Shown here: in pieces, positions 1-64,000 of the stretch
Position numbering within the stretch: position 1 is the first letter of the stretch
Layout: each line of letters opens with the position of its first letter
NCBI RefSeq assembly: GCF_000148645.1
Contig: NC_014541.1
Coordinates: forward strand, 3,991,139-4,055,138
Direction of reading: 5' to 3'
From: Ferrimonas balearica DSM 9799
Lineage (GTDB): Bacteria; Pseudomonadota; Gammaproteobacteria; Enterobacterales; Shewanellaceae
Length of the DNA: 64,000 bases
Notes under the pieces: generated by a model
What the model was told of the DNA's origin: nothing
Seen by the model: the letters and a program-made list of their open reading frames with translations, nothing else
The model's database searches: none
Program-made: the position numbers and the translations under genes

Positions 1-14
1 CGGACAAAAAATAG

Positions 15-42
15 AAAAAAGCCACCGAAAGGTGGCTTTTTT
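15..42. terminator. Rho-independent terminator of an upstream gene
   Basis: A six-base-pair stem (GCCACC/GGTGGC) with a GAAA loop is flanked by A6 and T6, so it can work in both directions. It most likely ends a gene lying left of the window. Confidence 0.85.
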
Positions 43-117
43 GTGGCCGCAAACTGACCCGACCGGTCACGCCGTCCTTGTCTACACTACGTAGAGTTTT
101 GCGACAGGGACGCCCTC

Positions 118-1131
118 ATGCCTCACCATCCATTCCATCTTCTGCAGCAGTGGTTCCCCCATCGGGACGCCCGCCAATGGGTACTCGGCAACGTCTGTCA
201 TACCGCCGGTTCCGCCTACCGCAAAGCGGGCGCGCTGATGCTGTTCTCCGACCTTGGCGAGCAGCTTGGTCTGCTCAGCGGCGGCTGTCTGGAGAGCGAC
301 CTGCAGCGCCAGGCGATGGCGGTGATGCAAAGTGGCCGGGGCCGCCAGCAGACCTACGACAGCGACGACGAAGACAGCGTGGTGTACCAACTGGGGATTG
401 GCTGCGGCGGCACGGTGCAGGTGATGCTGCAGCCCCTCAGTGCCGACAACGATTACCTGCAACTCGGCGCGCTTTATCAGGCCCTGCAGCAACGGCAGTC
501 GGTGGTGCACGGCCTGACCCTGCCGGATAACACCGAACCGGATGCCGCACTCTGGCCCGCCCCGGACAGCCCGGGCAACGCGGGCTTTGGCGTCAGCCAG
601 CGGGGCTTTATCGAGGAGCGGGGCAACCGCTCCTGGCTGCTGACGCCACACCGCGCCCCGCCCCTGCTGGCGATACTGGGGGCGGGCGTTGATGCCCAGC
701 CTCTGGCCGAGTTGGCCATCAAACTGGGCTGGCAGGTGGTGCTCAATGATCCCCGCACCTCCCACGGTCGCCCGGGCCATTTTCCGGCACAGTGCCAGCT
801 CACCAAGGCGATGCCCGAAGCGCTGCCGCAACAGCCCTGGTTCCGCCAGATCGATGCCGCCATCGTGATGCACCATCAACAGGGACTGGACGCCGATGCC
901 CTCGCGGCGTTGGCGCAACAGCCGCCACGCTACTGCGCCCTGCTCGGCCCACGCCACCGGCGCCAACAGGTGCTCAGTGACGCCGGGCTGGCCACCTTTC
1001 CCGGGCTGGCGGGGCCTGCCGGACTGGCACTGGGCGGGGAACTGCCCGAAGGGATCGCACTCTCTATTCTGGCCGAATGTCATGCCGCACTGCACGGCGC
1101 CGATGGCCACTCACTCAGCGGGGTACTGTAA
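118..1131 (+). CDS. XdhC/CoxI family molybdenum hydroxylase maturation protein
   Basis: A 337-residue protein of the XdhC family, which binds molybdenum cofactor, helps its sulfuration and inserts it into xanthine-dehydrogenase-type enzymes. The N-terminal XdhC_CoxI domain shows SGGCLE near residue 55 and GIGCGG near 93. A Rossmann-like XdhC_C domain begins at LGAGVDAQPL near 187. It is the first gene of an operon with a MocA-like nucleotidyltransferase and two molybdenum hydroxylase subunits, which fits a dedicated chaperone. The stop codon overlaps the next ATG. The ribosome binding site is weak (GACAGGGACG). The family is clear; the exact step is inferred from relatives. Confidence 0.88.
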   Translation: MPHHPFHLLQQWFPHRDARQWVLGNVCHTAGSAYRKAGALMLFSDLGEQLGLLSGGCLESDLQRQAMAVMQSGRGRQQTYDSDDEDSVVYQLGIGCGGTVQVMLQPLSADNDYLQLGALYQALQQRQSVVHGLTLPDNTEPDAALWPAPDSPGNAGFGVSQRGFIEERGNRSWLLTPHRAPPLLAILGAGVDAQPLAELAIKLGWQVVLNDPRTSHGRPGHFPAQCQLTKAMPEALPQQPWFRQIDAAIVMHHQQGLDADALAALAQQPPRYCALLGPRHRRQQVLSDAGLATFPGLAGPAGLALGGELPEGIALSILAECHAALHGADGHSLSGVL

Positions 1132-1757
1132 TGGCGCCAGTGACGGCACTTCTGATGGCGGCCGGACAATCCAGCCGCTTTGGCAGCAACAAACTGCTGG
1201 CCACCCTCGATGGCCAGCCCCTGATCCAACGCAGTCTCTCTGCCCTGAAGTCGGTGTTGGGCAGGCAGGTGCTGGTGGTGTTAGGCCACGACGCCGACAA
1301 ATTGATCCCCCTGCTGGGCGACACCCCCTATCTGGTGGCACCGGACCATGAACAGGGACTGGGCCACTCCATCGCTGCCGGCGTCTCTGCCGTGGCCGGC
1401 GACACCCAGGCCATCATGGTGGCGCTGGCCGACCAGGCCGCCGTCAACGAACACGACTACTGCGCGCTGGTGGACCGCTACCTCACCGACGGTCAACCGG
1501 TCTGCGCACGCTACGACGGCCACCTCGGCGTTCCGGCCATCTTCCCCCGCTGCCTCTACTCCCGGCTGATGATGACCAACGGCGACCGGGGCGCCCGGAT
1601 GTGGCTCTCAGCCCTGCCCCGGCTGCACAAACTGGATATGCCCAATGCGGCCCTCGATATCGACACCCCGGCGGACCTGCGCCGCCTGGCCCAACCCTCC
1701 CCGGAGCCACACACGCTGCTGGCCCGGGTCCGGCAACGGAGCAAGCTATGGAGATGA
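1131..1757 (+). CDS. MobA/MocA-like molybdenum cofactor nucleotidyltransferase
   Basis: A 208-residue NTP-transferase with the family signature LLMAAGQSSRFGSNKLL at the N-terminus and later LADQAAV and LDIDTPAD. MocA-type enzymes convert Mo-molybdopterin to the cytosine dinucleotide cofactor used by many bacterial aldehyde-oxidising molybdenum hydroxylases, which matches the downstream enzyme. The ATG at 1131 shares a base with the xdhC stop; an in-frame start further upstream (1077) would overlap xdhC and is less likely. The stop lies inside the next gene's start region, so all four genes appear translationally coupled. CTP versus GTP preference cannot be read from the sequence. Confidence 0.85.
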   Translation: MAPVTALLMAAGQSSRFGSNKLLATLDGQPLIQRSLSALKSVLGRQVLVVLGHDADKLIPLLGDTPYLVAPDHEQGLGHSIAAGVSAVAGDTQAIMVALADQAAVNEHDYCALVDRYLTDGQPVCARYDGHLGVPAIFPRCLYSRLMMTNGDRGARMWLSALPRLHKLDMPNAALDIDTPADLRRLAQPSPEPHTLLARVRQRSKLWR

Positions 1758-2215
1758 CCCTCACCATTAACGGCCAATCCCACAAAATTGACGTGGCCGA
1801 CGACACCCCTTTGCTTTGGGTCCTGCGGGACACCATCGGCCTGACCGGCACCAAGTACGGCTGCGGTATCGCCCAGTGCGGCGCCTGCACCGTGTTGGTG
1901 GATGGCCGGCCCGCCCGCTCCTGCACCCTGCGGGCACGCAATGCCCAGGGCAAAGCGATCACCACCATTGAAGGCAACCAGGGCCGGGTCGGCGAAACCG
2001 TCATTGCGGTGTGGAATGAACTCAACGTGCACCAGTGTGGCTACTGCCAAAGTGGCCAGGTGATGGCCGCTACCGGGTTGTTGAGCAGCAACCCCAAGCC
2101 CGATGACGCCGCCATCGACCAAGCCATGTCCGGCTGCATCTGCCGCTGCGGCACCTACGTGCGGGTGCGTAAAGCGATTAAGCAGGCCGCCGAGCAACTG
2201 CAATCGGACAGCTGA
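1748..2215 (+). CDS. [2Fe-2S] subunit of a molybdenum hydroxylase (IorA-like)
   Basis: A 155-residue two-cluster ferredoxin subunit. The plant-type cluster ligands are C39, C44, C47 and C59 (GCGIAQCGACTVL). The second helical cluster domain has HQCGYC (C97, C100) and CRC (C132, C134). The small size and pairing with a single large molybdopterin subunit match isoquinoline 1-oxidoreductase/aldehyde dehydrogenase types. It passes electrons from the molybdenum centre to an unidentified acceptor. The start at 1748 overlaps the preceding gene by ten bases; 1754 is a possible alternative. It has no signal peptide, so if the large subunit is Tat-exported this subunit would travel with it. Confidence 0.9.
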   Translation: MEMTLTINGQSHKIDVADDTPLLWVLRDTIGLTGTKYGCGIAQCGACTVLVDGRPARSCTLRARNAQGKAITTIEGNQGRVGETVIAVWNELNVHQCGYCQSGQVMAATGLLSSNPKPDDAAIDQAMSGCICRCGTYVRVRKAIKQAAEQLQSDS

Positions 2216-2225
2216 GGAGGCCAGC

Positions 2226-4382
2226 ATGATTGTGAAACGCCAAGGGTTAAGCCGTCGCCGCTTCCTGCAAGTGGTGGCCGGCACCGGTGGGGCACTGGTT
2301 CTGGGGGTGCATCTGCCCCGTCCGGCCCACGCCGAAAGCGAGCGCCCAGATGCCAACCGCCCCAACACCGATCCCAATGTGTTTATCACCCTGACACCCG
2401 ACAACCGCGTGGAGGTGATGATTAAGCATCTGGAGATGGGTCAGGGCGCCTTTACCGGGCTGGCGATGCTGGTTGGGGAGGAGCTGGATGCGGCCTGGGA
2501 CCAACTGGTGGCCAAACCCGCCCCCGGTGATCCCACCAAGTTCAACCACACCCAGTGGGGACCGATGCAGGGCACCGGTGGCAGTACCGGCCTGTCCAGT
2601 TCCTACCTGCAGATGCGTCAGGTCGGGGCGGCCATGCGCCAGATGCTGCTGGCCGCCGCCGCCAAGCGCTGGGGGGTCAAAGCCGACACCCTGCGTACCG
2701 AGCAGGGCCAGGTGATCAACGGCAATGAGCGACTCAGTTACGGCGAACTGGCCGAGGCGGCCCGGGCCGAACCGGTGCCCAACCCCGACGGGTTAACCCT
2801 GAAAAATCCGGACCAGTTCATCTACATCGGCAAACCGATGCCGCGACTGGATAAGGGCAAAACCGACGGCAGCGCCATCTACACCCAGGACATCAACCTG
2901 CCCGGCATGCTGACCGCCGTGGTGATCCACCCGCCCCGCTTCGGCGCCAAGGTGACCGGCTTTAACGCCAATGGCGCCGACAAGGCCGATGGCGTCGAAG
3001 GCATCGTCACCTTCTCCAACGGTGTCGCGGTGGTGGCCAAAGATTTCTGGACTGCCCAGAGCGCCGCCAAACAGGTCAAAGTGAGCTGGGACGAATCCAA
3101 CGCGGAACGACTCAGCACCAGCGCCATGTGGGAAACCCTTAAGGGGCTGACCAACCAGCCGGGCCTGATCGCCGAACAGAAGGGGGACGCCAGCAAGGCG
3201 TTTGCCGAGGCGGCCCACACCGTCGAGATGGACTTCGCCACCCCGTTCCTGCCCCACGCCACCATGGAGCCAATGAACTGCGTGGCCCGGGTGGACAAGG
3301 ACGGTTGCGAGCTGTGGAGCGGCTTCCAGATGCCCACCGGAGATCAGATGGGCGCCGCCCGGATCCTCGGCATCAAGCCGGAGCAGGTCAAAGCCAACGT
3401 ACTGATTGCCGGCAGCAGCTTTGGTCGGCGCGCCAATCCGGCCTGGGACTACGGACTGGAGTGCGTCGACATCGCCCGCCAGTTCCCGGGCAAACCGGTC
3501 AAGGTGGTGTGGACCCGCGAAGTGGACACCCGCGCAGGCTGGTATCGCCCCGCCTACTACCAGCGGGTCAAAGCCGCCGTGGACGGCGAAGGCAAGCTGC
3601 TGGCCTGGCAGCAACATATCGCCGGCAAATCCGTGGTATCAGGCACCCCGTTTGAGTCCGCCCTGGTGCACAACGGCATTGACCACACCAGCATCGAAGG
3701 CGCCACCGACCTGCCCTACGCCTTCCCCAATACCGACTTCCGGGTGCACAACCACAACCACGGTGTGCCGGTGCAGTGGTGGCGCGCCGTGGGCCATAAC
3801 CACACCGCCCTGGCCAAGGAGGTCACCATGGACGCGCTGGCCCGCAAGGCGGGGCAGGACCCGGTGCAGTTCCGCCTGCAACAGGGCACCAATCCCCGCT
3901 ACAACGCGGTGCTGAAAACCGCGGCAGAGAAAGCGGGTTGGGGCAAAGAGATGGGCGCCAACCGGGGCATGGGCGTGGCGGTGCAGTTCCTGTTCGAAAG
4001 CTATGTGGCGCTGGTGGCCGAAGTCACCATGGAGGGGGACGAGGTCAAGGTCGACAAGATCACCTGCGTGGTGGATTGCGGCCTGGCGGTGGACCCGGAC
4101 ATCGTGGCAGCCCAGATGGAAGGGGGGATCGGCTTCGGCCTCGGCCAGGTGTTGTTCTCCACCCTGAGCATCGAGGACGGCAAGGTAAAACAGTCCAACT
4201 TCCAGAACCACAAAGTGGCGCGGATGCGCGATATGCCTGAGGTTGAGGTGCATATCATGCCATCGGCAGAACCGCCCACCGGGGTAGGGGAACCGGCCAC
4301 AGCCGTGGTGGCCCCGGCGGTGGTGAATGCGGTGGCGGCGGCGACCGGAAAATACCGCACCCATCTACCCCTGATGGGGTAG
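2226..4382 (+). CDS. Tat-exported molybdopterin subunit, xanthine dehydrogenase family (IorB-like)
   Basis: A 718-residue catalytic subunit. Residues 8-36 form a twin-arginine signal (LSRRRFLQVVAGTGGALVLG, AHA cleavage region). The rest is the aldehyde oxidase/xanthine dehydrogenase molybdopterin fold, ending with GVGEP, whose Glu (about 689) is the expected catalytic base. It likely oxidises an aldehyde or N-heterocycle in the periplasm; the substrate is unknown. A good ribosome site (GAGGAGG) precedes the ATG at 2226. An in-frame extension to 2103 runs through the ferredoxin gene and would hide the Tat signal, so it is rejected. Confidence 0.9.
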   Translation: MIVKRQGLSRRRFLQVVAGTGGALVLGVHLPRPAHAESERPDANRPNTDPNVFITLTPDNRVEVMIKHLEMGQGAFTGLAMLVGEELDAAWDQLVAKPAPGDPTKFNHTQWGPMQGTGGSTGLSSSYLQMRQVGAAMRQMLLAAAAKRWGVKADTLRTEQGQVINGNERLSYGELAEAARAEPVPNPDGLTLKNPDQFIYIGKPMPRLDKGKTDGSAIYTQDINLPGMLTAVVIHPPRFGAKVTGFNANGADKADGVEGIVTFSNGVAVVAKDFWTAQSAAKQVKVSWDESNAERLSTSAMWETLKGLTNQPGLIAEQKGDASKAFAEAAHTVEMDFATPFLPHATMEPMNCVARVDKDGCELWSGFQMPTGDQMGAARILGIKPEQVKANVLIAGSSFGRRANPAWDYGLECVDIARQFPGKPVKVVWTREVDTRAGWYRPAYYQRVKAAVDGEGKLLAWQQHIAGKSVVSGTPFESALVHNGIDHTSIEGATDLPYAFPNTDFRVHNHNHGVPVQWWRAVGHNHTALAKEVTMDALARKAGQDPVQFRLQQGTNPRYNAVLKTAAEKAGWGKEMGANRGMGVAVQFLFESYVALVAEVTMEGDEVKVDKITCVVDCGLAVDPDIVAAQMEGGIGFGLGQVLFSTLSIEDGKVKQSNFQNHKVARMRDMPEVEVHIMPSAEPPTGVGEPATAVVAPAVVNAVAAATGKYRTHLPLMG

Positions 4383-4438
4383 CCAAAGCGCGGCTCAGGC
4401 GATAAGTTCATAGCAATCAGAAACGAATGGAGTCGTTC

Positions 4439-4606
4439 ATGGTTTTATCGGACCTTATCACCTGGGCCCTGCTGGGCGGCATCGCGCTGATGCTGCTGTT
4501 GGAAGTGAGTGGCCTGCACAGCCTTCGTCGTCGCGAGCCGCAACTGAATCAGCGGCTGGCCTCGCTGGAACAGCGGGTGGCGGAGCTGGAGCGCAAACAA
4601 CGATGA
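4439..4606 (+). CDS. Small single-pass membrane protein with coiled-coil tail
   Basis: A 55-residue open frame. Residues 4-24 form a hydrophobic segment (ITWALLGGIALMLLLEV). An arginine-rich stop-transfer stretch (LRRRE) follows, then a heptad-like tail (LNQRLASLEQRVAELERKQ) predicted to be a coiled coil. Its TGA overlaps the ATG of the next gene (ATGA at 4603-4606), which suggests translational coupling. I do not recognise a family; the topology resembles small PspB-like membrane proteins but the sequence does not. Cytoplasmic C-terminus is inferred from the positive charges. Confidence 0.6.
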   Translation: MVLSDLITWALLGGIALMLLLEVSGLHSLRRREPQLNQRLASLEQRVAELERKQR

Positions 4607-5064
4607 GGCAACTCGAGTTAAAGATCCCACCGGTGGCGCTGTTGCTGCTGGTGGGATTGATTATGTGGGCCCTGGCAGACCTGACCCCGAACCTGCCCAT
4701 CACTCCCGCCATGCGCCTGAGCGCCCTGGTGGTGGCCCTGTTGATCGGCCCCGCCATCGCCATCAGTGGAGCCCTGGCGTTTCGCCGTGCGGACACCACC
4801 GTCAATCCCACCCGGCCTGAAACCAGCAGCCAGCTGGTGGTACGGGGCATCTACAAGCGCAGCCGCAACCCGATGTACCTGGGGATGCTGGTGCTGCTGA
4901 TCGGCTGGGGCACCTACCTGGCCTCCCCCGCCGCTCTGGCGATGGTGCCGCTGTTTATGCTGTATCTGAACCGGTTCCAGATTGGCCCGGAGGAGCGCGC
5001 CCTGCGCCATCGCTTTGGCCATGATTTTGAACGCTATTGCCAGCGGGTGCGGCGCTGGATCTGA
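4603..5064 (+). CDS. Isoprenylcysteine carboxyl methyltransferase (ICMT)-family membrane protein
   Basis: A 153-residue integral membrane protein with about four hydrophobic segments. The C-terminal half has the family signature RNPMYLG, then EERALRHRFGHDFERYC and a closing VRRWI. Such ICMT/PEMT-like proteins bind S-adenosylmethionine at the membrane surface and methylate small or lipid substrates; bacterial members are mostly uncharacterised. It overlaps the upstream 55-residue membrane protein by four bases, so the two may be partners. No substrate can be assigned. Confidence 0.8.
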   Translation: MRQLELKIPPVALLLLVGLIMWALADLTPNLPITPAMRLSALVVALLIGPAIAISGALAFRRADTTVNPTRPETSSQLVVRGIYKRSRNPMYLGMLVLLIGWGTYLASPAALAMVPLFMLYLNRFQIGPEERALRHRFGHDFERYCQRVRRWI

Positions 5065-5117
5065 TTTTTCGATAATAGACCATACTTGGAGTCCCAATCC
5101 CCGGACAGGAGGCCGCC

Positions 5118-5810
5118 ATGCGTGCCCAGGTAGCGGAATTCTTTGGTACTTTCTGGTTGGTGCTGGGTGGCTGCGGCAGTGCCGTACTGGCCGCCGCTTT
5201 CCCCGACGTCGGCATTGGCCTGCTTGGCGTCGCCCTCGCTTTTGGCCTGACGGTGCTGACCATGGCGTTTGCCATCGGCCACATCTCCGGCTGTCACCTC
5301 AACCCCGCCGTCACCATCGGTTTGTGGGCCGGTGGCCGCTTCGGCGCGGGCCAGATCCTTTCCTACATCCTGGCTCAGGTATTGGGCGGATTGGCGGCGG
5401 GGGGTGTGCTCTACCTGATCGCCAGTGGCCAAGCGGGCTTTGACCTTGCCGGCGGCTTCGCCTCTAACGGTTACGGCGAACACTCCCCCGGCGGCTACAG
5501 CCTGACGGCCGCCCTGATCTGCGAAGTGGTGATGACCGCCATGTTCCTGCTGGTGATCCTCGGGGCCACCGACAGCCGCGCCCCGGCGGGCTTTGCCCCC
5601 ATCGCCATCGGCCTCTGCCTGACCCTGATCCACCTGATCTCCATTCCCGTCACCAACACCTCGGTCAACCCGGCGCGCAGTACCGGGGTAGCGCTGTATG
5701 TGGGTGACTGGGCCACCAGCCAGCTTTGGTTGTTCTGGGTGGCGCCCATTATTGGTGCCTTGATTGGGGCCGCCATCTACCGCTACCTTGGCGCTTCCTC
5801 AGCGCAATAA
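5118..5810 (+). CDS. aqpZ: Aquaporin Z
   Basis: A 230-residue channel of the MIP family with two NPA boxes, HLNPAVT (N62) and SVNPARS (N184), and six hydrophobic segments. Length and the selectivity-filter surroundings ([23 protein letters not shown]) match water-selective AqpZ rather than the longer glycerol facilitator. It lets water cross the inner membrane in both directions. An AGGAGG site lies before the ATG. It is followed nine bases later by the DUF2164 gene. Confidence 0.93.
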
Positions 5811-5819
5811 GGCGGCGTC

Positions 5820-6059
5820 ATGATCACATTGGAACCGGCCCAGCGTCAGGCGATGCTGGGCCGCTTAAGCGATTACTTCGAACAGGAGCTGGACCGGGAT
5901 CTCGGCCAGTTTGAGGCGGAGTTTCTGCTCGATTTTCTGCTCAAAACCCTTGGCCCGACCATCTACAACCAGGGCCTGCAGGATGCTCAGGCCCTGTTGC
6001 AACCCCGCATGGAGCTGGTGCTGGAATCCCTCTACGAACTGGAGCAGCGCGAGGCCTGA
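5820..6059 (+). CDS. DUF2164 family protein
   Basis: A 79-residue acidic, helical protein resembling the DUF2164 family (EPAQRQAMLGRLSDYFEQELD, then FLLDFLLKTLGPTIYNQGL). No function is known for the family. It has no signal peptide or membrane segment. It follows aqpZ closely and may be cotranscribed; it converges on the SDR gene, with only one base between the two stop codons. Confidence 0.75.
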   Translation: MITLEPAQRQAMLGRLSDYFEQELDRDLGQFEAEFLLDFLLKTLGPTIYNQGLQDAQALLQPRMELVLESLYELEQREA

Positions 6060-6060
6060 C

Positions 6061-7518
6061 TCAGACCTGCACCAGCGAGCTGCTGCCGCCGGGGCGCCGT
6101 GACAAGGTGCCGATATTGGCCACCATGCGGCGGAACAGGATGACGTGGGCGGGCAGCATGGCCCACCAATACATCAGGCCCCAGACGCCGGACGGATACC
6201 ACCAGCAGGTGAGGGACAGATAAGTGCCCTGCCCGTGGGGGCGCAGCTCAAAGGTGAGGCCCCCCATGCCCGGCGCCTTCATGCCAAACAGCAGGGTGAG
6301 GTGGCGCAGCGGTGTCAGCTCCGCCACGCTCCAGGAATCGACCCGATCGCCCTGACGCAGACGGTCCGGATCACGCCGGTAGTAGTCCATACCATTGCCG
6401 CCAATCAGGGCATCAAAGGCTTCGCGAATGCGCCACAGGGGGTCGAACGCAAAGTAGCGCGGCCGCCCGCCGATCCGGCACACCTCCTGCCAGACCCGCT
6501 CCACCGGCGCGTCGATCACCGCGCTGGCACCATCGGATTTTGGGTAGTAGGCGAACCGGGGCTGCCAGCGGCGGCGCATCACACTGGCCCGGGCCGGATG
6601 CTGCTCGGCCACCTGCTCCCGCTCCTCAGACAGTGCCAGTCGCACCGCCTCATCGAATCCCAGCAGGGTTTGCGGCAGCTTCTGCCGAATTACCCGGTCG
6701 TCGGCGGGCAGATCCTGCTTCAGTCCGCCAATCAACGCTTTGGCGATGCCGGTGGGCACCGCAGTGATAAAACGCAGCCAGCGGGCCGACAACCCCGGCG
6801 TCAGCAGGGGCACCGGCAGGATGTAGAGCCGACGGCCGACGATCTCGGCAAACCGGCGCATCTGCGCCTCGTAGCTCATCATCTCCGGCCCGGCCACGTC
6901 GTAGGTGGCGTCGCCCCGATCATCGAGGGTCAGCAGGCCGCTGAGATAGTGCAGCAGGTTGGGCAGGGCGATGGGGGCCATGGCGGAACGCACCCACTTG
7001 GGCGTGACCATGACCGGCAGGTTATAGACCAGATCGCGCATCACTTCGAAAGCGGCGGAGCCGGGCCCAATGACTATCGGGGCGCGGATCTCAGTCACGG
7101 GCACGGAACCCCGCCGCAAACCTTCCCCGGTGGCGCTGCGGCTGCGAAGGTGCAGCGAATCGGCCCCTTTGGGGTGCAGCGCGCCGAGATAAACCAGTCG
7201 TTTTACGCCCGCCTGTTCGGCGGCCTGAGCCAGATTGATGGCGCCGCGATGCTCCCGCTCGGCAAAGCCCTCGCCTTCGGTCATACCGTGCACCAGGTAA
7301 TACACCACGTCGATGTCCGCCAGCGCCTCGGGCAGGGTGTCGGGCTTGAGCACGTCCACTTTGACGCACTCCACGCCCGGCCAATCCCGCTGCGCCAGCT
7401 GCTGCGGATGACGCCCGCCAGCACGGACCCAATAACCCTGCTTCAGCAGGTGTGGAATAAGGTGCCCGCCGATAAACCCGCTGGCGCCCAATACCAATAG
7501 CCGTTGGTGTTGCTGCAT
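6061..7518 (-). CDS. NAD(P)-binding SDR protein with DUF2867 domain
   Basis: A 485-residue protein. The N-terminus is an atypical short-chain dehydrogenase fold beginning LLVLGASGFIGGHLIP, with YLVHG and YLGAL further on. The C-terminal 170 residues (FAYYPKSDGASAVIDAPVERVWQEV and onward) fit a DUF2867/START-like domain. Fusions of this layout are annotated as YbjT-like nucleotide-sugar or quinone-interacting reductases, but none of these roles is proven. The start at 7518 is chosen because GAGGAGG lies just upstream; the longer in-frame start at 7539 has no such site. Confidence 0.8.
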   Translation of the reverse strand: MQQHQRLLVLGASGFIGGHLIPHLLKQGYWVRAGGRHPQQLAQRDWPGVECVKVDVLKPDTLPEALADIDVVYYLVHGMTEGEGFAEREHRGAINLAQAAEQAGVKRLVYLGALHPKGADSLHLRSRSATGEGLRRGSVPVTEIRAPIVIGPGSAAFEVMRDLVYNLPVMVTPKWVRSAMAPIALPNLLHYLSGLLTLDDRGDATYDVAGPEMMSYEAQMRRFAEIVGRRLYILPVPLLTPGLSARWLRFITAVPTGIAKALIGGLKQDLPADDRVIRQKLPQTLLGFDEAVRLALSEEREQVAEQHPARASVMRRRWQPRFAYYPKSDGASAVIDAPVERVWQEVCRIGGRPRYFAFDPLWRIREAFDALIGGNGMDYYRRDPDRLRQGDRVDSWSVAELTPLRHLTLLFGMKAPGMGGLTFELRPHGQGTYLSLTCWWYPSGVWGLMYWWAMLPAHVILFRRMVANIGTLSRRPGGSSSLVQV

Positions 7519-7573
7519 CACTCGCCCCTCCTCAGCCACTGAACTGGGTACGCTGCCTCAACCGGGGAAGATC

Positions 7574-7597
7574 AAAAACGGCGCCCCGAGGCGCCGT
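7574..7597 (-). terminator. Terminator after the glycosyltransferase gene
   Basis: An eight-base-pair stem ACGGCGCC/GGCGCCGT is followed by T5 on the minus strand, just downstream of the gene ending at 7618. Confidence 0.75.
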
Positions 7598-7617
7598 CTG
7601 TTGTGGTTCGCTGCGAT

Positions 7618-8679
7618 TCAGTAGGCGTAAGCCCACTTATGCTGCCACGCCTCCGGCAGCTTGGCCTGGGCCCAGGCCTGTTTGCACAAGCCGCTGACGT
7701 CATCCCAGCGCCGGGCCAGCAACCACTGCACCAGCGCATCCCCCATCTGCGGGTAGACGATGGGTTCCATCTCCGGGCTGTGCAGCCACTGGGCCACCCG
7801 CTCAGGGCAGAGGGTTTTCATCGACTCCGCCGCCCCCAGCAGCTCCAGGGCCAACGCATTGGAGAGCTGTTCAAACTGGCCCTGTAGCGGTTTAAGCAGC
7901 AGCTTTTTGCCCAGCACCAGCGCTTCCGACACCAGCTCAAACCCGGCGGAGCAGATCACCCCACAACAGGAGGCCAGGTCATACTGAAAGCCCTCCCGAC
8001 AGAACCCGTTCCACTGCACATGGGCGGGTAGGTCCGTCGGTGCGGCACTGCCGTGATAGACCACAAAATGGTTGTCGGTCAGCGGCGCCAGCAGGGCGAC
8101 GATGTCGTCAGCGTCTTCAAACGGCAGGTACACCAACACCTTGCCGGTTTCCGTTGCCGCCGGTGCAATCTCCTCGATAAAGGGGGGCAGCAGGTCACAG
8201 CCGAAGTGGTGCCAATGGCAACCCAGGGCGATGCTGGTGGGGGCGAAATATTTCATGATCAGCCGGTTGTGCCAGCGGTCGCCGGTGATCGGCACATTGT
8301 GGTTAAACGCATTCTGGTGGCTGATGCCGATGCAGGGTTTGCCCTGTTGTTTGGCGGCCCAGGCCGACACCGGTTCAAAGTCGTTCAGCACCAGATCGTA
8401 ACCGGACAGGTCGAGGCTTCGGATGTCGTTCCACAACGCCATCAGGTTATTGTCCCTCGCCGTCCGCAGCAGGCTGATCTGCCCTTTGTGGGTGCTGAAA
8501 CTGAGCCCCTGTTTGCATTGGAAATCGCCAAAGTCCTCCATATCAAAGAACGTGTCCCGGGGACGGCCGGAGAACAGATAATCCACTTCCACTCCGGCGC
8601 GGGCAAAGGCCGGGGCGATCACCCGGGCCCGGGTCAGATGGCCATTACCGGTGCCCTGCACCCCATAAAGAATCCGCAT
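7618..8679 (-). CDS. MJ1255/VC2487-type glycosyltransferase
   Basis: A 353-residue GT-B-like protein starting MRILYGVQGTGNGHLTRA, the hallmark of the MJ1255/VC2487 family related to MurG and MGD synthase. The later CSAGFELVSEALVLGKKLLLKP matches the nucleotide-sugar binding half. Substrates are unknown. The start at 8679 is preceded by AAGGAAG; the longer frame to 8835 enters the PAP2 gene and is discarded. The neighbouring PAP2 phosphatase lies upstream on the same strand, so a shared role in a lipid-linked or phospho-sugar pathway is possible. Confidence 0.82.
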   Translation of the reverse strand: MRILYGVQGTGNGHLTRARVIAPAFARAGVEVDYLFSGRPRDTFFDMEDFGDFQCKQGLSFSTHKGQISLLRTARDNNLMALWNDIRSLDLSGYDLVLNDFEPVSAWAAKQQGKPCIGISHQNAFNHNVPITGDRWHNRLIMKYFAPTSIALGCHWHHFGCDLLPPFIEEIAPAATETGKVLVYLPFEDADDIVALLAPLTDNHFVVYHGSAAPTDLPAHVQWNGFCREGFQYDLASCCGVICSAGFELVSEALVLGKKLLLKPLQGQFEQLSNALALELLGAAESMKTLCPERVAQWLHSPEMEPIVYPQMGDALVQWLLARRWDDVSGLCKQAWAQAKLPEAWQHKWAYAY

Positions 8680-8710
8680 CGACGCTTCCTTATCGCTGAT
8701 TAACTTCAGT

Positions 8711-9229
8711 TTAGTGAATCCAGTACAGCCCCATGTGGCCCGCCCATAGCCCCAGGCTGGCCCCCGCCACGATGTCACCGGGGTAGTGCACCCCCAGCAG
8801 CACCCGGGACACTCCCACCAGCGTGGCCCAGCCATAGGCCAGCGGCATCAGGGGCGGCCAGTACCAGGCCAGCAGGGTGGCAAACAGAAACGCCGCCGCG
8901 GTATGGCCGGAGGGCAGGCTGAACTTGTCGTGGGGGTCCACCACCGCCACCACCCCGCCCATGTTGTGGCAGGGTCGGGCCCGCTTCAGGGTGTTTTTCA
9001 GCAGCCAGTAGGTGGGCAGCTCCAGCGCATAGGCGGCCAGCCCCGCCAGCAGAAACTGCTGGCCCCGGGCGCCCCCCAGTTCCGCCAGCAGCAGGGCAAA
9101 CAATAGGTAACCCGCGCCGTCGCCGCTTAACGACACCCAACGAGCAGTGGGTCGCCACAGAGTGGGGGCGGGCAGACGTTGCAGTCGCGTCATCAGCTCC
9201 CGGTCCCAATGATCCATCCGTTGCCACAT
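8711..9229 (-). CDS. PAP2-family membrane phosphatase
   Basis: A 172-residue membrane protein with all three phosphatidic-acid-phosphatase signatures: KNTLKRARP (KX6RP), PSGH, and SRVLLGVHYPGD (SRX5HX3D). These form a vanadate-sensitive phosphatase site facing the periplasm. Likely substrates are phosphatidic acid, phosphatidylglycerol phosphate or undecaprenyl pyrophosphate. The start at 9229 is preceded by GGAGAGGA; the upstream extension to 9454 lacks support. Confidence 0.85.
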   Translation of the reverse strand: MWQRMDHWDRELMTRLQRLPAPTLWRPTARWVSLSGDGAGYLLFALLLAELGGARGQQFLLAGLAAYALELPTYWLLKNTLKRARPCHNMGGVVAVVDPHDKFSLPSGHTAAAFLFATLLAWYWPPLMPLAYGWATLVGVSRVLLGVHYPGDIVAGASLGLWAGHMGLYWIH

Positions 9230-9452
9230 AAGCCAGTCCTCTCCTGCCTTTGCCCCACAAGCTAGGCGGCGGCCATGACACTCCCTTGACAGCAGAGGGT
9301 CGGGAGCATGACAAAGTGACGACGTTGCTGTGACAGCCTCCCCGGAGTGCACAAAAACCGGGCGATATGGCGCTGCACCATTGCAAAGCCCCGGTTTTTC
9401 ATTACTTTGAAGGCAAAGCCCCCTTTTCCAGCGTGAAGCGCGAGGAGTCAGC

Positions 9453-9938
9453 ATGCATTACAACACCTCTGAACTGTGTGATCTTTTCGGAGACCAGGTC
9501 GACGTGGTGGAGCCCATGTTCAGCAACTTTGGGGGGCGTCCCTCCTTTGGGGGGGAACTGCGTACGGTGAAGTGCTTCGAGGACTGCAGCGCCATTCTGG
9601 AGGCGCTGGAGCAGGATGGCACCGGTAAAGTGCTGCTGGTGGATGGCGGCGGTTCCCTGCGTCGCGCCCTGATCGACGCCGACATCGCCAGCCTGGCGGT
9701 GAACAACCGCTGGGAAGGCCTGGTGGTATACGGCTCCGTCCGTGACGTCGACGCACTGGAGGAACTGGACCTGGGCATCATGGCACTGGCCTCCATTCCG
9801 GTGGGTGCCGGCGAGAATGGCGAGGGCAGCCTCGACCTGCCGGTGAACTTCGGCGGCGTCACCTTCCTGCCGGAAGACCACCTCTACGCCGACAGCACCG
9901 GCATCATCCTGTCTCAGGACCCACTGGACATCGAATGA
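9453..9938 (+). CDS. rraA: RraA, regulator of RNase E activity
   Basis: A 161-residue protein matching RraA from end to end ([50 protein letters not shown]). In E. coli, RraA trimers bind the C-terminal half of RNase E and inhibit mRNA decay. The start is preceded by CGAGGAG. It overlaps the downstream arginase-family gene by four bases (ATGA), an unusual partner. RNase E and the DEAD-box helicase RhlB (27.8-29.1 kb here) act in the same degradosome. Confidence 0.93.
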
Positions 9939-10987
9939 ACCTGAACCTTGCCACGGCCGCGACCCTGGCCGACTACACCACCGCGCGGCCGGGCGAGCAA
10001 CGCCTTGGCGAACATCTGCTGTTGCCCCAGGGCGACAGCCTTGCCGGGATCCTGTCCCAGGCCCGTACTGACGGCGCACGCTACGTCCTGTTGGGGGTGC
10101 CCGAGGACATCGGCCCCCGCGCCAACTGCGGCCGCGGCGGCAGCGATGCGGGCTGGGACGCCTTTTTGGCCCAGTTCCTCAATCTGCAGTCCAACGATTA
10201 CATCGAGGGCAGTGACATCCTGCTGCTGGGTGCCCTGATGGTGGCCGACCTGCAGGACAGTGCTCAGGATCTCGACCCGCAACACCCGGCCGAGCTTGAG
10301 CAGCTGCGGGCCCTGACCGCCGAACTGGACAGCCGGCTGACGCCGGTGATCCGCGCCATCGTCTCGGCGGGCCTGGAACCCATCGTGATCGGCGGGGGCC
10401 ACAACAATGCCTTTCCGCTGCTGTGCGGGGCCAGCCTGGCGCTGGATAAACCGCTGGCGGCGGTCAATCTCGACCCCCATGCCGACTTCCGCGCGGCGGA
10501 GGGGCGCCACAGCGGCAATGGCTTTGCCTACGCCTGGCGTCATGGCGCACTGAACTGGTACCGGGTGATTGGCCTGCATGAGCAGAAGAACAACGCCGCG
10601 GCGCTGAGCCAGATGCGCCAGCTCGGCATCCATCACATCAGCTTTCAGCAGATCTGGACCCGGCGACACATCGCGTTGAGCCAGGTGCTGGATGAAACCC
10701 TGGCGGAGCTGGAGATCCAGTCCCGCCCTCTCGGCATTGAGCTGGATATGGACGCCATCGAGTCGATGCCCTCCTCCGCGGAGTGCCGGGTCGGGGTGCC
10801 GATGAACGACGCCTGCCATGTCATCTACCGACTGGCCCAGTACCGGGACAGCCGCTACCTGCACCTGTGCGAAGGGGCACCGCGTTGCCATCCGTCCGGT
10901 GAGATCGCCGGACGGCGCAGTGTTGGCCAGGCCCTGTCAGAGCTGGTGCTGAGCTACCTGGCCGGTCGCGCCAACCCACTGCCCTGA
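9935..10987 (+). CDS. Arginase/formimidoylglutamase family hydrolase
   Basis: A 350-residue ureohydrolase-fold protein. Metal-binding signatures are present: [15 protein letters not shown] and ELDMDAI, corresponding to the arginase GGDH, DAHxD and DxDxxDP motifs. The last differs from classical arginase, which fits the formimidoylglutamase branch often seen in Shewanella-type genomes. The reaction would release formamide from N-formimidoyl-glutamate in histidine breakdown, but no hut gene is nearby, so substrate assignment is tentative. It is coupled to rraA by a four-base overlap. Confidence 0.78.
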
Positions 10988-10989
10988 CG

Positions 10990-12909
10990 TTATACCGGGG
11001 CCGGACCATCCTCCGGCCCAAGGGGACGGGGGGCGAGCACCGCAAACCCCTGCACCCCATCCACCCCAAGTTGCCACAGTTGCCGGGCCAGCCCGGCGTC
11101 CTCCACCTGTTCCGCCACCACCAGAATGCCGCGGGCATGGGCCGCCGCCACCATCATCTCCACCAGCGCCGTGCCGTCGTGTTGGGTATCCCGGGTGTAG
11201 GCCGCATCCAGCTTGATGCCGGTCAGCCCCGGTTGCATCAACAGCGGTAAGCCTGCCGGGGTGGTGTGGTCCAGCCACACCGGCACCGACATCGCCGCCA
11301 TCGCTTCGATAAAGCGGCTGGTCAGCTCCGGCTCGACCAGATAGGCGCGCTCGGGCAGCTCCAGCGCCAGTTGGCCATGATGGTTCAGCAGACGGCGGCG
11401 CAGGGCGGGCAGGAACAGCGGATCCAACACCGACTCCACGGTCAGGTTCACCGACAGGGGACGTTGCTCCGGCAGGCGGGCCAGCAGGGTATCGAGCACC
11501 AGCAGATCCAGCGTCTGATGACGCTGCTGGCGCGCCACCATCACCATTACCGGGCCCGGCGACAACCAGCGCTCACCATCGTGAAAGCGGGCCAGTACCT
11601 CTTCAAACAGCGCCTGACCATCCCGGTCATGGATGGGCTGGGCCAACAACCTCGGGGCCTGACTGAGCAACCGGGACAGCTGCTGCTCCTGCTGTTGCAG
11701 GCTGTAGCCGCCGCCCGCGCCCGCTTCACCCAACAGATAGAGGCTGTCGTCGTTGTGCCCCAACGCCTCGGACAGCAACCCCTCCAGTTCCGCCTCCACC
11801 TCAACGGGGTTGGCATTGAGCGCGTAGGTATTCGCCACCAGCAGCACCCGCTGGCCCCCCCACTGGCGCAGCGCCACCAGCACCCGCTGGCGCAACTCGC
11901 TCTCCCATTGCGCCAGATCACTGGGACCGCTGCCGGGCAGCAGCAGCAGGAAGTCGGCAAACCCGGTGCGATAGGCCCGGGCGCTGGGCAGTTTCAGTAC
12001 CCACTCATTGAGGATGTCCGCCAGCTGTTGCATCAGGGTCTGCTCACCATCCACCCCGCGGGCCAGTTCGACCTTATCCAGCCCCACCAGGTGCAGCCGG
12101 GCGACCATGCCGCCGGCCATCTCCCGGTCCTTGGTCAGCTGCCCCAGCCGGTTGCGGGCCCGGCTGAGGTTGCCCAGCCCGGTGTCGGCATCCAGTTGGG
12201 TCTGCTGGCGCAGGCGTTCGATCCGCTGGCACTGCTCCTTAAACAGCGCTTCCGAGGTGGAGACCATCTGGTTCATCGCCAGCACCAGCGAGCGCAGTTC
12301 GCGGATCCGGGGCAGCTCCGGCTGACGCAGGTAGCGACGCTTGCGGATGCCATCGGCCTGCCGACGGGCCGCCTGCAACGGCTCCAGCACCCGCCGCAGC
12401 AACAACGCTCCGAGGGCGATGGCGATGGCCGCCAGCACCAGTGCCACCCACAGCAGGTGTTTGGTCAGTTGCCACAGGTGGTCCTGCGCCCGGGCCGGGC
12501 TGGCCTGAACCTGCAGGGTCGCCACCGTCACCCAACCGCCGCTGACCTCAGTGGTCATCACCGGCGCTTGCAGCGGAAACATCCGGCGGAACCAGCTGGG
12601 GGTGTCCTCACCGTAAAACACGCTCTGGCGCGCGATACGGCGGTCGCCCTCGGTCTCTTCCACCACCAGCAGGCTGTACTCACCGCTGTCATTGATGGCG
12701 TCCACCATGGAGCCAGCCAACACCCAGTCCTCCGCTTGTAGCACCGGCGCCAGCGACAGCCCCAGCGAGGTGGCCGTGTCCGCACCGTGTACCGCCAACT
12801 GTTGGCTGAGGTAGTCCTGAGTGGTGCGCAGGTAGAGCCAGAGGCTGCTTGCCGTCAGGCTGCCCACCAGTACCACCAGGGCGATCAAAAGCAGTCGAAA
12901 CAACGTCAT
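10990..12909 (-). CDS. lapD: LapD-like c-di-GMP receptor (degenerate GGDEF-EAL)
   Basis: A 639-residue inner-membrane receptor. A first membrane helix (about 5-25) precedes a periplasmic LapD/MoxY N-terminal domain holding the GGW motif (W126), the position that contacts LapG in Pseudomonas. A second helix lies at about 150-172, followed by HAMP-like linker, GGDEF-like and EAL-like domains. Both are degenerate: RTGFADF replaces GGDEF and LFEEVLARF replaces the EAL site, so it should bind rather than make or break c-di-GMP. It follows lapG by eight bases. When c-di-GMP is bound it is expected to sequester LapG. Confidence 0.9.
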   Translation of the reverse strand: MTLFRLLLIALVVLVGSLTASSLWLYLRTTQDYLSQQLAVHGADTATSLGLSLAPVLQAEDWVLAGSMVDAINDSGEYSLLVVEETEGDRRIARQSVFYGEDTPSWFRRMFPLQAPVMTTEVSGGWVTVATLQVQASPARAQDHLWQLTKHLLWVALVLAAIAIALGALLLRRVLEPLQAARRQADGIRKRRYLRQPELPRIRELRSLVLAMNQMVSTSEALFKEQCQRIERLRQQTQLDADTGLGNLSRARNRLGQLTKDREMAGGMVARLHLVGLDKVELARGVDGEQTLMQQLADILNEWVLKLPSARAYRTGFADFLLLLPGSGPSDLAQWESELRQRVLVALRQWGGQRVLLVANTYALNANPVEVEAELEGLLSEALGHNDDSLYLLGEAGAGGGYSLQQQEQQLSRLLSQAPRLLAQPIHDRDGQALFEEVLARFHDGERWLSPGPVMVMVARQQRHQTLDLLVLDTLLARLPEQRPLSVNLTVESVLDPLFLPALRRRLLNHHGQLALELPERAYLVEPELTSRFIEAMAAMSVPVWLDHTTPAGLPLLMQPGLTGIKLDAAYTRDTQHDGTALVEMMVAAAHARGILVVAEQVEDAGLARQLWQLGVDGVQGFAVLAPRPLGPEDGPAPV

Positions 12910-12917
12910 CAGTCCTC

Positions 12918-13580
12918 CTACTCTCCCTCGATGGTGATCCGATCCACCAGTTCCTGCCAGAGCTCAACGCCACTGTCGCCGCTTTTCAGGCGCACCCCCT
13001 GGTCAAACGCCCTCGCCCGCCACAGCCCTTCACCGTTGAAGCTGTAGACCGGCACCAGGTCGGGCCGCTCACTGCCCGGCAGAATGTCGGGATTGAGGTT
13101 ATCCAGCACCAGCGGCATGCCATTGGGGCTGGGCAGATAGGTCAACACCATATGGGCCTGATTCAGGGTGACCGCCTTGGCGTAGGTCAGCCGCAGCTTG
13201 TCGGCTGGCACCCCAAGCACCCGCAGGGTGAAATACTTGGCGATGGCGAAGTCCTCGCAATCCCCCCCGCCACTGGCAACGAACTCCAGCGGCGTGGCCC
13301 AGTAATCGGGCTGGCCCCAATGGGTTTGATCGTCGACAAAGGTCAGCCCGTTGAAATAGTCGTTCACCCGTTGCAACTGCTCCGGCACCGGCCGGGCGGC
13401 GGCCACTTCCCGGTCCAGAAACTGGCCGAGGGCCTCGGCCCGGTCCCGCCCCTCGGCGCCAAAGCGCTGCCCCAGCGCATCCAGGCGCTGAGGCGAAAAG
13501 TAGCGGCGCCAGGGCTCGGAGGGGGAATCCGCGCGCAATGGCAGGCTCAACAGGAAGACCAGGACAATTGTCAGACGCAC
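12918..13580 (-). CDS. lapG: LapG-like periplasmic cysteine protease
   Basis: A 220-residue bacterial transglutaminase-like cysteine proteinase with an N-terminal signal peptide (VLVFLLSLPLRAD). The catalytic triad is visible as GGDCEDFA (C108), AHMV (H143) and DNLNP (D160). LapG cleaves the N-terminal retention module of large RTX adhesins when c-di-GMP is low, releasing cells from biofilm. The frame opens with GTG at 13580 and a weak ribosome site. It forms a two-gene operon with lapD. No adhesin or type I exporter lies in this window. Confidence 0.9.
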   Translation of the reverse strand: MRLTIVLVFLLSLPLRADSPSEPWRRYFSPQRLDALGQRFGAEGRDRAEALGQFLDREVAAARPVPEQLQRVNDYFNGLTFVDDQTHWGQPDYWATPLEFVASGGGDCEDFAIAKYFTLRVLGVPADKLRLTYAKAVTLNQAHMVLTYLPSPNGMPLVLDNLNPDILPGSERPDLVPVYSFNGEGLWRARAFDQGVRLKSGDSGVELWQELVDRITIEGE

Positions 13581-13734
13581 CGGGGATCACAGGGTTGATT
13601 GGCTTGTCGTTTTGGCAGGATCACAGTTCATGAATTAGACAGCATCCTGCGACGCAAGCACCGTTTCTGTTAATTGGTTTAAAGTGTAGACTGTGGCCCC
13701 AAACCCAAGATGGCTGCACAGGATTGACAACAGC

Positions 13735-14490
13735 ATGGCCGACGGCGCTGACAACAAAACTCATTTTGGCTACAAGCAGGTAGAGAAAGACCGCAAAGCA
13801 GAGATGGTGGCGGACGTGTTCCACTCCGTGGCGTCCAAGTACGACCTGATGAACGACCTGATGTCCTTCGGCGTTCACCGCTACTGGAAGCGTTTTACCA
13901 TCGAATGTGCAGCGGCCCGCCCTGGCATGAAAGTGCTGGATCTGGCTGGCGGCACCGGTGACCTGACCGCCAAGTTCTCCCACCTGGTGGGCGAAACCGG
14001 CGAAGTGGTTCTGGCCGACATCAACGACTCCATGCTGAAAGTGGGCCGTGCCAAGCTGCACGACATGGGCGTGGTCGGCAACGTCAGCTACGTTCAGGCC
14101 AACGCCGAAGCGCTGCCGTTCCCGGACAACCACTTTGACATCATCACCATCGCTTTCGGTCTGCGTAACGTGACCGAAAAAGAGAAGGCGCTGAAGTCGA
14201 TGCAACGCATCCTCAAGCCCGGCGGCAAGCTGCTGGTGCTGGAGTTCTCCAAGCCGCAGAACGCACTGATGCAGAAGGCCTACGACTTCTACAGCTTCCA
14301 GGTGATTCCGCGCATGGGTTCCATGGTGGCCGGTGACGCTGAGTCCTACCGCTACCTGTCCGAATCCATCCGTGTCCACCCGGACCAGGAAACCCTCAAG
14401 CAGATGATGCTGGATGCCGGTTTCGACCAGGCCGACTACGTCAATATGACCAACGGCGTGGTGGCGCTGCACCGCGGCTATAAGTTCTAA
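13735..14490 (+). CDS. ubiE: UbiE, demethylmenaquinone/2-methoxy-polyprenyl-benzoquinol methyltransferase
   Basis: A 251-residue class I SAM methyltransferase with [22 protein letters not shown] and [13 protein letters not shown]. It acts in both ubiquinone and menaquinone synthesis. It aligns with E. coli UbiE from THFG onward, which supports the start at 13735 ([12 protein letters not shown]) over the longer in-frame start at 13693. It heads an operon with ubiJ and ubiB, the same order as in E. coli. Confidence 0.96.
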
Positions 14491-14495
14491 AGCCG

Positions 14496-15098
14496 ATGCG
14501 GATCGCCACCCTCGTGGCCGGGGTAATGGAAACCACCCTGGCCCAACTGTTGCGTTTCCACCCCGATCCGAACCCCCTGGCCCGATGGCAGGGTCAGGTG
14601 GTCCGGTTACAGCTCAGTGAGCTGCCCTTCCCGCTTTTCCTGATCCTGCGTGACCCTATCCAGGTCTACAGCGAATACGACGGCGACACTCAAGCCCAGC
14701 TCAGCCTCAGTCTGCTGACCCTGCGCCAGGTGTCCCAGGGCGCCTCGCTGTCCACTCTGGTGAAAGAGGGGGCGCTGGAGATCGAAGGTGACATGCAGCT
14801 GGTGGGCAAGCTGGCCAACCTGCTGGGCGCCATCGAGCCGGACCTGGCCGAGCCGCTGAGCCGCTACCTGGGCGATGCCATGGCCTACCGTGTCGATCAG
14901 ACCGGCCGGGCACTGCTCAACCGTGCCGAGCAGGATCTGAACCGCCTGCACCAGCACACCGGTGAAGTGCTGCGGGAGGAGTTGCGGCTGGCCCCGGGAC
15001 AGAGCGAAGTGGCCCACTTTGTTGAGCAGGTGGATGCCCTGGCTCAACAGGTTGAGCAACTGGCCCGTCGCCTGACGGAACTGGAGCGGCGTTCATGA
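14496..15098 (+). CDS. ubiJ: UbiJ, ubiquinone biosynthesis accessory factor
   Basis: A 200-residue protein with an N-terminal SCP2-like lipid-binding domain and a C-terminal coiled coil ([20 protein letters not shown]). UbiJ helps form the soluble ubiquinone synthesis complex and binds polyprenyl intermediates. It lies five bases after ubiE and overlaps ubiB by four bases, a conserved ubiEJB arrangement. Confidence 0.9.
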
Positions 15099-16729
15099 CC
15101 CTGGCGTCGCTGCGTCGCAGCTGGCAGATTGCCCGCACCCTGCACCGATACCGCCTGCTTGATCTGTTGCCCGAATCGCGCCGCCCCGCCCTGCTGGTGT
15201 GGCTCGACCGGCTGTTGTTCTGGCTGCCCCGCACCGCCCAGCATGAAGCCCCGGCGGTACGACTGAAGCTGGCCCTGCAGGCGCTGGGCCCGGTTTACAT
15301 CAAGTTCGGCCAGATGCTTTCCACCCGGCGCGACCTGCTGCCGGATGAACTGGCCGATGCGCTGGCCCTGCTGCAGGACCAGGTCCCTCCCTTCTCCCCC
15401 GACCAGGCCACTGCGCGCATTGAAGCGGCGCTGGGCCAACCCATCGACGCCCTGTTCGACGACTTTAACCCCACTCCACTGGCCTCCGCTTCGGTGGCGC
15501 AGGTCCACACCGCCCGGCTCAAGTCCAACGGTGATGAGGTGGTGATTAAGGTGGTGCGTCCCGGCATTGAGTCGGTGATCCGCGCCGACCTGGCCCTGAT
15601 GGCTCAGGTCGCCCGCCTGCTGGCGGCCAGCCCTACCGGCCAGCGCCTGCACCCGGTGGAGGTGGTCGAAGATTACCGCCGCACCATCCTGGCGGAGCTG
15701 GACCTGACCCGCGAAGCGGACAACGCTCAGCGCCTGCGCGCCAACTTTGAAGGGTCTGACGCACTGTACATCCCCAGGGTGTATGAGCAGTTCAGCCACC
15801 CCAACCTGATGGTGATGGAGCGCATCTACGGCATTCCGGTCACCGACATTGCGGCCCTGCATGCCCAGGGTACCGACATGAAGAAGCTGGCTGAACGTGG
15901 GGTGGAGGTGTTCTTCACCCAGGTGTTCCGGGACAACTTCTTCCACGCCGACATGCACCCGGGCAACATCTTTGTCTCCCGCGAACATCCGGACGACCCG
16001 ATGTACATCGGCATCGACTGCGGCATCGTCGGCCACCTGTCCGAACAGGACAAGCGCGATATGGCGGAGATCTTCCTGGCCTTCTTTAACCAGGATTACC
16101 GCCGTCTGGCGCAACTGTTCCTGCAAACCGGCTGGGTGGACGCCAAGGCGGATCCAGTGGCCTTTGAGCACGCCCTTAAGCAGGTGTTCGCACCGCTGGA
16201 GAACAAGCCGCTGTCGGAGATCAGCTTCGGCCAGCTGCTGGTTGACCTGTTCCGCACCGCCCACGAGTTCGGCATGGTAGTCAAACCTCAGCTGGTGCTG
16301 CTGGAGAAAACCCTGCTCTATATCGAAGGACTCGGTCGCCAGCTCTATCCGCAATTGGATCTTTGGGACACCGCCAAACCGTTCCTGGAACAGTGGATGG
16401 CGCAGCAGATGGGGCCCCAGGCCTACTGGCAACGGGTTAAGGAATCCGCGCCGTTCTGGGCGGAGAAACTGCCTGAACTGCCGGATCTTTTGCATGACAA
16501 CCTGACCCTGGGCCGCACCCTGCTGACCAATCCCCGGCAGGTTCTGGAACCCTACATTCAGGAACGTCGTCGCCAACACAGAAGCCAAATTTTCCTCGTG
16601 ATAGGTGGGTGTTTGGTGATCTCCAGCACAATCCTCTTTGGTAAAACCGTTACAATCTGGCCTTCCATGGCGTTGGCAACGGCGGGCTTTGTGGCCTGGA
16701 TCACGTGCTGGCGAATTAGGAAACCGTGA
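15095..16729 (+). CDS. ubiB: UbiB, atypical kinase-like ubiquinone synthesis protein
   Basis: A 544-residue ABC1/ADCK family protein. KFGQMLSTR near residue 70 is the KxGQ motif, followed by [10 protein letters not shown] and the metal-binding [11 protein letters not shown]. The C-terminus carries two membrane segments ([18 protein letters not shown] and [17 protein letters not shown]). UbiB is an ATPase thought to help extract quinone intermediates from the membrane. Length matches the E. coli protein. Confidence 0.95.
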
Positions 16730-16799
16730 TTAACCACGGTACACTTGAAGATGATTTCTCAGGCTGAATAACAGCCGCAAACCGTAAATGGGAGCCACT

Positions 16800-17048
16800 A
16801 TGGGCAACATCAGCATCTGGCAACTTCTGATCGTCGCACTGATCGTAGTTTTGCTGTTCGGAACCAAGAAACTGCGCGGCATCGGCGGCGACCTCGGCGG
16901 CGCTGTTAAAGGCTTCAAGAAAGCCATGTCCGACGAAGATTCCGCTGCGGCCGACAAGAAAGCACTGGAAGACAACGGCAAAGAGACTACCGCTCAAAAC
17001 ACTGCTGCCCAGAACACCACTGAGCAGAAGAACAAAGAACAGGCGTAA
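16800..17048 (+). CDS. tatA: TatA, twin-arginine translocase channel subunit
   Basis: An 82-residue protein with a short N-terminal transmembrane helix ([18 protein letters not shown]), the conserved FGTKKLR hinge and an amphipathic helix ([15 protein letters not shown]). TatA oligomers form the passage for folded proteins. The start at 16800 is preceded by GGGAG; an earlier ATG at 16788 adds four residues and is less likely. First gene of tatABC. Confidence 0.96.
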
Positions 17049-17054
17049 TCCCTT

Positions 17055-17465
17055 ATGTTCGACGGGTTCGGCTTTTTCGAAATGCTGGTGGTCGTGGTGC
17101 TGGGCCTGATTGTGCTCGGCCCGGAACGACTGCCCGTGGCGGTACGTACCGTCTCCGGCTGGGTCCGCACCATTAAGCGGATGGCCGGTTCTGTGCGCAC
17201 CGAGCTGGAACAGGAGCTGAAAATCGAACAGCTCCAGGCGGATCTGAAAAAGGCGGAAGCCAAGGGGCTCAAGGATCTTGACCCCGGCCTGCAGCAATCC
17301 ATCCAGGAACTGCGGGAGGCTGCCCAATCGGTAAACCGCCCCTACGCGGAAAGCGACGCTCAGGCCCCGGCCGCAGAGCCCGCTCCGGCGACCGCGGACA
17401 ACGAGACCAAACCGGCAGCAGCCGCACCTGCAGCAGCGCCGGCCGAGTCCAAGCCCAAAGAGTAA
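17055..17465 (+). CDS. tatB: TatB, twin-arginine translocase receptor subunit
   Basis: A 136-residue protein with a single N-terminal membrane helix ([22 protein letters not shown]), whose Glu and GPERLP hinge are typical of TatB. A long amphipathic and charged helix follows. The tail is rich in Ala and Pro. TatB and TatC form the signal-peptide receptor. It sits between tatA and tatC with short gaps. Confidence 0.95.
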
Positions 17466-17468
17466 ACC

Positions 17469-18221
17469 ATGTCTGACCAGCAACCCTTGATTAGCCACTT
17501 GATGGAGCTGCGCAGCCGTTTGATGAAGGCAATCGGCTCCGTTCTGGTGGTGTTTTTCTCTCTGGCCTACTGGTCCAAAGACATCTACCACTACCTCTCC
17601 AAACCGCTGCTTGAGGTAATGCCTGAGAGTGCATCGATGATCGCCACCGACGTGGCCTCGCCGTTCTTTGCACCCTTCAAGCTGACCCTGGTGGTGTCCT
17701 TCTTCCTCGCGATTCCGTACGTGCTGTACCAGATGTGGGCCTTTATTGCGCCGGGTCTGTACAAGCATGAACGCAAGATGATCATGCCACTGCTGGCCTC
17801 CAGTACGGTGCTGTTCTACTCCGGCATCGCGTTTGCCTACTTCGTTGTGTTCCCGGTGGTGTTTGGCTTCTTCACCAGCGTGGCACCGGAAGGGGTGCAG
17901 GTGGCAACGGACATCAACAGCTACCTCAACTTCGTTTTGAAGCTGTTCTTCGCTTTCGGTCTGGCGTTTGAGATCCCCATTGCGGTGATGCTAATGTGCT
18001 GGACAGGCGCCACCGACGTGGCAAGCCTGAAAGAGAAACGCCCCTACATCATCGTGGGTGCCTTCGTAATCGGTATGGTGCTGACCCCGCCGGACGTGAT
18101 CTCTCAGTCCATGCTGGCCATCCCCATGCTGCTGCTGTTTGAAGCGGGCCTGTTCTTTGCCCGGTTCTACACGCCGAAGGACGACGAAGAAGAGGAAGAG
18201 GGCGAACACGCTACGGACTAA
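17469..18221 (+). CDS. tatC: TatC, twin-arginine translocase receptor core
   Basis: A 250-residue membrane protein with six hydrophobic segments, the conserved [15 protein letters not shown]-terminus and an acidic C-terminal tail ([13 protein letters not shown]). It recognises the RR motif of Tat signals. At least eight proteins encoded in this window carry likely Tat signals. Confidence 0.97.
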
Positions 18222-18258
18222 CAGGCGATAGCAGGGCTATCGCCTCCATGGAGGGAGA

Positions 18259-18792
18259 ATGCGCGCTACCCTGCTGCTACTGACCCTGATTTCCGGCGGC
18301 ACTTATGCCGCCGGATTTGGTTGTACTGACCAACCCGACCAACGGGCCCGTCTGGCCTGTTACGACCAGCTGGCCGAAGCCATCGCCCAGTGCGCTGGCC
18401 AACAGGACCAACTCGACCGTCTGCTCTGCTACGACGAATTCAGCAAAGCCGCTGGCCGTACCGTACCCGCTGCCGTCGCTCCTGCTGCTCCCGTGGCCGC
18501 CGCCCCTGCCGTGGTCGCGCCCCAGGCCGATCCGGAAGCGGAATTTGGCGTTACTACGCCCAAAGCCGAGGCCATCGACGCCATCACCAGTGCGGTTACC
18601 AAGGTCACCACCAACCCCTACGGGCAATGGACCCTGACCCTGGAGAATGGCCAGCGCTGGCGCCAGACCGAATCCCGCCGCTACAAAGTAAAAAGCGGGG
18701 ATACCGTGACCATTGAGCGTGCCTCACTGGGCTCCTTCCTGCTGTCCGCCGAAGGCCGTAACGGCTCCACCCGGGTGAAGCGACTCGACTGA
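18259..18792 (+). CDS. Exported protein of unknown function between tatC and tatD
   Basis: A 177-residue protein with a signal peptide (LLLLTLISGGTYAAG). The mature N-terminus has two related segments, DQRARLACYDQLA and DQLDRLLCYDEFS, giving an RL-x-CYD repeat. An Ala/Pro linker (about 70-95) leads to a C-terminal domain (AVTKVTTNPYGQWTLTLENGQRWRQTE) that looks like a small beta fold. The RLxCYD motif also occurs in VasI-type proteins, but nothing else links it to type VI secretion. Its stop overlaps the tatD start by one base. Function unknown. Confidence 0.8.
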   Translation: MRATLLLLTLISGGTYAAGFGCTDQPDQRARLACYDQLAEAIAQCAGQQDQLDRLLCYDEFSKAAGRTVPAAVAPAAPVAAAPAVVAPQADPEAEFGVTTPKAEAIDAITSAVTKVTTNPYGQWTLTLENGQRWRQTESRRYKVKSGDTVTIERASLGSFLLSAEGRNGSTRVKRLD

Positions 18793-19574
18793 TGCACTGG
18801 ACCGACATCGCCGTCAACCTGCTCTCTGGCCAACTGGCCGGAGAGATTGACCAAACGCTGGAAAACGCCAAAGCCGCCGGGGTACACCGGGTGGTGGCGC
18901 TGGCCAGCGATCTCGCTGAAGCCACCGCACTGCAAGCCATTCAGGCCGATTATCCGGCCCTGAAGCTGACCGCTGGCGTTCACCCCCATCACGCCAGCGA
19001 ATGGGCCAGTGACCGCGTCGAACGGCTGGTCAGGCTGATACAGCATCCTGCCGTGATTGCCATTGGTGAGTGTGGGCTCGACTACTTCCGCGACTTCTCC
19101 TCCCGCGAGGCGCAACGCGCCGCGTTTGAGGCCCAACTGGAACTGGCGGTTGAACACCGCCGCCCGCTGGTGCTGCACTGCCGGGAGGCTTATGACGACT
19201 TTATTCCGATGGTCGCCCGCTACCGGGACCGATTGCCCGGCGCCGTGCTGCACTGCTTTACCGGCACCGCTGACGAGCTTCAGGCGGCACTGGACCTGGA
19301 CCTTCACATCGGCATCACCGGCTGGATCTGCGACGAGCGACGCGGCACCGAGCTGCGCCAGCTGGTGACCCGCATCCCTGATCATCGCCTGCTGCTGGAA
19401 ACCGACTCCCCCTATCTGCTGCCCCGTGATCTGCGCCCCAAACCGAAAAGTCGGCGCAATGAACCGGCCCATTTGCCCCATATCGCCCGAACCGTTGCCC
19501 AACTTCGCAGTCAAAGCGAGCAGGCACTGAGTGAGCTGACCGAGGCCAACGTCAAGCAGTTGTTTCAGTTGTGA
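18792..19574 (+). CDS. tatD: TatD-family metal-dependent DNase
   Basis: A 260-residue TIM-barrel hydrolase with TAGVHPHHASEW, GECGLDYF, LHCREAYDDF and LETDSPYLLPR, the metal ligands of the TatD family. TatD is a 3'-5' DNase and quality-control factor, not a translocase part, though it often lies by tatABC as here. The frame opens with ATG at 18792. Confidence 0.93.
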   Translation: MHWTDIAVNLLSGQLAGEIDQTLENAKAAGVHRVVALASDLAEATALQAIQADYPALKLTAGVHPHHASEWASDRVERLVRLIQHPAVIAIGECGLDYFRDFSSREAQRAAFEAQLELAVEHRRPLVLHCREAYDDFIPMVARYRDRLPGAVLHCFTGTADELQAALDLDLHIGITGWICDERRGTELRQLVTRIPDHRLLLETDSPYLLPRDLRPKPKSRRNEPAHLPHIARTVAQLRSQSEQALSELTEANVKQLFQL

Positions 19575-19661
19575 CCTCTGCCATACACCGTAACCACCAG
19601 TTTGCTAACATGACACGCTGAAATCGCCCTGGCGATCATCCAATTTCACTACAAGGAGTGA

Positions 19662-20675
<1,014 letters not shown>

Positions 20676-20687
20676 GCCTCACTAAGC

Positions 20688-20716
20688 AAAAACGGGCAGG
20701 CTCTCCTGCCCGTTTT
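20688..20716 (+). terminator. Terminator after hemB
   Basis: A long stem AAAACGGGCAGG/CCTGCCCGTTTT with a CTCT loop lies 13 bases after the hemB stop. Confidence 0.9.
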
Positions 20717-20831
20717 CACGCTTTCGCTGCTTTTTTGTCCCGTCTCACAGTTCCCATGAACGCCCCGCACTTTTTGCCCCGGTTGCCCTCATACTGGTGA
20801 CACAGACGTGAACGGACAAGGGAGATTCACC

Positions 20832-21377
20832 ATGAAACGCACTCTGTTAGCCCTGGTACTGGCCCCGCTGATGATGGGCCCGGCAATGGCCGCTCAGGGC
20901 GGTTGCGGTTTCGATAACCAAGCCGAAGGTGGCCTGTTTGCCACCTGCGAAGAGGAGAAGAAGGAAGTGATCCTGACCGGACTCCTTGGTTTCGAAGAGC
21001 TGCGCCAGCAGCCCGGTTATGAAGCCAACTTCGATGCCTACCAGGCCGACGCGGCCCTGGTGGCCAAACTGGCCGCCATCGACACCCCCACCGAGCTGGT
21101 GGTGATTGTGGGTACCTGGTGCCCCGACTGTCATCGCGAAACCCCGCGACTGGCCAAAATCCTGGCCGAAGCCAATAACCCCAACCTGAGCGTCAAGTAC
21201 ATCGGCATCGATCGCAGCCGCACCGATCCCGAAGGCCTGGCCGCCCAGTATGACTTCCAGCGCATCCCGACAGTGCTGGTGTTCCAGGAGGGTGAAGAGC
21301 AGGGTCGCATCGTTGAGCGTCCCACTTCAGAAACCCTGGAGCAGGACCTGATGAATATCCTCGGCACCACCGAGTAA
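20832..21377 (+). CDS. Exported thioredoxin-like protein with WCPDC motif
   Basis: A 181-residue protein. A signal peptide (MKRTLLALVLAPLMMGPAMA) is followed by GGCGF, an acidic stretch, then a thioredoxin fold with VVIVGTWCPDCHRETPRLAK and the cis-Pro segment RIPTVLVF. The CPDC active site differs from CGPC of thioredoxin, and suggests a periplasmic thiol-disulfide role. The start at 20832 is chosen for the signal peptide. It has its own terminator. Confidence 0.85.
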   Translation: MKRTLLALVLAPLMMGPAMAAQGGCGFDNQAEGGLFATCEEEKKEVILTGLLGFEELRQQPGYEANFDAYQADAALVAKLAAIDTPTELVVIVGTWCPDCHRETPRLAKILAEANNPNLSVKYIGIDRSRTDPEGLAAQYDFQRIPTVLVFQEGEEQGRIVERPTSETLEQDLMNILGTTE

Positions 21378-21391
21378 GCGTCCACGTTCAG

Positions 21392-21419
21392 AAAAACCCG
21401 CCATAAGGCGGGTTTTTTT
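21392..21419 (+). terminator. Terminator after the thioredoxin-like gene
   Basis: Stem AAAACCCGCC/GGCGGGTTTT with an ATAA loop, followed by further T bases. The remaining bases up to 21664 show no gene that I can support. Confidence 0.88.
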
Positions 21420-21664
21420 ATGCTCTGCCATGCGCTCAGGCGGCCATTCAGTGTCGACATCGGGCATCGCCCACAAGCTGTTTCAGGATATGTCAGCAGC
21501 GCAGGGCGCAAACCCGGTTTTGCACTTCGCATACCGGCAGTTAGCCAACACTCCCCCGCACCACCTCTGTGATTTCCTTACACTCCCACACCCTTTCGCA
21601 ACACCCGGAACCGCCATGCCAACCATGGTTTCAAAGTGCCCACTCCTCGCTTAAGGAATCGCCG

Positions 21665-22033
21665 ATGAAAGCCGTTGCCCTTACCGCCATGATCAGCCTG
21701 GGCTTTATCGCCACCAGCCAGGCCGCCTCGGTCGAGTTTGTGCCTCAGGACCGTTCTACCGCCACCAAGCTCTGTATCGCCGCCGCCACCATGAAACCGA
21801 TGCAGTTACGTCAGGCCATTAAGCATCAGGGCCTGACCGAACAATCGGCGGTTCGCGCCATCGACTGCAATGATGAAAACATCGCGACCTTTGCCGCCCG
21901 CTATAACCCCGACCGACGGTCGGTGCGGCGCCTGGGTGTTTATGCCCCACAGGGCACCGTGACCATTCAGGAGCAGGCCCAAACCCACTCGGATACGCCA
22001 GTGGTGATCGCCCTGACCGGCCGCTATCGCTAA
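21665..22033 (+). CDS. DUF3718-like exported protein
   Basis: A 122-residue protein with a signal peptide (MKAVALTAMISLGFIATSQA) and a mature part with FVPQDRSTATKLCIAAAT and AIDCNDENIATFAARY, the layout of DUF3718 proteins of Shewanella and Vibrio. Two cysteines could form a disulfide. No function is known. The start at 21665 follows TAAGGAA and gives the signal peptide. Confidence 0.72.
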   Translation: MKAVALTAMISLGFIATSQAASVEFVPQDRSTATKLCIAAATMKPMQLRQAIKHQGLTEQSAVRAIDCNDENIATFAARYNPDRRSVRRLGVYAPQGTVTIQEQAQTHSDTPVVIALTGRYR

Positions 22034-22050
22034 CGCTGACACCACCTGTG

Positions 22051-22085
22051 AAACGCGGCCCCGATTTGGGGCCGCTGCGTTTTTA
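22051..22085 (+). terminator. Terminator after the DUF3718 gene
   Basis: Stem GCGGCCCC/GGGGCCGC followed by TGCG and T5, 17 bases after the stop codon. Confidence 0.8.
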
Positions 22086-22188
22086 ACCGCCCCGTGAAAC
22101 CGGTCACAGTTCGGTGTGATGGCACTGGCGCAACGGCCGTTGCCGATTATGATGCCCAAAAATAACAATTCAAATAAAGGGCATTTTT

Positions 22189-23331
22189 ATGCACACAAAC
22201 CTCTCCCGTCGCCACTTTCTCGGATCCAGCGCTGCACTGGGCGCACTGGCCCTAACTGGCTGTCAAAGCAACGCATCTGGCGCTGCCGAACTGCCATTTG
22301 CCGCCACAGACGGCAACGGCCCCCTGGCGCTCAATTTCAATGAAAATTCATTGGGACTGCCGCCCGCATCTCAGCAGGCGCTGGCCAAGGCACTGCCCAA
22401 CGCCTTCCGCTACCCGGACCAGGCCAAGTCAGAGTTGATGGCCAGCCTGGCCAGCCACCACCAGATCAGTGCGGACCAGCTGATCTACGGCAACGGCTCC
22501 TCCGAGATCCTGAAGATGGCGGTGGACGCCATGGCCGAACCGGGCGCCCAGCTGGTGATGCCCGACCCCACCTATGGGGTGGCGGAAGACTATGCCCTGG
22601 CCCGGGGCCTCAAGGTGGTGAAAGTGCCGCTGACGTCGACGTTCGAGACCGACATCGCGGCGATGAAGGCCGCCGTTGCCGCCCACCCGGGCAAGTCCGT
22701 GGTGTATCTGTGCAACCCCAATAACCCCACCGGCCTGATGCTGCCACAGGGCGAGCTGGCCAACTGGCTGGCGCAGGGCTCCGATGCTCTGAGCTTCATC
22801 CTGGATGAAGCCTATGCGGAATACGTCAATGACCCGGCCTTTGTCTCCGCCATCGGCCTGACCCAGACCAACCCGCATCTGGTGGTGGCCCGTACCTTCT
22901 CCAAAATTTACGCCCTGGCCGGTTTGCGGGTCGGCTACGGCGTCGCGCACCCGAGTCTGATCAAGGCGATGGCGGCCCAGGCCAGTATCGACAACGCCAA
23001 CCTGGCAGGCTGTGTCGCCGCCAAAGCCGCGCTGGAGGACAAGGATTGGGTTGCCCACTCCCGCCGCAGCAATCAGGACGCGCTGGCGCTGGTGATGGCC
23101 ACGCTGGAGGCGCTGGGCCTGAAGGCGCTGCCCTGCAACGCCAACTTCCTGTTCCACGAGGTGAAGGGCGACACCGCTCAGTACCAGCAGCGGATGGCCG
23201 ACGCCGGCATTCTGGTTGGCCGCGCCTTTAACCACAGCAATGGCTGGAACCGACTCTCTCTGGGCCGCCCGGACGAGATGAAACGGTTCTGCCAGACCCT
23301 GATCCAGTTCCGCCAGAAAGGCTGGGTATAA
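22189..23331 (+). CDS. HisC-like PLP aminotransferase with Tat/lipoprotein signal
   Basis: A 380-residue fold-type I aminotransferase similar to histidinol-phosphate aminotransferase (NNPTGLMLP, FILDEAYAEYV, RTFSKIYALAGLRVGY with the PLP lysine). It begins with SRRHFLGSSAALGALALTGC, a twin-arginine signal that also ends in a lipobox (LTGC). This suggests export of the folded, cofactor-loaded enzyme and lipid anchoring, instead of a cytoplasmic histidine-synthesis role. No his genes are near. A GGGCATTTTT leader precedes the ATG, with no strong ribosome site. Substrate unknown. Confidence 0.85.
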   Translation: MHTNLSRRHFLGSSAALGALALTGCQSNASGAAELPFAATDGNGPLALNFNENSLGLPPASQQALAKALPNAFRYPDQAKSELMASLASHHQISADQLIYGNGSSEILKMAVDAMAEPGAQLVMPDPTYGVAEDYALARGLKVVKVPLTSTFETDIAAMKAAVAAHPGKSVVYLCNPNNPTGLMLPQGELANWLAQGSDALSFILDEAYAEYVNDPAFVSAIGLTQTNPHLVVARTFSKIYALAGLRVGYGVAHPSLIKAMAAQASIDNANLAGCVAAKAALEDKDWVAHSRRSNQDALALVMATLEALGLKALPCNANFLFHEVKGDTAQYQQRMADAGILVGRAFNHSNGWNRLSLGRPDEMKRFCQTLIQFRQKGWV

Positions 23332-23335
23332 TCCA

Positions 23336-23743
23336 CAAAAAAGGTTCTTCGCGGATTAGCGGAGAAAGAAGGCAGAAGCGACTTCTCAAAGACAATACCT
23401 CTCGGTGGCCTCTGAGGGATCGCTGCTGATTTCGAATTGGAATGAGCACCCAACTATCACGGCGTAGCCGTCCACCAAACGCCGACTCGCGGCGCCGAGC
23501 GGGAGCGACTGGGAGTGAAGCCGAGGGCCAGGGATGGCCCGAGTGCCAGCCGAGCAGGGAGGCGAGTCTGGCCAGTGCTGAACGGGAAGGAGTGGGAGCG
23601 AGGGGCTTTCGCCGCGCCGGAGGCAGGGGTGTCAAGAGCGGGGCGCGCAGCCGGGCAGCGCCCTTCTGGTGCCCGCCGGGGCATCCCGGCAACGGCTCAG
23701 TAGGTCGCAACGGGCTCGGAGCCGAGGCTCCCACGAAAATATG
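23336..23743. repeat. Non-coding repeat element, copy 1
   Basis: This 408-base GC-rich stretch matches, in reverse orientation, the segment at 62201-62683. Shared landmarks are the end AAAAAAGGTTCTTCGCGG, the core GCGCCGAGCGGGAGCGACTG, the block CCGGGGCATCCCGGCAACGG and the other end CCCACGAAAATATG. Arg/Ser/Pro-rich open frames run on both strands, but none is long, conserved in one frame, or preceded by a good ribosome site. It fills the gap between the aminotransferase gene and the next terminator. Confidence 0.88.
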
Positions 23744-23754
23744 CGATGAACCAC

Positions 23755-23783
23755 AAAAAAGGGCAGCCACTGGCTGCCCTTTT
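23755..23783 (-). terminator. Terminator after the flavoprotein disulfide reductase gene
   Basis: Stem AAGGGCAGCC/GGCTGCCCTT followed on the minus strand by a T6 run (TTTTTTG), 17 bases past the stop at 23801. Confidence 0.88.
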
Positions 23784-23800
23784 CATTCGGTAACGACCAC

Positions 23801-25135
23801 TTATTTGGCCACGTTGCCTGCCACGTTCAGCGCGTCCCAGGTGCGCGCGAATGGTGGCGCATAAACCAGGTCCATCATGCCCAGATCGGCGGTGGTCAGG
23901 TTGCCCTGAATGGCCGCGGCCAGGGTATCCACCCGCAGCACCGCACCCTCTCCACCAGCCAGCTGGCCACCCAGCAGGCGTTTGGTGCCCGCTTCGTACA
24001 CCAGCTTGACCCGGATCGGCGCCTGGCCCGGCACGTAGTTGGTGGTGTTCTTGTCGTCGATCACCACGCTCTTTACGTCCAGTCCCAGCGCTTCTGCTTC
24101 ACGCAGGCCCAGGCCGGTACGGCCCGCTTCCACGTCCAGCACCCGCACACCGGCGCTGCCCAGGGTGCCGGGGAACGCCTTCTCGGCGCCACACAGGTTC
24201 TCCCCCACCAGACGGCCAATCTTATTGGCAGTGGTCGCCAGCGGGATGTACACCGCCTGCTGACGTACCCGGTGCCACACGGTGGCACAGTCGCCGGCGG
24301 CGTATACGTCCGGCAGACTGGTGCGGCCCTGCTCGTCGATGACGATGGCACCGTTGGCCAGGCGCTCAATGCCGGTATCGGCAAGGAACTCGGTGGTCGG
24401 CCTGACCCCGGTGGCCACCACCACCAGATCCGCCGGGTAGACGCCCTTATCGGTTCGCACCTGAGTCACGGTGCCCTCACCCTCCAGGGCTTCAACCCGC
24501 TCCCCCAGATGCAGGGCGATGTCGTGGCGACGGATCGCCGCTTCGATGATGTCGCTCATCTCGCTGTCGAAGGACTCCGCCAGCACACGGTCCGCCAGCT
24601 CCACCAGGCGAACCTGCTTGCCGCGGTGGTGCATCGCTTCCACCACTTCCAGGCCGATGTAACCGGCACCGATCACCACCACGTTCTGAATCGCGTCCTG
24701 CTCCGCCAGCGCACGCAGCGCCAGGCCATCGTCCATCGACTTGAGGAAATGGACGTTGGCCAGCTCCAGTCCCGCCACCGGCGGACGCACCACCGAGGCA
24801 CCGGTGGCGATCATCAACTTGTCATAGGGCTGCTCAAAGCGTTCGCCACTGGCCAGGTTGGTCACCACCGCCAGCTTGGCTTGTGCGTCGATGCGCTCAA
24901 CCCGATGGCCGGTGCGCAGGTCGATGCCAGAGGCGCGGAACTGCTCCACGCTGCGCTCCGCCATATAGCCCGGCTCATCGAAGGAGCCGCCGACAAAATA
25001 GGGCAGGCCACAAGCGCCAAAGGAGACCACCTCACCCTGTTCAAATACGGTGATGGTGGCGTCGGGAGCGCTGCGACGCGCCTTGGCGGCAGCGCTCATA
25101 CCGGCGGCTTCTGCGCCGATGATCAGGATCTTCAT
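23801..25135 (-). CDS. CoA-disulfide reductase-like FAD/NAD(P)H oxidoreductase
   Basis: A 444-residue flavoprotein with an N-terminal FAD motif (ILIIGAEAAGMSAAAKA), the single redox cysteine SFGACGLPYFVGG (about C43), the NAD(P)H motif VVVIGAGYIGLEV and the FAD-binding YAAGDCATV. The lone Cys in this place is typical of CoA-disulfide reductase, NADH oxidase and Npsr-type enzymes. The start at 25135 is preceded by AGGAAG; the frame to 25306 enters the tcyP gene. It follows the cystine symporter gene, which suggests a role in thiol or polysulfide redox balance. Confidence 0.85.
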   Translation of the reverse strand: MKILIIGAEAAGMSAAAKARRSAPDATITVFEQGEVVSFGACGLPYFVGGSFDEPGYMAERSVEQFRASGIDLRTGHRVERIDAQAKLAVVTNLASGERFEQPYDKLMIATGASVVRPPVAGLELANVHFLKSMDDGLALRALAEQDAIQNVVVIGAGYIGLEVVEAMHHRGKQVRLVELADRVLAESFDSEMSDIIEAAIRRHDIALHLGERVEALEGEGTVTQVRTDKGVYPADLVVVATGVRPTTEFLADTGIERLANGAIVIDEQGRTSLPDVYAAGDCATVWHRVRQQAVYIPLATTANKIGRLVGENLCGAEKAFPGTLGSAGVRVLDVEAGRTGLGLREAEALGLDVKSVVIDDKNTTNYVPGQAPIRVKLVYEAGTKRLLGGQLAGGEGAVLRVDTLAAAIQGNLTTADLGMMDLVYAPPFARTWDALNVAGNVAK

Positions 25136-25158
25136 ATCACTTCCTGCAACAAACAAAC

Positions 25159-25180
25159 GGGCCGCCCAATGTGGCGGCCC
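25159..25180 (-). terminator. Hairpin between the symporter and flavoprotein genes
   Basis: Stem GGGCCGCC/GGCGGCCC followed on the minus strand by GTTTGTTTG. The T-tract is broken, so this may be a partial terminator or an mRNA processing site within an operon. Confidence 0.5.
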
Positions 25181-25199
25181 GGGGCAACAATGGTGGGGA

Positions 25200-26597
25200 T
25201 CAGGATACCGATTCCAGGTCCAGTTCCAACTCCTGCTCGCCATTGTAGACCGACATGTCGGTCTGCCCCAGCACGCGGCTGGTGACGAAGCCGGAGGTGA
25301 TCGCACCGTTCACGTTCAGGGCGGTACGGCCCATGTCGATCAGCGGCTCAATGGAGATCAGCAGGCCGACCAGCGCCACCGGCATATCCAGCGCGGTCAG
25401 CACGATCAACGCGGCAAAGGTGGCGCCGCCACCCACACCGGCCACCCCGAAGGAGCCCACCACGATGGTGGCGATCACGGTGGCGATGAACATCGGGCTC
25501 ATCGGGTCGATGCCCACGGCCGGGGCGATCATCACCACCAGCATGGCCGGGTAGATACCGGCACAACCGTTCTGGCCGATGGTGGCACCGAACGACGCGG
25601 CAAAGTTGGCGATACCATCCGGGATACCGAGCTGACGGGTTTGGGTCTGCACGGTCAGCGGGATGGTGCCGGCACTGGTGCGGCTGGTGAAGGCAAAGGA
25701 GAGCACCGGCAGCACCTTCTTGACGTAGGTGAAGGGGTTACCGCCCGCCAGGGTGATCAGCAGCAGGTGCACGCCAAACATCAGCGCCAGGGCCAGATAA
25801 GAGGCCAGCACAAAGTTAAACAGGTTGAGGATGTCGGCAAAGTTGGAGCCCGCCAGCACCTTGGTCATCAACGCCAGTACACCGTAGGGGGTCAGGCGCA
25901 GCACCAGGGTCACGATGCGCATCACAATGGCGTAAGCCACCTGCATAAAGCTGTCGAACTTGTCCGCCAGCTCCGGCTGCTTCTTATGCACACCCAGCGC
26001 GGCGATGCCGACAAAGGCGGAGAAGATCACCACTGAGATGATGGAGGTGTCACGGGCACCGGTCATGTCGAGGAAGGGGTTAGCGGGGATCAGCTCCACC
26101 AGGGTGCGGGCGATGGAGATCTGCTCCGCAGCGCCTTCCCGGGCCACCAGCGCGGCAGCGCGCTCCGCTTCACGGGCACCTTCGGTCAGCCCCTCAGCGG
26201 AGAGACCAAACAGGTGCGCCACGGCCATACCGATAAGGCCGGCGATGGCCACGGTAAACAGCAGAACACCAATGGTCAGGCCGGAGATCTTACCCAGCGA
26301 CTGGCCATCCTTCAGTTTCAGGATGGCGCTGATGATGGAGACCATCACCAGGGGCACCACGATCATCTTAAGCAGCTGTACGTAGCCCTTACCGACGATG
26401 TCGAAGTACTCGATGGATTGGCTCAGTACCGGCGAGCCACTGCCATAGGCCCACTGCAGGATGGCACCGTAACCGATACCCAGGCCCAGGGCCAGGAACA
26501 CCCGGCGGGTAAATTTGACGTGTTTCTGCTGCAGCGTGAACAGCAGGTAGAACAGTCCCAACATCACCACGACGTTGAGCAAAATAGACAAACTCAT
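25200..26597 (-). CDS. tcyP: L-cystine/cation symporter, TcyP (YdjN)-like
   Basis: A 465-residue transporter of the dicarboxylate/amino acid:cation symporter family. Hydrophobic helices run throughout; family motifs include AFTSRTSAGTIPLTVQ (the serine-rich re-entrant loop) and the NVNGAITSGF stretch near the C-terminus. Sequence and length match TcyP/YdjN cystine importers better than glutamate carriers. It likely imports cystine. It precedes the CoA-disulfide-reductase-like gene on the same strand. Confidence 0.85.
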   Translation of the reverse strand: MSLSILLNVVVMLGLFYLLFTLQQKHVKFTRRVFLALGLGIGYGAILQWAYGSGSPVLSQSIEYFDIVGKGYVQLLKMIVVPLVMVSIISAILKLKDGQSLGKISGLTIGVLLFTVAIAGLIGMAVAHLFGLSAEGLTEGAREAERAAALVAREGAAEQISIARTLVELIPANPFLDMTGARDTSIISVVIFSAFVGIAALGVHKKQPELADKFDSFMQVAYAIVMRIVTLVLRLTPYGVLALMTKVLAGSNFADILNLFNFVLASYLALALMFGVHLLLITLAGGNPFTYVKKVLPVLSFAFTSRTSAGTIPLTVQTQTRQLGIPDGIANFAASFGATIGQNGCAGIYPAMLVVMIAPAVGIDPMSPMFIATVIATIVVGSFGVAGVGGGATFAALIVLTALDMPVALVGLLISIEPLIDMGRTALNVNGAITSGFVTSRVLGQTDMSVYNGEQELELDLESVS

Positions 26598-26776
26598 AGT
26601 ACTCGTACCTTATCCGGGTAAATATCCCGGTTCGCCTCTTAATACTGGCGGGAGTGGTTGTAATTATGTTGCAACCCAAAGGATCCCTCTGGGTTTCTCC
26701 CTCTAGACGCGCAGCATACCCAATGGCGCGCCCAGATCTTTATGCCCAAATGGAATAATAAAGTCTATTTGAGTAA

Positions 26777-27709
26777 TTAACGGTCGGTGTCAGCCAGTTC
26801 CCGCGCCAGCTCTACCAGCACACCCTCACGCAACGCGCCGCCAGCCAGAGCCAGCTGAGGCAGTTCCAGTGCCGTCATAAAGCCCGTCAGCAGGGCAACA
26901 CCAGCGGCAAAGGTGGGCACCCGCTCCGGGTCGAGGCCGGGCAACGCGTTGTGGCCCAGGTTCAGCAACTCATCGCGTACCTGGGAAAGTTCGATTGGGG
27001 TAATCGCTTCCAGCGGTGTGCCCCGGGCTTCAAACAACTCAAACAAACTGCGGACGGTGCCGGAGACGCCCAGCGCTTCAATGCCATGGTAGGGCGCCAG
27101 TTGCTCGGCAAACGGCGCCAGCGCCTCGCTGACGGTCTGTGCGACCTGATCAAAGGCGTCGGCACTGATGCCCTGCTGCAACGCCCCCTGCATGGTGGTG
27201 ACGCAGCCCAGTTCAAAGGAGTGCTTAAACGCCATGGCCTGCTCATCGCCCACCACCAACTCGGTACTGGCGCCGCCGATGTCCAGCACCATCACGGTGC
27301 CGGTTACGGCGGTGGCTGCCCGCATCCCCTGGTAGATCAGAGTGGCTTCACGCTGGCCGCTGATCACCTCAATGGGGTAACCGAGGCGAGGCTCCCCTTC
27401 CGCGATGAACTGAGCTGCGTTGTCGGCTTGGCGCAGGGCGGCGGTGGCCAGCACCGCCACTCGGGCGGGTTGGTACTGCTTCAGCAACTCGCCAAACCAG
27501 GCCAGGCAATCCAGTCCTTCGGCCATGGCGTCATCGCCAATGTGGCCGTCCAGGGCCAGGCCCCGGGCAAGACGGGCTTTGCGTTTGTGTTTGGCAATGA
27601 TGGTGGGAACCGCCGGGCCGGTTTTGGCAATCAGCAGATTAAAGCTGTTGGAGCCAAGGGTGATGGCGGCAACCAGGGTGTCGGAAGGGTCGGTTTGGGG
27701 TTTTACCAT
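26777..27709 (-). CDS. Ppx/GppA-family phosphatase, short form
   Basis: A 310-residue protein of the actin-like exopolyphosphatase/pppGpp phosphatase family (AAITLGSNSFNLLIA, ISGQREATLIYQG, VLDIGGASTELVVG, ALGVSGT). E. coli GppA and Ppx are close to 500 residues; here only the two ATPase-like domains remain and the C-terminal helical (HD-like) domain is absent. It lies next to rhlB as gppA does in E. coli. The substrate could be polyphosphate or pppGpp. Confidence 0.85.
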   Translation of the reverse strand: MVKPQTDPSDTLVAAITLGSNSFNLLIAKTGPAVPTIIAKHKRKARLARGLALDGHIGDDAMAEGLDCLAWFGELLKQYQPARVAVLATAALRQADNAAQFIAEGEPRLGYPIEVISGQREATLIYQGMRAATAVTGTVMVLDIGGASTELVVGDEQAMAFKHSFELGCVTTMQGALQQGISADAFDQVAQTVSEALAPFAEQLAPYHGIEALGVSGTVRSLFELFEARGTPLEAITPIELSQVRDELLNLGHNALPGLDPERVPTFAAGVALLTGFMTALELPQLALAGGALREGVLVELARELADTDR

Positions 27710-27773
27710 AGGGGAGTGGGTTCATCGGGCCTGGCCCGCTCAGTGCTAGTCCTCGCCATTGGCTTTGCAATGG

Positions 27774-27800
27774 CAAAACGGCGGCCATCAGGCCGCCGTT
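27774..27800 (-). terminator. Terminator after rhlB
   Basis: Perfect stem ACGGCGGCC/GGCCGCCGT with T4 on the minus strand, just past the rhlB stop at 27807. Confidence 0.8.
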
Positions 27801-27806
27801 ATCCGT

Positions 27807-29090
27807 TTATCGCCGGGGCCGCGGGCCCCGTCCGCCGCCACTACGGCCGTCGCGTCGCTGACCATCGCGACCACCCGGACGGCGGTTGCGCTGGATGCGT
27901 TGCGGACGCGGAATGTCAGTCAGCAGAGCGGTGGCATCGTAGCTGCTCACCGGGATCTGATGGCCAATGTACTCTTCGATGGCCGGCAGGTTCAGAGCGT
28001 ACTGCTCACAGGCAAAGCTGATGGAGTGCCCGGTAGCGCCCGCACGACCGGTACGACCGATGCGGTGTACGTAGTCTTCGGCATCGTCCGGCAGGTCGTA
28101 GTTGAATACGTGGGTCACGTCAGCGATGTGCAGACCACGGGCTGCCACGTCGGTGGCCACCAGGAAGTCGACTTCACCGGCTTTGAACTGCTCCAGGATC
28201 TTGACCCGCTTCTTCTGCGGTACGTCACCGGTCAGCAGGCCCACGCGGTGGCCATCGCCCGCCATCCAGGCCCAGATGTCTTCACAACGGTGCTTGGTGT
28301 TGGCGAAGATGATCGCCTTGTCCGGCCAATCTTCCTCAATCAGGGTCAGCAGCAGACGCATCTTGTCATCGTTGGAGGGGTAGAACAGCTCCTCCTTGAT
28401 GCGCTTACCGGTTTTCTGCTCCGGCTCCACCTGCACGTGCTCCGGCTCGTTCATGTGCTCGTAGGCCAGCTCCTGCACCTTAAAGGAGAGGGTGGCGGAG
28501 AACAGCATGTTACGACGCTCAGCCGGGGCCGGCATACGACGGAACAGGTAGCGGATGTCTTTGATAAAGCCCAGATCGAACATGCGATCGGCTTCATCCA
28601 GCACCATCACCTGGATGCCGTTAAGCTTGTAGGTGCCCTGCTTGTAGTAGTCGATCAGGCGACCGGTGGTGCCGATAAGGATATCGACGCCCGCCTCCAG
28701 GGTGGCGCGCTGGCTGTCGTAGCCTTCGCCGCCATAGGCCAGACCCAGCTTCAGGCCGGTGGCCTCGGACAGCGGTTCCGCGTCCTTAAAGATCTGGATG
28801 GCCAGTTCCCGGGTCGGGGCCATGATAAGGGCGCGGGGGCTCTTACCATCGTGACCTTCCGGGGCGGGCTGCTTCAGCAGCTCGTGGAAGGTGGCGACCA
28901 GGAACGCCAGAGTTTTGCCGGTACCGGTCTGGGCTTGACCCGCAATGTCCTTACCGGACAAGACGATAGGCAGGGTCAGCGCCTGAATCGGCGTGCAGTG
29001 GGTAAATCCACTCGATTCCAGGGCTTCAACCACTTGGGGAGCCAGCGGAAAATCGGCGAATTTGGTTTCGGTAAGATGGGTCTTAGTCAT
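27807..29090 (-). CDS. rhlB: RhlB, ATP-dependent RNA helicase
   Basis: A 427-residue DEAD-box helicase: [15 protein letters not shown]-region, [35 protein letters not shown], and the C-terminal ARGLHI and [10 protein letters not shown] motifs. The arginine/glycine-rich tail fits RNA binding. RhlB is the degradosome helicase that feeds structured RNA to PNPase. It diverges from trxA as in E. coli. Confidence 0.95.
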
Positions 29091-29281
29091 AACGGTGCAG
29101 CATATCGGAAGCGCTTGCCATTGGGAACCTAATCAAGTCAAATAATCGCCATATCTCATCGTCTTCGGACCCTTCAATCCCACCCTTAGTCAAACGGGGT
29201 TGAAAGCCAGGGGCGGTGTCCCCAGATAGGACCTCATGGGGCGTCCCAAGGACGCTAGCCGAACTAGAAACGGAGTTAACA

Positions 29282-29608
29282 ATGAGCGACAAGATTGTGC
29301 AGCTGTCCGATGACAGCTTCGAGACCGATGTACTGAAAGCGGACAAGCCGGTCCTGGTGGACTTCTGGGCAGAGTGGTGTGGCCCCTGCAAGATGATCGC
29401 TCCGGTTCTGGATGAGCTGGCCGAAGAGTACGGCGACCAGCTGACCATCGGCAAACTGAACGTTGACCAGAACAGCGAAACCCCGCCGAAGTACGGCATC
29501 CGTGGTATCCCCACCCTGCTGCTGTTCAAAGACGGTCAACTGGCGGGCACCAAGGTTGGCGCCGCCTCCAAGACCCAGCTGAAAGAGTTTATCGACGCCC
29601 ACCTGTAA
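29282..29608 (+). CDS. trxA: Thioredoxin 1
   Basis: A 108-residue thioredoxin with [10 protein letters not shown] (C33, C36) and the cis-Pro RGIPTLLLF. It reduces protein disulfides in the cytoplasm. The start at 29282 is preceded by GGAG; a longer frame from 29216 is not supported by family length. It lies upstream of rho, the E. coli order. Confidence 0.97.
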
Positions 29609-29663
29609 GACAGGCTCTGCGACGAAAGGAATCGGGCAGTCGAGTTAGCACTGATTGCTTGGC

Positions 29664-29690
29664 AGGGCCGTCCTCTGGGCGGCCCTTTTT
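29664..29690 (+). terminator. Terminator between trxA and rho
   Basis: Stem AGGGCCG/CGGCCCT followed by T5, in the 247-base gap before rho. The rest of the gap would be the rho leader; no reliable leader peptide was found. Confidence 0.75.
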
Positions 29691-29855
29691 AACGTTCGAA
29701 ACCCCGCCAAAACGCTGGACGCTCCCAGACATTGGTGCTAGCTTAATAGCCAGTACATTTCTCGCCCTAAACGGGCAAATCTCCATTATTCAATCACAGC
29801 AACAGTGACATAGCCGCGCTCTTTTCCTGAGTGCACAATCAAAAGACCCACCCAT

Positions 29856-31121
29856 ATGAACCTTACCGAACTGAAACAGAAACCGGTCTCCGAACTGGTT
29901 GCCCTGGCCGAGTCCATGGGCCTGGAGAACCTGGCTCGTGCACGGAAGCAAGACATTCTGTTCGCCATCCTGAAGGCGCACGCCAAAAGCGGTGAAGACA
30001 TCTACGGCGACGGCGTCCTGGAGATCCTGCAAGACGGCTTTGGCTTCTTGCGTAGTGCGGACTCCTCCTACCTTGCCGGCCCGGATGACATCTACGTCAG
30101 CCCCAGCCAGATCCGCCGTTTCAACCTGCGAACCGGTGATTCCATCTCCGGTAAGATCCGGCCGCCGAAAGAGGGTGAACGCTACTTCGCCCTGCTGAAA
30201 GTCAGCGAAGTTAACTTCGACCGCCCCGAAAGCTCCCGCAGCAAAATCCTGTTTGAAAACCTCACCCCCCTGCACGCCAACGATCGTCTGCGCATGGAGC
30301 GGGGTAACGGTTCCACTGAGGACATCACTGCCCGCGTTCTGGATCTGGCCAGCCCCATCGGTAAAGGTCAGCGTGGCCTGATTGTGGCACCGCCGAAAGC
30401 CGGTAAAACCCTGTTGCTGCAGAACATCGCCCAGTCCATCGCCTACAACCACCCTGAGTGTGTGCTGATGGTGCTGCTGATCGACGAACGTCCGGAAGAG
30501 GTGACTGAGATGCAGCGCCTGGTGAAGGGCGAAGTGGTGGCCTCCACCTTCGACGAGCCGGCATCCCGTCACGTTCAGGTGGCTGAGATGGTGATCGAGA
30601 AGGCCAAGCGCCTGGTTGAGCACAAGAAAGACGTGGTCATTCTGCTCGACTCCATCACCCGTCTGGCCCGCGCCTACAACACCGTGGTACCGAGCTCCGG
30701 CAAGGTTCTGACCGGTGGTGTGGACGCCAACGCCCTGCATCGTCCGAAGCGTTTCTTCGGTGCGGCCCGTAATGTTGAGGAGGGCGGCAGCCTGACCATC
30801 ATCGCCACCGCGCTGATCGACACCGGCTCCAAGATGGACGAAGTGATCTACGAAGAGTTCAAGGGCACCGGTAACATGGAACTGCACCTGTCTCGTAAGA
30901 TCGCCGAGCGCCGCGTGTTCCCGGCCATCGACTTCAACCGCTCCGGCACCCGTCGTGAAGAACTGCTGGCGGGCAGCGAAGAGCTGCAGAAGATGTGGAT
31001 CCTGCGTAAGATCCTCAACCCGATGCAGGAAGTCGAAGCAATGGAGTTCCTCATCGACAAGCTGGCCATGACCAAGACCAACGACGAGTTCTTTGACGCG
31101 ATGAAACGCGCCAAGTCCTGA
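29856..31121 (+). CDS. rho: Transcription termination factor Rho
   Basis: A 421-residue hexameric RNA helicase: N-terminal [15 protein letters not shown], the cold-shock-like RNA site (GFGFLR), Walker A APPKAGKT, Walker [17 protein letters not shown] and the Q/R loops ([15 protein letters not shown]). Length and sequence match E. coli Rho closely. A Rho inhibitor of the Rof type is encoded at 37.4 kb. Confidence 0.98.
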
Positions 31122-31142
31122 TTTCAGTCCGGTCTGACAGCC

Positions 31143-31173
31143 AAAAAACACCGCCTGATGGCGGTGTTTTTTT
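31143..31173 (+). terminator. Terminator after rho
   Basis: Stem CACCGCC/GGCGGTG with a TGAT loop, flanked by A6 and T7. Confidence 0.92.
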
Positions 31174-31288
31174 ATGCCGGTTTGATTCGGGCAACGGGCC
31201 AGTCTCTCTGGGGAGGTGCCACCGTACTGCCACCGTTGGCTGCACTGGACTATAACCAGTAATACCACTGTGACTGGGGGAACAGACC

Positions 31289-31438
31289 ATGGCCGAAGCG
31301 ACCCAACCCATTGAACGGCGCCAACAGCAGGAGCGCCGACAGCACCATGAACGCCGTCAGCAAACCCGCTTTGGTGATGAGCAGGGCGACCGCCGCATCA
31401 GCGACCGGCGCCACGAGGACCGTCATCCGCCGCGCTAG
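31289..31438 (+). CDS. Arginine/glutamine-rich microprotein (possible)
   Basis: A 49-residue frame with a GGGGGA site nine bases before its ATG. Its sequence is built on repeated ERRQQ-like units (IERRQQQERRQHHERRQQ) followed by DRRISDRR. No family is recognised and it may bind nucleic acid, judging only by charge. It is the only frame I can support in the 404 bases between rho and the next gene. Codon use is similar to neighbours. Confidence 0.45.
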   Translation: MAEATQPIERRQQQERRQHHERRQQTRFGDEQGDRRISDRRHEDRHPPR

Positions 31439-31481
31439 CCACTGAGCTCGTCAGCACCACCGCACCGGCGCCAGAAAACAG

Positions 31482-31507
31482 AACGCCCCGGTCTGGGCCG
31501 GGGCGTT
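31482..31507 (-). terminator. Terminator after the TraF-like outer membrane gene
   Basis: Stem AACGCCCCG/CGGGGCGTT lies 19 bases past the stop codon at 31526. It can also act on the plus strand for the small frame at 31289. Confidence 0.7.
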
Positions 31508-31525
31508 GCTATCGGGCTTTCAGGC

Positions 31526-32719
31526 TCAGAACTTAAAGCCGAGCTGCGCCATGGCGCCACGCTCATCATCGCTGCCGAACTGGCCAGCCAGGTCGAGGGT
31601 GAACACGTCACCCGGGGAGATCCCCAGGCCCAGGCTCAGCACATCTTCGTAGTTGCCTTCCAGATCATGACGATAGCCTGCGCGCAGCTGGGCGTGGCCG
31701 GCAAAGTCATACTCCAGACCCAGGCGGGCCCACTGGCGCGGGTCGGTAAACAGCGCGAAGGACTCATCCTTAATCAGGTCCAGATCCAGGGCCGCGGTAA
31801 AGCCGCCCTGCTGGTACGCCACCGCACCGATCACTGTGGGCTTCAGTTCCACATCCTGGTTATTGGTGTTGCGCACCGACTGGCTGATCAGGTTGCGACC
31901 CACCAGGCCGTACTGCCACGGGCCGTAGCTGCCCTGAAAACCCACATCGAAGTTAAATTCAGTCTGGTCGTTCAGGTTGTCGTCGGAGGTGATGTCATCC
32001 TCGTCAAAGTTGCTGACGTTGGCGTTGTAGTAGTAGGTGTCAAAGCGCTGCACCTTGGGCGACACACCAACGGAGAACTGGCCCAGCCAGGGGCTCTGGA
32101 ACTCACGGGCGAAGCTCAGGGCCACCTCAGTGATGCCCACCGCCTGCACATCGGCGTTGGACTGAATCGCGTCCTGATCGAACGGCGCGCCGGCCAGCGC
32201 ATCGTCCAGCAGCTGCTCATCCTCTTCGATGTAGTTGATCAGGCCGTTACCCACCAGATAGCCATTGAGGGAGAGACCGAAGCCCAGGGTTTTGCTCGGC
32301 ACAAAGAACCCCAGCAATACGCCCGCGTTGGCTTCCGGCTTGGCCTGGTTGAGATCTTCCAGCTGGCCGACGATGTCGTCTTTCAGCCGCTCAGCTTCCG
32401 GCAATCCATTGGGATCACCGCTGTTCACCAGGGCTTCAAACGCGTCGAGGTTGTCCTGCAGCGCATCGATGTCATCAATGGTGTCTTCATAATCCCGCGC
32501 CAGGACACCGGCACCGAGCTGGAAATAGAAATCTTCGCTGTCTTTAAAGCGGGTCAGCAGCGCCGGGTTCTGGCTGGCACGGGTGTAATCCCCCGAAGCG
32601 ACACCGACCCCACCCATGCCACCGGCACGGGCATCAGCAAAGGGAACGGCATTGGCGGTAGTGCTGAGCAGGGGGAGCAGCGCCAAGCTTACGGCGCCCA
32701 AATAAAAGCGTTTCATCAA
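31526..32719 (-). CDS. TraF_2-like outer membrane beta-barrel protein
   Basis: A 397-residue protein with a signal peptide (LGAVSLALLPLLSTTANA) and alternating beta-strand pattern ending in Phe (AMAQLGFKF), as in outer membrane proteins. The N-terminal PFADARAGGMGGVGVASGDY and the general layout match the so-called conjugal transfer TraF family (PF13729), which is chromosomal in many marine bacteria and related to FadL-like barrels. No conjugation genes are near, so a plasmid role is unlikely. The start could also be the second Met, three bases on. Confidence 0.78.
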   Translation of the reverse strand: MMKRFYLGAVSLALLPLLSTTANAVPFADARAGGMGGVGVASGDYTRASQNPALLTRFKDSEDFYFQLGAGVLARDYEDTIDDIDALQDNLDAFEALVNSGDPNGLPEAERLKDDIVGQLEDLNQAKPEANAGVLLGFFVPSKTLGFGLSLNGYLVGNGLINYIEEDEQLLDDALAGAPFDQDAIQSNADVQAVGITEVALSFAREFQSPWLGQFSVGVSPKVQRFDTYYYNANVSNFDEDDITSDDNLNDQTEFNFDVGFQGSYGPWQYGLVGRNLISQSVRNTNNQDVELKPTVIGAVAYQQGGFTAALDLDLIKDESFALFTDPRQWARLGLEYDFAGHAQLRAGYRHDLEGNYEDVLSLGLGISPGDVFTLDLAGQFGSDDERGAMAQLGFKF

Positions 32720-32872
32720 TTACTTCCTTGTCCAAAAAAGCGGACGGATCATACCCCAATAGGGTGAGAGTACTGGGGGCTCGATCACGACCTCGGCACC
32801 TTGTGGTCACAGGATGACAGCGCGCACGCCCCCATCTTTTAACGACCAACCCGAGGTCAAACTTGAGTGAAA

Positions 32873-33355
32873 TTACTGCTGGGGAGGACAGGGTTCGGCC
32901 TGATAGCGATCCACCAGGTAGTCGTAGCGGTAACACTGGCCCTGCCACTGATAGCGGGTGCCCTGCCCGGTTTGGATCAGGCGGGCATTGGCCGGAAGCG
33001 TGGCGCGACTGCCTCGCTCGGTCTGCTCCTGAGTGAGAGTCCGGGGCGGAGACTGCACCACCACTTTAGGCTGCGGCTTGGGTTTAGGCGTGCTGCGGTA
33101 GGGATAGCGGTAGGGGTAACGGTAGCGATCATCCCAGTAACGCCGCTCCCAGCGGGAGGGGTACCAGGGGTAGTGCCAGCGACCAGTGTAGTACGGGGCA
33201 CCGTAGCGGTAGTGGCCATAGCTGACGTGGGGGGAGCCATAGTGCACTGACCAGCCCCACTGCCCTGCCCAGCTCCGGGCCGGCAGCATCAGGGCGGTCA
33301 GCAGGACCAGGGGCAGCAACGCCAGCGCCAGCTTAGGGACAGGGGATCGGCACAT
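32873..33355 (-). CDS. Exported Tyr/Arg/Pro-rich protein with Cys tail
   Basis: A 160-residue protein with a signal peptide (LALALLPLVLLTALMLPARSWA) and a mature part rich in Tyr, Trp, Arg and Pro (YWDDRYRYPYRYPYR, then PKPKPQPK). It ends with CYRYDYLVDRYQAEPCPPQQ, which resembles the tail of the gene just upstream (CYRKNWMTTDYVPIPCP). The two overlap by 23 bases on the same strand. No family was recognised; a cell-envelope role is a guess from composition. Confidence 0.68.
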   Translation of the reverse strand: MCRSPVPKLALALLPLVLLTALMLPARSWAGQWGWSVHYGSPHVSYGHYRYGAPYYTGRWHYPWYPSRWERRYWDDRYRYPYRYPYRSTPKPKPQPKVVVQSPPRTLTQEQTERGSRATLPANARLIQTGQGTRYQWQGQCYRYDYLVDRYQAEPCPPQQ

Positions 33356-33785
33356 AATCGGTGGTCATCCAGTTTTTGCGGTAACACCCCACCTCGTTCT
33401 GCCAGTAGCGGCCCTGGGGCGAGGTGCGCTCCACCGCCCCGGCGGGCGGGTTGCCAAGGGTCGGGTTGGGGCTGGCCGGCGGCGTCACCAGGGTATCGAA
33501 GTCGGTGCGGGCCTGGCCATTGCCCTCCAGCCTCAGGGTTGGAGTGGAGGGTGCCAGTGGGTCATCCAGCCCCTGCCAACGAGCGGGGTCGTGGCGCTGC
33601 TGATATTGCTGTTGCCAGGTCTGCTGGTGCCAGCGCTGATTTTGCTGCCACGCCTTTTGCTGCTGCCAGCGTTGCTCCAGCGGTGGTGCCCCGATGGGCC
33701 GCTGGGACTTATACCCCGCGTTCCAGTTCGGTGGTTGGTTGGCCAGCAGCATCAGGGCCAAAATCGCCGTGCTGGTGATCCCCAT
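33333..33785 (-). CDS. Exported Gln/Trp-rich protein with Cys tail
   Basis: A 150-residue protein starting with a short hydrophobic segment (STAILALMLLANQ) that may be a signal peptide or anchor. Residues 38-70 are dominated by Gln and Trp (RWQQQKAWQQNQRWHQQTWQ). The C-terminal CYRKNWMTTDYVPIPCP parallels the tail of the following gene. First gene of a two-gene unit. Function unknown. Confidence 0.62.
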   Translation of the reverse strand: MGITSTAILALMLLANQPPNWNAGYKSQRPIGAPPLEQRWQQQKAWQQNQRWHQQTWQQQYQQRHDPARWQGLDDPLAPSTPTLRLEGNGQARTDFDTLVTPPASPNPTLGNPPAGAVERTSPQGRYWQNEVGCYRKNWMTTDYVPIPCP

Positions 33786-33931
33786 AGGAGAGTCCCCCGT
33801 TTGCGCTCTGATGTCAGTTTAGGCCGCGCCAGTGGGCCAGGGTTCCGACCGCCCTGTCCCACCGTCGACGGCACCGCTATAATACCCCGGCACTTTGACG
33901 AAGGTCACACCAGGAAAGAGAATAAAATCTA

Positions 33932-35410
33932 ATGAAGTTCAGTGACTTACGAGAGTTTATCCAGTTCCTTGAGAAGCAAGGCGAGCTTAAGCGGATCAGC
34001 GCCGAGGTGGACCCCCACCTGGAGATGACTGAGATCTGCGACCGGGTGCTGCGCGCCGGTGGCCCCGCTCTGCTGTTCGAGAACCCCAAGGGCAAATCGA
34101 TGCCGGTACTGGCCAACCTGTTTGGCACACCGCGCCGGGTGGCCCTCGCCATGGGTCGCGAAGACACCTCTGCATTGAAAGAGGTGGGCGAGCTGCTGGC
34201 TTTCCTGAAGGAGCCTGAGCCGCCCTCCGGCTTTAAGGACGCCATCGCCAAAGTGCCGATGTTCAAGCAGGCGCTGAACCTGCCGCCCAAGCGGGTCAGC
34301 AAGGCGCCGTGCCAGGAGATCGTGATGGAGGGCGACGAGGTCGACCTGACCCAATTGCCGGTGCAGCACTGCTGGCCCGGCGACGTTGCTCCGCTGGTGA
34401 CCTGGGGCCTGACCATCACCAAAGGCCCCAACCAGAAGCGTCAGAACCTGGGCATCTACCGCCAGCAGCTGCTGGGCAAAAACCAGCTGATCATGCGCTG
34501 GCTGGCCCACCGTGGTGGGGCGCTGGACTACCGGGATTTCCAGCAGAAGTTCCCGGGCGAGCGCTACCCGGTCGCCGTGGCTCTGGGTGCCGACCCGGTC
34601 ACCATCCTGGGTGCCGTAACCCCGGTACCAGATGGCCTCAGCGAGTACGCCTTTGCCGGCCTGCTGCGGGGCGAACGCACTCAGGTGACCAAGGCCCTTT
34701 CCTGCGATCTGGAGGTGCCAGCCACCGCCGAGATCATCCTGGAAGGGTATCTTGAGCCGGGTCTGGAAGCGCCGGAAGGCCCCTATGGCGACCACACCGG
34801 TTACTACAACGAAGTGGAATCCTTCCCGGTCCTGACCGTCACCCACGTCACCATGCGCAAAGACGCCATCTACCACAGCACCTACACCGGCCGTCCGCCG
34901 GATGAACCGGCCATGCTGGGTGTGGCGCTGAACGAGGTGTTCGTACCGATCCTGCGTAAGCAGTTCCCGGAGATCCAGGACTTCTACCTGCCGCCGGAGG
35001 GATGCTCCTACCGGATGGCGGTGATCACCATCAAGAAGCAGTACCCCGGCCACGCCAAGCGGGTGATGATGGCGGCCTGGAGCTACCTGCGCCAGTTTAT
35101 GTACACCAAGTTCATCGTGGTGTGCGACGACGACGTCAATGCCCGTAACTGGGAGGACGTGATCTGGGCCATCACCACCCGGATGGACCCGGCGCGGGAC
35201 ACCGTCATGATTGAAAACACCCCCATCGACTATCTGGACTTCGCCTCCCCGGTGGCAGGCCTGGGTTCCAAGATGGGCATGGACGCCACCAATAAGTGGC
35301 CCGGCGAAACCGATCGCGAATGGGGCGAACCCATCGTCATGGACGAGGCGATCAAATCCCGCGTGGACCAGCGCTGGGACGAGCTGGGTCTGGACCCGAT
35401 AAAAGAATAA
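33932..35410 (+). CDS. ubiD: UbiD, prenylated-FMN-dependent polyprenyl-hydroxybenzoate decarboxylase
   Basis: A 492-residue UbiD-family enzyme: [22 protein letters not shown], the prFMN/Mn region ([18 protein letters not shown]) and [16 protein letters not shown] with the acidic catalytic residues. It decarboxylates 3-polyprenyl-4-hydroxybenzoate in ubiquinone synthesis and needs prFMN made by UbiX, which is not in the window. It is followed ten bases later by fre, the E. coli order. Confidence 0.96.
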
Positions 35411-35420
35411 CGAGAATCCC

Positions 35421-36113
35421 ATGAGTCGAATCCGTTGCCAGATAGACCAACTGACCCCCCTGAGCGACACCGTATTCAAAGCGGTGCTGACCCCAGAGCA
35501 GGCGCTGGCGTTTAAACCCGGCCAGTACCTGACGGTGGTGATGGGCGAAGAGGACAAACGCCCCTTCTCCATCGCCTCCAGTCCGCTGGATGACCAGATT
35601 GAGCTGCACATCGGCGCTTCGGTGGCCGAGAGCTTTGCCATGCAGGTGGTGGACCGCCTGCGCAATGACAGCCACATCGAGATTGAAGCCCCCTTTGGCG
35701 AAGCCTACCTGCGCCACGACAGTGAGCGTCCGCGCATCCTGATCGCCGGCGGCACCGGTTTCTCCTACATCCACAGCCTGCTGGATACCCTGCTGCGCCA
35801 GGGCGATACCCGCACCACCTTCCTGTACTGGGGCGCCCGGGATCCGGACGCCATGTACCTCAAGGCAATCGCAGACCAGTGGGCAGAACGCTTCCCTCAC
35901 CTGACCTTTGTGCCGGTGTTCGATGACGCCATCGCAGGCCACCGCCAGGGCACGGTGATCGATGCGGTGTGCGAGGACTTTGTCAGCCTGCACGACTACG
36001 ACGTTTACATCGCGGGTCGCTTCGAGATGGCGGGTGCGGCGCGGGAACGTTTCCGTCAGCAGGGCGTGCTGGATGCCCACCTGTTTGGCGACGCTTACGC
36101 CTTTATGAAGTAA
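35421..36113 (+). CDS. fre: NAD(P)H-flavin reductase
   Basis: A 230-residue ferredoxin-reductase-fold enzyme with RPFSIASSP (flavin binding) and ILIAGGTGFSYIHSLL (NAD(P)H binding), matching E. coli Fre in length. It reduces free FMN/FAD; reduced FMN is needed for the UbiX step, which may explain its conserved place after ubiD. The ribosome site is only moderate (CGAGAA). Confidence 0.93.
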   Translation: MSRIRCQIDQLTPLSDTVFKAVLTPEQALAFKPGQYLTVVMGEEDKRPFSIASSPLDDQIELHIGASVAESFAMQVVDRLRNDSHIEIEAPFGEAYLRHDSERPRILIAGGTGFSYIHSLLDTLLRQGDTRTTFLYWGARDPDAMYLKAIADQWAERFPHLTFVPVFDDAIAGHRQGTVIDAVCEDFVSLHDYDVYIAGRFEMAGAARERFRQQGVLDAHLFGDAYAFMK

Positions 36114-36128
36114 GCCCATCCCAGTGGG

Positions 36129-36157
36129 AAAAACGGCGCCTCAGGGCGCCGTTTTTT
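36129..36157 (+). terminator. Terminator after ubiD-fre
   Basis: Stem AAAAACGGCGCC/GGCGCCGTTTTTT with a short loop, 15 bases after the fre stop. Confidence 0.92.
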
Positions 36158-36299
36158 ATGCCCATGGTTCAGGCGGCTTCCAGCCGCAACTCAGCGCGAA
36201 AAAATCGCTGAAAAATCGTGCTGATTTGGTTCGGGATCACGGAACACGATCCCCTATTTGAGGATAATTCCGCCGCCCAAAACCCAGCCAGAGACCACC

Positions 36300-36896
36300 A
36301 TGCCACTCACCACCCTGCTCAACGGCCAAAGCCTGCCCCTGAAGGGCGAATTCCACGTGCGCCTGATGCACGAGGCCGACCTGACCGCCTGCTGCACCAT
36401 GCTGAATGACCCGCAGGTTAACCGTCACCTGTTCTTCGCGCCCGCCAGCGACGAGGTCTACCACGGCCACCTTGGCCCGCTGCTGAGTCGCGATGCACAG
36501 CGCCACGCCCCGGTACTGGCCATTGTCGATGCCGAGCAGCGTTTTGTGGGTATGGCCGGCCTGACCAAGAGCGGTGATAAAGGGGTGTATGAGCTGGGTT
36601 ACCAGTTGTCGGCTGCCGCCTGGGGCCACGGCCTGGCGACCGCGGCCAGCCGCCTGCTGCTGGCCATCGGCTTTGACGAGCTCGGTGCCACCGAGATCAA
36701 AGCCGACTGCTACGACAGCAACCAGGCCAGCAAGCGCGTGCTGGAGAAAACCGGCCTGGGCCGCACCATCAAGGAGTACGGCTACTTCGAGAACGGCACC
36801 ATCGACCGCTGCTGGTTCGCCATCTCAGAGGCCCAATACCGCCGCTCCCAACAGGTGGCTGGCACCGTCACCGAAAAGCCGGCTGTGGCAGCCTGA
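36300..36896 (+). CDS. GNAT-family N-acetyltransferase
   Basis: A 198-residue acetyltransferase of the RimJ/RimL-like type: FHVRLMHEADLTACC at the N-terminus, ELGYQLSAAAWGHGLATAA as the acetyl-CoA loop and YDSNQASKRVLEKTGL near the end. Substrate unknown. The ATG at 36300 is preferred; the frame can be extended only from a TTG at 36258. Confidence 0.85.
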   Translation: MPLTTLLNGQSLPLKGEFHVRLMHEADLTACCTMLNDPQVNRHLFFAPASDEVYHGHLGPLLSRDAQRHAPVLAIVDAEQRFVGMAGLTKSGDKGVYELGYQLSAAAWGHGLATAASRLLLAIGFDELGATEIKADCYDSNQASKRVLEKTGLGRTIKEYGYFENGTIDRCWFAISEAQYRRSQQVAGTVTEKPAVAA

Positions 36897-36916
36897 TCTC
36901 AATCCGCCGCCACCAC

Positions 36917-36947
36917 AAAAAAACGCCCCCGATTGGGGGCGTTTTTG
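36917..36947. terminator. Bidirectional terminator between convergent genes
   Basis: Stem AAAACGCCCCC/GGGGGCGTTTT with a GATT loop, flanked by A and T runs, serving the acetyltransferase (plus) and the monooxygenase-like gene (minus). Confidence 0.9.
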
Positions 36948-36957
36948 ATCCTGCGGT

Positions 36958-37242
36958 TTAACCGATACGGGTCATCTCGTTGACGGTAAACTCCGCGACC
37001 GCGCCTTCGGTGGCCGCCAGGTAATCCTTCAGGTGCTGGTTGCCCATATGGTCCTGCCACAGCGCGCGGCTCTCCCAGTTTTCAAAAAACAGGAAGTGAG
37101 CCGGATTGTCGTTGTCCTGATGCAGGTCGTACTGGACACAGCCGGCTTCAGCACGGGTGGTGTCGATCAGTTTGAGCAGTTCGGTTTTTACCAGCTCAGC
37201 TTTGTCCGGAAAGGCAACGATATTGGCGACGATGGTCAGCAT
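36958..37242 (-). CDS. Antibiotic biosynthesis monooxygenase (ABM) domain protein, YgiN-like
   Basis: A 94-residue dimeric ferredoxin-like domain: MLTIVANIVAFPDKAELVKTE, RAEAGCVQYDLHQD, FLFFENWESRALWQDHM. Similar small proteins (YgiN) act on quinols or protect against quinone stress. Single gene with AGGAGA before its start. Confidence 0.83.
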   Translation of the reverse strand: MLTIVANIVAFPDKAELVKTELLKLIDTTRAEAGCVQYDLHQDNDNPAHFLFFENWESRALWQDHMGNQHLKDYLAATEGAVAEFTVNEMTRIG

Positions 37243-37407
37243 GGCACGGTCTCCTTAGGGGATTTGTCGGGCCGCAGCCCGCGACAACCGACCTCGCCCT
37301 GTGCGATGCCGTGGTGTCGATGCAGAACCATAGTAGACCCGCTGCCGGGGACGATAAAGCCGGGTTGGCCAGAGACATTTTCAAAGGGATTTTGATAATC
37401 CCCGCGC

Positions 37408-37656
37408 TTATTGGAACTGCACCTGCTGAAAATGGGGGTTGTCGACGGTGACGGTCAGGCTGACCAGATCCGCCAGCAATACCGTTTCGAGGCCCTGATC
37501 CGTGGTCAGGCTCAGCACCTCCTGACGCTGGGCATTCCAGGTGCTGTCACCGGCGATGCCTTCGACCACCCGACCGTCCCTCAGGGTCAGCCGCACCGGG
37601 TAGTGGTAGAGGCAGGCGATCTCGATGTAGTCGTAATCCTGGCAGCGCATGGCCAC
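37408..37656 (-). CDS. rof: Rof-like Rho-binding antiterminator
   Basis: An 82-residue protein matching the Rof (YaeO) fold: CQDYDYIEIACLYHYPVRLTLRDG parallels the E. coli C-x-DYDNLELAC start. Rof binds the primary RNA site of Rho and blocks termination. It lies 6 kb from rho in this window. A GGAGTG site precedes the ATG. Confidence 0.82.
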   Translation of the reverse strand: MAMRCQDYDYIEIACLYHYPVRLTLRDGRVVEGIAGDSTWNAQRQEVLSLTTDQGLETVLLADLVSLTVTVDNPHFQQVQFQ

Positions 37657-37670
37657 ACTCCTAGGCAGAC

Positions 37671-37696
37671 AAAAAAGGCAGCCTGTGGCTGCCTTT
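37671..37696 (-). terminator. Terminator after ubiA
   Basis: Stem AAAGGCAGCC/GGCTGCCTTT with T6 on the minus strand, just past the ubiA stop. Confidence 0.88.
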
Positions 37697-37700
37697 CGGT

Positions 37701-38570
37701 TTATCTCAGGGCGTACTCCCCCACCACCGACAGGAACAGCACCAGGCCGGCCCAGTTGTTGTTGAGGAAGGCTTTAAAGCAGGGGTCCCGCTCACGCTCA
37801 CGGATCAGGTACTGCTGGTACACGAAGAAGCCGGCCATGGCCACCAGGCCGAAGGGATAGAGGGTGGTCAGGCCCAGGCGCAGGCCGATGCCCAACAGCA
37901 ACACCAGCGTGGCCAGCTGGAACACCGCAATCCAGAACCGGTCCCAGCGGCCAAACCAGATGGCGCTGGAGCGGATGCCCACCTTGAGGTCATCCTCCCG
38001 GTCCACCATGCCGTACATGGTGTCGTAGGCGACGGTCCAGCACCAGTTGGCGGCAAACAGGTACCAGGCCAGGGTCGGCACGTCGCCGGTCTGGGCGGCA
38101 AACGCCATCGGGATGGACCAGCTCCAGACGATGCCGAGGAACATCTGCGGGGCGGGCAGGAATCGCTTGGTAAAGGGGTAGATGATGGTCAGCACGATGC
38201 CGACATAGGCCAACTGAACCGTCAGGGCATTGAGTTGCAACACCAGGGCATAGCAGACCAGTCCCAGCACCACGAACAGCGCCAGCGCCTCTTTGGCCTT
38301 AATCTCGCCACTGGCCAACGGGCGGGAGCGGGTGCGGGCAACGTGGCTGTCCAGCTTACGGTCGGCAAAGTCATTGATGATGCAGCCGTTGGCACGCATC
38401 AGCCAGACACCGACAAAGAACACCCCCAGCACGAAGGGGTCGGGCAGGCCATCCGCAGCCAGCCACAGCGCGGCCAGCGCGGGCCACATCAGGAGAAACG
38501 TACCGATGGGTCGATCGAGACGCGCGAGGCGCCAGTAAGCGTCAAAGCGGCCCTGCAAAACTGCCAGCAT
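37701..38570 (-). CDS. ubiA: UbiA, 4-hydroxybenzoate polyprenyltransferase
   Basis: A 289-residue integral membrane prenyltransferase with the two Asp-rich motifs, [20 protein letters not shown] and [13 protein letters not shown], and [19 protein letters not shown] at the start. It attaches the polyprenyl tail to 4-hydroxybenzoate. UbiC is not adjacent. Eight or nine membrane helices are expected. Confidence 0.95.
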
Positions 38571-38709
38571 GGTCCCTGCCTATGGTGATCACAATTGGCC
38601 GCCATTATGCGGGATTGGCCTCACGCTGTCAGCCCACAAAGTGGCCGGGAGCGCGCGCTGTCGCGGCTCCCGGCTGGAGGGTCATGGTGTGAAGGGATAA
38701 GCCCTTTGG

Positions 38710-39225
38710 CTATTGCCAGTCCCAGGCGCGCCGGGTCTGGCCGTAGTCGATGCCACGCACCACGCTGAAGCGGCCATGCTCATGGTTGGCCATCAGCGCC
38801 ATAAAGGCTTCGCGGTCGATGCGGATCAGGTTTTCGTGGTCACCGGCTTCGAGGTACACGTCGCCCTCTTCTCCCAGCTGATCATCGTAAACCGCCTGCA
38901 CCTGATAGGGGTCACCCACGGCGGGCACGGCCCCCAGCTCGCAGTCGTCAAACGCGTTCTTCAGCCGGGATTCGGGGATCAGGTGAAGCTGGCGCCCCAA
39001 CTGTTCCCCCAGTTTGTGCAGCAGCACCCGATTGGCGGCAGGAACCACCGCCAGAATGCGCCGCCCTTCATGGTCTTCCAGCACCACCGCCTTGGCGGTC
39101 TGCCGGGCCGGAACGCCTGCGCTGACCGCAGACTGCAACGCAGACTGACTGTGCGCATGGGGCACCAGATCGTATTGAACGCCCAGGGACTTCAGGTAAT
39201 CACTGACTTTGATGGCTACGCCCAT
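38710..39225 (-). CDS. YbaK/prolyl-tRNA-editing domain protein (YeaK-like)
   Basis: A 171-residue protein of the YbaK/ProX deacylase superfamily, with AKAVVLEDHEGRRILAVVPA (catalytic-lysine region) and GAVPAVGDPYQVQAVYDD. Such domains hydrolyse misacylated tRNA in trans; YeaK acts on Ser- and Thr-loaded species. The tail (ENLIRIDREAFMALM) is typical. Specificity cannot be read here. Confidence 0.8.
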   Translation of the reverse strand: MGVAIKVSDYLKSLGVQYDLVPHAHSQSALQSAVSAGVPARQTAKAVVLEDHEGRRILAVVPAANRVLLHKLGEQLGRQLHLIPESRLKNAFDDCELGAVPAVGDPYQVQAVYDDQLGEEGDVYLEAGDHENLIRIDREAFMALMANHEHGRFSVVRGIDYGQTRRAWDWQ

Positions 39226-39281
39226 AAGGCACCTCCTGACAATGTCGGTTTCACCCTTAAGTTTAGGCCCTGGGAGCCCGA

Positions 39282-40259
39282 TCAGAGGTGCTCACGGCCA
39301 TGAGGTGCAAGAAAATCCTGCTCCGGTCCCCTGGGCACCACCCGGGTGGGGTTGATCATGTCGTGGCTGTAGTAATAGTGGCGTTTGATGTGGTCCATAT
39401 TGACCGTGTTGGCAATGCCGGGCCACTGGTACAGCTCACGCACGTAGCCGGACAGGTTGGGGAAGCTGGCCAGCAACTGGCGGTTGCATTTGAAGTGGCC
39501 AAAATAGACCGCATCGAAGCGCACCAGGGTGGTAAACAGGCGCCAGTCTGCCTCGGTGATCCGGCTCCCCAGCAGGTAGCGCCGGGTGGCCAGCCGGGCC
39601 TCGAGCCGGTCCAGCGCGGCAAACAGTCGGTCATAGGCGGCTTCATAGGCGTCCTGAGTGGTGGCAAACCCTGCCCGGTACACACCGTTGTTGACGTTGT
39701 CGTAGACCTCCTGATTCACCGCCTCTATCTCGTCCCGCAGCGCTTCGGGCCAGTAGTCGTCGGTGTTGCCGGTAAGGTGGTCAAACGCGCTGTTGAGCAT
39801 GCGGATAATCTCTGACGACTCGTTGTTGACGATGCGCCGGGTGTGGGTGTCCCACAGCACCGGTACCGTCACCCGGCCGCTGTAGTCCGGCTGATTGGCG
39901 GTGTAGATCTGGTAGTGGTAATCAAAGCCATGGAGCTTATCGCCACTGGAGCCACTGGCTTTATCAAAGGTCCAGCCCTTGTCCAGCATATCCGGGCTCA
40001 CCACTGACACGTCGATGTAATCCTGCAGCCCTTTCAGGGCGAGGAAGATCAGGGTGCGGTGCGCCCAGGGACAGGCGTAGGAGACGTACAGGTGGTAACG
40101 CCCCTTTTCGGCTTTGAAGCCGCCTTCGCCGGTCGGGCCCGGACTGCCATCGGCGGTGATCCAGTGGCGCAGTTGTGCCTGTTCACGCACAAACTCGCCC
40201 TTGTTGCTCTTGGTGTCGTACCAGACGTCGTGCCAGACGCCATTAACCAGTTGTCCCAT
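39282..40259 (-). CDS. yqjG: Glutathionyl-hydroquinone reductase, YqjG-like
   Basis: A 325-residue Xi-class glutathione transferase. YVSYACPWAHRTLIF holds the catalytic Cys (CPWA), and the C-terminal helical domain has LGSRITEADWRLFTTLVRFD. It reduces glutathionyl-hydroquinones. A DoxX gene lies upstream, the same pairing as yqjF-yqjG in E. coli. An AAGGAGC site precedes the start. Confidence 0.93.
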   Translation of the reverse strand: MGQLVNGVWHDVWYDTKSNKGEFVREQAQLRHWITADGSPGPTGEGGFKAEKGRYHLYVSYACPWAHRTLIFLALKGLQDYIDVSVVSPDMLDKGWTFDKASGSSGDKLHGFDYHYQIYTANQPDYSGRVTVPVLWDTHTRRIVNNESSEIIRMLNSAFDHLTGNTDDYWPEALRDEIEAVNQEVYDNVNNGVYRAGFATTQDAYEAAYDRLFAALDRLEARLATRRYLLGSRITEADWRLFTTLVRFDAVYFGHFKCNRQLLASFPNLSGYVRELYQWPGIANTVNMDHIKRHYYYSHDMINPTRVVPRGPEQDFLAPHGREHL

Positions 40260-40351
40260 GATCAGCTCCTTAGCGGGTTCGCCATCGGGGGGAATCAGTT
40301 ACCCGGATTCGGTGACAGGTTGGGCGTCGCCATTCGGCGCCCAGCGGGGGC

Positions 40352-40747
40352 TCACTTGGCCAGCTTGGCGTCCAGGCTGAGTTTGCCGGGACCGTGCAGG
40401 GTCAGCAGCAGGAAGCCGCCGGCCATCGCCAGGTTCTTGGCAAAGGCGTTGAAGTCGTTGGCCAGATCATTGTGGAAGATCAGCGCGGACAGCACGCAGA
40501 AGCCCGCCAGCAGGAACGCCACCAGTCGGGTTTTCAGGCCAATCAGCAGGGCGATGCCGCCAAACAGCTCCAACGCCACCACCGGGTAGAGCAGAATGCC
40601 CGGGACGCCCATCGATTCCATCCAGCCCTGGGTGCCGGCAAAACCGCCAATCTTGTTGTAGCCCGCCATGATAAAGATGAAGGCCATCAGCGCCCGGGCC
40701 AGCAGGTCGGTCGTGGCAGCGAGAGTGTGGTTGCGCAGGTCAGTCAT
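40352..40747 (-). CDS. DoxX-family membrane protein (YqjF-like)
   Basis: A 131-residue protein with four hydrophobic helices and the DoxX signature (LARALMAFIFIMAGYNKIGG, LYPVVALELFGGIALLIG, FAKNLAMAGGFLLL). DoxX-like proteins are linked to redox and thiol stress at the membrane. The start at 40747 has AAGGA upstream; the extra 14 residues from 40789 are not supported. Paired with yqjG. Confidence 0.85.
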   Translation of the reverse strand: MTDLRNHTLAATTDLLARALMAFIFIMAGYNKIGGFAGTQGWMESMGVPGILLYPVVALELFGGIALLIGLKTRLVAFLLAGFCVLSALIFHNDLANDFNAFAKNLAMAGGFLLLTLHGPGKLSLDAKLAK

Positions 40748-40864
40748 GGTCGGTCCTTGAATTCGGTTGGTTAAGAAGACAAGACCCATATTAGTGCGAT
40801 TGGGTGAGATAAAAATCGCAAAATACTGGCAACAACGTTCGATTAAATAGAATTGATACGACGG

Positions 40865-41356
40865 TCAGAACTCGCAATTCATCGGGTGGGTGCGGTCGCT
40901 GGTGCAGTGGCGCTCCGCCAGCTGGTAGCCAAGATAGCGCTCGCCCTGCCACTCAAAGGTCAGGTACTGGCGATAGAGCCGTGGGGAGGTCTCCAGCGAG
41001 TCGACATTGTCGTACTTCCGGTCAGCAAACAGCTGGTACAGCAGGATCAGGATGTTGGCGGTATCGACGATGTCATCGTCCCGCTTCAGCACATAACGTT
41101 GATCCAGATAGAGCTGGTAACGCACCCGGTCGCTCTGGTTGGGCAAACGGTGGTGGCCGGGGAACTGGCGGCTGAAGTTGGTGCGTGAGGGATCCGACTC
41201 AAACCGGCTGAGGGGAACGGCATAGCGTTCGGTGATCCGATCCAGCTCGGACAGGCTGTCAATCACCTGGGGCTCATAGCCCGGCAACTGGCTGCGGTTG
41301 GAGCTGCAGGCGCCCAGCAGCAGCGCGCCCAGCACAATAAACAGTGTGGCTCTCAT
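40865..41356 (-). CDS. Lipoprotein of unknown function
   Basis: A 163-residue protein with a lipoprotein signal (LFIVLGALLLGACSS). The mature part is rich in Tyr, Arg and Asp (RVRYQLYLDQRYVLKRDDD, RLYRQYLTFEWQGERYLGYQ) and ends with two cysteines (HCTSDRTHPMNCEF). No family is recognised. It lies downstream of the fdhC1 terminator, so it is unlikely to belong to the formate dehydrogenase unit. Confidence 0.72.
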   Translation of the reverse strand: MRATLFIVLGALLLGACSSNRSQLPGYEPQVIDSLSELDRITERYAVPLSRFESDPSRTNFSRQFPGHHRLPNQSDRVRYQLYLDQRYVLKRDDDIVDTANILILLYQLFADRKYDNVDSLETSPRLYRQYLTFEWQGERYLGYQLAERHCTSDRTHPMNCEF

Positions 41357-41427
41357 GGCATTCCTTGCCCCGTGTCAGCAACGCCATCCCGGCGCCAGAC
41401 TCCACCATAGCAAAGCCTTCCGAGCAC

Positions 41428-41451
41428 AAAAAAGCCCCTTGCGGGGCTTTT
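41428..41451 (-). terminator. Terminator of fdh operon 1
   Basis: Stem AAAGCCCC/GGGGCTTT with T6 on the minus strand, 25 bases past the fdhC1 stop. Confidence 0.88.
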
Positions 41452-41475
41452 GCTTTGGCGGGGTGAATCGCAGTG

Positions 41476-42459
41476 TTAATCCCGATACTTCAGGCTGCCA
41501 TCCGCCTTGATTTCGTCATACCAGACGTTGTGGTGCTGCTTGGCCCAGTTCTCATCACAGTAACCGGACACCATGCACTCCATACCGCCCTCGGACATGA
41601 CGGTCGCCATAAAGATATGGACGATGGAGAACGCGGTCACAATGATGGCTGAGCTGGCGTGCAGGATCAGCGCCAGCAGGCTCAGGTTACGGGACGGCTC
41701 AACGTATTCCGGGAACAGCAGAATCACACCGGTCACCGCAATCACTGCGCCAAACAGGGCAAAGGTCCAGAACCAGACTTTTTCACCGGCATTGGCAAAG
41801 CCCGCATCCGGGTGCTTGCCTTTGAACGGGCCGAAGTTGATGTAACCGCCCACCACCAGGAACCAGTCCAGGTCGTACTTGGCGGGAAGCTGGTTTTTCG
41901 CCCACTTCACGGTCATCAGCAGCCAGCCCAGCATGAACGGAATCGCCATGTAGTCGTGTACCGGCTTCGCGATGGCGGCCATGGTGGCGAACGCCTGCTG
42001 ACCCAGGTACGGCTCGATGATCAGGCGCCCGGCCAACAGCGTCAGGCCGGTCAGGATCAGCAACAGACACGGGATCGCACCCAGCCAGTGGATCGCCACA
42101 TCCGCCTTGGACCAGCGATACACCATCTTGCCGGAGAAGCCGTGGTGCAGCTTGGAGATGCCGTTTACCGCGATAAAGGCGGCAAATACGGCGATCATGC
42201 CAAACAGGGCCAGGGCCATGCCCGGAGCCAGGATGTCGCTGCGAAACGGCAGCAAACGCTCATCCTGCGGGTTGATCAGCTGGGCGTGGAACTCCGACTC
42301 CGACACGGTGCGGCCTTCGGCCCCCTGTTGGATCGCCTGCCACACCACTTCCGCTTCGTTACCGGACTGCGCCGCAACGGTGCCCGGATCGGACGCCAGG
42401 GCGAGGCCCGGAACCAGCACCAGCAGCATCAGCAACGGCTTGAGCAGGGTTTTGAACAT
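41476..42459 (-). CDS. fdhC: Formate dehydrogenase cytochrome b subunit, copy 1
   Basis: A 327-residue membrane anchor. A signal peptide (LLMLLVLVPGLALA) and a periplasmic N-terminal segment of about 90 residues precede four helices with heme-binding His candidates (DVAIHWLG, KPVHDYMAIP, LILHASSA, FSIVHIF). It would carry electrons from the Fe-S subunit to membrane quinone. It is close in sequence to copy 2 over the full length, and far from copy 3. The start at 42459 has AGGAGCG upstream. Confidence 0.92.
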   Translation of the reverse strand: MFKTLLKPLLMLLVLVPGLALASDPGTVAAQSGNEAEVVWQAIQQGAEGRTVSESEFHAQLINPQDERLLPFRSDILAPGMALALFGMIAVFAAFIAVNGISKLHHGFSGKMVYRWSKADVAIHWLGAIPCLLLILTGLTLLAGRLIIEPYLGQQAFATMAAIAKPVHDYMAIPFMLGWLLMTVKWAKNQLPAKYDLDWFLVVGGYINFGPFKGKHPDAGFANAGEKVWFWTFALFGAVIAVTGVILLFPEYVEPSRNLSLLALILHASSAIIVTAFSIVHIFMATVMSEGGMECMVSGYCDENWAKQHHNVWYDEIKADGSLKYRD

Positions 42460-42521
42460 AGTCGCTCCTATTGAAGACAACAGCGGGGACGGCCCGAAAG
42501 CCGCCCCCGTGGAACCGGGAA

Positions 42522-43094
42522 TTAACCCCAGGCTCCGTCTTTGTGACCACGGTTGACCACACGCTCGCGGTAGATGTCGGACACCATGCCCGCATCACCG
42601 GCCAGCAGGGCCTTGGTGGAACACAACTCAGCACACATCGGCAGCTTGCCTTCGGCGATGCGGTTGGCACCGTACAGCGCTTTCTCCTTGGCGGAGCCCG
42701 GCTCTACCGCAGGGCCACCGGCACAGAAGGTGCACTTGTCCATCTTGCCCTTGGAACCGAACGCAGACTGTTTCGGGAACTGCGGGGCGCCAAACGGGCA
42801 GGCGTACAGGCAGTAACCGCAACCGATGCAACGCTCTTTGTCGTGCAGCACGATGCCGTCTTCGGTCTTGCTGAACACGTTCACCGGGCACACCTTCATG
42901 CAGGGGGCGTCGGAACAGTGCATGCAAGCCACGGAGATGGAGGTCTCACCGGGTTTGCCGTCGTTGATGGTGACCACGCGGCGGCGCTGAATGCCCCATT
43001 CCAGTGCGGAGTCGTTTTCGTTCTTACAAGCGGTGACGCAGCCGTTGCACTCGATGCAGCGTTTGGTGTCACACATGAATTTCATAGTCGCCAT
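42522..43094 (-). CDS. fdhB: Formate dehydrogenase Fe-S subunit, copy 1
   Basis: A 190-residue four-cluster ferredoxin-type subunit with CIECNGCVTAC, CMHCSDAPCMKVCP, CIGCGYCLYACP and CTFCAGG...CAELC. It links FdhA to FdhC. It lacks the C-terminal membrane helix of E. coli FdnH, as in related Shewanella proteins. It is almost the same as copy 2 and more distant from copy 3. Confidence 0.95.
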   Translation of the reverse strand: MATMKFMCDTKRCIECNGCVTACKNENDSALEWGIQRRRVVTINDGKPGETSISVACMHCSDAPCMKVCPVNVFSKTEDGIVLHDKERCIGCGYCLYACPFGAPQFPKQSAFGSKGKMDKCTFCAGGPAVEPGSAKEKALYGANRIAEGKLPMCAELCSTKALLAGDAGMVSDIYRERVVNRGHKDGAWG

Positions 43095-43119
43095 ATGGGC
43101 TTATCTCCTTAGGCCGACG

Positions 43120-45981
43120 TTAAGCTTTAACGATTTCGCACAGGGAGACCTTGGTCTCCTGCATCTGGGTCACCGGGTCGTAACCGTAGGTCAGCGCGGT
43201 GTTGGCGGATTCACCCACCACGTAGGGCTTGGTGCTGATACCACCGGACTCGGGGTACTGCAGCTCTTCACCTTCAAACACACCAGCGAAGTGGTACGGC
43301 ATAAAGGTTTCGCCTACGGATACACGCTCGGTCACCATGGCTTTCATGCCAATGACCGCACCTTCGGGCGACTTCAGCTTGACGTCATCGCCATCGCGGA
43401 TGCCACGGTCGGCAGCGTCCACCGGGTTGATCTCAACGAACATCTCCTGCTGGAGCTCGGCCAACCAGGGGTTGGAACGGGTCTCTTCACCGCCCCCTTC
43501 GTACTCAACCAGACGGCCGGAAGTGACCACCAGCGGGAACTTCTTGTCGAGGTTTTCGCTGATAACCCGGTCCTGGATGGACTTGAACAGGGTCGGCAGA
43601 CGGTGAACCTGCATATCCTCGTGGGTCGGGTACTTGGCGATCAGGTCGCGACGCGGGGTGTACAGCGGCTCACGGTGAACCGGGATCTCATCCGGGAAGG
43701 TCCACACTTTCACACGGGCCTTGGCGTTACCGAACGGGATACAGCCGTGCTTCATGGCCACACGCTGGATGCCACCGGAGATGTCGGTCTTCCAGTTCTT
43801 GCCTTCGGCGTGCTGCTTCTCTTCCGCAGTCAACTCGTCCCACCAGCCCAGCTGCTTCAGCATGTCGGCGGTGAACTCGGGGAAGCCGTCCTGGAAGTAG
43901 TTGCCCTTGGAACCGGCATCTTCAGCCAGGATGCTGACGCCATCGTGCTCCACACCGAAACGGGCGCGGAAGTTACCGCCGCCTTCCATCACGTGCTTGG
44001 AGGTGTCGTACAGGATGTGGGTACCGGGGTGCTTCAGCTCCGGGGTGCCCCAGCACGGCCACGGCAGACCGTAGGTTTCGCCCTTCACGGCACCGCCCGG
44101 CGCTTTCAGGTCTTCCCAGCTGAACAGGTGCCAGTTTTCCTGGTGCTGCTTCAGACGCTCCGGAGACTGACCGGTGTAACCGATGGTCCACATGCCCTTG
44201 TTGAATTCACGGGTGATGTCTTCAACCAGCGGCTCGTCGTTGTTGACCTGGATGTGTTTGAACATCTGGTCAGCCATGCCCACTTTCTTGGCGATCTTGT
44301 ACATGATCACGTGGTCCGGCAGGGACTCGAACATCGGCTCGATGACCTTGGAGCGCCACTGCAGAGAGCGGTTGGAGGCAGAGATGGAGCCGTAGGTTTC
44401 AAACTGGGTGGCTGCGGGCAGCAGGTAAACGCCATCTTTGCGCTGGTGCATCACACCGGCCATGGTCGGATACGGGTCAACCACCACCACGGTGTCCATC
44501 TTGTTCAGTGCTTCACGCACCTCACGGCCACGGGTTTCGGTGTTAACGGACTGACCCCAGAAGAACGCCAGACGGATGTTGTCTTTCTGGCCAATCTTGG
44601 CCTTGTCTTCCAGTACACCGTCGTGCCAGCGGGAGCACGGGATGCCGGGGGTGTTCATCGGCACTTTGCCCAGATGAGAGCCCTGGTCGAAGCGGCCTTT
44701 CACCCAATCGAAGTCCAGGTTCCAAACGTTGGACCAGTGCTTCCAGGCGCCTTCGGACAGACCGTAGTAACCCGGCAGGTTGTCGAACAGCAGGCCGAAG
44801 TCGGTGGCGCCCTGTACGTTATCGTGGCCACGGAAGATGTTGGCACCGCCGCCGGATACGCCCATGTTGCCCAGGGCCAGCTGCAGGATGCAGTAAGCAC
44901 GGGTGTTGGCGTTACCCACGGTGTGCTGGGTACCACCCATACACCATACGATGGTGCCCGGACGGTGCTCGGCCAGCATCTTGGCGACGCGGTACATCTG
45001 CTCACCGGAAACGGAGGTCAGGTCTTCCACCTCTTCCGGGGTGTACTTCTTCACCTCTTCACGGATCGCTTCCATGCCGTAAACACGGCGACGGATGAAG
45101 TCGTTGTCTTCCCAGCCATTTTCAAAGATGTGCCAGAGCAGACCGTAGATGAACGGGATGTCGGTACCGGGTCGGATGTGCACGTACTCGTCGGCGTGCG
45201 CCGCAGTACGGGTGAAGCGGGGATCGACCACGATCATCTTGGCGCCGCGCTCTTTACCGGTGAGCACGTGGGACATGGCAACCGGGTGCGCTTCAGCGGC
45301 GTTGGAGCCGATAAAGAGCATCGCTTTACAGTTGTGCATGTCGTTGTAGGAGTTGGTCTGGGCGCCGTAACCCCAGGTATTGGCCACACCAGCTACGGTG
45401 GTGGAGTGACAGATACGGGCAGAGTGGTCAACGTTGTTGGTGCCCCACATCGCCGCAAACTTACGGTACAGGTAGGCCTGTTCGTTGGAGAACTTGGCGG
45501 AACCCATAAAGTAGATGGAATCCGGGCCGGACTCTTCGCGGATCTTCAGCATCTGGTCGCCGATCTCGTTGATCGCCTGGTCCCAGGACAGCTTCTTCCA
45601 CTTACCGCCTTCCAGCTTCATCGGGTATTTCACCCGCTTTTCACTGTGGCCGTGGTGACGGATGGAGGCACCCTTGGCGCAGTGACCGCCACGGTTGATC
45701 GGGTGGTCGAAGGCCGGCTCCTGGCCAGTCCACACGCCGTTCTGTACTTCGGCGTAGATGCCGCAGCCAACAGAACAGTGGGAGCAGATGGTTTTCACCT
45801 GCTCAATCGGGCCTTCAGCGGATACCGCTTTGGCTTCGGCTTTGCGCACCATACCGGCACCCAGCATGGAGGCCGCGGCAATACCACCGGTGGTGATACC
45901 GGCGTTTTTCAGAAATTGGCGACGGTTCAGGCCCAGCGCGTTACCGCTCTGTACTGAAGTGCCTTTACGGGTCAGTTTCAT
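43120..45981 (-). CDS. fdhA: Formate dehydrogenase catalytic subunit, copy 1
   Basis: A 953-residue Mo/W-bis-MGD enzyme. A Tat signal (LNRRQFLKNAGITTGG) is followed by the [4Fe-4S] ligands C66, C69, C73 and C101. C191 in SARICHSTTVAG sits where E. coli FdnG has selenocysteine, so this is a Cys enzyme; no in-frame TGA occurs. It oxidises formate to CO2 in the periplasm. The start at 45981 follows GAGGAG; a longer in-frame extension into fdhX is rejected. It resembles copy 3 more than copy 2. Confidence 0.95.
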   Translation of the reverse strand: MKLTRKGTSVQSGNALGLNRRQFLKNAGITTGGIAAASMLGAGMVRKAEAKAVSAEGPIEQVKTICSHCSVGCGIYAEVQNGVWTGQEPAFDHPINRGGHCAKGASIRHHGHSEKRVKYPMKLEGGKWKKLSWDQAINEIGDQMLKIREESGPDSIYFMGSAKFSNEQAYLYRKFAAMWGTNNVDHSARICHSTTVAGVANTWGYGAQTNSYNDMHNCKAMLFIGSNAAEAHPVAMSHVLTGKERGAKMIVVDPRFTRTAAHADEYVHIRPGTDIPFIYGLLWHIFENGWEDNDFIRRRVYGMEAIREEVKKYTPEEVEDLTSVSGEQMYRVAKMLAEHRPGTIVWCMGGTQHTVGNANTRAYCILQLALGNMGVSGGGANIFRGHDNVQGATDFGLLFDNLPGYYGLSEGAWKHWSNVWNLDFDWVKGRFDQGSHLGKVPMNTPGIPCSRWHDGVLEDKAKIGQKDNIRLAFFWGQSVNTETRGREVREALNKMDTVVVVDPYPTMAGVMHQRKDGVYLLPAATQFETYGSISASNRSLQWRSKVIEPMFESLPDHVIMYKIAKKVGMADQMFKHIQVNNDEPLVEDITREFNKGMWTIGYTGQSPERLKQHQENWHLFSWEDLKAPGGAVKGETYGLPWPCWGTPELKHPGTHILYDTSKHVMEGGGNFRARFGVEHDGVSILAEDAGSKGNYFQDGFPEFTADMLKQLGWWDELTAEEKQHAEGKNWKTDISGGIQRVAMKHGCIPFGNAKARVKVWTFPDEIPVHREPLYTPRRDLIAKYPTHEDMQVHRLPTLFKSIQDRVISENLDKKFPLVVTSGRLVEYEGGGEETRSNPWLAELQQEMFVEINPVDAADRGIRDGDDVKLKSPEGAVIGMKAMVTERVSVGETFMPYHFAGVFEGEELQYPESGGISTKPYVVGESANTALTYGYDPVTQMQETKVSLCEIVKA

Positions 45982-45994
45982 GGTTGTCTCCTCA

Positions 45995-46192
45995 TTACTG
46001 GCCGCGGGCAGCGGCGTAGTAGCGACGCACGTGCTCGGACTCGCGATAACCGGTGGTCTTGCTGTCGCCGGTGGTGGAGGCATCAGCAGCCATTACCGCC
46101 GGGGCGGCTGCCATGGCAGCACCCGCTGCCGCGGTACCGGTGGCCAGGGTTTTGAGGAATTGGCGTCGGGCCAATGGTTTTTCGGTTTTCAT
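45995..46192 (-). CDS. fdhX: FdhX, small Tat-signal protein of fdh operon 1
   Basis: A 65-residue protein: a Tat signal (ARRQFLKTLATGTAAAGAAM...) ending at AAPAVMA, then a short mature part ending in GYRESEHVRRYYAAARGQ. Members of this formate-dehydrogenase-linked Tat-target family occur just before fdhA. The tail motif GYxES-x-HVxxYY is shared with the two other copies. Role unknown; it may help assembly or bind the enzyme. Confidence 0.88.
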   Translation of the reverse strand: MKTEKPLARRQFLKTLATGTAAAGAAMAAAPAVMAADASTTGDSKTTGYRESEHVRRYYAAARGQ

Positions 46193-46316
46193 AGGCTTCC
46201 TTAGGTCTTCAGATCGAATCGTCTCGGCGCCTTAGGACGAACAATGAGACACAGATCATCAGAGCGGTGGTGGTCATGTGACGAAGGCATCATGACGTGG
46301 CGGGAAGGAAGATATC

Positions 46317-46330
46317 TTGATCTGGCTCAA
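46317..46330. promoter_or_regulatory. FNR-like site upstream of fdhX1
   Basis: TTGATCTGGCTCAA matches the FNR/EtrA consensus TTGAT-N4-ATCAA at nine of ten defined bases. It lies about 125 bases before the fdhX1 start, a plausible place for anaerobic control. Confidence 0.5.
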
Positions 46331-46518
46331 GCGGGAATTTTCAGGAATTTGTGCGCACCCTCGAATTTTCAGCGGTTTTTGTTAAAACCTCTTCGACGGT
46401 GAGTCATTGTGTCCAAGTGACCCACTTGGCAGCTTTGGTGGGAGTTGCAGGAAAGGATTTTCGGTTTCTTACCATCCGTGCGCGAATCCGGACAATTTGT
46501 GCTGTCTTTTCGCACTTT

Positions 46519-46534
46519 TGTGATCCAGATCACC
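46519..46534. promoter_or_regulatory. CRP-like site upstream of fdh operon 1
   Basis: TGTGATCCAGATCACC matches the CRP consensus TGTGA-N6-TCACA at nine of ten positions. Shewanella uses CRP for anaerobic respiration genes. It is far (about 330 bases) from fdhX1 and adjacent to the operon 2 terminator. Confidence 0.55.
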
Positions 46535-46546
46535 TGACAGCAATTC

Positions 46547-46574
46547 AAAAAAAAGCCCCGCATCGCGGGGCTTT
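46547..46574 (-). terminator. Terminator of fdh operon 2
   Basis: Stem AAAGCCCCGC/GCGGGGCTTT with T8 on the minus strand, downstream of fdhC2. Confidence 0.92.
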
Positions 46575-46627
46575 AGGTGTAATAAGAGGCATTCTTATCT
46601 GCGTCAGTGACTGACGCTGGAACACCC

Positions 46628-47611
46628 TTACTCTTTGTACTTCAGAGTACCGTCGGCTTTGATCTCGTCAAACCACACGTTGTGGTGCTGGATCGCCCAG
46701 TTCTCATCACAGTAACCGGACACCATGCACTCCATGCCACCTTCGGACATGACGGTCGCCATGAAGATGTGAACGATGGAGAACGCACAGATGATGATCG
46801 CGGCAGCGCCGTGGATGATCAGGGACAGCAGGCTCAGGTTGCGGGACGGCTCAACGTATTCCGGGAACAGCAGGATCACGCCAGTGGCGGAGATCAGGGC
46901 ACCGAAAGCGGCGAAGGTCCAGAACCACAGCTTCTCACCGGCGTTGGCAAAGCCAGCGTCCGGGTGCTTGCCTTTGAACGGGCCGAAGTTGATGTAGCCA
47001 CCAACCACCATGAACCAGGCGATGTCGTACTTCGCCGGGATCTGGTTCTTCGCCCATTTCACGGTCATCAGCAGCCAGCCCAGCATGAACGGAATCGCCA
47101 TGTAGTCGTGCACCGGCTTAGCAAACGCCGCCATGGAGGCGAAGGTTTGCTGACCCAGGTAAGGCTCGATGATCAGGCGACCTGCCAGCAGAGTCAGGCC
47201 GGTCAGGATCAGCAGCAGACACGGGATCGCACCCAGCCAGTGGATGGCCACGTCGGCTTTGGACCAACGGTAAACCATCTTGCCGGAGAAGCCGTGGTGC
47301 AGCTTGGAGATGCCGTTCACTGCGATAAACGCAGCGAATACGGCGATCATGCCAAACAGCGCCAGAGCCAGGCCCGGGGCCAGGATGTTGCTGCGCAGCG
47401 GCAGCAGACGCTCGTCCTGCGGGTTGATCAGCTGAGCGTGGAACTCGGAATCAGAAACGGTGCGGCCTTCAGCGCCCTGTTGGATCGCTTGCCACACAAC
47501 TTCTGCTTCGTTGCCCGCCTGAGCCGCTACCATACCGGCATCGCTGGCCAGGGCCAGGCCCGGCAGCAGCGCGACCATCAGCAGCAGAGGTTTCAGCATC
47601 TTGTAGAACAT
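46628..47611 (-). CDS. fdhC: Formate dehydrogenase cytochrome b subunit, copy 2
   Basis: A 327-residue protein with signal peptide (LLLMVALLPGLALA) and four helices; nearly the same as copy 1 throughout, including GNEAEVVWQAIQQGAEGRTV. Heme ligands as in copy 1. Start at 47611 with AGGAGC upstream. It is followed by its own terminator, so operon 2 ends here. Confidence 0.92.
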   Translation of the reverse strand: MFYKMLKPLLLMVALLPGLALASDAGMVAAQAGNEAEVVWQAIQQGAEGRTVSDSEFHAQLINPQDERLLPLRSNILAPGLALALFGMIAVFAAFIAVNGISKLHHGFSGKMVYRWSKADVAIHWLGAIPCLLLILTGLTLLAGRLIIEPYLGQQTFASMAAFAKPVHDYMAIPFMLGWLLMTVKWAKNQIPAKYDIAWFMVVGGYINFGPFKGKHPDAGFANAGEKLWFWTFAAFGALISATGVILLFPEYVEPSRNLSLLSLIIHGAAAIIICAFSIVHIFMATVMSEGGMECMVSGYCDENWAIQHHNVWFDEIKADGTLKYKE

Positions 47612-47664
47612 GATTGCTCCTAGTGGATGGGCCGGGGCAGCACGCCGCCCCGGCTCGTCACGCC

Positions 47665-48237
47665 TTAGCTCCAGGCGCCGTCTTTGTGGCCACGGTTAAC
47701 CACACGCTCGCGGTAGATGTCGGACACCATGCCCGCATCACCGGCCAGCAGGGCCTTGGTGGAACACAGCTCGGCACACATCGGCAGCTTGCCTTCGGCG
47801 ATACGGTTGGCACCGTACAGCTCCTGCTCCTTGATGGAGCCCGGCTCGGTGTTCGGGCCACCGGCACAGAAGGTGCACTTGTCCATTTTGCCCTTGGAGC
47901 CAAATACGGCTTTTTTCGGGAACTGGGGGGCGCCGAACGGGCAAGCGTACAGGCAGTAACCACAACCGATGCAACGCTCTTTGTCGTGCAGCACGATGCC
48001 GTCTTCAGTCTTGCTGAATACGTTCACCGGACACACTTTCATACAAGGCGCATCAGCACAGTGCATACAAGCTACAGAGATGGAGGCTTCACCCGGCTTA
48101 CCGTCGTTGATGGTTACCACGCGGCGACGCTGGATGCCCCACTCCAGAGCGGAGTTGTTTTCGTTCTTACAAGCGGTGACACAGCCGTTACATTCGATGC
48201 AGCGTTTGGTGTCACACATGAATTTCATAGTGGCCAT
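47665..48237 (-). CDS. fdhB: Formate dehydrogenase Fe-S subunit, copy 2
   Basis: A 190-residue four-cluster subunit, differing from copy 1 in few residues (for example GEASISVACMHCADAPC versus GETSISVACMHCSDAPC). The same cluster motifs and no membrane helix. It follows fdhA2 by 23 bases with GAGGAG before its start. Confidence 0.95.
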   Translation of the reverse strand: MATMKFMCDTKRCIECNGCVTACKNENNSALEWGIQRRRVVTINDGKPGEASISVACMHCADAPCMKVCPVNVFSKTEDGIVLHDKERCIGCGYCLYACPFGAPQFPKKAVFGSKGKMDKCTFCAGGPNTEPGSIKEQELYGANRIAEGKLPMCAELCSTKALLAGDAGMVSDIYRERVVNRGHKDGAWS

Positions 48238-48260
48238 TTTGGCTTATCTCCTCGTGAACC

Positions 48261-51131
48261 TTACGCTTTCTCGATCTGACACAGGGAAGACTTAGTCTCC
48301 TGCATCTGAGTGATCGGGTCGTAGCCATAGGTCATCGCGGTGTTACAGGATTCGCCGACAACGAAAGGCTTGGTGCTGATGTCGCCAGACTCCGGGTACT
48401 CCAGGTCAACGCCATGCATCACACCAGCGAAGTGGTACGGCATCCAGGTCACGCCCGGCTTAACGCGCTCGGTTACCATGGCCTGTACCTTGATACGGCC
48501 ACCCTCAGCGCCTTCCACCCATACGGTGTCGCCGTCACGCAGACCGCGGTCAGCAGCATCCACCGGGTTGATCTCGATGAACATCTCCTGCTGCAGCTCA
48601 GCCAGCCACGGGTTGGAACGGGATTCCTCACCGCCACCTTCGTACTCAACCAGACGGCCAGAGGTCATCACCAGCGGGTACTTCTTGTCGAGGTTCTCGC
48701 TGATGACCTTGTCCTGGATGGTCTTGTACAGGGTCGGCAGACGGTGTACCTGCATATCGTCGTAGGTCGGGTACTTGGCGATCAGGTCACGACGCGGGGT
48801 GTACAGCGGCTCGCGGTGTACCGGCATCGGATCCGGGAAGGTCCAAACCTTACAACGGGCTTTGGCGTTACCGAACGGGATACAACCGTGCTTCATGGCA
48901 ACGCGTACGATGCCGCCAGACAGGTCGGTCTTCCAGTTCTTGCCTTCCGCTTCCGCTTTCTCTTCGGCGGTCAGGTCGTCCCACCAGCCCAGCTGCTTCA
49001 GCATGTCGGCGGTGAATTCCGGGTAACCGTCTTCGATCTCAGCGCCCAGGGAGAAGGAGCCATCGGCCAGGATGTTTTCACCCTGGTATTCCACGCCGTA
49101 ACGGGCACGGAAGTTACCACCACCCTGCAGCACGTGCTTGGAGGTGTCGTACAGGATGTGGGTACCCGGGTGTTTCTGCTCAGCAGTACCCCAGCACGGC
49201 CACGGCAGACCGTAGGTCTCGCCCTTGAACTCGCCACCTTTGGCCTGCAGGTCTTCAACGTTGAAGGAACCCCAGTTCATGGTGTGAGCTTTGATACGCT
49301 CCGGAGATTGGCCGGACATACCGATGGTCCACATACCGCGGTTGATTTCGCGGGTGATGTCTTCCACTACCGGTGCGTTGCCTTTCACCTGAATGCGCTT
49401 GGTGTACTGCTCAGCGAAGCCAACTTTCTTGGCCAGCAGGTACATGATCTCGATGTCGTTCTTGGAGTCGAACAGCGGCTCAACCACTTGCTCACGCCAC
49501 TGAACGGAACGGCCAGAGTTGGACAGAGAACCGGTGGACTCGAACTGAGTACAGGCCGGCAGCAGGTATACGCCGTCCTTACGACGGTGCATTACGCCCG
49601 CCATGGTCGGGTACGGGTCAACCACAACCACGGTGTCCATCTTGTCCAGAGCGTCACGCACGTCGCGCTGACGGGTCTCGGTGTTCACGGACTGACCCCA
49701 GAAGAAGGCCATGCGGATGTTGTCGCGCTGAGCCAGTTTCTGCTTGTCTTCCAGAACGCCGTCGTGCCAACGGGAGCACGGCATGCCCGGGGTGTTCTGC
49801 GGCTTCTTGCCCAGGTACTCGCCCTGGTCAAAGCGGCCGTTCACCCAGCTCTCTTCCAGATCCCAAACGTGGGTCCAGTGTTTCCAGGCAGCGCTGGTCA
49901 GACCGTAGTAGCCCGGCAGAGTGTCGAACAGCAGACCCAGGTCGGTCGCGCCCTGTACGTTGTCGTGGCCACGGAAAATGTTGGTACCACCACCGGATTT
50001 GCCCATGTTGCCCAGAGCCAGCTGGAGCAGACAGTAAGCACGGGTGTTGGCGTTACCTACGGTGTGCTGGGTACCACCCATACACCATACAACGGAACCC
50101 GGACGGTTCTCGGCCATCATCTTGGCCGCGTTGTAGATGGCTTGCTCTTCTACGCCACACACTTCGGCAGCTTCAGCCAGCGGGAACTTGGCCGCTTCCT
50201 GACGGATCTCGTCCATCGCCCATACACGCTGGTCGATGAAGGTCTGGTCGTGCCAGCCGTTTTCGAAGATCACGTTCAGCATGCCGTAGATGAACGGGAT
50301 GTCGGTACCGGGGCGGATGCCAACGTGCAGGTCGGAGTGCGCAGCGGTACGGGAGAAACGCGGATCGATCACGATGATCTTCGCGCCACGCTCTTTTGCA
50401 GTCAGGATGTGCTGCATGGAGACCGGGTGCGCTTCAGCCGGGTTAGAACCGATGAAGAAGATCGCTTTGGCGTGACGGATGTCGTTGAAGGAGTTGGTCA
50501 TCGCGCCGTAACCCCAGGTATTTGCCACACCAGCTACGGTGGTGGAGTGACAGATACGGGCGGAGTGGTCGACGTTGTTGGTACCCCACATGGCCGCAAA
50601 CTTACGGTACATGTAGCAACCTTCGTTGGAGAACTTGGCAGAACCCATGAAGTACACGGAATCCGGGCCGGACTCTTCGCGGATCTTCAGCATCTGGTTG
50701 CCAACTTCCTCGATGGCTTGTTCCCAAGACAGCTTCTTCCACTTGCCGCCTTCAAGCTTCATCGGGTACTTAACGCGTTTGATGGAGTGGCCATGCTCAC
50801 GCAGTGCAGCACCTTTAGCACAGTGCCCACCACGGTTGAAGGGATGGTCGAAGGCCGGCTCCTGCCCAGTCCAGACACCATTCTGAACTTCGGCGTAAAC
50901 ACCACAACCTACTGCACAAGCGGAACATACGGTGCGCTTGATTTCGGTCGGAGCGTTCGGATCTACGTGGGAAGCGGCTTCTACGCGCTTCACCATGCCT
51001 GCACCCAGCATGGATGCGGCAGCAATACCACCGGTGGTGATACCGGCGTTTTTCAGAAACTGGCGACGGTTCAGGCCCAGCGGGGCATCGGTCTTGGTCG
51101 CAACAGCTTGCTGGTTAGGAGTCAGTTTCAT
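48261..51131 (-). CDS. fdhA: Formate dehydrogenase catalytic subunit, copy 2
   Basis: A 956-residue Mo/W-bis-MGD enzyme with a Tat signal (LNRRQFLKNAGITTGG). The cluster ligands are C69, C72, C76 and C104 in the variant TVCSACAVGC. The catalytic residue is Cys194 (SARICHSTTVAG). It is the most divergent of the three: VEEQAIYNAAKMMAEN, GLTSAAWKHW and ACTQFESTGSLS differ from the text shared by copies 1 and 3. It may differ in expression or kinetics. Confidence 0.95.
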   Translation of the reverse strand: MKLTPNQQAVATKTDAPLGLNRRQFLKNAGITTGGIAAASMLGAGMVKRVEAASHVDPNAPTEIKRTVCSACAVGCGVYAEVQNGVWTGQEPAFDHPFNRGGHCAKGAALREHGHSIKRVKYPMKLEGGKWKKLSWEQAIEEVGNQMLKIREESGPDSVYFMGSAKFSNEGCYMYRKFAAMWGTNNVDHSARICHSTTVAGVANTWGYGAMTNSFNDIRHAKAIFFIGSNPAEAHPVSMQHILTAKERGAKIIVIDPRFSRTAAHSDLHVGIRPGTDIPFIYGMLNVIFENGWHDQTFIDQRVWAMDEIRQEAAKFPLAEAAEVCGVEEQAIYNAAKMMAENRPGSVVWCMGGTQHTVGNANTRAYCLLQLALGNMGKSGGGTNIFRGHDNVQGATDLGLLFDTLPGYYGLTSAAWKHWTHVWDLEESWVNGRFDQGEYLGKKPQNTPGMPCSRWHDGVLEDKQKLAQRDNIRMAFFWGQSVNTETRQRDVRDALDKMDTVVVVDPYPTMAGVMHRRKDGVYLLPACTQFESTGSLSNSGRSVQWREQVVEPLFDSKNDIEIMYLLAKKVGFAEQYTKRIQVKGNAPVVEDITREINRGMWTIGMSGQSPERIKAHTMNWGSFNVEDLQAKGGEFKGETYGLPWPCWGTAEQKHPGTHILYDTSKHVLQGGGNFRARYGVEYQGENILADGSFSLGAEIEDGYPEFTADMLKQLGWWDDLTAEEKAEAEGKNWKTDLSGGIVRVAMKHGCIPFGNAKARCKVWTFPDPMPVHREPLYTPRRDLIAKYPTYDDMQVHRLPTLYKTIQDKVISENLDKKYPLVMTSGRLVEYEGGGEESRSNPWLAELQQEMFIEINPVDAADRGLRDGDTVWVEGAEGGRIKVQAMVTERVKPGVTWMPYHFAGVMHGVDLEYPESGDISTKPFVVGESCNTAMTYGYDPITQMQETKSSLCQIEKA

Positions 51132-51140
51132 TGGTTCTCC

Positions 51141-51332
51141 TTACAGACCGCGAGCAGCGGCGTAGTAGTTGCGAACGTGTTCGGACTCTTGATAGCCCTT
51201 TTTCTTCGCCTCGGCAGCAGGCTTGGCCTGTGCCAGAGCAGCCGGTGCGGCCATCACAGCGGCACCAGCCGCGGTGCCGGTGGCAACCTGCTTCAGGAAC
51301 TGGCGACGAGCCAGAGAGGGTTGGTGTTTCAT
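51141..51332 (-). CDS. fdhX: FdhX, small Tat-signal protein of fdh operon 2
   Basis: A 63-residue protein with a Tat signal (LARRQFLKQVATGTAAGAAV) and tail GYQESEHVRNYYAAARGL. The start at 51332 is preceded by AAGGATG; the longer frame up to 51566 covers the promoter region and is rejected. Nine bases separate it from fdhA2. Confidence 0.86.
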   Translation of the reverse strand: MKHQPSLARRQFLKQVATGTAAGAAVMAAPAALAQAKPAAEAKKKGYQESEHVRNYYAAARGL

Positions 51333-51424
51333 AATCATCCTTAGTCGTTCATGAAGTGGAGAGCGCCGATATGGCGGCCCACCCATAAGCGGGGCTAAGG
51401 ATGGCTTACCGGGCACTTGAGAAA

Positions 51425-51440
51425 ATTGATCCCGGTCACG
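51425..51440. promoter_or_regulatory. CRP-like site upstream of fdhX2
   Basis: ATTGATCCCGGTCACG carries TGA-N6-TCAC, seven or more matches to TGTGA-N6-TCACA. It sits about 93 bases before the fdhX2 start. The site at 60240 has nearly the same core (TGATCCCGTTCACG). Confidence 0.5.
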
Positions 51441-51655
51441 AAGAAATTTGCGATGAATTGGCCAAAACTGCCTGTTAAAGCCCAGTTCTGTTAGGGTTTT
51501 GTAAATGATGGGCCGTTTTGTCCCACCAAACTTTCTGGCGGCAACGGGCCCCTCTGCCCGGGTCATTTTGGGTTATTTTGACCCGTTGGTGACAATGCCT
51601 CGAGATAACCCACAAAATGTCAGATTTGCGGACCAGATCACGCGTCGCCGGGCAT

Positions 51656-51681
51656 AAAAAACCCCGCCAGCGCGGGGTTTT
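51656..51681 (-). terminator. Terminator of fdh operon 3
   Basis: Stem ACCCCGC/GCGGGGT with T6 on the minus strand, about 50 bases past the fdhC3 stop. Confidence 0.88.
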
Positions 51682-51729
51682 CGGGTGGTTTACGAGCGGC
51701 GATAAGAACGCCTCTCAATTCGCCGACAG

Positions 51730-52785
51730 TCAGCCCTGTTTGTACTGGATGCTGCCGTCTGCCTTGATCTCGTCATACCACACATTGTGGTGCTGCTTGG
51801 CCCAGTTCTCATCCACGTAGCCACTGGTCATGGCCGGGAAGCCACCCTCCGACAACACCGTCGCCATAAAGATGTGCACCACGGTAAAACCGGTCAGCAC
51901 GATGGCGGAGATGCCATGGATAAAGATGGCGGTGAGACTGGCGGTACGGCTGGGATCGACCTGCCCCGGGAAGAGCATGACGATGCCGGAGCCGATGATG
52001 GCCAGGCCAAAGATGGTGAAGCTCCAGAACCACAACTTCTCGCCGGCATTGGAGAACCCGGAGTCCGGGTGCTTGCCTTTGAACGGCCCAAAGTTGAGGT
52101 AACCGCCGACCACCATAAACCACTTCAGGTCATAGGCGGCGGGGATGTTGTGCTTCATCCAGCGCAGCATGGCAATCACCGCAAAGATGGAAAACGGGAT
52201 CGCCATATAGTCGTGGATCGGCTTGGCGATGGCCGCCAGCGCCCCCACCCCCTCCTGACCGAGGAAGGACCCGAACACAAAGCGTCCCGCCATCAACGAC
52301 AAGCCTGTCAGAATCAACAGGATGCAGGGGATGGCCATCAGCCAGTGCACCAGGATATCCACCTTGGGCCAGCGCAACACCTCGACACCGGAGTAACCCT
52401 TCTCCAGTCGGGCCGCACCGTTGACCAACACGAACAGCGCGAAGATCACGATCATCCCAAACAGGGCCAGGGCCAGCACCTGAGACAGCCAACCGGCGCG
52501 AGCCTGGATCAGCATGGGGTCATAGGTGTTGATCAGGTTGTTGTGGAAACGACTGGTGGAGTTGGTGGTGCCCACCTCGCCATCCTTCACTGCGCTCCAC
52601 ATGGGATCGAGTTCAGGCTTGCCAGGACTGGTACCCTCCACCTCTGCCGCCTGGGCCGCCATCACAGACTGGACCAGGGCAGCATCCGCTTCCGCTTTGG
52701 CGTCGTTGGCCTGGGCTGGCACGATCATCATCATGCCAAGCGCCAGAGCCGCCAACGTGCGCCGCAGCGTCACTAAGCGTTTCAT
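51730..52785 (-). CDS. fdhC: Formate dehydrogenase cytochrome b subunit, copy 3 (divergent)
   Basis: A 351-residue protein, 24 residues longer than copies 1 and 2 and much less similar. The signal peptide (LAALALGMMMIVPAQA) leads to a longer, different periplasmic segment (TSPGKPELDPMWSAVKDGEV). The four-helix core keeps DILVHWLM, KPIHDYMAIP, IFIHGISA and FTVVHIF. The C-terminal WAKQHHNVWYDEIKADGS is common to all three. The start at 52785 is preceded by GGGAGGAC. Confidence 0.92.
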   Translation of the reverse strand: MKRLVTLRRTLAALALGMMMIVPAQANDAKAEADAALVQSVMAAQAAEVEGTSPGKPELDPMWSAVKDGEVGTTNSTSRFHNNLINTYDPMLIQARAGWLSQVLALALFGMIVIFALFVLVNGAARLEKGYSGVEVLRWPKVDILVHWLMAIPCILLILTGLSLMAGRFVFGSFLGQEGVGALAAIAKPIHDYMAIPFSIFAVIAMLRWMKHNIPAAYDLKWFMVVGGYLNFGPFKGKHPDSGFSNAGEKLWFWSFTIFGLAIIGSGIVMLFPGQVDPSRTASLTAIFIHGISAIVLTGFTVVHIFMATVLSEGGFPAMTSGYVDENWAKQHHNVWYDEIKADGSIQYKQG

Positions 52786-52801
52786 ACTCCGTCCTCCCTG
52801 T

Positions 52802-53383
52802 TCAGTTGCTGGCCCAGCCAGCTTCCTCAGCACCCCGAACCGCGACACGCTGACGGAAGATCTGGGACACCACTTCGGCGTCACCGGCCAGCAGCGACTT
52901 GGTGGAGCACACCTCGGCGCAGAACGGCAGCTTGCCTTCGGCGATGCGGTTGGCCCCGTACAGACGCGCTTCCTTCTCGGACCCCGGTTCGGCATCCGGA
53001 CCACCGGCACAGAAGGTGCACTTGTCCATCTTGCCACGGGCGCCAAAGGCGGTCTGTTTCGGGAATTGCGGAGCGCCAAACGGGCAGGCGTACAGGCAGT
53101 AACCGCACCCGATGCACTTGTCCTTGCTGTGGCGAATGATGCCATCGGCAGTCTGCTCAAAGCAGTCCGCCGGGCACACCGCCATGCAGGGTGCGTCGGA
53201 GCAGTGCATGCAGGCCACCGAGATGGAGACCTCCTTGCCCTCAACCCCGTCGTTCATGGTCACCACGCGTCGCCGCGCGATGCCCCACTCCAGGGCACTG
53301 TTGTTGGCGTTCTTACAGGCGACGGTACAACCGTTGCATTCAATGCAGCGCTTGGTGTCGCACAGAAATTTCATCGTAGCCAT
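52802..53383 (-). CDS. fdhB: Formate dehydrogenase Fe-S subunit, copy 3
   Basis: A 193-residue four-cluster subunit with CIECNGCTVAC, CMHCSDAPCMAVCP, CIGCGYCLYACP and CTFCAGG...CAEVC. It differs from copies 1 and 2 across the protein and has a longer C-terminus (EEAGWASN). It follows fdhA3 by 14 bases. Confidence 0.95.
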   Translation of the reverse strand: MATMKFLCDTKRCIECNGCTVACKNANNSALEWGIARRRVVTMNDGVEGKEVSISVACMHCSDAPCMAVCPADCFEQTADGIIRHSKDKCIGCGYCLYACPFGAPQFPKQTAFGARGKMDKCTFCAGGPDAEPGSEKEARLYGANRIAEGKLPFCAEVCSTKSLLAGDAEVVSQIFRQRVAVRGAEEAGWASN

Positions 53384-53397
53384 AGTGACTCCCGTCC

Positions 53398-56262
53398 TTA
53401 AGCCTTGGTGATCTGGCAGAGCGACACTTTGGTCTCCTGCATCTGGGTAACGATGTCATAGCCGTAGGTCAGGGCCGTGTTGGCCGATTCCCCCTGAACG
53501 TATGGCACCGTGCCGTCGGGATACTGGGGCACCAGCGATTCGCCCTCGAAAATCCCCGCGAAGTGATAGGGCATAAAGCATTCGCCCGGGATCACCCGCT
53601 GTGTCACCAATGCGTGGATATAGAGTTTCGGCCCTTCCGGTGAGTGCAGCACAACGGCATCACCGTCCTGGATGCCCCGGTCCGCCGCATCCGCCGGGTT
53701 GATCTCAACAAACATGGTTTGCTGCAACTCGGCCAGCCACGGGTTGGAACGGGTCTCCTCGCCGCCCCCTTCGTATTCCACCAGGCGTCCGGACGTCACC
53801 ACCATGGGGAACTTCTTGTCCAGATCCTCGGCCATCACCTTCTCCTGAATGGAGCGGTAGAGGGTCGGCAGTCGCGCTACCTGGCGGTCTTCGTAACTCG
53901 GGTACTTGACCATCAGATCGCGGCGCGGTGAATAGAGCGGTTCGCGGTGAATCGGCACTTCATCCGGGAAGGTCCAGACCCGACAACGGGCCCGCGCATT
54001 GCCGTAAGGGATACAGCCATGCTTCATCGCCACCCGCTGGATGCCGCCGGACAGGTCGGTCTTCCAGTTGCGGCCTTCGGCTGCCACCTTCTCTTCGGCG
54101 GTCAGTTCATCCCACCACCCCAGCTGCTTCAGCATCTCGGCGGTGAACTCCGGGAAGCCCTCACCGATGTCGTTACCGGCGGAGCCGGGATCATCGGCCA
54201 ACAGGTTTTCACCTTCGTACTCCACACCGAAGCGGGCACGGAAGTTACCGCCCCCCTCCATCACATGTTTGGAGGTGTCGTACAGAATGTGAGTGCCCGG
54301 GTGCTTCAGCTCCGGGGTGCCCCAGCAGGGCCACGGCAGGCCGTAGGTTTCGCCCTTGCACGGGCCGCCTTTGGCTTGCAGATCTTCCCACTCGAAGGTG
54401 CCCCAGTTTTCCTGGTGCTGCTTGAGGCGTTCCGGCGACTGGCCGGTGTAGCCCACGGTCCACATGCCGCGGTTGTATTCGCGGGTGATGTCCTCAATCA
54501 GCGGCACGCTGCCCTGCACCTCGATGTTCTTGAACATCTGGTCGGCAAAGCCCAGCTTCTTGGCGAACAGGTACATGATCTCGTGGTCCGGCTTGGACTC
54601 GAACATCGGCTCCACCACCTGGCTGCGCCACTGCAGCGAGCGGTTGGAGTTGGAGACCGACCCGTAGGTTTCGAACTGGGTGGCTGCCGGCAGCAGGAAG
54701 ACGCCATCGGTGCGGGTGCTCATCACCCCGGCCATGGTCGGATAGGGGTCAACCACCACCACCGCGTCCATCTTGTTCAGGGCTTCACGCACTTCGCGGC
54801 CACGGGTTTCGGTGTTCACCGACTGGCCGAGGAAGAAGGCCAGGCGAACGTTGTCCTTCTGACCCAGTTTGGCGGTGTCTTCCATCACCCCGTCATGCCA
54901 ACGGGAGCAGGGAATACCCGCAGAGGTCATCGGCTGTTTGCCCAGATAGGTGCCCTGGTCAAAGCGGGCTTTGACCCACTCGTAATCCAGTTCCCACACC
55001 CGGGACCAGTGCTGCCAGGCCCCTTCGGACAGGCCGTAGTAACCGGGCAGGTTGTCGAACAACAGACCGAAGTCGGTGGCGCCCTGCACGTTGTCGTGGC
55101 CACGGAAGATGTTGGCACCGCCACCGGACACGCCCATGTTGCCCAGCGCCAGCTGCAGGATGCAGTAAGCCCGGGTGTTGGCGTTACCGATGGTGTGCTG
55201 GGTGCCGCCCATACACCAGACGATGGTGCCGGGACGGTTGTCCGCCAGCATCTTGGCCACACGGTAGACCTGTTTCTCGCCGGCGCTGCAGATGTTTTCC
55301 ACTTCATCCGGCGGGTAGTTCTTCACCTCTTCGCGGATGGCGTCCAAACCCCAAACGCGACGGGAGATAAAGTCTTTGTCTTCCCAGCCATTCTCAAAGA
55401 TGTGCCAGAGCAGGCCATAGACGAACGGGATGTCGGTACCGGGTCGGATATGCACGTACTCGTCGGCGTGCGCCGCAGTACGGGTGAAGCGGGGATCGAC
55501 CACGATCATCTTGGAGCCGCGCTCTTTGGCGGTAAGAATGTGCTGCATTGCCACCGGGTGCGCTTCAGCGGCGTTGGAGCCGATGAAGATCATGCTCTTA
55601 CTGTTGTGCATGTCGTTGTAAGAGTTGGTCATGGCACCGTAGCCCCAGGTGTTGGCCACACCGGCTACCGTGGTGGAGTGACAGATCCGGGCGGAGTGGT
55701 CGACATTGTTGGTGCCCCACATCGCCGCGAATTTGCGGTAGAGATAAGATTGCTCGTTGTTGGTCTTGGCCGAGCCCATAAAGTAGATGGAATCGGGGCC
55801 AGACTCTTCGCGGATCTTCAGCATCAGGTCGCCAATCTCGTTGACCGCCTGATCCCAGGACAGCTTGGTCCACTTACCACCGCTCAGCTTCATCGGGTAC
55901 TTCACCCGCTTTTCACTGTGAGTGTGGTGAATCACCGAAGCGCCCTTGGCGCAATGGCCACCACGGTTGATGGGGTGATCGAACGCCGGTTCCTGGTCTA
56001 CCCAGATCCCATTCTGCACCTTGGCGTAAAGACCGCAGCCAACGGAACAGTGAGAGCAGATGGTTTTCACCGTCTTGACGTCACCGCCACCCACCGATTC
56101 GGCCGCCTCAGCCTTTCGCACCATTCCACTGCCGAGCATGGAGGCGGCGGCGATGCCACCCGCCGTGACACCGGCATTTTTCAGGAATTGACGACGATTG
56201 AGTCCAAGCGACTCCTTATCGGAAGTGGATGCTTTGGTTGGTACTGTACGTGTGAGCTTCAT
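53398..56262 (-). CDS. fdhA: Formate dehydrogenase catalytic subunit, copy 3
   Basis: A 954-residue Mo/W-bis-MGD enzyme. Tat signal (LNRRQFLKNAGVTAGG), cluster ligands C69, C72, C76 and C104 (TICSHCSVGC), catalytic Cys194. Long stretches are shared with copy 1 (for example LLFDNLPGYYGLSEGAW). The start at 56262 follows AGGAGG. This copy lies next to the maturation genes, so it may be the ancestral one. Confidence 0.95.
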   Translation of the reverse strand: MKLTRTVPTKASTSDKESLGLNRRQFLKNAGVTAGGIAAASMLGSGMVRKAEAAESVGGGDVKTVKTICSHCSVGCGLYAKVQNGIWVDQEPAFDHPINRGGHCAKGASVIHHTHSEKRVKYPMKLSGGKWTKLSWDQAVNEIGDLMLKIREESGPDSIYFMGSAKTNNEQSYLYRKFAAMWGTNNVDHSARICHSTTVAGVANTWGYGAMTNSYNDMHNSKSMIFIGSNAAEAHPVAMQHILTAKERGSKMIVVDPRFTRTAAHADEYVHIRPGTDIPFVYGLLWHIFENGWEDKDFISRRVWGLDAIREEVKNYPPDEVENICSAGEKQVYRVAKMLADNRPGTIVWCMGGTQHTIGNANTRAYCILQLALGNMGVSGGGANIFRGHDNVQGATDFGLLFDNLPGYYGLSEGAWQHWSRVWELDYEWVKARFDQGTYLGKQPMTSAGIPCSRWHDGVMEDTAKLGQKDNVRLAFFLGQSVNTETRGREVREALNKMDAVVVVDPYPTMAGVMSTRTDGVFLLPAATQFETYGSVSNSNRSLQWRSQVVEPMFESKPDHEIMYLFAKKLGFADQMFKNIEVQGSVPLIEDITREYNRGMWTVGYTGQSPERLKQHQENWGTFEWEDLQAKGGPCKGETYGLPWPCWGTPELKHPGTHILYDTSKHVMEGGGNFRARFGVEYEGENLLADDPGSAGNDIGEGFPEFTAEMLKQLGWWDELTAEEKVAAEGRNWKTDLSGGIQRVAMKHGCIPYGNARARCRVWTFPDEVPIHREPLYSPRRDLMVKYPSYEDRQVARLPTLYRSIQEKVMAEDLDKKFPMVVTSGRLVEYEGGGEETRSNPWLAELQQTMFVEINPADAADRGIQDGDAVVLHSPEGPKLYIHALVTQRVIPGECFMPYHFAGIFEGESLVPQYPDGTVPYVQGESANTALTYGYDIVTQMQETKVSLCQITKA

Positions 56263-56273
56263 CCTTAACCTCC

Positions 56274-56468
56274 TTATTTACGCAACGTGGCGTAGTAGGC
56301 CAGGACATGGGGGGATTCACGATAGCCGGACGGCTTCGTGTCGGGAGTGGCTTCAGCCGGGGTTGCTTTAGCCTGAACCGTACCGCTTGAGAGGGCAACA
56401 GCGCCCGCCCCAAGGCCCAGGGCCTTGAGAGCGCGGCGGCGGTCCAATCGGGTTTGCCGATCGTTCAT
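56274..56468 (-). CDS. fdhX: FdhX, small Tat-signal protein of fdh operon 3
   Basis: A 64-residue protein with a Tat-like signal (LDRRRALKALGLGAGAVALSS) lacking the RRQFLK form of the other two, and tail GYRESPHVLAYYATLRK. It keeps the GYxES-x-HVxxYY motif. It lies 11 bases before fdhA3 and is preceded by GGAGG. Confidence 0.82.
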   Translation of the reverse strand: MNDRQTRLDRRRALKALGLGAGAVALSSGTVQAKATPAEATPDTKPSGYRESPHVLAYYATLRK

Positions 56469-56561
56469 AACACCTCCGAGGTGTTGAGGGATTTAGGTGG
56501 GGCAACAGCCCTCTGCCCCACCACCGGAACCTTTACCCATCCGGTCTGGCACAGGCGGTGT

Positions 56562-57188
56562 TTAGCCGGCCTGTTCTACCTGTACATCCAGGATCAGGTT
56601 GCCAAACTCCACCTTCTCCGCAGCGAAGAACGCCTGGCCCAGTGCCGCTACCGCGACATAGAACGAAGCGTGCTTGGCCGCAGCCAGATCGGTAAAGAAC
56701 TGGTCTACCCAAGGGGCCAAATGTTTCTGCCAGAACGGGATCTGGTCCTGCTGCCGGCCTTCCAGCAACAGAAACGCCATCACCTCGCACAGGGCAGACA
56801 GATGGTCCTCAGGCTCTTTCACGTTCTCTTCACGGGCAAAGCCCAGTCGGGTCAGGTCCTGACGCAGCAGGGCCAGCGGCTGGTCCATCAGGGAACCGGT
56901 CAGGTACCAGCTGATGTACGGGATCACTTCGCCGTGACCCAGGCCGATGAAGAGGTTGAAAAACTCGTCGTCCAGCTGGCTGTCCAGATGGGTCTGGGCC
57001 GCCAGTTTCAGGCCATGCCAGGCCTTGCCCATGTCGCTGTCGTTGTCCTCGTCCAACTCCAGATTGGCCAGGAACTGCATCAGCTCCGGATTCGGCACCT
57101 GGCGCAGCAGGGCTGACAGCAACTGGTAGATGTCCGCGCGAAGTTGCTGGTGTTCAGATACGACCCGAGTGGTTTGTTGTTCAGTCAT
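56562..57188 (-). CDS. TorD-family chaperone for formate dehydrogenase
   Basis: A 208-residue all-helical protein with the family core EFFNLFIGLGHGEVIPYISWYLTG and the C-terminal region of TorD/DmsD-like proteins. These bind Tat signals of molybdoenzymes and hold them for cofactor insertion. Its place upstream of fdhX3-A3 makes FdhA the likely client. An adjacent GTG at 57191 is an alternative start; GAGGTAG favours the ATG. Confidence 0.88.
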   Translation of the reverse strand: MTEQQTTRVVSEHQQLRADIYQLLSALLRQVPNPELMQFLANLELDEDNDSDMGKAWHGLKLAAQTHLDSQLDDEFFNLFIGLGHGEVIPYISWYLTGSLMDQPLALLRQDLTRLGFAREENVKEPEDHLSALCEVMAFLLLEGRQQDQIPFWQKHLAPWVDQFFTDLAAAKHASFYVAVAALGQAFFAAEKVEFGNLILDVQVEQAG

Positions 57189-57200
57189 CACTACCTCAAA

Positions 57201-58889
57201 TTAGACCCGGAGTTGCTTTTCGGGATCGTTCAGAATGTCGGTGAACATGTCTTTCACCCGACAGTCTTCGCACATTTTCAGACGATTCAGCGCGTCACCA
57301 GCAAAGGCACTGTGGCCCGCCAGCGCGGTGGTCATCTTCTCAATCACCGCTTTGGTGGCGAACGGCTTACCGCAGGTCACACACTCGAACGGTTCCTCCT
57401 CCTTCAGCACCTGCTCGGTTTGACGCGCTTCGCGGTCGAGCTGGATGCGGGAGGTCAGGGTAATCGCTTTCTCCGGACAGGCGCGCTCACACAGGCCGCA
57501 CTGCACACAGGCTTGCTCGGTGAACTTCAGGGCCGGGCTGTCGCCACCGTCCATCAGGGCACGGCTCGGGCACAGCGCGGCGCAGCTCATGCACAGGGTG
57601 CACTTGTCGACGTCGACGCTGACGGTGCCATACGGAACGCGCGGCAGGTCCAGCACCTCGGTGCTGCCTGCGCTGGCGCCGTTGATGTGGTCCAGAGCGT
57701 TAAACAGGGTGTCCCGTTTGGCCAGGTCTTTGCCGAAAGCAGCAATCGGCAGCTCAGCAAAGGCGGCGCTTTCGGCCAGGATGGCGTCCAGCTGGTCCAG
57801 CTCCGCGGTGCTGATCAGGCGCACACGGTCGGCCGGCTCACCCACTGCCTGCAGCAGGGTGGTCACCAGATCGTGCTCACTGCGTACCAGGGTCAGCAGA
57901 GTTTCCGGGGTTTGTTCGGTGGTCAGCACCAGCACCTGACGGGCGCCCCAGGCCAGGGTGGCCAGCCAGCTGTCGATGCCCGCTACCGCCACCTCTTCCA
58001 GCGCCACCGGCAGCACGCCACCAGGCAGCTGGCGCAGGGCGGAGAGGGCAGCCTCACCGGCGCTGTCGTCGTGCAGCACCACCGCCGGGCGCTGGTCAGA
58101 CAGCTCCAGGTAGCGGGTCAGCAGACGCTTAACGTAATCCTTGAGGATCGCCGGGGTGGGCTGGTCGTAGCTCAGTGCACCGGTCGGGCAGGCGGCGGTG
58201 CAGCTGCCGGCACCGTGGCACAGGTGCGGATCAACGGTGATCTTGTGGTCGACACTCTCGATGGCGTCGGCCGGGCAGACGTTCAGACAGCGGGTGCAGC
58301 CATCAATGCCACTGGAGTGGTGGGCACAGATGTCGTAGTTCACTTTGACGTAGCGCGGCTTGTCGAACTGGCCAATCAGCTGCGGCAGTTGCGCCAGGGC
58401 CGCGGCCAGCTTGTCGGCATCGTCACCCACGTGGAAGTAACCGGGCGGCAGCAGCTCCAGGTTCAGGACCGGCTGTTGGCCGAGGTCGAGCACCAGGTCG
58501 TAATGGGGGCGACGAACCGCACCCGGCGCCAGTTCCTGCTCAACGCCATCAACCTTGATAAAGGCCTGGAACTGACCCAGGAACCCTTTCAGCGACACAG
58601 TACGGCTGAAGTAGGCGGGCAGGGATTCGGTGGCTTCGGCGGCAGCCATCACCTTGTCCAGGTGGGCTTCGTCCTGGCTGGTCACCGCTTCGGTGGCCAC
58701 CAGAGTGCGGCTGGCCATGCCGTCCAGTTCAGCGGCGGCCAGACGGATCAAATCTTCCGGCCCGATGATCAACAGGTGGCCGGCGGTATTGTAGGAGACC
58801 GTCTGCGGGATCAGGTTCTCCAGCATGGTGACTTGGGCCAGGCTCTGCTCACGGGCCGGATCCATCACCGGGATTTGGCTATTGCTCAC
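57201..58889 (-). CDS. Multi-cluster [4Fe-4S] protein linked to formate dehydrogenase
   Basis: A 562-residue soluble protein. Cluster motifs lie near residues 188-245 (CTRCLNVCP, CHGAGSCTAACP) and 430-472 (CTLCMSCAALCP, CVQCGLCERACP), and two CxxC pairs near 503 and 540 (CVTCGKP, CEDCR). A non-cluster domain lies between. Genes of this type flank fdh operons in Shewanella, so an electron-transfer or maturation role is inferred. The start is taken as GTG at 58889, behind AGGAAA; the frame continues to a TTG at 58937. Confidence 0.82.
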   Translation of the reverse strand: MSNSQIPVMDPAREQSLAQVTMLENLIPQTVSYNTAGHLLIIGPEDLIRLAAAELDGMASRTLVATEAVTSQDEAHLDKVMAAAEATESLPAYFSRTVSLKGFLGQFQAFIKVDGVEQELAPGAVRRPHYDLVLDLGQQPVLNLELLPPGYFHVGDDADKLAAALAQLPQLIGQFDKPRYVKVNYDICAHHSSGIDGCTRCLNVCPADAIESVDHKITVDPHLCHGAGSCTAACPTGALSYDQPTPAILKDYVKRLLTRYLELSDQRPAVVLHDDSAGEAALSALRQLPGGVLPVALEEVAVAGIDSWLATLAWGARQVLVLTTEQTPETLLTLVRSEHDLVTTLLQAVGEPADRVRLISTAELDQLDAILAESAAFAELPIAAFGKDLAKRDTLFNALDHINGASAGSTEVLDLPRVPYGTVSVDVDKCTLCMSCAALCPSRALMDGGDSPALKFTEQACVQCGLCERACPEKAITLTSRIQLDREARQTEQVLKEEEPFECVTCGKPFATKAVIEKMTTALAGHSAFAGDALNRLKMCEDCRVKDMFTDILNDPEKQLRV

Positions 58890-59061
58890 TCTACGTTTCC
58901 TAGTCGGTCGTTGCTCTGTTGTCGGTGAGGCGGACAATCCGCCCCGGCTGGCAACGTTCCCTTGTTTCCGGTTGACCCGGGCACCAGATGCTCACCACTG
59001 GCGTTCACTCTATTAGTTAGCAAGGGATGTACCAGCACTTATGATATTTGAGTCGGCTGAA

Positions 59062-59682
59062 TTACGCCTGACTCCGAGTGCTTTCGGTTTCCCCGCCTTC
59101 TTGCGGGTCATTTTGTCCAATATCCTCACGGACATTGGGTAATTCTGACGGCGTTTGCGCCGACTCAGCCTGGGCCAGTTCCACGCCCTCGGCGCGCTCG
59201 GAATCGGCCGCCTCCAGCTTGGTCTCTTGCTGCGCCACGGCCTCATCCACCTGCTCCACCGCTTCGGTCACGTGGCGGAATACCTTCTTGGCCACTTCCG
59301 CCGCCACTGCAGCGGTCAGTTTGGGCTGGGCGGCGTAGTCGAGGTCGTATTCGCAAAGGCCATCGCGGATGTTGTACTGCGGCTGTTTCCACAGCGCGCG
59401 CAGCGCCTCTTTGCGTTGAGTCGGGTCAACCCCGGGCTTGAGGTAGTCGGCAAAGCTGCCGCCCTGCTCAATGCTGGTGGGGTCCGGCAATGCCTCGGCC
59501 TCAGCAGCCTCTTCGGCAGCGGCCTCCACCTGGGCTTCGGTTTGCCCCTCAACCGGGGCAGCCGCCTCGGCAGTGGGCTCAGCATCATCGACTGGCTCAA
59601 CCGTGTCGCGGACCAGTTCGGCCTCTTCGGCCTCCTTGGCGACCTCGGCCTTACGCTGTTGCCAGCGGGACAGAAAGCTCAT
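59062..59682 (-). CDS. DUF3306 protein
   Basis: A 206-residue acidic protein starting MSFLSRWQQRKAEVAKE, the DUF3306 hallmark. Ala/Glu-rich regions (about 25-70 and 125-180) flank a conserved core (FADYLKPGVDPTQRKEALRALWKQPQYNIRDGL). DUF3305 and DUF3306 genes regularly sit beside molybdenum formate dehydrogenases. The start overlaps the DUF3305 stop. Function unknown. Confidence 0.86.
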   Translation of the reverse strand: MSFLSRWQQRKAEVAKEAEEAELVRDTVEPVDDAEPTAEAAAPVEGQTEAQVEAAAEEAAEAEALPDPTSIEQGGSFADYLKPGVDPTQRKEALRALWKQPQYNIRDGLCEYDLDYAAQPKLTAAVAAEVAKKVFRHVTEAVEQVDEAVAQQETKLEAADSERAEGVELAQAESAQTPSELPNVREDIGQNDPQEGGETESTRSQA

Positions 59683-60137
59683 CAGGCACCCTCCCCACGG
59701 GCTTTCACTTCACCGCGGACGTCGATGTGCTTGCGGCGATGAGCCTGGATCGGCGCTTCGCCGTGACGGGTGATAAAGGACTCAATCCAGCAGCCGATCG
59801 CTTCCGGAATGGCGCAGGTCAGCACCGGAGTGTCACCCTCCAGCGCACCCGCGGCGATGTTCTGGTTGGCGGTCACCGACATCGGCACCGGCACCCCATC
59901 GCCCTTGTCATCACAGATGATGAACAGCTTGGGATTGTCCAGGTCCAGGTTCAGGCGGTAGTTGGCGCGCTCATCCAGGAACAGTTCAATCGCCACCAGA
60001 TGTGCCCCCTCCGGCTTTTCACCGGAAGCCGGCAGCAGGCTATCAACCTCGTAGTTGGTCTGAGTCCAGCGGCCGACGGTCACCTGTTTGGCTTTCAGGG
60101 TGACGTATAAAGGCCAGATCGATTCGCTGTGTTGCAT
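59682..60137 (-). CDS. DUF3305 protein
   Basis: A 151-residue protein with WPLYVTLKAKQVTVGRW and LHLVAIELFLDERANYRLNL-like text, typical of DUF3305. The C-terminus (IESFITRHGEAPIQAHRRK) is basic. It is the first gene of the minus-strand maturation block and precedes DUF3306 with a one-base overlap of stop and start. The start at 60137 follows GGGAG; the longer frame to 60203 lacks a site. Confidence 0.84.
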   Translation of the reverse strand: MQHSESIWPLYVTLKAKQVTVGRWTQTNYEVDSLLPASGEKPEGAHLVAIELFLDERANYRLNLDLDNPKLFIICDDKGDGVPVPMSVTANQNIAAGALEGDTPVLTCAIPEAIGCWIESFITRHGEAPIQAHRRKHIDVRGEVKARGEGA

Positions 60138-60239
60138 TCCACGCTCCCGTGTCGATGTGGATTGGGGCCCAAGGCCACCGGGAATCCTAACTGCTCCGTC
60201 CACTGCAAGTATTGTTCCATCTTAAAACCATCGCCACAG

Positions 60240-60255
60240 GATGATCCCGTTCACG
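60240..60255. promoter_or_regulatory. CRP-like site in the fdhD / DUF3305 divergent promoter
   Basis: GATGATCCCGTTCACG contains TGA-N6-TCAC and closely parallels the site before fdhX2 (TGATCCCGGTCACG at 51427). It lies about 100 bases before the DUF3305 gene and 162 before fdhD. Confidence 0.48.
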
Positions 60256-60259
60256 CTTT

Positions 60260-60300
60260 TTGTCCCCATTGGGACAATTTGTCCTTGGCCAGTGGGACAG
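60260..60300. promoter_or_regulatory. Palindromic operator pair in the fdhD divergent promoter
   Basis: A perfect inverted repeat TTGTCCC-CATT-GGGACAA spans 60260-60277. A second, looser one, TTGTCC-N9-GGGACAG, spans 60279-60300. Two spaced copies of one palindrome type suggest a dimeric regulator, perhaps the HTH protein encoded at 61247. Confidence 0.6.
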
Positions 60301-60416
60301 CTTGGGGCACTGAGTCGCTGCAGAGGTGATCCGGATCTCACTGTCAGGGCCATTCTCAGCTGGAACAGGTTTTGCATTTCCTTAAACTGAGTTTAGATCC
60401 CTTGGCAAGTTATTGA

Positions 60417-61250
60417 ATGACCACGACCGTGAAACGCCCCCGCCTCACCCGCACCCATGCGGAAGCGCCCCTGACCATTGCGGTGACCGCGGTGGACGAA
60501 AAGGGACAGATCCAGGAAAAGCAGATCGCCTGCGAGCGACCGCTGACCCTTTACCTTAACTGGCAACCCATCGTCACCCTGATGACCCTGGGCGCCCGGC
60601 CGGAAGCGCTGGCTCTGGGTTACCTGAAAAACCAGGGCTTTATCAGCGACATCGAACGGGTGGAGTCGGTCATCGTCGATTGGGAGGTCAACTCCGCGGC
60701 GGTGATCACCAAGGAGGACGTCAGCCATGTCGAGAAAAAGCTGGAGGAGAAAACCGTCACCAGTGGCTGCGGCCAGGGCACGGTCTTCGGCAGCTTTACC
60801 GCCGGCATCGACGACATCCGGTTGCCCACACCGTCGCTGACCCAGAGTGGCATCTACGCTCTGCTCAAAAACCTCAGCCAGTACAACGACACCTACAAGA
60901 ATGCCGGTGCCGTACACGGTTGTGGCATCTGCGAAGGTGACCGCATCCTCAGCTTCGTTGAGGACGTGGGCCGCCACAACGCAGTCGATACCCTGGCCGG
61001 TGAGATGTGGCTGGAGGGGATCGACGGTGGCGACAAGATCTTCTACACCACCGGCCGACTGACCTCGGAGATGGTGATCAAAGTGGCCAAGATGGGCATT
61101 CCCGTGCTGCTGTCCCGCTCCGGCGTGACCGAAATGGGCCTGAGCCTGGCCACCCAACTGGGCATCACCATGATTGCCCGCGCCAAAGGACGGCACTTCC
61201 TGGTTTACCACGGCGCCGAAACCATCGAATTTGACGGAGCCGAGGCATGA
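60417..61250 (+). CDS. fdhD: FdhD, formate dehydrogenase sulfurtransferase
   Basis: A 277-residue protein with the FdhD core (VTSGCGQGTVFGSF with C118, VEDVGRHNAVDTLAGEM, GRLTSEMVIKVAKMGIP, LVYH). FdhD passes sulfur from IscS to the Mo-bis-MGD cofactor. The E. coli CxxC is not present at C118 (SGCGQG has a single Cys); another CxxC lies at 169-172 (HGCGICEGD). It diverges from the maturation block and overlaps the downstream regulator gene. Confidence 0.92.
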   Translation: MTTTVKRPRLTRTHAEAPLTIAVTAVDEKGQIQEKQIACERPLTLYLNWQPIVTLMTLGARPEALALGYLKNQGFISDIERVESVIVDWEVNSAAVITKEDVSHVEKKLEEKTVTSGCGQGTVFGSFTAGIDDIRLPTPSLTQSGIYALLKNLSQYNDTYKNAGAVHGCGICEGDRILSFVEDVGRHNAVDTLAGEMWLEGIDGGDKIFYTTGRLTSEMVIKVAKMGIPVLLSRSGVTEMGLSLATQLGITMIARAKGRHFLVYHGAETIEFDGAEA

Positions 61251-62152
61251 CCCAGAGCACTGATAACCTGTTTATGAACGCCAAGCAGGTGGCGGACTAC
61301 CTCGATCTCAACGAGAAGAAGGTGTACGCCATGGCCAACGAGCGCCAGTTGCCGGGCACCAAGATCACCGGCAAATGGCTGTTCCCCAAAACCCTGATCG
61401 ACCGCTGGGTGATGGAGTCCTGCCACAGCGGCATGCTGTCTGACCGCCTGATCATCACCGGTTCCGATGACCCTCTGCTGCACTGGGTGGTGGGCCGGGT
61501 CAGCCAACGCATCGGCAGCAGCGGCCTGGTGAACTACTCCGCCACCAGCTCCGGCCTCGGCCTCTCCCTGCTGGCCCAGGGTCTGGCAGACATCTGCTGC
61601 CTGCACTGGGGCAATGAATCCGAGCGTGACCTGCGCCACCCGGCGCTGCTCAAGCGCCATGCCCTGCACAAGCAGTGGGTCATGGTGCACGCCGCCAGCC
61701 GCGAGTTTGGCCTGCTGATGCGTAACGAACACCTGCACCTGGGTCAGGATGTCGAGCAGGCACTGTCTCTGCGCTACCGCTGGCTGACCCGCCAGGAGGG
61801 CGCCGGTGCCCGTTACCACTTCGACAACTGGCTGGCCGAGCGCGGCATGGCGGGCACCGACCTCAATATCGTCGGCACCGCCTTCAGTGAGCGCGAACTG
61901 GCCGCCTCGGTGGCCCGCGGTGAAGCGGACTTCGGCTTCGGTTGCCACGGCATCGCCGGCGAGATGGGACTGGCGTTTGTGCCTCTGGGTCGCGAATCGT
62001 TCGATCTGGTGATGCCCCAGGGCGTCTACTTCCGCCAGCACCTGCAGCAGCTGTTCTCGGTGATGCAGAGTCCGGACACCCTGTCTCAGGCCCAGCGCCT
62101 TGGCGGCTATGACCTGACCGACAGCGGCAAGTTGATCTGGAGTCCGGTCTGA
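61247..62152 (+). CDS. HTH protein with PBP-like ligand domain, probable fdh/molybdate regulator
   Basis: A 301-residue protein. Residues 10-55 form an excisionase/MerR-like helix-turn-helix (NAKQVADYLDLNEKKVYAMA, then TGKWLFPKTLIDRWV). The remainder is a PBP_like domain related to molybdate/tungstate-binding proteins (TGSDDPLLHWVVGRVSQRIG, LAQGLADICCLHWG, GTAFSERELAASVARGEADFGFG). It is coupled to fdhD by an ATGA overlap. It may sense molybdate or tungstate and control the fdh genes; that is inferred. Confidence 0.82.
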   Translation: MTQSTDNLFMNAKQVADYLDLNEKKVYAMANERQLPGTKITGKWLFPKTLIDRWVMESCHSGMLSDRLIITGSDDPLLHWVVGRVSQRIGSSGLVNYSATSSGLGLSLLAQGLADICCLHWGNESERDLRHPALLKRHALHKQWVMVHAASREFGLLMRNEHLHLGQDVEQALSLRYRWLTRQEGAGARYHFDNWLAERGMAGTDLNIVGTAFSERELAASVARGEADFGFGCHGIAGEMGLAFVPLGRESFDLVMPQGVYFRQHLQQLFSVMQSPDTLSQAQRLGGYDLTDSGKLIWSPV

Positions 62153-62167
62153 CCGGCTCCCTCCCCG

Positions 62168-62194
62168 ACGGGCTCAATTGAGCCCGTTTTTTTT
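62168..62194 (+). terminator. Terminator after fdhD-regulator operon
   Basis: Perfect stem ACGGGCTCAA/TTGAGCCCGT with an eight-base T-run, 15 bases after the stop. Confidence 0.92.
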
Positions 62195-62200
62195 GTTTAT

Positions 62201-62683
62201 CCCATATTTCCGTGGGAGTCTTGGCTCCAGGCCTGTTGCCACCTACCGAGCCGTTGCCGGGATGCCCCGGCGGGCACCAGAAGGGCGTTGCCCGGCTGCG
62301 CGCCCCGCTCTTGACACCCCTGCCTCCGACGCGGCGACAGCCCCTCGCTCCCACTCCTTCACGTTCAGCACTGGCCAGACTCGCTTTATGAAAAGGCCTT
62401 TCCATGTCCTTTTCAAAAGTCCGGCTTCGCCCTCCATGGCTCCGCGTTCACGCCTCTCGGCGTTCACCCCTGCTCGACTGGCACTCGGGCCTTCCCTGGC
62501 CCTCGGCTTCACTCCCAGTCGCTCCCGCTCGGCGCCGCGAGTCGGCCTTTGGTGGACGGCTTCGCCGTGATAGTTGGGTGCTCATTCCAATTCGGAAACA
62601 GCACAAAGTCCTCAAGAGGCATTTTCTTGGAGATGTCGCTCCTATCTTCTTGCCTCGCTAATCCGCGAAGAACCTATTTTTTG
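62201..62683. repeat. Non-coding repeat element, copy 2 (inverted, longer)
   Basis: The reverse complement of the element at 23336-23743, with about 80 extra bases at about 62385-62465. That insert contains an inverted repeat (TGAAAAGG...CCTTTTCA at 62389-62415). Together with the terminator it fills the 616-base gap before the last gene. Frames on both strands are Arg/Ser/Pro-rich and shift between copies, so it is not a protein gene. Confidence 0.88.
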
Positions 62684-62768
62684 CCATGGATTTCATTCAA
62701 ACGTCTGTTATGTCGACGTTTTAGCCTCTGTGCTGGCGTAAGCTGACGGCGACATGACAGGAGTTTGT

Positions 62769-64000
62769 ATGCAGTATCGAATTGAATCTGGCGTGACCGA
62801 TCCCACCCCCACCGTGCTGGTGCTGGAGACCGGAGAGGACGGTCTGGAGCGGGTGATCTGGCACCTGACCTGGCGCCACAGTGCGCCGCTGGTCCTGCTG
62901 GAGATGGTGGATAACGACCATATGGTGGTGGCGGACTGGGACGGCCGATTTGAGCTGTATCACCTGCCCACTCGCAACCGCATCGCCGAGCAGAAGCTGG
63001 CCGCCAGCATTCGCATTGGGGCCCGGGTGGCCGACGATGGCCGCACCATCCAGGTGGCTTACGCCGACGAAGACCATTACAACGTCGACGTACTGGAGAT
63101 CCTCGATGCCATGACCCTAACCCAGCTCAAGCGCTTCGAACTGCCCGACCGGGAGGTATTTACCCAGCTGGACCTGTCGCTCCGCCAGATTTTCGCGCCT
63201 TACCCCGACCAGCTCTGGTTCTACGACTGCGAAGCCAACTTCGGTTTCGATGCACCCGCAGAGCAGGCCTTTTTCCAGCTCAACCTGGCCACCGGCGAAG
63301 CGGAGTTCCGCGAGCTGCCTGGCCTGGGCAATGCCAATGATGATTACTGCCTGCCCGCGCTCAACCCCAAGCAAAATCTGGGGGTGATGCTGGACTGGGG
63401 TCGCCAACCCATTGTCAGCAACGAGGCCGGTGAGCCGGAACTGGTGCTGTGCCTGGCGCGGTTCCAGCTGGACGACCTCTCCGATCAGGGCCGGATAACA
63501 ACCCGCCGCTTTGACCGCGCCGCACTGGAGCAGTGCTATGCCGACGCCGACCTGCTGCTCGACCCCGAAGCGGAGCTCGACGACGACTACCGCAAAGCGC
63601 TGGGCGACCTGTTCGAACGGCTGACCGAGCTGTACTGGCAGGACGATACCCTCTGTCTGCACTTTGAGGACGGCCAGCACCTCCGAATCCTGCCCAACGG
63701 CGAAATGCAGACGTTCGGCGATGCGCCGGTACCGCAATATGAATGGACCCCGCTGGCCCGGTTTGATCGCGATCTCGAAGGCCGCATCCCGGTGTTTGTC
63801 GGCGATGACGACCTGCGCTCATTGCGCCAGATGGGTCAGGCCTGTGACGACATCGCCCGCCAGCGTCGCGGCCAGCGATTTGCCTTTGCCCTGATGAGCA
63901 GTGATGGCAGCCCCACCGATCAGGCCGCGTTTTTCCAGCGGGTGGCCGCCGAACACCACGCCAAACTGGCCGCGATGCTGGAACCCTTTATCGCTCTGGA
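62769..64000 (+). CDS. Large protein of unknown function, cut by window end
   Basis: An open frame of at least 410 residues that runs off the right edge, starting MQYRIESGVTDPTPTVLVLE with ACAGGAGT upstream of the ATG. It is acidic and has no signal peptide or clear membrane helix. Repeated Trp/Asp-rich stretches (VVADWDGRFELYHLP, IPVFVGDDDLRSL) hint at a beta-rich fold, possibly propeller-like, but I recognise no family. Confidence 0.7.
   Translation, partial: MQYRIESGVTDPTPTVLVLETGEDGLERVIWHLTWRHSAPLVLLEMVDNDHMVVADWDGRFELYHLPTRNRIAEQKLAASIRIGARVADDGRTIQVAYADEDHYNVDVLEILDAMTLTQLKRFELPDREVFTQLDLSLRQIFAPYPDQLWFYDCEANFGFDAPAEQAFFQLNLATGEAEFRELPGLGNANDDYCLPALNPKQNLGVMLDWGRQPIVSNEAGEPELVLCLARFQLDDLSDQGRITTRRFDRAALEQCYADADLLLDPEAELDDDYRKALGDLFERLTELYWQDDTLCLHFEDGQHLRILPNGEMQTFGDAPVPQYEWTPLARFDRDLEGRIPVFVGDDDLRSLRQMGQACDDIARQRRGQRFAFALMSSDGSPTDQAAFFQRVAAEHHAKLAAMLEPFIAL

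Follow-up and report, generated by a model that had tools for sequence, protein, structure and literature searches.

The DNA analysed here (the window) is a stretch of 64,000 nucleotides from Ferrimonas balearica DSM 9799, and on its minus strand, between positions 56562 and 60137, four consecutive genes encode a DUF3305 protein, a DUF3306 protein, a 562-aa Fe-S protein (hereafter the hub) and a TorD-like chaperone, followed on the 3' side by a small Tat protein and then by FdhA (Table 1). An ORF check confirmed all four reading frames, as listed in the first-pass annotation, and hydropathy bore out its statement that the Fe-S protein has no membrane anchor, since none of the four proteins showed a transmembrane segment (maximum 19-residue hydropathy of 0.60-1.35, against 3.16 for FdhC). 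DUF3305 and DUF3306 have been described as putative membrane proteins (PMC4464133); neither sequence contains a hydrophobic segment here, and a membrane location was not retained for them.

Table 1 Features of the block, its neighbours and the domains of the Fe-S hub (positions in the window)
Feature	Position	Strand	Evidence or remark
FdhC, cytochrome b subunit (start provisional)	51730..52770	-	TIGR01583 167 bits, cut-off 115.85
FdhB, FDH3 beta subunit	52802..53383	-	NF038355 323 bits, cut-off 240
FdhA, catalytic subunit, first FDH3 copy, likely client	53398..56262	-	PF00384, TIGR01591-like
Small Tat-signal protein, fdhX type	56274..56468	-	TIGR02811 52.4 bits, cut-off 48.45
TorD/NarJ-family chaperone, 209 aa	56562..57191	-	PF02613 2.7e-32
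Fe-S hub, 562 aa, HdrA-MvhD-HycF chimera	57201..58889	-	GTG start, AGGA motif ahead
Hub residues 496-546, HycF-type quartet C503, C506, C540, C543	57252..57404	-	aligned with HycF C117, C120, C155, C158
Hub residues 418-485, HycF-like two [4Fe-4S] domain, 8 Cys	57435..57638	-	HycF i-E 5.5e-13; Foldseek 7z0s_F/7z0t_F
Hub residues 264-386, MvhD/FlpD-fold domain without cysteines	57732..58100	-	VIA Z 14.9, rmsd 2.7; Foldseek TMt 0.64-0.67 (predicted model)
Hub residues 184-243, HdrA C-terminal-type two-cluster domain, 7 Cys	58161..58340	-	HdrA i-E 1.2e-11
Hub residues 25-180, HdrA-like Rossmann domain, GxGxxG lost	58350..58817	-	HdrA profile i-E 4.6e-7; VIA Z 11.7 over model 25-259
DUF3306 protein, 206 aa, acidic, pI 4.2	59062..59682	-	PF11748 6.6e-34
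DUF3305 protein, 151 aa	59682..60137	-	PF11749 2.8e-16
Sigma-54-type -24/-12 element TGGAACAATACTTGCA, upstream of DUF3305	60204..60219	-	
Two TGTCC...GGACA palindromes between divergent promoters, candidate activator sites	60261..60299	.	
Sigma-54-type -24/-12 element TGGAACAGGTTTTGCA, upstream of FdhD	60361..60376	+	
FdhD, divergent, sulfurtransferase-type accessory protein	60417..61250	+	PF02634 1e-77

The block precedes three FDH3-type formate dehydrogenases in the Ferrimonas genome, the class of the likely client being given by FdhB, which exceeded the cut-off of the NCBI FDH3 beta-subunit model. The chaperone belongs to the TorD/NarJ family (PF02613, 112 bits, cut-off 22.2) and fell below the cut-off of the NCBI TorD equivalog for TMAO reductase (64.7 vs 132 bits). 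Loci of Ferrimonas, Shewanella and Aquisalimonas share this order of the four genes, which argues against a chance grouping, and the sigma-54-type promoter at the start of the block is likewise conserved. In Vibrio parahaemolyticus, an rpoN mutant lost expression of a gene for an (Fe-S)-binding protein together with an fdh chaperone and fdh genes (PMC9817140).

Domain analysis showed that the hub is a chimera of parts from known electron-transfer enzymes, with Rossmann and two-cluster domains colinear with HdrA, an MvhD-type fold next and a HycF-like C-terminal half. The two-cluster domain holds C188, C198, C201 and C205 and C224, C230 and C234, one motif having only three cysteines in the gammaproteobacterial lineage; these seven cluster cysteines and the eight of the HycF-like domain are conserved across a large divergence. 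All 19 hub cysteines fall in metal motifs shared with electron-transfer proteins. The first-pass annotation had counted four cluster motifs and two lone CxxC pairs; the motifs stand, whereas the pairs are not lone and form a single four-Cys mononuclear-metal site homologous to that of HycF, with which 4 of 4 cysteines aligned. A profile of the quartet alone mainly picked up eukaryotic C2H2 zinc fingers, in which just the first CxxC matched, and the search was settled with a longer HycF-like profile. Other parts of the hub have lost their cofactor-binding motifs or ligands: the FAD-binding GxGxxG of the Rossmann domain is absent and replaced by GPEDLI / GRDExA in 28 of 28 aligned homologues, and the MvhD-like domain, where the 2Fe-2S ligands of MvhD were looked for, has no cysteine in Ferrimonas and none conserved among 14 members. 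Searches by sequence alone gave no relevant PDB match for this last domain and a Pfam FlpD hit in just 1 of the 14 members (0.0047), so that its relation to MvhD/FlpD, with very weak sequence similarity, rests on the predicted structure, in which 122 of 137 residues were superimposed.

Co-occurrence was then examined in 249 genomes drawn evenly from the phylum. The hub, DUF3305, DUF3306 and the FDH3-type FdhA clade were found in an identical set of 41 genomes spanning 24 genera, an association whose statistic is inflated by shared ancestry, and in 40 of these 41 carriers hub and fdhA lay at most 15 kb apart. Far from being common in genomes without any formate dehydrogenase, DUF3305 and DUF3306 did not appear in any sampled genome outside the 41, and all of 19 further carriers also had an FDH3-type FdhA. 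The proposed tie between the maturation block and a Tat-exported formate dehydrogenase is thus strongly supported. One extra genome (G204) encoded a divergent hub paralogue alone, without FDH3, located after a TorD-like gene and a different Tat molybdoenzyme; a wider search of 398 genomes yielded no second case of this kind. TIGR02811 proved a poor co-occurrence marker, because its low scores pick up Tat signals in general.

A complementary pattern emerged for FdhE, a protein with CxxC iron sites that is thought to proofread (PMC10609526). No FdhE (PF04216) was detected in the Ferrimonas genome, with a positive E. coli control, nor in 39 of the 41 carriers, and a Pfam scan found no PF04216 match within the hub itself. 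The block probably does for FDH3 what FdhE does for FdnG/FdoG-type enzymes, and the absence pattern is suggestive of such a replacement, the contrast on its own not being significant (p 0.055). According to a recent review, fdhE is systematically tied to periplasmic formate dehydrogenase operons, and the assembly of some such enzymes has been left open (PMC10609526).

In a relative (L030), DUF3305 and MobA form one fused protein, encoded beside fdhD. When the predicted model of DUF3305, a confident one, was compared with the PDB, Foldseek gave nothing below E 0.1 and the VIA-align Z did not exceed 2.6, a lack of detected fold matches that does not prove a new fold.

The presence of the block genes in exactly those sampled genomes that bear FDH3, and the construction of the hub from parts of electron-transfer enzymes, indicate that the block is probably a dedicated kit for building FDH3. 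We give an even chance to a more specific reading, in which the four genes form a cytoplasmic module devoted to maturing Tat-exported formate dehydrogenases of the FDH3 class, the hub docking on FdhA-FdhB before export and carrying electrons. Because the hub lacks a membrane segment, its contact with FdhA, an exported protein, must come before export. In such a pathway the TorD-like protein would hold apo-FdhA, DUF3305 would act at the Mo-bisPGD step alongside the divergently encoded FdhD, and DUF3306 might serve as an acidic adaptor. The HycF-like half of the hub would dock on cytoplasmic FdhA-FdhB in the manner of HycF, which touches both FdhF and HycB within formate hydrogenlyase. Through the clusters of the hub, electrons would then reach the clusters or the cofactor of the enzyme, where they would serve to activate or check the cofactor before the folded FdhA-FdhB pair leaves through Tat. 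The HdrA and MvhD parts, their flavin motif and 2Fe-2S ligands lost, may form a scaffold or a docking side for some electron donor. A role of the Fe-S protein as a cytoplasmic electron carrier or in cofactor loading was suggested in the first-pass annotation and fits the chimeric architecture; we infer it, as we do the docking of the hub, the direction of electron flow, the step that uses the electrons and the functions of DUF3305 and DUF3306, for which, as for the hub, no mutant or biochemical data were found in the literature.

The hub could instead serve redox checking or electron export. As a checkpoint, it would monitor FdhA-FdhB for its redox or cluster state and let only finished enzyme pass to Tat, donating no electrons for chemistry and resembling an FdhE-like proofreader. 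The HycF quartet has indeed been proposed to tune the affinity for FdhF via its redox state (PMC9474812), and the presumed proofreader FdhE (PMC10609526) is nearly always missing where the hub is present; eight plus seven conserved cluster cysteines nevertheless seem more than such a sensor needs, and we regard this explanation as rather unlikely. It appears less probable still that the hub is a cytoplasmic redox partner, taking electrons from FdhA-FdhB while the pair is still in the cytoplasm or connecting it with a different acceptor, the kind of role suggested for HydN/YsaA towards FDH-H. HydN and YsaA increase the dye-linked activity of FDH-H and were proposed as alternative electron routes (PMC6004506), and HycF and HdrA modules do belong to electron-transfer complexes, but FDH3, whose FdhA carries a Tat signal, is exported and has its own cytochrome b, the electron-input modules of the hub lack flavin motif and 2Fe-2S ligands, and an exact co-occurrence that takes in TorD and two proteins of non-redox type suggests assembly. 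Least probable, and in our view hardly likely, is a scaffold delivering Fe-S clusters to FdhA and FdhB: the hub has many clusters and is linked to FDH3, yet its motifs are of the ferredoxin type and have all or nearly all of their ligands, as is typical of stable clusters that serve electron transfer, and not one of its cysteines lies outside motifs common to electron-transfer proteins.

Beyond the maturation module, a broader and distinctly more doubtful proposal is that the hub founds a separate class of molybdoenzyme maturases. Such a maturase would be the redox-active partner of a TorD-type chaperone and would provide the electrons that activate the cofactor ahead of Tat export; FDH3 would depend on the hub and at least one further TorD-associated molybdoenzyme on a paralogue, while DUF3305 would be a Mo-bisPGD handler of new fold.

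About one in six of the sampled genomes of the phylum has a periplasmic formate dehydrogenase nearly always without FdhE and, within the sample, always with the block set. If the block is a maturase, the missing parts for FDH3 assembly would have been named, co-expression partners for such formate dehydrogenases in foreign hosts would be suggested, and a dedicated electron donor for loading or sulfurating the Mo cofactor would become a testable question.

The first-pass annotation had taken the block for the best candidate in the window for an incompletely described system. The gene association itself was already known from an account of torD/dmsD-fdh operons with fer4, DUF3305, DUF3306 and a small Tat protein published in 2015 (Bay et al. 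2015, PMC4464133), whose torD/dmsD-fdhGHI operons with fdh-tat have a neighbourhood identical to the Ferrimonas block. That account was given without domain analysis, a genome-wide co-occurrence test or a function, whereas the exact co-occurrence with near-absence of FdhE, the chimeric architecture of the hub, the DUF3305-MobA fusion, the lack of a detected PDB fold match for DUF3305 and the conserved sigma-54-type promoter are new here.

The hub may be compared with E. coli HycF (PDB 7z0s/7z0t, PMC9474812), with which its C-terminal half shares two [4Fe-4S] motifs and the CxxC...CxxC quartet (Foldseek TMt 0.62-0.71). In formate hydrogenlyase the HycF quartet, to which that of the hub is homologous, faces the formate dehydrogenase FdhF. 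However, HycF belongs permanently to its complex-I-like hydrogenase, and HycF/HyfH are separate subunits of hyc/hyf operons, whereas in the hub the HycF-type domain follows HdrA and MvhD parts within a 562-aa fusion, encoded in an fdh operon with the exported FDH3. With HdrA/MvhD of heterodisulfide reductase complexes (PDB 5odc, 7bkb, 8rvu) it shares the colinear HdrA domains followed by the MvhD fold, but the flavin motif, most of the HdrA flavin region and the MvhD cysteines are gone, and no HdrBC-type partner was seen among its neighbours. Like the block, FdhE is accessory to periplasmic formate dehydrogenases and has CxxC metal sites (PMC10609526). Campylobacter jejuni likewise encodes a TorD-type chaperone, the TorD homologue FdhM, along with its periplasmic formate dehydrogenase FdhABC; that system is described without a hub, DUF3305 or DUF3306 (PMC10609526). 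Finally, E. coli HydN/YsaA are ferredoxin-like helpers that increase formate dehydrogenase activity (PMC6004506), but they are small, HycB-like and act for the cytoplasmic FDH-H, whereas the hub is a large HdrA/HycF chimera.

The four genes assigned to one block by the first-pass annotation were borne out: they lie on the minus strand in the order DUF3305, DUF3306, a 562-residue Fe-S protein and a TorD-like chaperone, with the start of DUF3306 overlapping the stop of DUF3305 and about 9 bases between the end of the Fe-S gene and the start of the TorD gene. In the Ferrimonas balearica genome (4.28 Mb, one contig), a small Tat protein (TIGR02811) comes next, and after it three successive FdhABC sets (41.5-56.3 kb), which have this single accessory block in common. 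Since FdhB passes the NCBI FDH3 beta-subunit model, the enzyme is of the FDH3 type. The gene after fdhD encodes an HTH_17 and PBP_like protein, a candidate molybdate- or cofactor-responsive regulator, whose relatives adjoin lone Fe-S genes and moaA in six alphaproteobacterial loci (L018, L028, L029, L038, L046 and L058). Locus L004, recorded as Marinobacter nauticus DP3N21-5, shares the gene order of Ferrimonas and encodes a 91% identical Fe-S protein; this genome is probably misnamed.

Features of the accessory block, its surroundings and related loci
Feature	Position	Strand or note
DUF3305, DUF3306, Fe-S protein, TorD-like chaperone	window 56562-60137	minus
Three successive FdhABC sets	window 41476-56262	
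Small TIGR02811 Tat protein before second fdhA	window, about 51159-51326	
Small TIGR02811 Tat protein before third fdhA	window, about 46013-46183	
Divergent sigma-54-type promoters, fdhD and DUF3305 operon	window 60204-60376	both strands
FdhD	window 60417-61250	divergent from block
HTH_17 and PBP_like protein	window 61247-62152	
MobA (PF12804)-DUF3305 (PF11749) natural fusion	L030:5411-6544	Telmatospirillum
Operon of the Fe-S protein paralogue	L100:2979-10332	genome G204

The co-occurrence analysis proposed at the first pass covered 249 genomes, sampled evenly across the phylum of the window, with membership of the FdhA clade set at E <= 1e-100 (the weakest match still exceeded 1000 bits). DUF3305, DUF3306 and the FdhA clade were each found in 41 of the 249 genomes, and the three sets were identical; the Fe-S profile matched 42, the same genomes plus G204 only. 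Under random placement, two identical 41-genome sets would arise with a chance near 1e-47, a figure far too small owing to the relatedness of the genomes. The pattern nevertheless spans 24 genera. In genus g10, a species with no Fe-S protein is also without this FdhA clade; genus g83 includes two species with the full gene set and two with none of it. In a 398-genome draw, all 19 newly found carriers of the Fe-S protein had the same FdhA clade. The Fe-S gene and fdhA lay within 15 kb in 40 of 41 genomes, and neither DUF3305 nor DUF3306 was found in E. coli and 13 other control genomes. FdhE was not found in the genome of the window, nor in 39 of the 41 carriers, as against its presence in 36 of the 208 other genomes (p 0.055); this contrast is only suggestive, yet it shows that FDH3 is almost always found without FdhE.

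The tie of the Fe-S family to formate dehydrogenase is not strict, because the G204 paralogue (511 residues, a single case in 398 genomes) accompanies another Tat molybdoenzyme. Upstream of it are encoded an ArrA/PhsA-like Tat molybdoenzyme, a QrcC/ArrB-like subunit, an NrfD/HmcC-like membrane subunit and a TorD-like protein, the last with its own C-terminal CxxC...CxxC segment resembling the HycF quartet. Thus, in G204 too, the family has a chaperone of the TorD type and a Tat molybdoenzyme as neighbours, which speaks for a role in maturation rather than in catalysis.

In a search of PDB sequences, an alignment of 28 homologues, 31-79% identical to the window protein, matched two regions of HdrA in colinear order: the N-terminal and Rossmann part (i-E 4.6e-7) and the two-cluster domain at the C-terminus (i-E 1.2e-11). 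The Fe-S protein lacks the flavin motif GxGxxG of HdrA. The AlphaFold model (pLDDT 90.7) had HdrA, HycF and MvhD among its best Foldseek matches; VIA-align superposed residues 25-259 on HdrA (Z 11.7, rmsd 3.5, 220 residues) and 265-386 on MvhD (Z 14.9, rmsd 2.7, 122 residues), the MvhD-like domain having no conserved cysteine. The C-terminal half resembles E. coli HycF (i-E 5.5e-13), and the four cysteines of the quartet (C503, C506, C540 and C543) all align; in HycF, the single metal ion bound by this quartet faces the formate dehydrogenase FdhF (PMC9474812). The window protein has 19 cysteines, all of them in the two diclusters (7 and 8) or the quartet (4). Gammaproteobacterial proteins have three cysteines in the second motif (C224, C230, C234), suggesting a [3Fe-4S] cluster in that lineage, and most alphaproteobacterial ones have four; alphaproteobacterial forms also carry about 90 additional N-terminal residues.

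The TorD-like protein clearly belongs to PF02613 but does not reach the TorD and DmsD equivalog cut-offs. DUF3305 gave a confident model (pLDDT 89.4) for which no PDB match was found. In Telmatospirillum, it forms the C-terminal domain of a MobA protein adjoining fdhD in an FDH3 cluster, a type of fusion for which an NCBI model exists; this is the best available hint that DUF3305 may act at the Mo-bisPGD step. For DUF3306, an acidic protein, the clues are confined to gene context. Among alphaproteobacteria, the Fe-S gene frequently runs divergently from the DUF genes, or lies near moaA, an ABC-transporter ATPase or the HTH-PBP regulator. DUF6352, DUF6505, a biotin/lipoate ligase-like protein and a WD40-cytochrome c protein recur near DUF3305 in alphaproteobacterial loci including L048 and L061.

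Both strands of the gap between fdhD and DUF3305 carry sigma-54-type elements (TGGAAC-N5-TTGCA), the search pattern having only three matches in the entire 64-kb window. These elements recur in most Ferrimonas loci, and TGGCA[CT]-N5-TTGC[AT] stands upstream of DUF3305 in Shewanella and Aquisalimonas. Between the divergent promoters are two TGTCC...GGACA palindromes, which look like enhancer-binding activator sites because related Ferrimonas loci keep their arms while the spacers have diverged.

The Fe-S protein lacks a membrane segment and any evident signal peptide; being cytoplasmic, it can meet the exported FdhA only before export. Together with this, a maturation module is indicated by the exact co-occurrence, the HycF-like half of the protein, the fusion of its partner DUF3305 to MobA and the adjacent TorD gene; in this module, the Fe-S protein would dock on FdhA-FdhB and carry electrons, the use of which we infer. 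A cytoplasmic redox partner, the role proposed for HydN/YsaA (PMC6004506), is less probable than this module, and so are a checkpoint role and the donation of clusters by the Fe-S protein.

In Vibrio parahaemolyticus, VP1510-VP1515 are annotated as an (Fe-S)-binding protein, a formate dehydrogenase chaperone, a hypothetical protein and formate dehydrogenase subunits, and their expression was 9- to 27-fold lower in an rpoN mutant (log2 -3.2 to -4.8), direct RpoN binding not being found by the authors (PMC9817140); the likeness of this (Fe-S)-binding protein to ours is one of annotation. The gene neighbourhood itself was reported in 2015 (PMC4464133), beyond which DUF3305 did not appear in the open literature searched. 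As far as our searches reach, what is new is the domain architecture of the Fe-S protein, the exactness with which it co-occurs with FDH3 and the near-absence of FdhE, as well as the paralogue beside another molybdoenzyme and the conservation of the sigma-54-type promoters.
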